Assembly (NCBI RefSeq): GCF_029255185.1
Contig: NZ_JAPUVO010000079.1
Coordinates: forward strand, 1 to 34,975
From: Propionivibrio sp.
GTDB taxonomy: Bacteria > Pseudomonadota > Gammaproteobacteria > Burkholderiales > Rhodocyclaceae
DNA length: 34,975 bases
Reading direction: 5' to 3'
The position numbers were made by a program, and so were the translations under genes. Positions within the stretch are counted from its first letter, which is position 1. Every line of letters starts with the position of its first letter. The notes under the pieces are model-generated. The model saw nothing but the letters and a program-made list of their open reading frames with translations, had not been told where the DNA came from and did not search any database. Below are positions 1 through 34,975 of this stretch, in pieces.

Positions 1-1
1 C

Positions 2-307
2 GCCACACTGGCGCTGGTTTATCCGCCCGAAATGCTGGTTATTCCCAGCCCCATCGCGATCTTCCGCAACAGCCCCAACGTCGATGCAGCGAAGAAGTTC
101 GTAGACTTTGTTCTCTCGAAGGAGGGGCAAACGATTATTGCCAATGAAGGGACGCTGCCAGTTCGTACCGATGTCAAGGTGCCCGAACGCTACAAACTTC
201 CGTCAGTTCAAGATGCGATGAAACGCGCCATGCTGATTGACTATCAGTCGATCATGGCGGAGAAAGAAGCGACCATCAAGAAATTCACTGACATCATGCA
301 GAAGTGA
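2..307 (+). CDS. ABC transporter solute-binding protein, C-terminal part (cut by window start)
   Basis: This is the last ~101 residues of a periplasmic solute-binding protein. The reading frame is open to the window edge, so the true start lies upstream. The segment with AAKKFVDFVLSKEGQTIIA is typical of the C-terminal lobe of Fe3+/thiamine/aminoethylphosphonate binding proteins, where 'fv.fllSkeGQ' precedes the last strand. It ends 11 bp before an ATPase gene and heads a binding protein-ATPase-permease-ATPase operon. The ligand cannot be deduced because the binding residues lie in the missing part. Confidence 0.85.
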   Translation, partial: ATLALVYPPEMLVIPSPIAIFRNSPNVDAAKKFVDFVLSKEGQTIIANEGTLPVRTDVKVPERYKLPSVQDAMKRAMLIDYQSIMAEKEATIKKFTDIMQK

Positions 308-318
308 TGTAATTAATC

Positions 319-1416
319 ATGGCTAATATTCAAATTAAAGGCGTAAGCAAACAGTACGCGGGGCGGTCGATTTTGGCCGACCTGTCACTGGACATCAATG
401 ATGGCGAGTGCTTCACACTGCTTGGCCCGTCCGGATGTGGCAAGACAGTTTTAATGCGGCTAATTGCCGGATTTGAAACACCGGATAGCGGCACCATCTC
501 GATCGGTGGTGAATTTGTCGCGAATGCGGCGACGGGGCAGATGGTACCCCCTGACAAGCGTGGTCTCGGCATGGTCTTTCAGGATTACGCCGTGTGGCCG
601 CACATGAGCGTATTCGATAACGTTGCCTACCCGCTCAAACTGGCGGGAACGGAAGCGGTATCGCTGCGTGAACGAACCATGCGTGCTGTCGGTCTGGTCG
701 GACTGGACGGACTCGAACAACGTCTGCCTTCGCAGCTCTCGGGCGGCCAGCAGCAGCGTGTGGCGCTGGCGCGAGCGTTGGTTTCGGAACCGCGACTCCT
801 GCTGCTTGACGAGCCGCTGAATAATCTCGATGCCAATCTGCGCGAGGAGATGCGCTTCGAGATCAAAGCGCTGCAAAAAAAGCTTGGCATTACGATTCTC
901 TATGTCACGCACGATCAGGAAATTGCACTGGCTATCGCCGACCGTGTCGCCGTCATGGATGAACGCGGCATCTTGCGGCAAATCGGCGCTCCTGAGGAGG
1001 TCTACGAGCACCCCGCCGACGACTTTGTCTTCCGTTTTCTGGGCATTGCCAACTTTCTTCCGGTCAGGCGCGAGGGGAGAGACCTTTTCATTGGCGGCTC
1101 GTCCACGGCCTGGGTCGGCCCGACCCCAGACAAGGCGGGTGGCAAATTCACTGCTGGTTTTCGTCCAAGCGACGTAATGCTGGCACGCGACAGTTCGGGG
1201 CATCCTGGTTTGCCCGGCATCATCCGTCGTGCCAGCTTCCTCGGCGCACAGGTCGACTATTTAATCGATATCGCCGGCACCTTGGTTCGTGCGGCACTGC
1301 CGAGCCATGAATGCCTTGATCGAGATCTGCTCTTTGTCGAAGGGGACAACTGCCGCGTTGGGCTAGCCACAGTGCAATGGTTTGAAGGCGATATTATCGT
1401 TGGGGAGAGGGTATAA
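319..1416 (+). CDS. ABC transporter ATP-binding protein, FbpC/PotA-like (cluster A, first ATPase)
   Basis: A 365-residue cytoplasmic ATPase that would power the fused permease encoded next. Visible motifs are Walker A GPSGCGKT (about residue 36), Q-loop FQDYAVWPHMSVFDN, signature LSGGQQQRVALARAL (about 140), Walker B LLLLDEP, D-loop NNLD and H-loop VTHDQ. About 130 residues follow the nucleotide-binding domain and fit the TOBE-type regulatory domain of this family. It starts with ATG 11 bp after the binding-protein gene and ends 3 bp before the permease start, so it is in the same operon. All catalytic residues are intact. The substrate class (Fe3+, aminoethylphosphonate, polyamine) is not resolvable. 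Confidence 0.92.
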   Translation: MANIQIKGVSKQYAGRSILADLSLDINDGECFTLLGPSGCGKTVLMRLIAGFETPDSGTISIGGEFVANAATGQMVPPDKRGLGMVFQDYAVWPHMSVFDNVAYPLKLAGTEAVSLRERTMRAVGLVGLDGLEQRLPSQLSGGQQQRVALARALVSEPRLLLLDEPLNNLDANLREEMRFEIKALQKKLGITILYVTHDQEIALAIADRVAVMDERGILRQIGAPEEVYEHPADDFVFRFLGIANFLPVRREGRDLFIGGSSTAWVGPTPDKAGGKFTAGFRPSDVMLARDSSGHPGLPGIIRRASFLGAQVDYLIDIAGTLVRAALPSHECLDRDLLFVEGDNCRVGLATVQWFEGDIIVGERV

Positions 1417-1419
1417 ATT

Positions 1420-3111
1420 ATGAGTACAAAAACAGAGTCGCGTTTCGGTACCCCCGAATTATTGTTCGGCCTTTCCGTGGCCGTTTTGGTCATTGTTGTT
1501 GCCGTACCCATGCTGCTGATTTTCTTCAACGCCTTCTGGGTTGATGGACACTTCAATGTGACCGATGTTGTTAAAGTGTTGCGCCACCCTGAGACCTATA
1601 TGGCCTTGTGGAATTCGCTGGTTCTGTCGGTCGGCGTCACCATCACCGGAACCATCGTGGGTACCTTCTTCGCGTGGCTGGTTACACGTACCGACCTGCC
1701 TTTCAAGAAGACGATGAAGCTGCTGTTTCTGGTGCCTTTCATGCTGCCAGCATTCATTGGCGCGCTGGCCTGGAAGATGCTGCTCTCGCCGCGTGCTGGC
1801 TATATCAACCGTTTTTTCATGGACGTACTTGGTTTCGACAACCCGATCTTTGACATCTACACCTACGCCGGGATTATTCTGGTTGAGACGATGTATCTCT
1901 TCCCCTTTGTTTTCATCCAGGTCAGTGGTGCGCTGGAGCGCATGGATCCAACGCTTGAGGAATCAGCGCGGATTTCCGGCGCTGATCTGTTCACCATTAC
2001 GCGAAAAATCACCATCCCGCTGGTGCTGCCGTCTATTCTTTCCGGTGCCTTGCTGATCATGCTCTACTCGATGGCACACTTCGGTACGGTAGCCGTACTG
2101 GGGATCGAGACGGGCATATACAATATTCCGACACTGATCTACGAAAAAATTCACCAGAGCGCGGGCAGTTTTGCCTCGATTCGGACGGCCACCGTGCTGG
2201 CTACCGTACTGGTTATCACCGCCGCTATCATTCTCTGGCTGCAAAATCGTGTCCTGAGCAAGGGGCGTTACCAGATCATCGCCGGCAAAAGTTTTCGCCC
2301 CGCTGAACTTAAACTGCGGGGCTTGCGAGTTCCGCTCTTTATTTTCTGCCTGGCCTATATCGGCTTTACCATCGTTCTGCCAACGGCGACCATCTTCATG
2401 GTCGGCGGGCTTAAGACGTATGGCTTGCCGTTCGTCTCTGAAAATCTGACTTTTGCAAATTACAACCATATTCTGTTCGAATGGGATCTCACGCGTGACG
2501 CCATCTGGAACAGCATTAGCCTAGGCTTGTCTTCGGCGTTGATCACCATGTTTGCCGGCGTGATCATCTCCTACGTGATCGTCAAAATGAAGGTGCGCGG
2601 CAAGGGTATCCTTGAGTTCCTCGGCATGCTTCCGTTTTCGGTGCCGGGATCGGTGATTGCACTTGGCGTCATCCTCGCCTGGAGCGGCAAGTTCGGGATC
2701 AATATCTACAACACCGTGTGGATTATTTTGCTCGCCTACATCGCCCGCTATATGGCCTTCTCGCTCAAGGCGAACTCGGCGGCGCTGGAACAGGTGCATG
2801 ACTCTCTGGTCGAAGCCGCACGCGCTTCCGGGGCAACGATGGGGCAGGCCCTCAGGGATATTGTCGTGCCGCTGGTACGGCCGGGGATGATTGCGGCCTT
2901 CTTTCTAATTTTCTTGCCGGCCCTGCGTGAACTGACCGTTTCGGTACTCCTCTACGGCCCAACCACGCGCACTATCGGCGTGGCGATCTACACGCTCAAT
3001 GAAGATGGTGAAACCGTGTATTCAGCTGCACTTGCCGGAATCGCCCTGATCATCATCGTGCTAGGCGAATTACTGATTAAACGCCTGGTCACCAGCAAGA
3101 ACAATTCTTAG
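1420..3111 (+). CDS. ABC transporter permease, fused double-domain (FbpB-like)
   Basis: A 563-residue inner-membrane protein with about 12 hydrophobic segments, in effect two six-helix permease domains in one chain. Each half has the EAA loop that contacts an ATPase: EESARISGAD near residue 180 and VEAARASGAT near 463, both followed by a (I/V)PLV.P segment. The length is normal for fused FbpB/PhnU2-type permeases. It lies between two ATPase genes with gaps of 3 and 11 bp, so the operon encodes two candidate motor subunits for one permease chain. The two EAA loops could dock two different ATPases, which is an inference. Confidence 0.92.
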   Translation: MSTKTESRFGTPELLFGLSVAVLVIVVAVPMLLIFFNAFWVDGHFNVTDVVKVLRHPETYMALWNSLVLSVGVTITGTIVGTFFAWLVTRTDLPFKKTMKLLFLVPFMLPAFIGALAWKMLLSPRAGYINRFFMDVLGFDNPIFDIYTYAGIILVETMYLFPFVFIQVSGALERMDPTLEESARISGADLFTITRKITIPLVLPSILSGALLIMLYSMAHFGTVAVLGIETGIYNIPTLIYEKIHQSAGSFASIRTATVLATVLVITAAIILWLQNRVLSKGRYQIIAGKSFRPAELKLRGLRVPLFIFCLAYIGFTIVLPTATIFMVGGLKTYGLPFVSENLTFANYNHILFEWDLTRDAIWNSISLGLSSALITMFAGVIISYVIVKMKVRGKGILEFLGMLPFSVPGSVIALGVILAWSGKFGINIYNTVWIILLAYIARYMAFSLKANSAALEQVHDSLVEAARASGATMGQALRDIVVPLVRPGMIAAFFLIFLPALRELTVSVLLYGPTTRTIGVAIYTLNEDGETVYSAALAGIALIIIVLGELLIKRLVTSKNNS

Positions 3112-3122
3112 GGAGTACGGTA

Positions 3123-4181
3123 ATGGCTTATATCGAACTTAATCAGGTCACGAAACGATTTGGTAGTGTCACGGCGGTGGATCGCTTGGATCTTCAGATC
3201 GCGAAAGGGGAATGCGTGGCCATGCTCGGCCCTTCCGGTTGTGGTAAGACCACCACCTTACGCATGGTCGCCGGCTTTGAAGACCTTGACGACGGTGAAA
3301 TTCGAGCGGGTGAAACTTTGTTGTCCTCCAAGCGAGAAAAGTATTATTTACCTCCTGAACAGCGCAATTTCGGCATGGTTTTCCAAGCCTTCGCTGTGTG
3401 GCCACATCTTTCAGTTTTTGAGAACGTTGCCTTCCCCTTGCGGATTCGCAAGTTACCCAAGGCGGAAATTATCGCGCGCACTGAAGAAGCCCTGAAGCAC
3501 ACCAATCTTCTCCAGTTCGCCGCCGGCAGTCCGGACGACCTCTCGGGCGGTGGCAAACAGCGGGTGGCTTTGGCGCGTGCGCTGGCCATCCGACCAGACG
3601 TGATGTTGCTTGACGAACCCCTGTCCAGCCTCGACCCGCATTTCCGTGAAGAAATGCGTTTCGAGATCAAGGATCTGCAACGCCGCTTTGGTTTCTCGAT
3701 TCTTTATGTCACACACGACCAATCGGAAGCGATGGCTTTGTCGGATCGTATTCTAGTTATGCGTGCTGGTGTGGTTCAGCAGGTCGGCACGCCGCTTGAG
3801 GTTTATGGATCGCCCGCAAATCGCTTTGTCTTCGAGTTCATTGGGTTGTCGTGCTTCCTGAAGGCGGGGCTAACGCCATCCGGCATGCAGATCGCCGGCA
3901 ATGATTACGCATGGCCGAATGGTATTGCACCGTCGACCGAAATCATCGCCTCTGGCCGCGGATTACTCGCTGCACGACCTACAGAAATCGATTTTGTCGG
4001 CGAGGGCGGTGTGCGCGGCCACGTGATCAGCAAAGCCTACCTGGGCGAGACCATCGATTACCGGGTAATGGTTGGCGAAACCGAAGTTCGCGTGCAGAAG
4101 ACCCGTCGTGTTCCAGGACCGGCCGTAGGTCAAAGTATCGGGCTCAATTTCCCACACCCTCATTGGTATCCAGTTGACTAA
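3123..4181 (+). CDS. ABC transporter ATP-binding protein (cluster A, second ATPase)
   Basis: A 352-residue ATPase of the same family as the one at 319-1416 but clearly diverged from it. Motifs: Walker A GPSGCGKT (about residue 36), Q-loop FQAFAVWPHLSVFEN, signature LSGGGKQRVALARAL (about 139; Gly-Lys where LSGGQ-Q is usual), Walker B VMLLDEPLSSLD and H-loop VTHDQSEAMALSDR. The C-terminal ~120 residues form a TOBE-like region. It begins 11 bp after the permease stop, preceded by a GGGAG ribosome-binding site. Two ATPases beside one permease suggest either a heteromeric motor or a captured spare. Both look catalytically competent. Confidence 0.91.
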   Translation: MAYIELNQVTKRFGSVTAVDRLDLQIAKGECVAMLGPSGCGKTTTLRMVAGFEDLDDGEIRAGETLLSSKREKYYLPPEQRNFGMVFQAFAVWPHLSVFENVAFPLRIRKLPKAEIIARTEEALKHTNLLQFAAGSPDDLSGGGKQRVALARALAIRPDVMLLDEPLSSLDPHFREEMRFEIKDLQRRFGFSILYVTHDQSEAMALSDRILVMRAGVVQQVGTPLEVYGSPANRFVFEFIGLSCFLKAGLTPSGMQIAGNDYAWPNGIAPSTEIIASGRGLLAARPTEIDFVGEGGVRGHVISKAYLGETIDYRVMVGETEVRVQKTRRVPGPAVGQSIGLNFPHPHWYPVD

Positions 4182-4362
4182 AGGCGGCGAGGCGAATTCC
4201 GGGGTTTTGATGTCACATTTTTAGTGATGCGTAATAAAGTGAAAGTGCAGCGTGACGCCGGATACGTCGCGCTGTTTTTCAAGCGTTTGCGGCTTAAAGC
4301 GTGCAAGTATTGGCTTGGCTCTTAGTGCCTTTTTGTCTGTGGGAAGGGGTTGGTTTCGGCCA

Positions 4363-5676
4363 ATGGATCGCCTAGCGCACTTCTTTTCCCTTGCTTTACT
4401 CGTGATTTTTTCTGCTGATGTTCTGGCATTAGAAAGTATTGTTGTTGCTTCATCGTTTCCAAAAGAAGTATTGGTCGCTTACAAAAAAGCCTTTGATGAG
4501 CGTAACCCGCAATACCGGTTAGAGTTTGTCAATTTCCCAGGGACAAACATCATTCCTTTTCTAACGGATCGAACCCCCGGCTCAAGGCCGGACGTTTTTT
4601 GGAGTTCTTCCCCCGACAGTTTTCGTGCCTTGCTTCGACACGGCCTTCTCCAGACGATTGGGAGCCAAGGCAACCCGAGTATTCCTTCAAAAATTGGCAG
4701 CCTAAATATCGATGACCCTGATGGATTTTATAAAGGTCAGGCGCTTTCAGGCTACGGCATCATGTGGAATACTCGTTACCTCTCCGCACGAACGATTTCG
4801 CCACCTGGGACATGGAGCGACCTCGTCAAACCCGAGCTCTTCGGGCACGTCGTCATGTCCTCTCCCTCGCGTTCGGGGACCACTCACCTGATCGTTGAAT
4901 CCATACTGCAAGGTGCTGGATGGGAGAATGGCTGGTCATTGATTATTCAGATCGCAGGAAACTGCGCCACGATTACCGACCGCAGCTTTGATGTTCCGAA
5001 CAGCATCACGAGCGGACGCTTCGGAGTCGGTCTGGTGGTTGATTTTCTAGCACTCTCAGGGAAGTACTCCGGATTTCCTGTTGATTTTACTTATGCCTGG
5101 CCAAGCGCCATAACGCCTGCAAGCATTGGTCTTGTTACAGGCGCCAGGAACTCGGAGGGAGGCCTGAAATTCATTACCTTCGCTTTATCAAAAGAAGGGC
5201 AAAGCTTGCTGCTCAGATCGGAAATAAGTCGCTTGCCTGTACTTCCTGAGATTTACGCAAGCACAGACAGACCGGCCGATTACCCTGATCTTTTCGACGT
5301 CATCAAGAAACACCCCTCAACCTACAATCCGGATATCTCGGAAGCTCGCCATCTGGTGGTGAACGCCATTTTCAACCAGGTTGTCACCTTTAGGCACCGA
5401 GAACTGGTGGACGTAACAAAGGCAATTCAAAGCGCAGAGCGTCTGTTGATAAAACGTCCTCATGCAGAAGCAGGTGTGTTGATCGATAAGGCGCGAGCGT
5501 TGATATATCGGCCGCCTGTTTCAGAAAAAGATGAACTCACCACATCTCCGCAGTTGCAAACCAGGGCTCATATTGCGGCAATTGCAGCGCGTGAAGCCGA
5601 ATGGGCGCGTCAGACGAGCAAGAATTATGTCTCTGCCAAGAAACTGGTGGAGCAGGCCTTAGCCATGATGCAGTAG
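4363..5676 (+). CDS. ABC transporter solute-binding protein with C-terminal helical extension (cluster B)
   Basis: From ATG 4363 the protein has 437 residues and begins with a good signal peptide (MDRLAHFFSLALLVIFSADVLA, cut before LES). A GTG at 4252 is in frame but would put 37 unlike residues before the signal, so I prefer 4363, with GGAAGGGG about 13 bp upstream. The core resembles Fe3+/phosphonate-type binding proteins (DVFWSSSPDSF; FITFALSKEGQSLLL). About 130 residues follow the usual end of the fold (HLVVNAIFNQVVTFRH onward), are helix-rich, and have no function I can name. The gene lies 181 bp after cluster A and precedes its own permease, so it probably starts a second transcription unit. 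Confidence 0.85.
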   Translation: MDRLAHFFSLALLVIFSADVLALESIVVASSFPKEVLVAYKKAFDERNPQYRLEFVNFPGTNIIPFLTDRTPGSRPDVFWSSSPDSFRALLRHGLLQTIGSQGNPSIPSKIGSLNIDDPDGFYKGQALSGYGIMWNTRYLSARTISPPGTWSDLVKPELFGHVVMSSPSRSGTTHLIVESILQGAGWENGWSLIIQIAGNCATITDRSFDVPNSITSGRFGVGLVVDFLALSGKYSGFPVDFTYAWPSAITPASIGLVTGARNSEGGLKFITFALSKEGQSLLLRSEISRLPVLPEIYASTDRPADYPDLFDVIKKHPSTYNPDISEARHLVVNAIFNQVVTFRHRELVDVTKAIQSAERLLIKRPHAEAGVLIDKARALIYRPPVSEKDELTTSPQLQTRAHIAAIAAREAEWARQTSKNYVSAKKLVEQALAMMQ

Positions 5677-5770
5677 CTGAGACTTCTAGCGGTTTCATAA
5701 GCCTCGGTCTGTAGCGGCTGGAGGCTGACACGAACTGTGTCGGGGTCAGAATTTTGACAAGGGACAAACG

Positions 5771-7471
5771 GTGCGATTTAGATCAGGATGGTCATTCGGA
5801 AAACCTCCAGTGCTTTTCGCATTTTTGGCGATCTATCTACTGACATTTCTCGTACTGCCCGTTGGCACTATGATTCTTCAGGGCCTCACCAATAATGAGG
5901 GGAAATTTGTAGCGGATCACATCAAGCTCTTGCTTGCAAATCCGGTATATGTGGAGAGTCTGCTAAATAGCCTGGGCGTTGCTGCTGGAGCGGCCGTTCT
6001 GTCGGCTGTTGCAGCGCTTCCAATCGCCATGGTTCTCTGGCGATACCATGTTCGCCCGTCGGTTTTCATCGAGTTATGCGGTTTCCTGCCCTTGTTTGTG
6101 CCACCATTTGTTCTCGCCCTCTCACTGCAAATTTTTTTCGGCAGGGGCGGGGCGCTGGGCATGTTGTTTCAGTCGTACTGCGATTTGGATCCTGCAATTT
6201 TGGGCTTGCCAAGCGTAATGTTGATTGAGGCGATGCATTATTTTCCGTTGGTATTGATGACCCTGACCATGACAACCAGCGCCTATAACCAGCAGGCTAA
6301 AGAAGCGGCCAGTCTGGGGAGCGGTTGGTTCCGTTTGATGACTCGGGTTTTTCTACCGCTAGGCATGCCTGGACTGGCGTTCGGCATGTCAATTACTTTT
6401 CTCAAAACATTGGACGATCTGGCGACGCCGCTTTCGCTTGGTGTTACAAATTTGCTCGCGCCGCAAGCTTTTCTCAGGGTATCAGCCTATGGTTCCCAGG
6501 ATCCTCTCTCCTCGCTGATCGCGACCCTAATGGTTGTAATCTCAGGGCTTGCCTGGTTTGCATCGATTCGCTTCGTCCGACAGCATGTGGCTTTTCGGAA
6601 TGCATCTTCCGTGAGTGCGTCTGTATTACTTTCTAAACAACAGATGATCGTGGGCATTACGTTTCTCGGCGGCATATTGATGCTTTACGCCACCGCTTAC
6701 GCTGGGGTGGCCCTGACCTCGATTGCCCGGATCTGGAGCTATACCCTTTTGCCAGAGTCGTATGTCCTAAGTCATTACCTGACGGCCATACATTCTGAAC
6801 GAGGTAGTTTTATCAACACGCTGGCCTATTGTGGATTTGCTGCTGTGCTCGATGTCGTTGTCGGTTTGGTGATGGCGTATGCGATTGACTGTGCCCCCCC
6901 CGTCTGGAAGAGATGGCTCACGTGGGGAGCGACCGGACTGTTGAGTGTGCCGGGCGTGGCATTGGCGATTGCCTATCTACAGTTTTTCCGTGGAATTGAA
7001 GTGCCACTCATCAATCAAGCGATTGACGCAAGCTGGTTTCTACTCCCCATGGCCTTCTCCGTGCGAGGTTTACCTTTCGCGATTCGAGCTTGTAGTATCA
7101 CCCTTCAGGGCATCCCCGCCAGTTACGTGGAAGCGGCAAACATCTCAGGCCGCAACCGCTTCAGAATCTTTATAAAAATTGTTCTGCCGATGATGACTGT
7201 CGGTCTGTTTGTTGCATTCTTGCTCTGCTTTGGTTTGGCAGCGGTTGATCTTTCGTCGGCAATGCTCCTCATCCCTAGCGAAACCAATGCACCGGTCAGT
7301 TACAGCATCTATTTGAATATGCAATCGACAACAGGAAGAGGCGCTGGGTCGGCGCTGGCTATTTTGTCCATTGCTCTCGTTACCCTATCCTTGTTTACAC
7401 TTTTAGTTCTGATTCGCCGAGATTGGAAAACGGTATCCAGTTTCAGAAAATTCGTCTTCACGGGAAGCTAA
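5771..7471 (+). CDS. ABC transporter permease, fused double-domain (cluster B)
   Basis: A 566-residue polytopic inner-membrane protein with two permease domains. The EAA loops are KEAASLGSGW near residue 176 and VEAANISGRN near 452, each followed by a LP(L/M) motif. It starts with GTG, preceded by AAGGGA. It is homologous in layout to the permease at 1420-3111, but the sequence differs enough that this is not a recent duplication. A 94-bp gap separates it from the binding-protein gene and 18 bp separate it from the ATPase start, so it is the transmembrane part of cluster B. The substrate is unknown. Confidence 0.91.
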   Translation: MRFRSGWSFGKPPVLFAFLAIYLLTFLVLPVGTMILQGLTNNEGKFVADHIKLLLANPVYVESLLNSLGVAAGAAVLSAVAALPIAMVLWRYHVRPSVFIELCGFLPLFVPPFVLALSLQIFFGRGGALGMLFQSYCDLDPAILGLPSVMLIEAMHYFPLVLMTLTMTTSAYNQQAKEAASLGSGWFRLMTRVFLPLGMPGLAFGMSITFLKTLDDLATPLSLGVTNLLAPQAFLRVSAYGSQDPLSSLIATLMVVISGLAWFASIRFVRQHVAFRNASSVSASVLLSKQQMIVGITFLGGILMLYATAYAGVALTSIARIWSYTLLPESYVLSHYLTAIHSERGSFINTLAYCGFAAVLDVVVGLVMAYAIDCAPPVWKRWLTWGATGLLSVPGVALAIAYLQFFRGIEVPLINQAIDASWFLLPMAFSVRGLPFAIRACSITLQGIPASYVEAANISGRNRFRIFIKIVLPMMTVGLFVAFLLCFGLAAVDLSSAMLLIPSETNAPVSYSIYLNMQSTTGRGAGSALAILSIALVTLSLFTLLVLIRRDWKTVSSFRKFVFTGS

Positions 7472-7489
7472 ACGGTAGTGAGATGTGAA

Positions 7490-8608
7490 ATGAACAGAGT
7501 AACGATTGAAGTTCGCAATCTTGATTTTTCCTACGGTGCAAAGCCTGTGCTGCGTAACATTAATCTTTGCATTGAGGCCGGGGAGTTGTTTGCGGTGTTA
7601 GGGCCGTCAGGCTCTGGAAAAACAACATTGCTTCGACTGCTCGCCGGTCTTGAACGACCTTCGGCGGGGTCTATTCGAATCAATAAAACGGATGTGTTTG
7701 ACATACCTCCCGCACAGAGGGATGTCGGCATGGTTTTCCAGAATTTTTCCCTCTGGCCCCATATGTCAGTATTCGAAAATGTGGCATTCGGCGTCGCTGA
7801 ACACCACAGAAACGGAACTGAGCTGGAAAAGCGAGTAGATAAAATTCTTAAAATGCTCGATATTGCTGAGACCCGCGATTTTCGCCCCGACTGTTTGTCG
7901 GTCGGGCAGCAACAACGGGTGGCGTTGGCTCGCGCACTGGTTAGCGAGCCCCGGCTGTTGCTCCTTGATGATCCGTTTTCCAATCTTGAGTACGAGCTTA
8001 GGGTGCAGATGCGTCATGATTTGTATTTGCTACAGCGCAAACTAGGCATTACTTCGATCCTGGTCACGCATGACCAGGAGGATGCGCTGAGTATCGCGGA
8101 TCGCGTTGCAGTGGTGGCTCATGGCACCATACAGCAAGTCGGCACCCCGGCGGCCATTTACGATTTCCCCAACTCGATGGAAGTTGCACGGTTCGTTGGC
8201 GTTACCAACTTTCTTCCGGGAAACGTGAAGCACATAGAAAGCCAACTCATTGAATTTTTTTCACACGACATCGGGCATCATCGTTGGCCGATCTCACGTG
8301 ATGCGCCATCGGAAGGGCCGTCAGTACTGAGCATTCGGCCACATGCTCTTCATATCGCTCCGATTGATAGTTTTCGCGACGGAAGATACCTGTGGCTGGA
8401 GGGAACAATCAGGAGCAGCGAGTTCCTTGGGGAGGTGGTGCGCTATCAGATTGACATCGGGTCGGTCAGTATCAGCGTCAACCAGGCACATTTCACTTGC
8501 TCTTCCGTTACGCCGTCTGGAACACCCGTGCTTGTCGGATTTGACCCATCCCGGTCGCGGCTTTTCCCTGTGTCTGCGGAGATGTCATCAGTCTCTGTGT
8601 ACGACTAA
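7490..8608 (+). CDS. ABC transporter ATP-binding protein with altered catalytic motifs (cluster B)
   Basis: A 372-residue ATPase from ATG 7490; an in-frame GTG at 7478 would add four residues and cannot be excluded. Walker A is normal (GPSGSGKT), as are the Q-loop (FQNFSLWPHMSVFEN) and H-loop (VTHDQEDALSIADR). Three conserved positions depart from the family: the signature is LSVGQ instead of LSGGQ, Walker B is LLLLDDP so the catalytic Glu is Asp, and the D-loop is SNLE instead of SxLD. Such changes in related ATPases slow or abolish hydrolysis at the site they build. A C-terminal TOBE-like region follows. It belongs with the permease just upstream. Confidence 0.9.
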   Translation: MNRVTIEVRNLDFSYGAKPVLRNINLCIEAGELFAVLGPSGSGKTTLLRLLAGLERPSAGSIRINKTDVFDIPPAQRDVGMVFQNFSLWPHMSVFENVAFGVAEHHRNGTELEKRVDKILKMLDIAETRDFRPDCLSVGQQQRVALARALVSEPRLLLLDDPFSNLEYELRVQMRHDLYLLQRKLGITSILVTHDQEDALSIADRVAVVAHGTIQQVGTPAAIYDFPNSMEVARFVGVTNFLPGNVKHIESQLIEFFSHDIGHHRWPISRDAPSEGPSVLSIRPHALHIAPIDSFRDGRYLWLEGTIRSSEFLGEVVRYQIDIGSVSISVNQAHFTCSSVTPSGTPVLVGFDPSRSRLFPVSAEMSSVSVYD

Positions 8609-8613
8609 GTCGA

Positions 8614-9516
8614 ATGGATATTCTCAAGCTTCGCTCGTTTGTCATGGTTGCTCGACTAGGCCATCTGACGCGTGCTGCGGAGCGCCTATTTCTTACCCAA
8701 CCTGCGGTTACACAGCATATCAAGGCGATTGAGCAGGAAATTGGGATTACATTGTTCGATCGTGCGCCGGGGAGGATCACGCTGACCCGGTCCGGAGAAA
8801 TTCTTCTTGCTGAAGCAGAGCATGTTTTGTCCGTCTTCGAGGGATTTGCAAGAAAGGCAAAGCAAATCAAGGGGGAAGTTACCGGAAGCATTCTGATTGC
8901 GACTATTGATGACTCAGACTTTATCAAGCTAGGTGGGCTGCTTTATGGCTTACGTGCGTCGCTACCCCTCCTGCAAATAAAAACCCGGCTTGTACTAGCT
9001 GATGACGTTGTGAACGGAATCAAGAATGGAATGTTTGACGCCGGCTTTTACATCGGGTCAATCGATCATCCTGATTTTGTCATGCAGCCTTTGCGAACGA
9101 TTACGTATTGCACGGTGGGTCCGGCGGATTACGGAAAACAGTTGGCAAAGGCTGGCTGGAGAGAGGTTGCAGAACTGCCCTGGATTGCAGCACCCGAGCG
9201 TTCTCACGTGTCACGGCTGCTGCGTTTGCTTTTTGCGCAGCAGGGTGTATTGCCCAACGAAGTCGTTGAATGTGACCAACTTCCATCAATGCTCGATTTG
9301 GTTCGTTCCGGTCTAGGCATGGGCTTGGTGAGGGAAGATCTCGCCCTGATTGCTGCGGAGAAGGGAGAGGTGGCGATCTGGCCTCATGGAAGCATCGAGA
9401 GCAATTTATCGTTCGTTTTCAGGCTATCTGAGGAACATGACCCCGCCATTGTCGGCATGCTTTCCGTATTGCGCGACCACTGGCAGATCCAGGGATGTAC
9501 TGCCGGTGAAACCTAA
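8614..9516 (+). CDS. LysR-family transcriptional regulator
   Basis: A 300-residue LysR-type regulator. The N-terminal winged helix is clear: MDILKLRSFVMVARLGHLTRAAERLFLTQPAVTQHIKAIEQEIG, ending in LFDRAPGRITLTRSGE. The remaining ~200 residues form the periplasmic-binding-protein-like effector domain. It starts 5 bp after the ATPase stop on the same strand, so it is probably cotranscribed with cluster B and may control it. This is unusual, because LysR genes more often stand divergent from their target. Its effector is unknown and I see no clear T-N11-A operator upstream of 4363. Confidence 0.93.
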   Translation: MDILKLRSFVMVARLGHLTRAAERLFLTQPAVTQHIKAIEQEIGITLFDRAPGRITLTRSGEILLAEAEHVLSVFEGFARKAKQIKGEVTGSILIATIDDSDFIKLGGLLYGLRASLPLLQIKTRLVLADDVVNGIKNGMFDAGFYIGSIDHPDFVMQPLRTITYCTVGPADYGKQLAKAGWREVAELPWIAAPERSHVSRLLRLLFAQQGVLPNEVVECDQLPSMLDLVRSGLGMGLVREDLALIAAEKGEVAIWPHGSIESNLSFVFRLSEEHDPAIVGMLSVLRDHWQIQGCTAGET

Positions 9517-9547
9517 CAGGACGGGCATCCCGGATGGTACGGACTAT

Positions 9548-9664
9548 TTAAATCGAATAGTCATAGTCGATGCTCAGCGGCGCATGGTCTGAAAACCACT
9601 CGCCTTTGTATACCGCTGCGCCGCGTACCGTAGCGGCCAACGCCGGGGTGGCCAATTGATAGTC
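9548..9664 (-). pseudogene. xth: Detached 3' end of the host exonuclease III gene (xth)
   Basis: Read on the minus strand this encodes DYQLATPALAATVRGAAV, then the conserved ...FSDHAPLSIDYDYSI ending in TAA at 9548-9550. That is the C-terminal 37-38 residues of an exonuclease III, including the Asp-His pair whose His is the general acid/base of the family. It has no start codon or 5' part here. It continues exactly in frame from the truncated gene at 19060-19731, which ends in ...GWRLD. The two pieces together give a normal 260-residue ExoIII. The split is caused by the inserted element (core at 9660-9664). Confidence 0.93.
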
Positions 9665-9680
9665 AATCATTCAAAATACC
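9640..9680. other. attL: left junction of the element
   Basis: Host xth sequence (GGCCAATTGA) meets TAGTC at 9660-9664 and then the element arm AATCATTCAAAATACC at 9665-9680. The arm is the mirror of the one at the right end (19042-19060). The stop and last five codons of the element's own xth lie inside this arm. The exact crossover within TAGTC cannot be fixed from one sequence. Confidence 0.88.
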
Positions 9681-10452
9681 TACATTCGTAATCTACGATT
9701 AGCGGTGCATGGTCGCTGAATTTTTCGACCTTGTAGATGCTGCTTTCCTTTGCAGCAGAAGCAATTTCAGCGGTTGCGACATGCAAATCTATCCGCCAAC
9801 CCACATTTTTGGCGTATGCGGCACCGCGATTGCTCCACCACGTATACCCCGCATCGCTCGCCTCTGGGTATAGCGTTCTATACACATCAACCCAGCCGCT
9901 TGCGTAGAGTTTGTCGAGCCATGCCCGCTCTTCTGGCAGGAATCCACTGTTTTTCAGATTGCCCTTCCAGTTCTTCAAATCGATAGGGGCGTGAGCAATG
10001 TTCCAATCACCACAAACAATGAATTGCCGTCCTTCGGCTCGTAGGGCATCCATGACGGGAAAAAATTCGTCCAAAAACTCAAATTTCGCCTCTTGTCGTT
10101 CAGGACTCGATGAACCTGACGGGACATAGACAGAAATGACTGAAAGGTCGCCGAAATCGGCTCTGATATATCGCCCTTCCGCATCAAACCCAGCGTGTCC
10201 GATGCCCTCAATGACCTTGTCAGGTTCACGGCGGCAGTAGATGCCGACGCCGGAATATCCCTTTTTTTCGGCGTAGTGGAAAAAGCCTCGGTAGCCTGCG
10301 GGATTTCGCATGTTGTCGGTGAGGTCTGCCGATTGGGCTTTGAGTTCCTGTACACAAACGACATCGGCGTTAGTCGTTGCCATCCACTCAAAGAAGCCTT
10401 TCGTTGTGGCTGACCTGATTCCGTTGAGGTTTGCGGAGATGATTCGAACCAT
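9667..10452 (-). CDS. xthA: Exonuclease III (element-borne replacement copy)
   Basis: A complete 261-residue exodeoxyribonuclease III / AP endonuclease, which cuts DNA 5' to abasic sites and degrades 3' ends in base excision repair. Family residues are in place: N-terminal NLNGIRSA, Glu36 in QELKAQ, GDWNIAH, the catalytic-region Asp in NVGWRID, and the terminal FSDHAPL with His248. It is clearly homologous to the interrupted host copy but not a recent duplicate. At the position matching the integration core it reads AAATC (plus strand 9785-9789) instead of TAGTC. The stop codon overlaps the attP arm. It is divergent from the methyltransferase gene, with a ~160-bp promoter region between them. 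Confidence 0.95.
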   Translation of the reverse strand: MVRIISANLNGIRSATTKGFFEWMATTNADVVCVQELKAQSADLTDNMRNPAGYRGFFHYAEKKGYSGVGIYCRREPDKVIEGIGHAGFDAEGRYIRADFGDLSVISVYVPSGSSSPERQEAKFEFLDEFFPVMDALRAEGRQFIVCGDWNIAHAPIDLKNWKGNLKNSGFLPEERAWLDKLYASGWVDVYRTLYPEASDAGYTWWSNRGAAYAKNVGWRIDLHVATAEIASAAKESSIYKVEKFSDHAPLIVDYECRYFE

Positions 10453-10613
10453 ATTGATTGATTGGGCTTACTGCAGCCAATTGCGGCTATCTATGCGTTA
10501 AATGAAGTGGTAAAGGGTATCACGGTAGGTGTCGATAAAGTCTCCCAAGGGGCGACTAATTGGCGTGCTTGAACTATCATTCGCCCTATACAAAACATAT
10601 GAGCGAGAGACCG

Positions 10614-11756
10614 ATGAATTTTTACGAGTTCTTCGCAGGCGGGGGCATGGCGAGGCTAGGTTTAGGCTCGGAGTGGCATTGCCTTTTTGCAAATGACATT
10701 GACGAACGCAAGGCTGAAACTTACCGCCGCAACTTCGATGATGCTAGTGAACTACACCTTGGCGATATCGCAGGCGTAAAAATCTCCGATTTGTCAGGAC
10801 GTGCCGACTTGGCTTGGGCATCTTTCCCTTGTCAGGATTTATCCCTTGCTGGGGCAGGTGCCGGATTAAAAGGTGAACGCTCAGGGATGTTCTGGGAGTT
10901 CTGGCGTCTTGTTCGCGGTCTGCGTGCCGAGAACCGCCAACCTCGCATTGTTATTCTCGAAAATGTTTATGGAGCCATCACATCCCACGGAGGGCATGAT
11001 TTAGCCGCGATTTGTAGTGCGTTTGCGGAAGACGGTTATCGTTACGCTCCTGTCGTAATTGATGCTTCTAGGTTCGTCCCACAGTCTCGCCCCCGACTTT
11101 TCATTATTGGTTTTGCAAATGGAGTTGAACCGCCTGCCGAATTGCTCCGCGATGCCCCTGTCTCTCAGTGGCATCCCGACGCCTTCGGAACTGCTTATGA
11201 CCTTCTCGACTCGGCTACCCGCGAGTGCTGGTTGTGGCTTGACCTTCCGATACCTGCCGAGCGAACCACGCGACTTGTCGACCTAATTGAAGACGAACCG
11301 ACAGGCGTTGAATGGCACACGGCGTTCGAAACGAAAAAACTGCTTTCCATGATGACTCCGATTAACGCCGACAAAGTAAAGGCGGCGAAAAAAACGAAGA
11401 CAAAACAGGTCGGAGCCATCTACAAGCGAACTCGTGCCGACGAAGATGGCGTTAAGCGTCAGCGTGCGGAAGTCCGCTTCGATGATGTTGCAGGCTGTTT
11501 GCGAACGCCCGCAGGCGGTTCCAGTCGTCAAATCATTCTCGTCGTCGAGGGGCAAAAGGTTCGTAGCCGTCTTCTGTCGCCAAGGGAGGCTGCGAGGCTC
11601 ATGGGTATTCCTGATTCATATGTTTTGCCTGCTCGCTACAATGATGCCTACCATTTGGCGGGTGATGGTGTAGCTGTCCCCGTTGTTTCATGGCTTGCAC
11701 GCCATGTCGTTGAGCCTGCCGTCGCTCCGAATGTCGTTCGTCGGGCGGTGGCGTAA
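10614..11756 (+). CDS. DNA (cytosine-5) methyltransferase
   Basis: About 380 residues from ATG 10614. ATG 10599 and TTG 10560 are in frame; I prefer 10614 because GAGAGA precedes it and motif I then starts at once. C5-methyltransferase motifs appear in order: I (FYEFFAGGGMARLGLG), IV with the catalytic Cys (SFPCQDLSLAG), VI (ENV), VIII (PQSRPRLFIIG), and IX/X near the C-terminus (LLSPREAARLMGIPDSY). It transfers methyl from S-adenosylmethionine to C5 of cytosine in an unknown target sequence. Its stop overlaps the start of the next gene by one base, and vsr follows, so it is the modification enzyme of a type II system. Confidence 0.93.
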   Translation: MNFYEFFAGGGMARLGLGSEWHCLFANDIDERKAETYRRNFDDASELHLGDIAGVKISDLSGRADLAWASFPCQDLSLAGAGAGLKGERSGMFWEFWRLVRGLRAENRQPRIVILENVYGAITSHGGHDLAAICSAFAEDGYRYAPVVIDASRFVPQSRPRLFIIGFANGVEPPAELLRDAPVSQWHPDAFGTAYDLLDSATRECWLWLDLPIPAERTTRLVDLIEDEPTGVEWHTAFETKKLLSMMTPINADKVKAAKKTKTKQVGAIYKRTRADEDGVKRQRAEVRFDDVAGCLRTPAGGSSRQIILVVEGQKVRSRLLSPREAARLMGIPDSYVLPARYNDAYHLAGDGVAVPVVSWLARHVVEPAVAPNVVRRAVA

Positions 11757-12640
11757 TGGCGACACGGCAACGAATCGATAAAACTAAATCCATCCCTTGT
11801 GGCATCTCGCCTGAGATGACGGCGAGAATCGAGGCATACGCTGAGGCGTTAGTAGCCGCAGCTCCCTCGATTGGCTCTCACGGTCTGACGAATGATGCAT
11901 TTTGGAAGGCTGGCATTTTCCGTTCAGCTGTTGAGAAGATTCGTGGGTCGAATGCCGCCTCAATGTCGGACAAAAAGGGGTTCATTGCCGATATGCTCGG
12001 CACGCTAAAACTGTCGGGGCGAATTACAGATTTTGATTTTACGGGAGCGGGCGACAGGCACGACTATCAGGTCGTTTTGAATGGAGGGAAAGTCTCCATC
12101 ATCGAGGCAAAAGGATGCCTCGATGGAAACAACACTACGGTTTACACGCGTCCCGCAAATGCCGACGAGTTTGTTATTTGGTCTCTGTGCCAAAATCCCG
12201 GAGCCGATCCAAAACACAATCTTTGGTCGGGCGTTCACACCCGCCTTGGTGGGAAAATCATTGCCGAGAAGGAACGCGTCGATGCCCTCATTGTCTGGGA
12301 CCAGCTTTGTGGGGGACCGGGGCGACCCTGTCCGAAATTGGCGACAGGGCGAGGCATAGAACTGAATGGGCAAAAGATTCCCCCTCCCTGCATCTACCTT
12401 TTTCCCCGAACCATTCCAGACCCTCGGAACAATACAGCTCCCGCCGTCTGGCAGTTGCATGAAGTAGGGCTTGCCTCCGCTCTGGTTGAAGAATTTGGCG
12501 GCAATGCAGACGATGTTACGGAAGTTCATATCGAAGCACGAATGAATGGTGCTAACGTTGAGCGGAAGACCACACTAAAACGCGGTGGTGCGGTAATCGT
12601 CGAATCGGGATGGACGGAGTTGAAGCGGGCATCCCGCTGA
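11756..12640 (+). CDS. Probable type II restriction endonuclease, PD-(D/E)XK-like
   Basis: A 294-residue protein that I do not recognise as a named family. It sits between a C5 methyltransferase and vsr, with one-base overlaps at both ends (translational coupling), which is where the cognate endonuclease is expected. Residues 103-119 show DYQVVL...VSIIEAKG, that is Asp-x13-Glu-x-Lys on consecutive predicted strands, a textbook PD-(D/E)XK nuclease core. The N-terminal ~90 residues look helical and may bind DNA. Alternatives are another nuclease or a modification-dependent enzyme. The function is inferred from context plus this motif; the recognition sequence is unknown. Confidence 0.68.
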   Translation: MATRQRIDKTKSIPCGISPEMTARIEAYAEALVAAAPSIGSHGLTNDAFWKAGIFRSAVEKIRGSNAASMSDKKGFIADMLGTLKLSGRITDFDFTGAGDRHDYQVVLNGGKVSIIEAKGCLDGNNTTVYTRPANADEFVIWSLCQNPGADPKHNLWSGVHTRLGGKIIAEKERVDALIVWDQLCGGPGRPCPKLATGRGIELNGQKIPPPCIYLFPRTIPDPRNNTAPAVWQLHEVGLASALVEEFGGNADDVTEVHIEARMNGANVERKTTLKRGGAVIVESGWTELKRASR

Positions 12641-13068
12641 TGTCAGATGTTTATGACGCGGCTACGAGAAGTCGCGTCATGCGGGCGGTAAAGTCGAAAG
12701 ACACTCGCCCAGAACGGACTGTTCGTTCCTTGCTGCATCTTCTTGGATTCCGCTTCCGTCTCCACCGCAAAGACTTGGCGGGAAAGCCGGACATTGTCCT
12801 GCCTCGTTATCGAACGGTAATTTTCGTTCACGGGTGCTTTTTTCATGGGCATAACTGCAAACGAGGGAGTCGAGAACCGAAGACAAACGTCGTTTACTGG
12901 CGTGAAAAACTCAGGCGGAATGTTGAGCGAGACCAGATAGTTTTCAATGAGCTTTCCGCCCAAAATTGGAAAGTCCTGACGGTCTGGGAGTGCGAACTAA
13001 AAGACCTCGAAGGATTAGGGCTGCGTCTTTCGAACGCAATCACCCTGACTCCGATGGACAAACCATAG
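12640..13068 (+). CDS. vsr: Very short patch repair endonuclease
   Basis: 142 residues from ATG 12640, which overlaps the upstream stop as TGATG; an in-frame upstream ATG at 12610 is less likely. Vsr nicks 5' of the T in T:G mismatches that arise when 5-methylcytosine deaminates. Hallmarks are the N-terminal TRSRVMRAVKSKDTRPE, the metal-binding Asp in KPDIVLP, and the zinc/active-site stretch VHGCFFHGHNC, followed by W(R)EKLRRNVERD. Its pairing with a C5 methyltransferase is the standard arrangement, since it limits C-to-T mutation at methylated sites. The length is normal. Confidence 0.95.
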   Translation: MSDVYDAATRSRVMRAVKSKDTRPERTVRSLLHLLGFRFRLHRKDLAGKPDIVLPRYRTVIFVHGCFFHGHNCKRGSREPKTNVVYWREKLRRNVERDQIVFNELSAQNWKVLTVWECELKDLEGLGLRLSNAITLTPMDKP

Positions 13069-13113
13069 AGCAGAGAACAGAAACGAGGGCTACAACGCCA
13101 ACAGCCTCCGCAT

Positions 13114-13139
13114 CAAAAAACAAAACCGCCCGAAGGCGG
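13114..13139 (-). terminator. Rho-independent terminator with UUCG loop
   Basis: On the minus strand the stem CCGCC, loop TTCG and stem GGCGG are followed directly by TTTTGTTTTTT. On the plus strand nothing T-rich follows, so it acts leftward. It would end the small RNA transcribed from about 13240 and any read-through from the relaxase gene. Confidence 0.85.
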
Positions 13140-13242
13140 CTCTGTCTGTCGTATGGAGACACCCCCACATAAGCGGGGAAGGTGGAGAAGTCTCCGATAT
13201 TTCTAAGTCGCCTGTGCGGCGAAAAACACTCCATACGACAGA
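13115..13242 (-). ncRNA. Candidate structured small RNA (~125 nt), unknown function
   Basis: On the minus strand, 13242-13229 (TCTGTCGTATGGAG) is perfectly complementary to 13158-13145, giving a 14-bp closing stem. Between the arms are three hairpins: TCGCC/GGCGA (13222-13208), GGAGA/TCTCC with a 2-nt loop (13195-13184) and CCCC/GGGG with an 8-nt loop (13178-13163). A promoter-like pair ends 5 nt upstream of the stem, and a UUCG terminator lies 5 nt beyond it. Promoter, closed multi-branch fold and terminator together predict a discrete transcript starting near 13239-13241. I do not recognise the family. It could also act as a folded single-stranded DNA element. Confidence 0.55.
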
Positions 13243-13246
13243 GATA

Positions 13247-13274
13247 ATTCTACATTTTTCGCATTGTTATTCAA
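13247..13274 (-). promoter_or_regulatory. Sigma-70-type promoter for the candidate small RNA
   Basis: On the minus strand, -35 TTGAAT (13274-13269), a 16-bp spacer, then -10 TAGAAT (13252-13247). Transcription would start about 13239-13241, at the first bases of the closing stem. Matches are 4/6 and 5/6 to consensus. Confidence 0.5.
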
Positions 13275-13308
13275 TGTGTATAAATCATTTGATTCGAGAA
13301 CCGTTCTC
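13275..13308. promoter_or_regulatory. DnaA-box match and palindrome upstream of the small-RNA promoter
   Basis: 13275-13283 reads TTATACACA on the minus strand, a full match to TTATNCACA, and abuts the -35 box. 13296-13308 is GAGAAC-C-GTTCTC, a perfect 6-bp inverted repeat around one base, of operator type. Either could regulate the small RNA or mark an origin of replication. A single 9-mer match can occur by chance. Confidence 0.35.
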
Positions 13309-13441
13309 AAATCCTTCGAATTCACAAGCTTCACAGGCTATTTCTAAAAAATAACGTATGAGATGAAGAAGCAACGGAAAGAAAAAGTTTTCCACTGTTG
13401 GTTGTGATACCCGTGAATGGACGAAAAACCAACCCTGCCTT

Positions 13442-14680
13442 TCACTTTCGGAGACGTGCACGAAGTGCAGCGGCTATGAAAGGGGAAGGAGCCGGAAGGC
13501 TTGCCTCTCCGCGTGTTTTGCCCTCTCCCTCCTTCTTGGATAACGCCAATTCATCATCCGTGGGCGTGTAGCCCTGAATCGCATCTGGCGGATATCCATG
13601 GCGAACTGCTGATTTCCAGAGATTCCGCCGGAATTCCTCGCCGCCTTGCACCTTGATGGATTTCCATCCTTTCAATTGAGCCAACTCGATGATGGTTTCC
13701 ACCTCATCCCGCATTCCCCCGAATTTCGGGGTAAGGCGGTCGCCGTGGTCGCGGACGCTCCCACCGTTGACGCGGATATCCAATGCCTGATTTTTGCCGT
13801 CGTAGTGCATGGAATGCAGGCGTTGCCCGAAATGGGTTCTGACCTTCGCTTGATAGCTGCTGTCCTGTGGCAATGCCTGAGCTGTTTCAAATGGATTTGC
13901 CGCCGTATGTATCGGCAACACGCAAGGGGTTGCTGGTTTTGTATTGCCGGGTTTGTTGTCCTGCTGTTTTCTGAATCCTTCCTCCATTTTTATCCCCCAT
14001 GATGAATTGATAGTCTGTTTGATGGCTTCACGCCGAGAGTTGGCTTTGGCGAACCTTGCCCGCCGATTTACCCCTTTGTGCCGTTCTGGCTGGCGGCTTA
14101 TTCCTTGGTCAATCAACCGCCGATGGTCGATGCGTGAACGGTGCCCTGACTTCGCCAAGGCTCGGTTGCAATGGCTTGCCCACGCTTCCCGCCATCCTTC
14201 AAGCATGGTCTTGTCGTTCCATTCACGAATTTTCTTGCCGAAACCATCAGCGTTCAATTCCCGCATGGTCAGGAGTAAGTGGACATGGGGATTGCCGATG
14301 TTGTCGTGAACGGCGATGTCGGCAACCATGCCCCGCTTCACAAATTGCGATTCAACAAATTCCGCAATCAGGGCGAGGCGTTCAAGGTGCGACAGTTCCA
14401 GGGGCAATGAAATTTCAACCTCTCTCGCCAACTGAGCATCCCCCCGCTTTTCTGCCGCTTCAACCGCATTCCACAACTTGGCTCGGTCGAGTGCCCACGC
14501 GGGAGCATCGTCGGGAGCGGCAATCGCCCGCCACCCGACATGCTGACGACGGGTGTAATCGAAGACCAGACCGGAACGAGTGTCTTTGATTTTGATTCCG
14601 GCTCGATACGCGGCGGCGGCTGTCGCCGTTCGCCCTGTGCTTCTGCCGATAATTTTTGTGCTGAGGTGGTAAATCGCCAT
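13442..14680 (-). CDS. mobA: MobA/MobL-type (MobQ) relaxase with C-terminal LPD7-like domain
   Basis: 412 residues from ATG 14680, which has a strong AAGGAG five bases upstream; the longer in-frame ORF to 14728 runs into oriT. The relaxase nicks oriT, stays bound to the 5' end and leads the strand into the recipient. MobQ features: MAIYHLSTKIIGRS, Tyr25 in AAAAYRAG (the position of the nucleophile in RSF1010 MobA), REVEISLPLEL, and the metal-binding NPHVHLLLTMR (His132, His134). After a variable region, about residues 300-390 (KFGGMRDEVETIIELA ... GWKSIKVQGGEEFRR) match the LPD7 domain found in relaxases and other mobile-element proteins. No primase domain is present, unlike RSF1010 MobA. It is divergent from the TraD-like gene, with oriT between them. 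Confidence 0.93.
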   Translation of the reverse strand: MAIYHLSTKIIGRSTGRTATAAAAYRAGIKIKDTRSGLVFDYTRRQHVGWRAIAAPDDAPAWALDRAKLWNAVEAAEKRGDAQLAREVEISLPLELSHLERLALIAEFVESQFVKRGMVADIAVHDNIGNPHVHLLLTMRELNADGFGKKIREWNDKTMLEGWREAWASHCNRALAKSGHRSRIDHRRLIDQGISRQPERHKGVNRRARFAKANSRREAIKQTINSSWGIKMEEGFRKQQDNKPGNTKPATPCVLPIHTAANPFETAQALPQDSSYQAKVRTHFGQRLHSMHYDGKNQALDIRVNGGSVRDHGDRLTPKFGGMRDEVETIIELAQLKGWKSIKVQGGEEFRRNLWKSAVRHGYPPDAIQGYTPTDDELALSKKEGEGKTRGEASLPAPSPFIAAALRARLRK

Positions 14681-14724
14681 TGCTCTCCTTGCCTTCCTCG
14701 CAATCGGTCGAGATTGCGACGCAC

Positions 14725-14755
14725 ACATTCCCTTGGGAATGTATAAGTGCGCCCT
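14725..14755 (+). other. oriT: oriT with RSF1010/MobQ-type nic site
   Basis: ACATTCCC-TT-GGGAATGT (14725-14742) is a perfect 8-bp hairpin. One base later comes TAAGTGCGCCCT (14744-14755), the core nic sequence of RSF1010-family oriTs, which is cut between G and C (here 14751/14752) by analogy. Hairpin-then-nic on the same strand is the arrangement MobQ relaxases recognise. It lies 45 bp upstream of the relaxase start. Transfer would lead with the TraD-like, helicase and integrase side. Confidence 0.9.
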
Positions 14756-14866
14756 TGCGGGGTTCTGGTCTGCTTGTGTTGTTGATTCCGGTCCGCTATC
14801 TCTATTCCTTTAATCCGGCATGCCGAGCAAAGCAACCGCTGGACGACAAACGGAGGAAATCAAGCA

Positions 14867-15187
14867 ATGGGAAATGTGCACGAGCAAATCAGCAGGCTGC
14901 TGGCGAAACGTGCCGAACTGGACGCACGTCTGGCAACGGCTCGTTCAACCGCAACAAGGCAGGAACGTAGAGACGAAACACGACGGAAAATTATTGCCGG
15001 TGCGATGGTGCTAAAACAGCACAGCGGAGACTGGCGAAGGGTTGGCGACCAACTACGATTAGAAAAGATGTTGGAACCCCGAGACTATGCCCTGTTCTAC
15101 GGGGTGAATTCTCCGAGTAGCCAGCAGGCGGAGGATAAGCCCGCTGATTGGCGTGAGCTCATTCGACCGTCGAGCGACAACGCTTGA
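14867..15187 (+). CDS. TraD/MobC-like relaxosome accessory protein
   Basis: 106 residues, starting with ATG after GGAGGA. The segment RRDETRRKIIAGAMVLKQ (about 34-51) matches the conserved core of the small TraD proteins of Agrobacterium Ti plasmids and related MobQ systems, 'RK.dTRrKIL.Ga..L'. The N-terminal 30 residues are charged and probably coiled-coil. Divergent placement across oriT from a MobQ relaxase supports a role in opening or recognising oriT. Its last ~30 bp overlap a minus-strand small ORF. Confidence 0.8.
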   Translation: MGNVHEQISRLLAKRAELDARLATARSTATRQERRDETRRKIIAGAMVLKQHSGDWRRVGDQLRLEKMLEPRDYALFYGVNSPSSQQAEDKPADWRELIRPSSDNA

Positions 15188-15383
15188 TTGTGTTCGGAGT
15201 TTGCGGGGGCAGCAGGCAGAAACAAGATTTTTCGTTGCCCCCGTTGCTCTCGCATAGCATGTAGGCGGCTTGCCACTGTGCCGCCGCCGATTCGTTGTCG
15301 AAGGTGAGGATAGTGCCAAGTTCGCAATGCTCGATGAAGACCCGACCGCTTTCGTCCACGCCTGTTCTGAATTTTTCCATCAT
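15159..15383 (-). CDS. Small hypothetical protein, antisense overlap with traD-like gene
   Basis: A 74-residue ORF starting with tandem ATGs (15383 or 15380) after GAGGGGGC, a good ribosome-binding site. The sequence MMEKFRTGVDESGRVFIEHCELGTILTFDN reads like a compact beta-strand-rich protein, and three Cys occur near the C-terminal half (LCESN, CFCLLPP). No family is recognised. It overlaps the end of the TraD-like gene by 29 bp, tail to tail. It may be real, but nothing beyond the start signal supports translation. Confidence 0.45.
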   Translation of the reverse strand: MMEKFRTGVDESGRVFIEHCELGTILTFDNESAAAQWQAAYMLCESNGGNEKSCFCLLPPQTPNTIKRCRSTVE

Positions 15384-15946
15384 GCCCCCTCTGGTGTTTG
15401 GCTGATTCAACCTCGCACCCACCACAGGAAAATTCAAGCCCGACGACGAAGAACCAAAAGCAGTTGACTTTTGAGCGGCGACCCGGAGAATATTCACTCG
15501 TTATTTCGGTTTTCTACACGGTTGTAGACAGTCTGGGGTCAGACGTAGAAATTCGAAGGCTTGAACACTAAATCTATGGTGCCACGCCCGAGGCTTACTC
15601 GGGATAAACGATTGTCTCTCTTGCAGAGGCGGCAATCGAGGGAGTGCAAGACCCACATCTGCTCGGCGGAATTGCCTAACGGCTTTTCCATATGAGCATA
15701 TTTTCTGGGGTTGCACCATGCACCAAACCAAATCGGCATTTCACAAAATTTATTGCCTTACGCATTGTGCTGATGGGCACGCGTTCGCACGCCAAATCAC
15801 GACCCCAGAAAGCTAAAACCCAGCAAGGCGGGCTCCTTGCCGGGTTTCTGGTGTGCTTTGATGAACGTCGGACAACGTCAGATTAGCACTCCATGAGCTT
15901 CAGTCAAGGGTTCGGCACGCCTTGCTTCGTTGAAAGGAAACGAAGC
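15384..15946. other. 563-bp region without confident genes, rich in hairpins
   Basis: Several short ORFs exist but none has a good start signal. 15511-15551: TTTCTAC/GTAGAAA encloses GTCTG-GGGT-CAGAC. 15587-15603: CCCGAG-GCTTA-CTCGGG. 15609-15638: CGATTG/CAATCG encloses CTCT-TGC-AGAG. CTGGGGT occurs at 15534-15540 and 15705-15711 and inverted at 15802-15808. The helicase gene follows directly, so this is a candidate helicase-linked origin or leader RNA. No promoter stood out. Confidence 0.5.
15816..15847 (+). repeat. Long hairpin upstream of the helicase gene
   Basis: AAACCC-A-GCAAGG (15816-15828) pairs with CCTTGC-C-GGGTTT (15835-15847) around a 6-nt loop, leaving a single mismatch. It lies about 100 bp before the preferred helicase start. 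It may be an attenuator or terminator, though only a weak T-run (TTTCTGG) follows. Confidence 0.5.
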
Positions 15947-17383
15947 ATGAAGAAATCTCATAACGAGCAAAGTATTGAGTCCAAATTTGGCGAAGAACTC
16001 GGCGGCAGTGTTGACTGGGCTGTTTCCGGAGGGGTTTTTTTCCACTGGGAAGGCAGCTTCTGGCAAGCACGGGTTATCGAAAGGACAGAGGAAACCGAGG
16101 ACGCCGAAGGCGTCGAGGTTATGAAGAGTGTTGCATATAAGTGGCTGAAAGCAAATTATCCAGCAGAAGCGAGCGACCGTAAGTCGAATGAGCTTATCAA
16201 GACGGCAATGCTTGATTGCCGCCGACTTCCCAAAGCTGGCAATCGGAACATTGTTCCGACTAATGGCTGCTATCTCGAAATCTGCCCAGATGGAAAAATT
16301 CAGGCTTTGCAACCAGAGCGTGAATTGGGCATCACCCATCTGGTAAATGCTGACATTGGCATTCATCAAGGAGTTTACACGCCGCGAGATTTGCCAAGCG
16401 ACAGCCTCTTCTATCACTTCCTGAATAGCTCTCTCCCGCAGCCGGAGGTTCGTGAAATTGTGCAGGAGTATGTTGGCTACACTTTGATTTCTTCAACGAA
16501 ATTTCAGGTCGGGCAACTTTGGCTTGGTGAAGGACGAAACGGCAAAAGCGTTTTGCTCGAAATTGTCCAGGCACTTCATGCCAAAACAGCAAGCATGAGC
16601 CTGAATCGCCTAACCGATTTTTATCTGCAACCGCTGGTCGGTGCATCACTTGCCTGCGTAAGCGAGGTGCCAAAAACCGGCGTTGACGGTGAGATGTTCA
16701 AATCTCTGATTGCGGGAGATTTGATTTCGGTTAACCGAAAACACAAGGATGTAATGGGCTACAAGCCAACAGCAAAGTGGCTGATGGCAGCCAATAATCT
16801 AATGAAGACTAACGACCATTCAGACGGTTGGTGGCGAAGGCTGCAAATTATTCCTTGGTCAGTTCAGATTCCTGATAACCAACTTATTCCAGACCTCGCT
16901 GAAATGGTATGTGCGAAGGAATTGAATCTGGTGCTCGACTGGGCATTGCAAGGCGTTAGTCGCTTGCTCAAAAGAGGGCTATTTGATGTGTCTTCGACTT
17001 TGCTGACTACAACTAGACAGGAAGCCATCGAGGCATCAAATCCTGTTGCTGCTTGGCTTGCAGAAATCGAGCCTGTATCGCATCAAATTGGAATGCCAAA
17101 AAATGACGTATTCATCGCGTTCCGCAAATGGGCTGATGATAATAACTATCGCTGCCCTGAGAAAAACGTTTTCTGGCAAGAAATGCGACGTGTTCTGAAA
17201 AATCGTTTCGAAATCGACAAGCGATATCAGAGGCAGCATTGCGGACAGAGTGTCGATTACGTCCGTTTCGCGTTTGGTGATGCCTTGCGGAATCTGGAAG
17301 CACCTTGGGATGACGACGAAACGCCAGCGACTGAGTTTATTCAGCCGAGAACCAAGCCAATCCAGCTCGGGGCAAGGTTTTGA
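15947..17383 (+). CDS. P4-type SF3 helicase (D5_N / phage-plasmid primase C-terminal family)
   Basis: 478 residues from ATG 15947, which follows AAAGGAAACG; ATG 15893 is in frame but has no such site. The N-terminal ~170 residues resemble a D5_N region. Then come Walker A GEGRNGKS (194-201), a Walker B-like region ASLACVSEVP, and motif C KWLMAANNLMKTNDHSDGWWRR with the arginine finger, typical of the P4 alpha C-terminal helicase. I see no zinc finger or primase catalytic motif, so it is a helicase without primase. It would unwind the excised circle for replication or stabilisation. It converges with the integrase gene. Confidence 0.88.
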   Translation: MKKSHNEQSIESKFGEELGGSVDWAVSGGVFFHWEGSFWQARVIERTEETEDAEGVEVMKSVAYKWLKANYPAEASDRKSNELIKTAMLDCRRLPKAGNRNIVPTNGCYLEICPDGKIQALQPERELGITHLVNADIGIHQGVYTPRDLPSDSLFYHFLNSSLPQPEVREIVQEYVGYTLISSTKFQVGQLWLGEGRNGKSVLLEIVQALHAKTASMSLNRLTDFYLQPLVGASLACVSEVPKTGVDGEMFKSLIAGDLISVNRKHKDVMGYKPTAKWLMAANNLMKTNDHSDGWWRRLQIIPWSVQIPDNQLIPDLAEMVCAKELNLVLDWALQGVSRLLKRGLFDVSSTLLTTTRQEAIEASNPVAAWLAEIEPVSHQIGMPKNDVFIAFRKWADDNNYRCPEKNVFWQEMRRVLKNRFEIDKRYQRQHCGQSVDYVRFAFGDALRNLEAPWDDDETPATEFIQPRTKPIQLGARF

Positions 17384-17394
17384 TTGATTGTTAG

Positions 17395-17418
17395 AAAGCG
17401 GGGGCAACCCCGCCTTTT
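17395..17418. terminator. Bidirectional terminator between helicase and integrase genes
   Basis: GCGGGG-GCAA-CCCCGC (17398-17413) has a GNRA loop. AAA precedes it and CTTTTC follows, so both strands give stem plus T-run. It fits the 41-bp gap between convergent genes. Confidence 0.8.
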
Positions 17419-17424
17419 CAAAAT

Positions 17425-19026
17425 TTACGTCGCTTTTTTCTTTGCCGCAATTTCTTCCCTGCTCATGCCTGCATCTTTTCTTCTCGCTCGTCCGAGAAAC
17501 TCGCGGGGGATGTTCTGAGCAATTCCGACACCTGAGACTTGATAAATCATCACTGCATCGTCGTGAAATTCGATGCGCTTGATGACCCTTCGAAGAGCGT
17601 CCGACAACTTGAATCGCTCCTCGGTTTTCGATTTGTCGCCAATCCAAATGAGAGCGTTGTCGACAAGATTGTCGCCAAAACAACCGCCAATTTTAGGCAC
17701 GGTTGCCAATTCCTCTCGTGCTGCTTCGAGTTCAGATTTTGCCTTGTCGGCTTCCGCTTCAATAGCTACTAGTCGCTGTAAGAGCAAGGTCGAATTCCCA
17801 CACTCTTCAATCGCCAAGATGATTCTATCCGCTCTGCTTGTTGCATCCGCTGCACGTTCTTCTGCGATGTTGATTCGTTCACGGATGGCTTCCGAGATTG
17901 CATCGTCCCTGAACGCATCTTCTTCAAAACGTCCGAGATTCGACAACACCGTGTTGACGATGGCGAGTTCTGATATCGATAGACATTTCGACCGTCCCGC
18001 TTTGCTCCCTATGCAGTAATAGCGAGAGTTGCCCCGAGTGGTTGGGGCTTTCCGTTCCATCCGTTCACCACATTTGCAGTAGAACAATCCGGCGAAAACG
18101 TCGGCGTTGATTCCTCTGAGCCGTTTCGGTCCTGTCCTGCCTTTCAACGCGACTTGCACACGGTGCCAAAGCTCTTCCGGCACTGCTGCTGGAAAATAAT
18201 TCTGAACGGGGTCGCCGTCAGGGGTCAGAGTGCCTTCAACCATTCGCATAGGTTGCCATTCGCCAAGGACTCGCCTGTCCCGTAGCAATCGGGAAATGCC
18301 TGTGTGTTCCCAGCCTTTGGTGTTTGTTCGTTGTCGCCACGGCATCGCCCATCCTTCTTCCGTTGCGATTCTGGCGATGGCAACGCCACCAAGCCCACTT
18401 GCAGCATGTTCAAAAACTTGGCGCACGGATTCCGCCTTGTCGGGGATGAGTTCCCAGCCTGATTTGTCTGCTTTCGGTTGCATCCAACCGCTACCGTGCA
18501 TTTTCGAAACGACTGGAAGCCCCGCTTGTCGTTTGGTTTGGAAAGCGGCAGATACGCGTTTAGCCTTCGTGCTGCTCTCTTCATGGGCTCGGGAGAAGAG
18601 CAGAACGGACAACATGAACGACACCGTTTCCTTAATCGTCTCGCTGTTCCATTCCTTGTTGTCGACCATCGATACAACACGGACACCCTTTTTGACGATT
18701 TTCGTCAGGAGGTCAACGGCTTCGGGCAGGGTCGCTCGCGAGAGTCGGTCTAGCGATTCGACTAGAAGAATCGAGCCTTTTGGAACTTTTCCCGCCTCGA
18801 TGGCTGCCATGAACGCACCAAGAGCCCCATAATTGGCATTGTCGCCTTTGAAAGCAGAGACCCCAAGGTCGGACAAAGAAAGTGATTCGTCGAGAACAAG
18901 CCCATGTTCATTGCACCATACTTGTGCAAGCCGTGTTTGGCGTTCGAGAGAAGTGCCTCTTGCTTGTCTTCCCGATGAGAAGCGACGGTATGAGAATACG
19001 CGGGTGCTTTGGGTATCTGGATTCAT
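17425..19026 (-). CDS. Large serine recombinase (integrase of the element)
   Basis: 533 residues. The resolvase-type catalytic domain begins YRRFSSGRQARGTSLERQ, with Ser17 at the nucleophile position, and has ESLDRLSRA near residue 90. A Recombinase domain follows (about 165-290), then a zinc ribbon (YCKCGERM ... YYCIGSKAGRSKC) and a helical, probably coiled-coil segment (about 385-450). This order is that of phiC31/TP901-type integrases, which join attP and attB at a 2-bp crossover without host factors. It starts 34 bp inside the right end of the element, pointing inward, as integrase genes usually do. It most likely made the xth insertion. No recombination directionality factor was identified. 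Confidence 0.95.
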   Translation of the reverse strand: MNPDTQSTRVFSYRRFSSGRQARGTSLERQTRLAQVWCNEHGLVLDESLSLSDLGVSAFKGDNANYGALGAFMAAIEAGKVPKGSILLVESLDRLSRATLPEAVDLLTKIVKKGVRVVSMVDNKEWNSETIKETVSFMLSVLLFSRAHEESSTKAKRVSAAFQTKRQAGLPVVSKMHGSGWMQPKADKSGWELIPDKAESVRQVFEHAASGLGGVAIARIATEEGWAMPWRQRTNTKGWEHTGISRLLRDRRVLGEWQPMRMVEGTLTPDGDPVQNYFPAAVPEELWHRVQVALKGRTGPKRLRGINADVFAGLFYCKCGERMERKAPTTRGNSRYYCIGSKAGRSKCLSISELAIVNTVLSNLGRFEEDAFRDDAISEAIRERINIAEERAADATSRADRIILAIEECGNSTLLLQRLVAIEAEADKAKSELEAAREELATVPKIGGCFGDNLVDNALIWIGDKSKTEERFKLSDALRRVIKRIEFHDDAVMIYQVSGVGIAQNIPREFLGRARRKDAGMSREEIAAKKKAT

Positions 19027-19041
19027 ACACCCAATTATGCA

Positions 19042-19078
19042 GGTATTTTGTGTGATTGACTAGTCGAGCCGCCAACCA
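19042..19078. other. attR: right junction of the element
   Basis: The element arm GGTATTTTGTGTGATTGAC (19042-19060) is followed by TAGTC (19061-19065) and host xth sequence GAGCCGCCAACC. The first bases of the core form the TAG stop of the truncated host reading frame. Joined to the left arm (9665-9680) it rebuilds a near-perfect palindrome. Confidence 0.88.
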
Positions 19079-19731
19079 ACGTTCTTGGCCCGGGCCTGAC
19101 CGCGATTGCTCCACCACGTGTAGCATTCGTCGGTCGCTGCCGGATGCAACTGGCGATAGACGTCAGTCCACCCGGCTTCGCTCAACACCCGGCCGACCCA
19201 GGCGCGCTCATCAGGGAGAAAGCCGGAATTCTTCCGGTTGCTTTTCCAATTCTTCAGATCGATTTCCTGATGGGCGATGTTCCAGTCGCCGCAGATCACC
19301 ACATCGCGCCCACTCTTTGCCAGTGCGAGAAGTTGGGGATAGAAAATGTCCATGAAGCGGAATTTGGCGGCCTGACGCTCCGGCGAACTCGAACCCGAAG
19401 GTAGGTAGAGCGAGACCACCGACAGATTGCCGAAGTCGGCGCGCAGATAGCGGCCTTCGGCGTCGAACTCGGTGTGGCCCGTGCCTTCGTGAATGGCGTC
19501 AGGCTTTTTCCGGCACCACAGGCCGACGCCGCTGTAGCCTTTCTTTTCGGCACAGTGGTAATAGGCATGCAGGCCGCCCGGCGCCTTCATTTCGTCAGTG
19601 AGATCGGCATGCTGAGCCTTTAGCTCCTGCAGGCAGACAATATCGGCGTTCTGCGCCGTCGTCCACGGCAAAACGCCTTTGCTCCATGCTGAACGAATAC
19701 CATTGAGGTTTAGTGTAATGATGCGTAACAT
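19060..19731 (-). pseudogene. xth: Host exonuclease III gene, truncated by the element
   Basis: 223 residues of a normal exonuclease III beginning MLRIITLNLNGIRSA, with Glu36 (QELKAQ) and GDWNIAH present. It ends abruptly at NVGWRLD, immediately followed by a TAG created at the attachment core. The missing 37 residues, including the catalytic SDHAPL motif, are at 9548-9661. Without that His the product should be inactive as a nuclease, though it may still be transcribed and could bind DNA. It is divergent from pyrE with 52 bp between starts. Confidence 0.93.
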
Positions 19732-19783
19732 AAGGAATCCTTGCCGGTACCGGTTTTGATGAGCTTTAGAAAAACACAGGATT

Positions 19784-20431
19784 ATGGATTTTCGTCAGGA
19801 ATTCATCGAGTTTGCCCTGGAGCAGGATGTTTTGCGTTTTGGCGAGTTCAAGACCAAGGCCGGACGGCTGTCGCCCTACTTCTTCAACGCCGGCCTCTTT
19901 AACAACGGCACGGCGCTGGATCGCCTGTCTCAATTCTACGCGAAGGTGATCCTTTCCAGTAACGTGGTCGTCGACATGTTGTTCGGGCCGGCCTACAAGG
20001 GTATTCCATTGGTTGCGGTGAGTGCGCTGGCCCTGGCGCGTGCCGGGCGCAATCTGCCCTTCGCTTTCAATCGCAAGGAAGCCAAGGATCATGGTGAAGG
20101 CGGCAGTAGCATTGGGGCGCCGCTAGCGGGCCGCGTACTGATCATTGATGACGTCATTTCGGCCGGCACATCGGTGCGAGAATCGGTCGAATTAATCCGT
20201 GCGGCGGGCGCTACCCCCTGCGGTGTGGTCATTGCTCTTGACCGCATGGAGCGCGGCAGCGGACCGTTGTCGGCGGTCCAGGAAGTCGAACGGGATTACA
20301 GCATGCCGGTGCTTGCCGTGGCTACGCTGAACGACTTGTTGACTTACCTGGAGGTGCAACCGGGCTTCAAGGCCCATCAAGCGGCGGTGGCGCGTTATCG
20401 TGAGGAGTATGGCGTTGATCAAAATCATTAG
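19784..20431 (+). CDS. pyrE: Orotate phosphoribosyltransferase
   Basis: A 215-residue cytoplasmic enzyme of pyrimidine synthesis that converts orotate and PRPP to OMP. The PRPP-binding motif [16 protein letters not shown] lies at about residue 117, after the family's flexible loop region ([15 protein letters not shown], with the catalytic Lys-x-x-Lys-type segment). The length equals the bacterial norm. Chromosomal pyrE next to xth is common in betaproteobacteria and marks the native flank of the element. The next gene overlaps its end by 23 bp. Confidence 0.96.
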
Positions 20432-21041
20432 GCTGACCGGGTTGGCGCTGCTGCTCGGGTTTTGCGGCCCGGCGCTGGCGGCCGGCAATCTTTATTGTTG
20501 CATCGATGCCACCGGCAAGCAGGTGTGCGGGGATCTATTGCCGCAGGCCTGTTATGGGCGTGCCTATCGCGAGCTCGGTGAATCCGGACGAACGACACGG
20601 ATGGTTGAAGCGCCGCTGACTGCCGAACAGCGCGCCCAGCGTGCCGCTGAAGAAGCGCAACTGAAGGCGGAAGAAGCCGCGCTCAGGGAAAAGCAGCGCA
20701 AGGACCAGGCCCTGCTCAACACCTACGGCAGCGAGAAAGATATCGAAGTGATGCGCGTGCGTGCGCAGGACGATGTGAAAAAATCGATTCGGGCCGCCGA
20801 GGCCAAGATTGTCGAAATCCGCATTCAGCGCAAGATTTTCGAGAACGAATCCGAGTTTTACACCAAGAAACAGCTGCCGCCCGAAGTGCAAAAAGGACTG
20901 CGCGACGCGGACTACGAAATCAAGGCGCAGGAACTGGTCATCGAATCCAAGAAACAGGATCTCGAAGCGATCCGCCTCAAATACGACGAGGATCGACGCC
21001 GCTATCTGGATATCGCGCGCCGCGCCGCATTGCCGCGTTGA
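20409..21041 (+). CDS. Secreted DUF4124-like protein with coiled coil
   Basis: About 210 residues from ATG 20409, which follows GAGGAG; GTG 20400 is also in frame. A signal peptide is evident ([14 protein letters not shown]). The mature N-terminus [16 protein letters not shown] resembles the DUF4124 domain, a short beta fold in proteobacterial envelope proteins. Residues from about 75 to the end are almost entirely charged helix ([20 protein letters not shown] ...), predicted to be coiled coil. It overlaps the 3' end of pyrE, so the genes are probably cotranscribed. The function is unknown. Confidence 0.82.
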
Positions 21042-21048
21042 GGAACTG

Positions 21049-21066
21049 AACTCGTCTACCCGAGTT
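21049..21066. terminator. Hairpin in the convergent gap before gatB
   Basis: AACTCG-TCTACC-CGAGTT overlaps the end of gatB and lies 8 bp past the upstream stop. It is short with little T-run, so it would be a weak terminator at best. Confidence 0.3.
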
Positions 21067-22507
21067 TCCGGCGTAGTAGCTCGTTTACCTGCTGCGGATT
21101 GGCTTGGCCCTTGGTGGCTTTCATGGCCTGCCCAACCAGCGCGTTGAAAGCCTTCTCCTTACCCGCCTTGAACTCGGCGACCATCGCCGGATTGGCAGCC
21201 AGTACTCCGTCGATCAGCGACTCGATAGCGCTGCTGTCGTTAATCTGCTTGAGTCCCAGCTTCTCGATGATCTCGTCTGCCGAACTGCCCTCGCCGTTCC
21301 ACAGCGCCTCAAAAACCTTTTTTGCGATGTTGTTAGAGATGGTGTTGTCAGCGATACGCGCCAGTAGGTTGCCGAGTTGAGCTGCCAAGACCGGCGAGTC
21401 GCCAATTTCCCTGTCCTCCCTGTTAAGACGCGCTGCCAGATCAACCGTTACCCAGTTGGCGCATGGCTTGCTGTTTGCCTTGCCAGCGATGGCGACGGTC
21501 GCTTCATAGTAATCAGCGATATCAAGCGATGCGGTCAGCGCCGCCGCATCATAGGCGGACAGCGCATAGTCAGTCACAAAACGGTCGCGCTTGGCGACCG
21601 GTAGCTCCGGCATCGCCGCCTGGGTGCGCGCTACCCACTCGCGATCAATGATCAGCGGCAGCAGGTCGGGGTCGGGAAAGTAGCGGTAATCGTGCGCGTC
21701 TTCCTTGGTGCGCATGGTGTGTGTTTCGCCGTTCTCGGGGTCGAAGAGGACGGTGGCTTGCCCGATGCGGCCACCATCCTCAATGGTGGCGATCTGCCAC
21801 TGCACCTCGTAGTCGATGGCCTGCTGCATGAAGCGGAAGGAATTAAGGTTCTTGATTTCGCGCCGGGTGCCGTACTCTTTTTGTCCCAGAGGTCGAACCG
21901 AGACGTTGGCGTCGCAGCGGAACGATCCTTCCTGCATATTGCCGTCGCAGATGCCGATCCAACGCACCAGTGCGTGCAGCGCCTTGGCGTAGGCCACGGC
22001 TTCGGCGGAGGAGCGCATATCGGGTTCAGTTACGATTTCGAGCAGCGGCGTTCCGGCACGGTTCAGGTCGATCCCCGATTTCCCATGAAAATTCTCGTGC
22101 AGCGATTTTCCGGCATCTTCCTCAAGATGGGCACGCGTCAACTGGATGGTTTTTTCCGTGAGGCTATTGCCCTGGCCTAGCTGAATCGTCAGTTGGCCAC
22201 CAACGACCACTGGCAGTTCAAACTGGCTGATCTGGTAACCCTTGGGCAGATCGGGGTAGAAGTAATTTTTACGCGCGAAAACTGATCTTGGCGCAATCTG
22301 CCCATCAACGGCCAGGCCAAAGCGGATAGCGCATTCGACGGCGGCGCGGTTCAGTACTGGCAGCACACCGGGCAGCGCGATATCGACCGCGTTGGCTTGC
22401 GTGTTGGGCTGCGCACCGAAAGCGGTTGAACTGCCGGAAAAAATTTTTGATTGCGTTAAAAGCTGGGCATGCGTCTCAATGCCGATTACCACTTCCCATT
22501 GTTTCAT
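21056..22507 (-). CDS. gatB: Asp-tRNA(Asn)/Glu-tRNA(Gln) amidotransferase subunit B
   Basis: 483 residues. GatB binds the misacylated tRNA, phosphorylates the Glu/Asp and accepts ammonia from GatA. It starts with [25 protein letters not shown], the family signature, and has the conserved [17 protein letters not shown] and [10 protein letters not shown] segments. The C-terminal helical YqeY-like tail ends in [17 protein letters not shown]. It is last in the gatC-gatA-gatB operon, 14 bp after gatA. It indicates indirect synthesis of Asn-tRNA and/or Gln-tRNA. Confidence 0.97.
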
Positions 22508-22521
22508 CGCTTGTTACTCGC

Positions 22522-24003
22522 TCAGTCAATGCCTTGGGGGCGCTGGAGATGCCATGCGTTGGCCTGCTGGTAGCGGTGCGCCACATTGAGCAGCCGGGCT
22601 TCGGAAAAATAGTCGCCGATCAGTTGCAGGCCGGCCGGCAGGCCGTTGGCAAAGCCACAGGGGATCGACATTCCCGGGAGTCCGGCGAGGTTAACCGCAA
22701 TGGTATAAATATCCGACAGGTACATCTGCACCGGATCGGCCGCTTTTTCGCCCAGTTTGAATGCGATGCTCGGACTGGTCGGCCCCATGATCACGTCGCA
22801 TTGCTTGAAGGCTGCCACAAAGTCGTTGGCAATCAGGCGCCGAATGCGTTGCGCCTGCAAATAGTAGGCATCATAGTAGCCGTGCGAGAGGACGTAGGTG
22901 CCGATCAGGATGCGCCGCTTGACCTCGGCGCCAAAGCCCTGGGCCCGGCTGCGGGCGTACATTTCGTTGAGGTCGCTGTAATCGGGGGCACGGTAACCGT
23001 AGCGCACACCGTCAAAGCGCGAGAGATTCGAGCTGGCCTCAGCCGGAGCGATCACGTAGTAGGACGGCACCGACAGCTTCATGTTAGGCAAACTGATGTC
23101 GACCAATTGTGCACCAAGCCGGCGGTATTCGGCGATGGCTGCGTCGACCAGTTGCATGACTTCGGGCGCGCAGCCCGATCGTTCGCTGGTGCCAAAAAAC
23201 TCCCGGGGCAGGCCGATTCTCAGTCCGGCCAGGGGTTTGTCGCTGGCAACGGCGGAAAACTCGCGGCTGTAGTCTTCCTTGGTGCGGTCAAGGCTGGTCG
23301 AATCGCGTTCGTCAAAGCCGGCCATGACATTGAGCAGCAGCGCGCAGTCTTGCGCCGAACGCGCCATCGGGCCGCCCTGATCGAGTGAGGAGGCATAGGC
23401 GATCATGCCGTAGCGTGAAACCACGCCATACGTCGGTTTCAGTCCGGTCAGATTGCACAGCGCCGCCGGTTGGCGGATCGAACCGCCGGTATCAGTGCCG
23501 GTCGCGGCCGGCGCCAGCAGGGCTGACACCGCCGCCGCCGAGCCGCCCGACGAGCCACCGGGAACGCGCGCCATGTCCCAGGGGTTCTTTACCGCGCCGT
23601 AGTAGGACGTTTCGTTCGACGAACCCATGGCGAACTCGTCCATATTCGTCTTGCCGAGAATGACCGCGCCAGCGGCATTGAAACGCTCGATGATGCTGGC
23701 ATCATAGGGGCTGACGAAGTTATTCAGCATTTTTGAACCACAGGTGGTCAGCCAACCCTTGGCGCAAAAAATGTCTTTCTGCGCCAAGGGAATGCCGGTC
23801 AGTGGCGTGGCCAGACCCGCAGCACGCATTTCGTCCGCGGCCTTGGCCTGAGCCAGGCTTTTTTCGCCGTCGACGGTGATGAAGGCGTTGAGCAGCGGGT
23901 TGTGGCGCGCGATCCGATCAAGATAAAGCTGGGTCAACTCGACGCTGGAGATCGTTTTTTCGGTTAGCGCCTGCGCCAGTGCTGACACACTGCGCCCTAT
24001 CAT
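22522..24003 (-). CDS. gatA: Asp-tRNA(Asn)/Glu-tRNA(Gln) amidotransferase subunit A
   Basis: 493 residues, the amidase subunit that hydrolyses glutamine. The amidase-signature triad is visible: Lys in [13 protein letters not shown] (about 77), and the Ser pair in [17 protein letters not shown] plus [15 protein letters not shown]. The length and end are normal. Its start overlaps the gatC stop by 4 bp. Together with gatB and gatC it forms the heterotrimer. Confidence 0.97.
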
Positions 24004-24287
24004 TCCATCACCTGTGGCACAAGGTAGAGACCGGCCTCGGTCTCGGGAGCAAGCGCCTGAAAGTCTTCGCGGCGATTTGTTTCGCTGACCTGATCGCTGC
24101 GCAGGCGCTGGGCGAGATCCTGGGCGTGCGCCATCGGCTCGACGCCTCGGGTGTCGACAGCCTGCATCGTTTCGATCAGTGTGAATATTCCGTTCAGGTG
24201 GCCGAGTGTGCTTAGCGCCTCGGCGTCGCTGACTTCGATTCGGGCGAGGTGGGCGACGCGCCGAACTTGTTCCAGGGTAAGCGACAT
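24000..24287 (-). CDS. gatC: Asp-tRNA(Asn)/Glu-tRNA(Gln) amidotransferase subunit C
   Basis: 95 residues beginning [21 protein letters not shown], the typical GatC N-terminus, with the C-terminal belt segment ending LYLVPQVME. GatC wraps around GatA and GatB and stabilises the complex. It is the first gene of gatCAB, divergent from mreB across about 100 bp. Confidence 0.96.
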
Positions 24288-24295
24288 GGCTATGA

Positions 24296-25432
<1,137 letters not shown>

Positions 25433-25438
25433 AATTCA

Positions 25439-25479
25439 GTAAGGTGTACCGGGTGAGGCGTGAGGAGTAAACCCCTTAC
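25439..25479. repeat. Inverted repeat with small tandem motif between mreB and mreC
   Basis: GTAAGG (25439-25444) and CCTTAC (25474-25479) bracket GTGAGGCGTGAGG, a tandem GTGAGG. It resembles the short REP-like GTGAGG strings scattered in some betaproteobacteria. It may also be an intercistronic processing or attenuation hairpin that sets MreB in excess over MreC. Confidence 0.4.
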
Positions 25480-25524
25480 CTGTTTTGAATCAAATCACCC
25501 TGTACTTTTTGCCTTCACTGACGC

Positions 25525-26454
25525 ATGGATCATCAACCCCCACCGTTTTTCAAGCGTGGACCGGCACCGCTGGCGCAACTGTCCTTCTACGCCGCACTTT
25601 CGCTGGCGCTGATTTTTATTGACTCGCGCTTTCAGACGCTCGAACTGCTACGCCAGGGAATGTCGATGTTCACTCATCCCCTGCAACAAGCGGCACATGC
25701 ACCGGTTGAGTATCTTCAGAATGCCGGCAACTATTTCTCCGGCATCACCCGTTATCAGGACGAGAATTCTCGCTTGAAGCGCGCGCAACTCGCTGGCGCC
25801 GGAACCTTGTTGCGCACGCGCCAACTGGAAGCGGAAAATGAGCGCCTGCGCAAGCTGCTCGACGTCAAGGGGCGGCAAAAGGCGAACGGACGGGTAGCAC
25901 AGATTCTTTATGCGGCACGCGACCCTTTTTCACGTCGTGTGATCGTCGACAAAGGCCAGCAGGACAAAATAGTTGCCGGTCAGCCGGTGGTCGATGATGC
26001 CGGTGTCATTGGCCAGGTGACGCGGGTTTTCCCTTTTGTTGCGGAGATCACGCTGATTACCGACAAGGATCAGGCGGTACCCGTGCAAATTGTTCGCAAC
26101 GGCCTGCGCTCGGTCGTTTTCGGACTCGGCAACGGCCAGCTTGAGCTGCGCTTCATGCCCGCCAATGCTGACGTACAGAATGGTGATCTGCTGGTGACTT
26201 CAGGTCTCGATGGCATTTTCCTGCCCGGGCTCCCGGTGGCCAAAGTAGTGCATATCGAGCGTGACACCTCCTACTCTTTCGCCCGCATTTACTGTGTCCC
26301 GGTCGCCGGTGTTGAAAACTTTGGCGACGTCATGGTCCTCGACCCGCGCGAGACGATCTCACTGCCTGTGCAATTGACCAGCGAAGCAGTGACGAGTGGC
26401 GTAAAGCCGTCGCTCAAGGCCGGGAGCAAGAAAAAGCACCTTAAAAGGGAATGA
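25525..26454 (+). CDS. mreC: Cell-shape determining protein MreC
   Basis: 309 residues: a short cytoplasmic N-terminus, one membrane helix (about 15-33), a coiled coil (about 70-110, RQLEAENERLRKLLDVKG) and the beta-rich periplasmic domain with VDKGQQDKIVAGQPVVDDAGVIGQV. MreC links MreB filaments to PBP2 and activates it. The Lys-rich tail (KKKHLKRE) is ordinary. It follows mreB by 92 bp and precedes mreD by 3 bp. Confidence 0.96.
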   Translation: MDHQPPPFFKRGPAPLAQLSFYAALSLALIFIDSRFQTLELLRQGMSMFTHPLQQAAHAPVEYLQNAGNYFSGITRYQDENSRLKRAQLAGAGTLLRTRQLEAENERLRKLLDVKGRQKANGRVAQILYAARDPFSRRVIVDKGQQDKIVAGQPVVDDAGVIGQVTRVFPFVAEITLITDKDQAVPVQIVRNGLRSVVFGLGNGQLELRFMPANADVQNGDLLVTSGLDGIFLPGLPVAKVVHIERDTSYSFARIYCVPVAGVENFGDVMVLDPRETISLPVQLTSEAVTSGVKPSLKAGSKKKHLKRE

Positions 26455-26457
26455 CCG

Positions 26458-26979
26458 ATGCACGCTACCTATTCCTCATCACGCATTCTGCAGCCGGTTC
26501 GTCCGTGGTTCATTAGGGTCAGCCTGATGGTCGCGCTGATCCTTGATTTCTTGCCAACCAGAGCCTGGCCATGGGTGCCTGACTGGGTGGCCCTGGTTAC
26601 CGTCTTTTGGAGCATTCGCGAACCGCGCCGCGTCGGCATGGGGACCGGCTTCATTCTCGGATTGGCCATGGATGTGGCTGATTCGAGCCTGATGGGGCAA
26701 CATGCGCTGGCTTATGTTCTGGTCGCCTACGCCGCTACCTGGCTGTCGCGCCGAATCCTGTGGTTTCCGCTTGGGCAGCAGGCCATGCATGTCTTGCCGC
26801 TGTTGTTAATGGTGCAGTTTGTGCAGTTTGCCGTACACGCCATGCCCGGAGGGCACTTTCCCGGGGTGAGCTATTTTGTCGGCCCGTTTGTCGGCGCCCT
26901 GCTGTGGTTGCCGCTGACCTTTATTCTGCTCCTGCCGCAGTATCAGCCGGTCGAGCGTGACGCTAACCGGCCAATCTGA
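26458..26979 (+). CDS. mreD: Rod-shape determining protein MreD
   Basis: A 173-residue inner-membrane protein with five or six hydrophobic segments, including RVSLMVALILDFLPTRAW and the family motif FILGLAMDVADSSLMGQHALAY. It works with MreB and MreC in the elongasome. It begins 3 bp after mreC and ends 11 bp before mrdA. Confidence 0.95.
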   Translation: MHATYSSSRILQPVRPWFIRVSLMVALILDFLPTRAWPWVPDWVALVTVFWSIREPRRVGMGTGFILGLAMDVADSSLMGQHALAYVLVAYAATWLSRRILWFPLGQQAMHVLPLLLMVQFVQFAVHAMPGGHFPGVSYFVGPFVGALLWLPLTFILLLPQYQPVERDANRPI

Positions 26980-26990
26980 GGAAATCCGTC

Positions 26991-28892
26991 TTGTACATCC
27001 GGCATTCGCCACTGAACTCGCGGGATAGCGAGCTTGACCGCTTCCGCTTCCGTATTGCCTTTGCGGCGAGTGTGGTGGTGCTGGCTTTCGCTATCCTGAT
27101 CGGGCGCTTCATCTATCTGCAAATCATTCAGCGTGACTATTACACTACCCGCGCCGAAGACAACCGCATATCTCTGGTGCCGATTACGCCCAATCGTGGC
27201 GTCATTCTCGATCGCAATGGCATCGTTATGGCACGAAACTATTCAGCGTTCACTCTGGAGATTACGCCGTCAAAAGTCGAGAGTCTTGATGAAACGATTG
27301 AAGGTCTGGGCAAACTTATCGAAATCCTGCCCAAGGACAGGCGGCGCTTTCGCCAGCTGCTCGAAGAAAGCAAATCCTTCGAAAGCCTGCCGATACGGAC
27401 GCGACTTTCCGACCAGGAAGTCGCCCGTTTCGCTGCCAACCGCTATCTGTTCCCCGGCGTTGAAGTCAAGGCGCGGCTGTTCCGGCAATACCCGCTTGGC
27501 GCGATTGCCTCGCACGCACTGGGCTATATCAATCGCATCAACAAGGGGGACCTTGCGATCATCGAGAAGCACGAGCAAGAAGCCAATTACAAGGGCACTG
27601 ACCACATCGGCAAAACCGGCCTCGAACAGAAGTACGAGTTCCAGTTGCACGGCGAGACGGGCTATGAGGAAGTCGAGATCGATGCCGGCGGGCGAGCGGT
27701 GCGCAGCCTGGCGCGCACGGTGCCGGTATCCGGCAATAACTTGACGCTGACGCTCGATGCGCGTTTGCAGGAAATTACGGAAAAAGCCTTTGGCGACCGG
27801 CGCGGCGCGCTGGTCGCCATCGAACCGTCGACCGGTGGAATTCTCGCGTTGGTATCAACGCCAAGCTTTGACCCGAATCTGTTTGTCGACGGTATTCGTA
27901 CGGAAGACTGGGAGCAACTGAACAACTCGCCCGATCGACCGATGGTCAACCGCGCTCTGAACGGCGCCTATCCTCCAGGCTCAACCTTCAAGCCCTTCAT
28001 GGCGCTGGCCGCACTCGAGTTGGGCAAACGCACACCAAACCAGACGATCTCCGATCCCGGTTTCTACAATTTCGGTGGTCACGTCTTCCGTGATGACAAG
28101 AAGGGCGGGCACGGACTCGTGGATATGTACAAGTCAATTGTTGCGTCGTGCGACACCTACTACTACATGCTGGCTAACGACCTGGGCATCGACAACATCG
28201 CCCGCTTCATGGGCTCACTCGGTCTGGGCCAAAAAACGGAAATTGACATCGAAGGCGAATCGGAAGGCGTGCTGCCCTCTCCGGAGTGGAAAAAACGCCG
28301 CTTCAAGCGCCCGGAGCAGCAGAAATGGTTCGCCGGCGAGACCATTTCGATCGGCATCGGGCAGGGCTATAACGCCTACACACCGATTCAACTGGCGCAA
28401 GCCATGGCGGCGGTGGCCAACGACGGCGTGATCTATCGCCCGCACCTCGTGCGCTACATTACCGACAGCAGGACGGGCGAGAAAACCCTGATCGAACCCA
28501 AACCGCTGCGCACCCTCCCCTGGAAGCAGCAAAATATCGATACGATCAAGAATGCAATGATCGGCGTCAACAAGGAGGGAACCGGTGCCCGCGCGTTTTC
28601 CGGAGCCGGTTACGTGTCCGGCGGCAAAACCGGTACGGCACAACTATTCAGCCTCAAAGGTGGCGACTACAAGGCCGGAAACCTGAAGCAGGAATTGCGT
28701 GACCACGCCCTGTTCATCGCCTTTGCGCCGGCCGATCAGCCGAAGATCGCACTTGCCGTCCTCGTCGAAAATGGCGGTTTCGGCGCGCAGTCGGCGGCGC
28801 CGATCGCGCGCATGGTGATCGATTACTACCTGCTGGGCAAGTTGCCCAATGGACCGGTGCAGGATGACGAGACGCCGGAAGAGGAGGAATAG
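26991..28892 (+). CDS. mrdA: Penicillin-binding protein 2 (elongasome transpeptidase)
   Basis: 633 residues from TTG 26991, supported by GAGGAAA upstream. PBP2 cross-links lateral-wall peptidoglycan. One N-terminal membrane helix (about 22-46) is followed by the dimerisation/pedestal domain (NRGVILDRNG). The transpeptidase domain has the nucleophile motif STFK (Ser331, Lys334), SCD (386-388) and KTGTA (546 onward). The acidic tail DDETPEEEE is short and ordinary. It stands between mreD and rodA, its glycosyltransferase partner. Confidence 0.97.
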   Translation: MYIRHSPLNSRDSELDRFRFRIAFAASVVVLAFAILIGRFIYLQIIQRDYYTTRAEDNRISLVPITPNRGVILDRNGIVMARNYSAFTLEITPSKVESLDETIEGLGKLIEILPKDRRRFRQLLEESKSFESLPIRTRLSDQEVARFAANRYLFPGVEVKARLFRQYPLGAIASHALGYINRINKGDLAIIEKHEQEANYKGTDHIGKTGLEQKYEFQLHGETGYEEVEIDAGGRAVRSLARTVPVSGNNLTLTLDARLQEITEKAFGDRRGALVAIEPSTGGILALVSTPSFDPNLFVDGIRTEDWEQLNNSPDRPMVNRALNGAYPPGSTFKPFMALAALELGKRTPNQTISDPGFYNFGGHVFRDDKKGGHGLVDMYKSIVASCDTYYYMLANDLGIDNIARFMGSLGLGQKTEIDIEGESEGVLPSPEWKKRRFKRPEQQKWFAGETISIGIGQGYNAYTPIQLAQAMAAVANDGVIYRPHLVRYITDSRTGEKTLIEPKPLRTLPWKQQNIDTIKNAMIGVNKEGTGARAFSGAGYVSGGKTGTAQLFSLKGGDYKAGNLKQELRDHALFIAFAPADQPKIALAVLVENGGFGAQSAAPIARMVIDYYLLGKLPNGPVQDDETPEEEE

Positions 28893-28895
28893 GCC

Positions 28896-30002
28896 GTGTT
28901 TCTGAAGCTGCTGTACCGATTCCGGACTCGTCTGGTCGAGCATATCGACGGGCCTTTGCTGGCGATCAGCCTGGCCCTGATGGCCTTCGGTCTGGCTACC
29001 GTCTATAGCGCGACCTACGATGCCAACAGCCGCGCCCTGAGTCAGCTGCTTAACATGCTGGTCGGCCTGGCGGCGATGTGGGGGGTCGCCCAGCTCCCAC
29101 CGCAGAAGCTGATGCGCTTCGCCGTTCCGCTCTACATCCTCGGCGTCGTCTTGCTGGTGATGGTGTACCTGGTCGGAGTCAAAATCAACGGCGCGCGGCG
29201 CTGGCTGCCGGTAGGCTTCACGAGAATCCAGCCATCCGAGATACTCAAGATTGCCATGCCCTTGATGCTGGCCTGGTATTTCAACAAATACGAGGCCGCC
29301 CTGAGTTTTCGCCACTACCTCATTGCTGGTCTGCTCCTGATCGTTCCTTTTGGCCTGATCGCCAAACAGCCTGATCTGGGAACGGCAATCCTGGTCGGCG
29401 CGGCAGGCTTTTACGTCATCTTCTTCGCCGGCCTGCCGTGGAAGGTGATCATCGGCATGACCGTCGCTGGCGTCAGTGCCGCACCCTTTGTGTGGACTAT
29501 GCTGCATGACTACCAGCGCAAGCGCATCCTGACCCTGATCGACCCGACCACCGATCCGCTCGGCTCGGGCTATCACATCATTCAGTCGACCATCGCCATC
29601 GGCTCCGGCGGCAGCTTCGGCAAGGGCTGGCTCGCGGGTACGCAAACCCACCTCGAATTCATCCCTGAACGACACACCGACTTCATTTTTGCCGTTTTTT
29701 CCGAAGAACGCGGTTTGCTCGGCAACTGCATTCTGGTCGCCCTCTATCTGCTGCTGATCGCCCGTGGCCTGATGATCACGGCCAACGCGTCGACGCTTTT
29801 TGCGCGCGTCCTCGGCGGTTCGATCACGCTTAGCTTTTTCACCTATGCTTTTGTCAACATGGGCATGGTCAGCGGAATTTTGCCGGTGGTTGGCGTCCCG
29901 CTACCGTTCATGAGTTATGGTGGAACCGCGCTGGTGACGTTGTTTCTCGCTCTCGGCATACTCATGAGCATCCAGTCGCACCGGATGCTGGTCAAGAAAT
30001 AG
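28896..30002 (+). CDS. rodA: Rod-shape peptidoglycan glycosyltransferase RodA (SEDS family)
   Basis: A 368-residue polytopic protein starting with GTG 3 bp after mrdA. SEDS features include NGARRWLPVGFTRIQPSEILKIAMPLMLAW, FAGLPWKVI, the long periplasmic loop with GSGGSFGKGWLAGTQTHLEFIPERHTDFIFAV, and the C-terminal GVPLPFMSYGGTALV. It polymerises lipid II for side-wall growth with PBP2. Confidence 0.97.
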   Translation: MFLKLLYRFRTRLVEHIDGPLLAISLALMAFGLATVYSATYDANSRALSQLLNMLVGLAAMWGVAQLPPQKLMRFAVPLYILGVVLLVMVYLVGVKINGARRWLPVGFTRIQPSEILKIAMPLMLAWYFNKYEAALSFRHYLIAGLLLIVPFGLIAKQPDLGTAILVGAAGFYVIFFAGLPWKVIIGMTVAGVSAAPFVWTMLHDYQRKRILTLIDPTTDPLGSGYHIIQSTIAIGSGGSFGKGWLAGTQTHLEFIPERHTDFIFAVFSEERGLLGNCILVALYLLLIARGLMITANASTLFARVLGGSITLSFFTYAFVNMGMVSGILPVVGVPLPFMSYGGTALVTLFLALGILMSIQSHRMLVKK

Positions 30003-30015
30003 TGAGGAGTTGCGC

Positions 30016-31008
30016 GTGAAGCACGTACAGTCGATAGTGCCGCTCATGCTGCTGTTTCTGGCCGCTTGCGGTGGTCAACCGCCACGCCCGGTTGATAGCG
30101 TCAAGCCCGCTGTCGAGCCACTGCCCCCGCCGGCCAGCCAGGTGCGCAAGCCGGCCGTGACGCAAAAGCGCGGTGGTGGATATTACAAGGACGATGGACC
30201 GGGTGATGATATTCCGGACAATCTGGACGACATCCCCGATGCCCAGCCCCGCAGCGAACCGCTGCACCGTTTTGCCAACAAGCCCTACATCGTTCTCGGC
30301 AAGTCCTATGTGCCAGAAACCAGCCTCAAACCTTTTCGCCAGCGCGGCATCGCCAGTTGGTACGGGAAAAAATTCCACGGCCAGAAAACCTCGATTGGCG
30401 ATCCCTATGACATGTTCTCGATGACCGCAGCGCACCCGACACTGGCGATCCCCTCCTACGTGCGGGTAAGCAATGTGAGCAGTGGCAAGTCGGTGATCGT
30501 GCGCGTCACTGATCGCGGCCCTTTCCACGCCGATCGTATCATCGACCTTTCCTACGCTGCGGCGTACCGCCTGGGCTATGTCAACAACGGCAGTACGCAG
30601 GTTGAGATCGAAGCCATCCTGCCTGGTGACGCAACACAAGTGAGCTACGCCCAGGTCAAACCGCTGGCGCTGCCCGTCAAATCCTCAACGCTCATTGCCG
30701 AACGCGACGAGATTGAAATTCTGACGACACAACTGGCTGTCAGCGAGACTGCGGCGTCGTCTCCGGCACTTATCCAGAAAGGGGTTTTCCTCCAACTCGG
30801 CGCGTTTTCCAATGCCGATAACGCCGAAAGTCTGCGTTCGCATTTGGCGCGCGAACTGGACTGGCTAAACGAAGGAATCCAGGTCAATGTCGGTGCAGGA
30901 ATGTACCGCGTCCATCTAGGCCCTTACGCCAGCCGTCCCGACGCCGAAAAAATAGCCGAGAAGATACGCCTGGCGCTTGGCTACAAACCTACTTTCATAA
31001 CGCGCTAG
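30016..31008 (+). CDS. rlpA: RlpA lipoprotein, septal/lateral peptidoglycan lytic transglycosylase with SPOR domain
   Basis: About 330 residues from GTG 30016, which sits 6 bp after GAGGAG; TTG 30010 is too close to that site. A lipobox LLFLAAC predicts lipidation at Cys18, so it is an outer-membrane lipoprotein. The double-psi barrel domain spans about 110-200 (GIASWYGKKFHGQKTSIGD ... RVTDRGPF ... IIDLSYAAA). A C-terminal SPOR domain (about 255-330, FLQLGAFSNADNAESLR ... YRVHLGPYASRPDAEKI) binds denuded septal glycan. It is last in the rod operon. Its end overlaps hypF by 14 bp, tail to tail. Confidence 0.94.
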   Translation: MKHVQSIVPLMLLFLAACGGQPPRPVDSVKPAVEPLPPPASQVRKPAVTQKRGGGYYKDDGPGDDIPDNLDDIPDAQPRSEPLHRFANKPYIVLGKSYVPETSLKPFRQRGIASWYGKKFHGQKTSIGDPYDMFSMTAAHPTLAIPSYVRVSNVSSGKSVIVRVTDRGPFHADRIIDLSYAAAYRLGYVNNGSTQVEIEAILPGDATQVSYAQVKPLALPVKSSTLIAERDEIEILTTQLAVSETAASSPALIQKGVFLQLGAFSNADNAESLRSHLARELDWLNEGIQVNVGAGMYRVHLGPYASRPDAEKIAEKIRLALGYKPTFITR

Positions 31009-33331
31009 GCGGGGTTTCCTTACTCTTGCCGAGCAGGTACTGTTGGGCAATCCACGCCTGACCCAGCGCCAAGCCGCCGTCATTGGGCGGCAGGCGACGG
31101 GCCTCAATCAAATGCAGGCCATGGCCGCCGAGACGTGAACGTAAGCCACGCGCCAGTATCATGTTGAGGAAGCAGGCGCCACTGCCGACAATTGTGCCGT
31201 TTGCCGGCGCCACCGTGTAGACCCAATCGGAAAGTGCGGCGACCAGCGTGGCATGAAAAATGGCAGCGCCGCGCCCAGGATCTTTTTCGTCGGCCAGAAT
31301 CGAAAAAAGCGGCAGCAGATTCAAACAGCCATCTTTAATCGTCCAGCCATCGTTGACCGGCAATATATCGCCGTAGCGCTCGGCGAGCCCTTCGAGTAAG
31401 CTCGCCGCCTGTCCGTCAAAGGCCATCATCGATTTCACGCCGAGCAGGCTGGCTGCAGCATTGATGTAACAGCCAAGGCTCGACGTCTGAGGACAGTGCG
31501 CGCCACCCTCAAGCGTTTTATTGACGGAAGCCGCGCTAAGCTGCTGCGCAAAACGCTGTTCGATTTCCTGTCCGCGCCCAAGTTGTTGCAGCACTGCAGC
31601 GGCTAGACGCCAGGGTTCTCTGATCGCGTGCTGGTCGGCCAGTTGCAGCGGCGCAAGATGGCCGAGGCGCTCGAAATACGCACCATCAACACGCAATAGT
31701 TCGCCACCCCAGTCGCCACCATCGGCTCCCAGACCAACACCATCGAGCGCCAGTGCGATAACCGGCGCGTCGACCCGGTGTTCGGCCAGAACCGAGGCCA
31801 CGTGGGCGTGATGATGCTGAACGGCAAGTGCCGGCACCCCCCTTTGGTGGGCGAAGTCCAGGGCAAAATGTGTCGAGTGAAAGTCGCGGTCGAAATCGTG
31901 TGCAATAAGCGCCGGTTTGATCTCGATAAACTTGAGCAGGCGGGTGATGGTGGCGTCAAAAAAATCACAGGTCGCAACATTATCAAGATCGCCGATATGC
32001 TGCGAAACAAAGGCTTCATCGCCACGCGTCAGGCAAACGGTGTTCTTGAATCGCCCACCGACGGCCAGCACCGGCGGGCCGGAACGAGGCAACTTGATAG
32101 CGCGCGGCGTATAGCCTCCCGCACGGCGAACAAGTTTCAATCCGCCGGGGCCGGAACGCGCGACACTGTCGTTGCAGCCTGACATTATCTCGCGACCATG
32201 CAGGAGAAACGCATCAGCGATTTCCGACAGGCGCTGCAGGGCGTCGTCATTATCAATGATCAGAGGCTCGTCCCCGGGGTCGGCGCTGATCATCACCAGT
32301 GCAAGTTTCTGCGGCAGATCAAGCCAGCCAAGACCTTCCGGGCTACCGGCTGCCGCGTGGAAGAGCAGGTACTGTAGCGGTGTGCACGGCATCATCACGC
32401 CCAGCCAGCCTAGACCTGACGCCACACCCGGCAAAGCCGCATCGCAGCTGGAGCGTTTTTTGAGCAAAATAATCGGTCGTTCCGGCATCGCCAGCAATCC
32501 CGGTTCGCCAACGCCCAACTGAACGAAAGTGCTGGCCGAAGAAGCATTGGCGAGCATCACGGAAAATGGCTTCTCGTCGCGCTGTTTGCGCTGGCGCAGT
32601 TCGGCAACAGCTTTTGCGTTGCGCGCGTCGCAGGCCAGATGAAAGCCTCCCAAGTCTTTGATGGCAACGATTTTCCCCTGTGCCAGGAGGGCCAGGGCCT
32701 GGGCTATCGGGTCGCCAGGCAGAGGCCGACCCGCGCCATCGAGCAATGCCAGCTCGGGACCGCACTTCGGGCAACAATTCACTTCATTGTGATGGCGTCG
32801 ATCGCCAGTCCGACGGTACTCGTTTTGACACTTCGGGCACGGGGTGAAGGGTTTCAAGCTGCTGCGTTCGCGGGTGAAAGGCAGGGCGCGGCAGACGCTG
32901 TAACGCGGACCGCAATTGCTGCAACTGGCGAAAGCATGGCGCCAGCGCCGGTTCGCTGGATCGAACATCTCCGCCAGGCAATCGCGGCAGACGGCGGTGT
33001 CGGGCGCGATCATTGCCGCAGCCCGCCCCCCCAGGCTGTTCAGGATATAAAAATCCTCAGCGACGCACTCGACAACCGTATCTTGCGCAAGCACGGAATC
33101 GATGCGCGAAATCGATGGCGCATCGTCCTGCAGTCGTTCAATCAGATTTTGCACCTGCTCGGCATCACCGCAGACTTCAATTTCCAGGCCATGGTTATCT
33201 TTTCTAACCCACCCGGTCAAATTGAGCTCCTTGGCCAGACGCCAGACAAAGGGACGGAAGCCAACGCCCTGAACGAGGCCACTGAGCCTGATGCGCTGGC
33301 AGACGATATTTAAACTTTCTGAAGCTTGCAC
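30995..33331 (-). CDS. hypF: [NiFe]-hydrogenase maturation carbamoyltransferase HypF
   Basis: 778 residues from a GTG start. HypF makes the thiocarbamate on HypE from carbamoyl phosphate and ATP, the source of the CN ligands of [NiFe] hydrogenase. Domains in order: acylphosphatase-like (about 10-100, GLVQGVGFRPFVWRLA), two zinc fingers (CRDCLAEMFD...CSNCGPRYS and CPKCQNEY...CCPKCGPEL), a YrdC-like domain (about 205-390) and the Kae1-like carbamoyltransferase (VQHHHAHVASVLAEH; GSGACFLNMILARGLR). It appears complete. No other hyp or hydrogenase gene is in the window, so the rest must lie elsewhere or beyond the edge. Confidence 0.96.
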   Translation of the reverse strand: MQASESLNIVCQRIRLSGLVQGVGFRPFVWRLAKELNLTGWVRKDNHGLEIEVCGDAEQVQNLIERLQDDAPSISRIDSVLAQDTVVECVAEDFYILNSLGGRAAAMIAPDTAVCRDCLAEMFDPANRRWRHAFASCSNCGPRYSVCRALPFTRERSSLKPFTPCPKCQNEYRRTGDRRHHNEVNCCPKCGPELALLDGAGRPLPGDPIAQALALLAQGKIVAIKDLGGFHLACDARNAKAVAELRQRKQRDEKPFSVMLANASSASTFVQLGVGEPGLLAMPERPIILLKKRSSCDAALPGVASGLGWLGVMMPCTPLQYLLFHAAAGSPEGLGWLDLPQKLALVMISADPGDEPLIIDNDDALQRLSEIADAFLLHGREIMSGCNDSVARSGPGGLKLVRRAGGYTPRAIKLPRSGPPVLAVGGRFKNTVCLTRGDEAFVSQHIGDLDNVATCDFFDATITRLLKFIEIKPALIAHDFDRDFHSTHFALDFAHQRGVPALAVQHHHAHVASVLAEHRVDAPVIALALDGVGLGADGGDWGGELLRVDGAYFERLGHLAPLQLADQHAIREPWRLAAAVLQQLGRGQEIEQRFAQQLSAASVNKTLEGGAHCPQTSSLGCYINAAASLLGVKSMMAFDGQAASLLEGLAERYGDILPVNDGWTIKDGCLNLLPLFSILADEKDPGRGAAIFHATLVAALSDWVYTVAPANGTIVGSGACFLNMILARGLRSRLGGHGLHLIEARRLPPNDGGLALGQAWIAQQYLLGKSKETPPSAL

Positions 33332-33414
33332 GCGGGTAGGTGTCCGAAATCGTTTCTCTGAAACTTGGGCGTTCTTGCGGATCGTCGAGTCGATGCTCCT
33401 CCAAATCTCAAAGC

Positions 33415-33420
33415 ATTATA
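33415..33420 (-). promoter_or_regulatory. Possible -10 element upstream of hypF
   Basis: TATAAT on the minus strand about 85 bp before hypF. No good -35 lies at the right distance (TTGCCG is too close), so support is weak. Confidence 0.25.
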
Positions 33421-33515
33421 TCTGACGGCAACGAGCCCGGTGGCACTTGCGGCATTCCGAGCTTGACGAATTAGGGCCAGTCAGTTCGGCAAGGAGGAGA
33501 TGGTGTGTAAAGGAA

Positions 33516-33552
33516 ACAGGCTTATTTCCGTTCTCAGCGGAAATAAGCCTGT
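33516..33552 (-). terminator. Strong terminator after the haem-protein gene
   Basis: ACAGGCTTATTTCCG (33516-33530) and CGGAAATAAGCCTGT (33538-33552) form a perfect 15-bp stem around a 7-nt loop. On the minus strand TTTCCTTT follows. It lies 22 bp beyond the stop of the gene at 33574-34644 and separates that operon from hypF. Confidence 0.85.
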
Positions 33553-33573
33553 CATGGCTTACAGAAAAACCGC

Positions 33574-34644
33574 TTACTTCTTGAATTGCAGGATCAGCGG
33601 TTCCTGAACAAAGGCGTGACGAACCTGGGCGTTGTCGAAGAAGGCCATGCCGAAGCCGTAGGTCTTGGCTAGATCGCTGAAGTTGACGTCGAACTTCGAA
33701 CCGGTTACCAGCTTGCGGGCGATTTCGATAGTCCACTTTCCGTTGGCCCACTTGGAGCTGACCTGCACATCACCACGGTCGCCAACGAAAGAGGAGACGA
33801 GGATCGAGGCAACTTCATCGCCTGCCTTGAACTTGGAATCATCGAACGCCACCTTGTCTTCGGCCTTCAGCCAGTACGTACCGCCTTTGTTGGCTGCTTT
33901 GCCGTCCTTGTTCATGAATTCGGGCTTGCCGTTGACCAGTTTGATGTCGTCGTAACCACCGCCGGTCTTGGGGTCAACCTTGCGGCCAGCGTTGGCATCC
34001 TTGGCGGAGAACGGAGTGTTGTCCAGATAGCCGTCGTCAACTTGCCCGAGAGGAATGCCTGTGCGCACCTGTTTCAGGTGCCATAGATCGCCAATTTCGG
34101 CATCATCGCCCGTGTATTTGTTGCCGTAGGGCTTGCCTGGTTCGCCGGCATGGCAGGCTGCCTGGCAGGAAAAGCGCTCATTGAAGCCGAAAATAGAGTC
34201 ATTGATGTTCCAGAGCACGGCCAACTTGTCTTCGTAGAAAATATTGTTGTCGCCGCCTTTGTCGTCCTTATCTTTAAGCATGGCCCAGGTGCCATCCGCC
34301 TGTTTCTGGTACGGGCTGCGCTGAACCGAGTAGGTCGGATCATCGTACTGCACCAGCAGGTAAATCATATCGTCCGTGTAGACCACCTGAAGTGTTCCCT
34401 GGGTTTCGCCTTTCTTGTCTTTGAAGTTGGCGCCCTTGACGGCCTTAAAGTTGACCACGGGAGCACCCTTCCAGGCGGCGTCATCGGCCACGCCATCAAG
34501 TTTCGGAGCCGCCGTGACCTTGACGGCGACGACCGGTACTGGCTTGAAAGCTTTGGGCTTCTCTTGCTTTTCTTGCGCAAAGGCGCCGCTACCGGCCAGA
34601 GTAGCGACGACAGCCAGGGTGATTGAGCTCTTGATAAAGTTCAT
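33574..34644 (-). CDS. Secreted ethylbenzene-dehydrogenase-like haem protein (DOMON-type gamma-subunit family)
   Basis: 356 residues from ATG 34644, after GGAGGAAGTGG; the longer ORF to 34674 lacks a signal-compatible start. A signal peptide is clear (SSITLAVVATLAGSGAFAQ), so the protein is periplasmic. The body resembles the EB_dh family, which binds haem b in a beta-sandwich: VAVKVTAAPKLDGVADDAAW, VYTDDMIYLLVQYDDPT, KLAVLWNIND near 150 and the C-terminal WTIEIARKLVTGS. FSCQAACHAG contains Cys-x3-Cys-His, one residue longer than a standard c-haem motif, which could be an atypical c-haem site. It follows the cytochrome b gene on the same strand, so it probably exchanges electrons with that membrane protein. 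The substrate is unknown. Confidence 0.78.
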   Translation of the reverse strand: MNFIKSSITLAVVATLAGSGAFAQEKQEKPKAFKPVPVVAVKVTAAPKLDGVADDAAWKGAPVVNFKAVKGANFKDKKGETQGTLQVVYTDDMIYLLVQYDDPTYSVQRSPYQKQADGTWAMLKDKDDKGGDNNIFYEDKLAVLWNINDSIFGFNERFSCQAACHAGEPGKPYGNKYTGDDAEIGDLWHLKQVRTGIPLGQVDDGYLDNTPFSAKDANAGRKVDPKTGGGYDDIKLVNGKPEFMNKDGKAANKGGTYWLKAEDKVAFDDSKFKAGDEVASILVSSFVGDRGDVQVSSKWANGKWTIEIARKLVTGSKFDVNFSDLAKTYGFGMAFFDNAQVRHAFVQEPLILQFKK

Positions 34645-34695
34645 TTCCACTTCCTCCTTCGAAAAAACAAACAAGAAAACCGGAACGAGTACTGA

Positions 34696-34974
34696 CTATT
34701 CGTGCTCGTGCCAGCCGGTAAACATCATTTTGAACATGGAGCCGACGGTCTTGCCGGTGGTGCCCAGATAGATGTGTGACATCATGAACAACAGGATGGC
34801 CGCGGCCGTCAGATAATGGAGCATGGCGACTGGCAGCAGGCCGTCAAAACCGAACAGCTTGTCCGGCGCGAACTCGGGATACAGATAGACCAGCCCGCTA
34901 ATGACCACGGTGGGCATCAGCAGGTACATGACGTTCCAGTAAGTGAGCGCTTGCAGCACGTTGAAGTGCTCTTC
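34696..34974 (-). CDS. Cytochrome b-type membrane subunit, C-terminal part (cut by window end)
   Basis: The frame is open to the window edge (EEHFNVLQALTYWNVMYLLMP...), so only the last ~92 residues are seen and the GTG at 34959 is not the start. Two hydrophobic helices are visible, with histidines placed as haem ligands in or next to the second (AMLHYLTAAAILLFMMSHIYLG). The pattern TGKTVGSMFKMMFTGWHEHE is like the C-terminus of diheme cytochrome b subunits of the formate dehydrogenase gamma / thiosulfate reductase group. It lies 51 bp upstream of the haem-protein gene and probably shares its operon. Confidence 0.8.
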   Translation of the reverse strand, partial: EEHFNVLQALTYWNVMYLLMPTVVISGLVYLYPEFAPDKLFGFDGLLPVAMLHYLTAAAILLFMMSHIYLGTTGKTVGSMFKMMFTGWHEHE

Positions 34975-34975
34975 C

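Follow-up and report, generated by a model that had tools for sequence, protein, structure and literature searches.

A serine-integrase element that breaks the exonuclease III gene of its host and carries a likely whole-gene replacement

A 9.4-kb element with a serine integrase (9662-19060) lies within the host gene for exonuclease III, xth, in a contig of Propionivibrio sp. (Rhodocyclaceae), and it carries a complete xth that derives from another lineage. I propose, with a probability of about 0.8, that this is whole-gene replacement of the target, an analogue of tRNA-dependent lysogeny for protein genes. The stretch of DNA analyzed, called the window, is 34,975 nt long (GCF_029255185.1, NZ_JAPUVO010000079.1), and the region of the element is 9,548-19,731.

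Anatomy of the element

The features of the region, from left to right, are these:

9548..9661, minus strand: displaced 3' part of the native host xth (37 codons), with the SDH motif (YQLATPAL...SIDYDYSI)
9660..9691: attL, core TA at 9660-9661 plus the element arm, shared in part with the final codons of the xth copy
9667..10452, minus strand: complete element-borne xth (exodeoxyribonuclease III), 261 aa (TIGR00633, structure match)
10605..11756, plus strand: C5-cytosine DNA methyltransferase (profile matches)
11756..12640, plus strand: type II restriction enzyme (PDLC03501, 290 bits; no match in Pfam/NCBIfam)
12640..13068, plus strand: Vsr mismatch endonuclease (profile matches)
13442..14728, minus strand: MobA/MobL (MobQ) relaxase with LPD7 domain (NF041496, 255 bits, cut-off 200)
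15893..17383, plus strand: P4-family primase/helicase-like replication protein (TIGR01613, 120 bits; DUF5906)
17425..19026, minus strand: large serine integrase, 533 aa (Resolvase 60.0 and Recombinase 45.4 bits, above cut-offs; Zn_ribbon_recom below cut-off)
19031..19062: attR, core TA at 19061-19062 plus the element arm, an inverted repeat of the other arm at 24/32 positions including TA
19060..19731, minus strand: 5' part of the native host xth (223 codons), closed by a TAG that the junction creates (ends ...NVGWRLD)

The integrase starts 34 bp from the att core, and its Resolvase and Recombinase domains lie within one protein adjoining that att end. The element has both an integrase and a relaxase, as an integrative and mobilizable element would, and it is probably mobilizable. 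No mating-pair system appeared among the element proteins scanned, which cover part of the frames, and no tRNA gene was found within the window.

The native gene

The two parts of the host xth join inside the motif GWR[LI]D-Y[QH]. The initial annotation had fitted 223 and 37 codons together in frame, and both the motif and the intact frames of the same genus bear this out. It had also considered that the parts might fail to join in relatives with an empty site, or that the left xth might be the native gene. The relatives speak against both. Twenty of 23 same-genus genomes carry xth at an identity of at least 72% (of the remaining three, two lack a match and one has a distant paralogue only). 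The gene is a single open frame of 257-269 aa at 19 of these 20 loci, and the twentieth (L016), missed by the motif search, is full-length by alignment. The intact xth adjoins pyrE in all seven relatives with larger flanks, the same neighbor as in the window, and in a tree of xth sequences the split gene falls within the host genus and the complete copy does not. Because the same-genus genes are intact and stand beside pyrE, the native gene is the one at 19060-19731 and the left copy is foreign.

A wider collection of 81 xth sequences (a few genomes counted twice) holds 78 that read through the junction point and three that stop there. Those that read through have D-Y in 75 cases, D-C in one, and D-L in two, the last being G117 and the window's element copy.

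The element-borne copy

Integration deprives the host exonuclease III of its 37 C-terminal residues, and the gene is rebuilt at neither junction: its 5' part runs into the junction TAG, so the element does not restore the 3' end. What it supplies is a separate whole xth, as the initial annotation held, and two further xth elements and four other target genes, described below, strengthen that claim. The copy scores 256 bits against the TIGR00633 xth model (cut-off 99 bits), matched over residues 3-255 of 261 aa. The best of the solved structures is 2jc5, with residues 1-256 aligned, a full-length match to the Xth (exonuclease III, NExo-like) family. The copy occurs once in the genome, is about 65% identical (64-65%) to the host 5' part, and ends in a stop codon 5 bp away from the att core. 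Scanned with the sigma-70 consensus, the stretch 9500-10700 gave 0 promoters, against 1.4 expected.

Judging from this anatomy, the copy would replace the function of the host enzyme during integration. The window genome has a further, distant xth-like gene (32%), as does that of a second case, G152 (31%), so xth may be dispensable to the host. None is listed for a third case, from Curvibacter.

Other elements in xth

The initial annotation called for a search for further serine-integrase elements ending in xth, and two were found. In a Curvibacter MAG (JAFAMV010000042.1), with an integrase 52% identical to the window's, the host xth is cut after the same codon, and a complete xth (266 aa) and the displaced tail lie roughly 25 kb off, at the opposite end. 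In G152, a frameshifted 5' part of the host xth abuts a complete xth of opposite orientation, and on a second contig an integrase remnant adjoins the xth tail near the contig start; integrase and host fragment are damaged, and the xth copy is intact. The two elements differ from that of the window and share its insertion codon, and each has a full xth at one of its ends. G803 provides a fourth xth insertion, and its 2.4-Mb assembly yielded neither xth copy nor tail nor integrase.

One might suppose that two xth genes were misjoined in draft contigs. The evidence does consist of assembled contigs: the window comes from a 141-contig draft, and the G152 case extends over two contigs. But in the window and in Curvibacter both junctions fall at the same codon, each pair within one contig and with inverted-repeat arms, and an artefact of assembly is scarcely credible.

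It is a more serious suggestion, though still a very improbable one, that xth simply belongs to the usual cargo of the element, perhaps as a repair function tied to the methyltransferase, restriction enzyme, and Vsr that the window element holds, and that its match with the target is coincidental. The initial annotation had raised the idea that xth serves the element's own vsr/methylation chemistry. This found no support: the Curvibacter element has the same placement of xth, and none of the nine proteins scanned from it matched Vsr. Moreover, cargo matches target, xth in the three xth elements, and acr3, a radical SAM gene, a CxxCxxCC gene, and a symporter gene in theirs.

Of 399 genomes from the order, eight show a second xth match at E<=1e-35, G000 and G152 among them. 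Three of the other six belong to one family (G028, G078, and G123); the remaining three were examined, and their second matches are one 35% paralogue and two contig-end pieces. A split xth in G333 turned out to be a contig break, with both pieces at contig ends and overlapping. The junction pattern, sought in the same 399 genomes, found the window's own only (it misses G152, whose junction is altered), and among 369 genomes of the class the window's integrase stood alone at E<=1e-90. Viral contigs gave no match in an integrase scan; five matches to the junction pattern look like chance, since tblastn of xth and of other element proteins against the stretches available came up empty. Plasmid records matched the integrase in 21 cases, all below 60% (the best-ranked at 29%), and the xth copy in 31, the best at 61.5%.

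Attachment sites and a model of integration

The window's attL and attR have GACTA in common, with TA the center of an inverted repeat, and cleavage presumably falls at that center. The arms of the three xth elements are inverted repeats at 24, 23, and 19 of 32 positions (TA counted as two), values reached by random pairs at frequencies of 4e-5, 4e-5, and 3e-4, respectively. The attP sites would thus be inverted repeats centered on TA, and integration should therefore be possible in either direction. In all three elements (in G152 across two contigs) the xth copy adjoins the att site at the end opposite the integrase, and the G152 element seems to be inverted, as far as its two contigs tell. 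The G803 insertion arm agrees with the Curvibacter xth-end arm at 23/32 positions and with the int-end arm at 21/32, a difference not decisive for orientation.

The anatomy suggests the following model. The serine integrase would recombine attP with an attB that lies where xth encodes the conserved GWRxDY. The foreign copy would take over the role of the enzyme as long as the element is integrated, and the host gene would become whole again on precise excision. A whole gene would work in both orientations, where a 3' fragment could rebuild the target in one only. Such an arrangement fits an element whose presence would be neutral and whose loss would be free of cost.

A copy of the target within the element might be expected to have a recoded attB, as protection against self-targeting. 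This idea was rejected: nucleotide differences in the nine attB codons are no greater than the gene background in any of the three copies. The window copy is without the TA core, as is its nearest relative, G117.

Relation to known systems

In tRNA-dependent lysogeny (Guerrero-Bustamante and Hatfull 2024, PMC10865867), as described there, phages with tyrosine integrases enter tRNA genes, and the need for the copy was proven experimentally. In both systems the target is disrupted and not rebuilt, and the element brings a separate whole copy, here a probable substitute. Here, in contrast, the enzyme is a serine integrase, the target is the protein gene xth, the element is IME-like, independence of orientation is deduced, and the case is known from sequence. 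By analogy the element would work like tRNA-dependent lysogeny; it is not a member, because of its target and its integrase.

Serine-recombinase IMEs, by the account in PMC5704250, use sites at 3' or 5' ends, where the gene product stays (almost) the same, or sites inside dispensable genes, which they disrupt. The present element shares with them a serine integrase, a relaxase, and a site within a coding gene, but couples an internal site with a whole replacement gene. Target-restoring genomic islands (PMC12884075; Islander, PMC4383910) are described as reconstituting the target gene from island sequence. There too the target's function is kept after integration, whereas here the host gene remains broken and a second gene would stand in for it. 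Helper-embedded PICIs (PMC10111431) are presented as satellites in prophage late genes, as against a chromosomal gene entered by a serine-integrase element. The literature searched, which covers subscription journals thinly, yielded no description of a whole protein gene being replaced at the site of an integrase.

If the model is true, tRNA-dependent lysogeny extends to protein genes and serine integrases. It would explain how serine integrases can use internal sites even in genes whose loss should be harmful. It would make a split gene plus a full homologue in the same element a signature by which to find new integrases together with the attB of each. It would also provide a route by which foreign copies replace housekeeping genes.

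The same layout at other target genes

The layout with a whole copy occurs at 7 of 49 loci with related integrases, many of the remaining loci being unresolved. Besides xth it is found at acr3 (G157), a gene for a CxxCxxCC protein (G320), a PA0069 radical SAM gene (G1096), and a gene for a BASS-like symporter (G861). The host acr3 5' part in G157 is a remnant with a stop at a contig end. Elements in radC (L060) and comM (L064, L067) split their genes with both halves visible, and a motif search found no copy in them.

Origin and constraint of the copies

One inherited lineage of element xth is contradicted by the tree: a single origin of the three copies appears in 0% of 200 bootstrap trees, and at least two changes on well-supported branches are needed. 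No copy pairs with another. That of Curvibacter pairs with the G808 xth (100/95), that of G152 falls inside a clade made up of xths from its own family (100/99), and that of the window has G117 as its partner (100/98), at a place outside the host genus. As they do not group, the three copies look to have been separately acquired, and their differing origins point to selection for possessing a copy.

An alternative view is that the copies are short-lived passengers of no benefit, acquired through recombination close to where the element inserted. Their place at element ends beside att and their apparently separate acquisition would suit this view, as would the broken reading frame of the acr3 copy in G157. 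I judge it unlikely nonetheless. The Curvibacter and G152 xth copies have dN/dS values of 0.10 and 0.13 (dS is saturated for the window copy), and the G152 copy is intact despite its damaged integrase and host fragment. The layout, furthermore, occurs at five target genes scattered over the branches of the integrase tree, in a count that scored unresolved loci as without copy.

Whole-gene replacement may then be part of something broader, a proposal for which I consider the chances even: that a third way of living inside a gene has evolved repeatedly among serine-integrase elements, using an internal conserved site, leaving the host gene broken, and carrying a whole, independently acquired replacement. 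Insertion would be tolerable either way, important protein genes would be opened as targets, and integration would depend on the copy.

It counts against the replacement model that the host fragment in G152 (residues 37-222) still has a low dN/dS, 0.07 to 0.20, and so has decayed either recently or only a little.

The split native gene and the complete copy

The host exonuclease III gene, xth, is found on this 35-kb contig (draft genome total 3.26 Mb) in two pieces:

19731 to 19060, minus strand: 5' part of host xth, adjoining pyrE and ending ...NVGWRLD, then a TAG created at the junction
9661 to 9548, minus strand: last 37 codons of host xth, 9.4 kb from the 5' part

Between them are a large serine integrase, a P4-type replication protein, a MobQ-type relaxase, Vsr, a type II restriction enzyme and a C5 methyltransferase, and at its left end the element carries a complete xth of 261 codons. 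Related genomes show the site empty. The gene is present in 20 of 23 genomes of the genus; a single open frame runs across it in 19 of the 20 loci fetched, the remaining one (L016) aligning over its full length, and the intact gene stands beside pyrE in all seven relatives with larger flanks. Then there is the xth tree (79 rows, L120 and L139 having been dropped for over-long frames), in which the split gene falls inside the host genus and the complete copy does not. The anatomy, the intact relatives and the tree confirm what the initial annotation had noticed, a split host xth with a whole copy in the element, and support its main interpretation, that the element breaks the host gene and brings a separate replacement. 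The layout also recurs.

In the left flank (319-9516), translations read by eye point to genes for ABC transporters and a LysR regulator. Its G+C is lower than that of the right flank, and no match to it lies near xth in any of the seven relatives examined.

Other elements in xth

The single relative that a scan of genome contigs gave is in a Curvibacter MAG, and its integrase is 52% identical to that of the window. There too the break in host xth falls after this codon; about 25 kb away lie both a complete 266-aa xth and the displaced tail. Its cargo is unlike the window's: the nine proteins scanned include RadC, a C5 methylase, a UvrD-like protein, GmrSD, Fic, DUF4391, an N6/N4 methylase and a ResIII-type restriction protein. 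None of the nine matches Vsr, and the earlier suggestion that the xth copy serves vsr/methylation chemistry is not supported.

Another genome, G152, has a frameshifted 5' part of host xth abutting a complete xth that points towards it; on a second contig, a damaged integrase adjoins an xth tail about 2 kb from the contig start. This layout is consistent with an element inserted the other way round, seen on two contigs with its middle missing from the assembly. A fourth insertion (G803:C489; L143/L148) interrupts xth at this codon too, and the 5' part runs on into a Curvibacter-like arm; integrase, tail and xth copy were all not found in the 2.4-Mb assembly. The first genes inside look by eye like those for a TetR regulator and a small transporter of multidrug type. 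Leaving G803 outside the count, a full copy accompanies every xth element whose two ends could be seen, three in all (those of G152 lying on two contigs).

The three copies have separate origins. They do not group in the tree, where starred branches force at least two changes and 0% of the 200 bootstrap trees give a single origin; each has its own place, beside xths of genomes with no known element of this kind. Measured against nearest relatives, the Curvibacter copy has a dN/dS of 0.10 and the G152 copy one of 0.13, so two copies are under constraint. For the window copy dS is saturated (dN 0.22), hence no ratio.

Attachment sites and a model

Read in the direction of xth, attR is ...CGGCTCGACTA|GTCAATCACACAAAATACC and attL is ...GGTATTTTGAATGATTGACTA|TCAATTGG. 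The attP deduced from them would therefore be an inverted repeat with TA at its centre. Counting TA, the arms agree at 24 of 32 positions in the window, 23 of 32 in Curvibacter and 19 of 32 in G152, with chances of 4e-5, 4e-5 and 3e-4 (100,000 random pairs, likewise TA-initial). The 3' end of the xth copy overlaps an arm, its stop codon 5 bp from the core. According to PMC3783163, synapsis of attP and attB by serine integrases is symmetric and the central dinucleotide sets orientation. Its position at the dyad centre suggests TA as the crossover dinucleotide here, in which case both orientations should be allowed.

In the model I propose, the integrase acts within codons of exonuclease III that are conserved, which should open many hosts to it. 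Truncation would deprive the host protein of its tail, where the SDH motif holds a catalytic histidine of this family, and should inactivate it. The xth of the element would supply the activity in either orientation, presumably to some benefit, and excision would restore the host gene. Two observations count against this model. Loss of xth may be tolerable, since a more remote xth-like gene occurs in the window's genome (32%) and in G152 (31%); and a consensus scan upstream of the element copy gave no promoter.

The closest published idea is tRNA-dependent lysogeny (PMC10865867). The present case would work alike, but is not a member because its target codes for a protein and its integrase is of the serine type. 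An IME review states that sites at 3' or 5' ends leave the gene product unchanged or almost so, that internal sites disrupt the gene, and that serine recombinases insert in dispensable genes (PMC5704250).

The same layout at other target genes

A further 47 loci with related integrases were inspected: 16 came from 300 genomes in the order and 31 from 398 in the phylum (33 places beyond the window's own, leaving out G156, already in as L070, and G994). The same anatomy is seen in five: G152 and the four below.

G157:C5 (L062), 1-1465 and about 9253-9445: acr3 (arsenite efflux), a related serine integrase inside the gene
G320:C3 (L156/L061), near L156:18300-18560 and L061:11117-11340: gene for a small CxxCxxCC protein
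G1096:C8 (L217), about 900-2309 and beyond 16214: PA0069 radical SAM gene (498 bits, cut-off 360)
G861:C1:2293900-2313800 (L200): BASS-like symporter gene (TIGR00841, 194 bits, below the cut-off of 326)

What remains of the host acr3 5' part lies at the left contig end, contains a stop and ends ...NFFEL; a full-length copy, its frame broken once, follows, and the tail is at the integrase end. In G320 a complete 84-aa copy directly follows the truncated gene. The radical SAM gene reads ...PYKGCEHG, then a full copy (77.5% identical over 280 residues), then the tail CIYCYARPS...; the symporter reads ...GAMASNVIT, a full copy inverted, and the tail YLAGGAVAFS.... By eye, L218 (G1129, at a contig end) seems to have a PA0069-type target too, and L206 (G922, with less than 4 kb of the element accessible) a BASS-like one.

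With the window and Curvibacter, the whole-copy layout stands at 7 of 49 loci and five target genes, evidence that it recurs across elements. This is a lower bound, as the tblastx test reached at most about 31 kb of element (under 5 kb in 8 of the 31 phylum loci) and needs a detectable tail match.

A motif search gave no copy at radC (L060) or comM (L064, L067), genes named by eye, with both target halves in view. The comM cases fit a large survey of serine recombinases, which reports targets enriched for competence genes and a magnesium-chelatase-type gene (PMC10083194). Also by eye, L064, L065, L066, L067, L069, L070 and L075 seem to have related integrases at comM, comEC and rimO genes, and those of one family, f247 (L193, L194, L195, L196, L198, L202, L205, L213), seem to interrupt histidine-kinase genes at the H-box (GTLVGGIAHDF). 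The tblastx test found no copy at the f247 loci, several on short contigs, save a 41% kinase-like match in L195, set aside as a paralogue; a match in L207 spans only 18 residues and was likewise not counted.

A quick tree of the integrases, in which loci with an incomplete view count as copy-less and some long branches are uncertain, requires at least three changes on starred branches to account for the whole-copy elements; a careful tree of 18 rows forces two. The elements with a whole copy cluster somewhat on the quick tree, since 25 of 500 shuffles gave a number of changes as low, and the count of origins is accordingly provisional.
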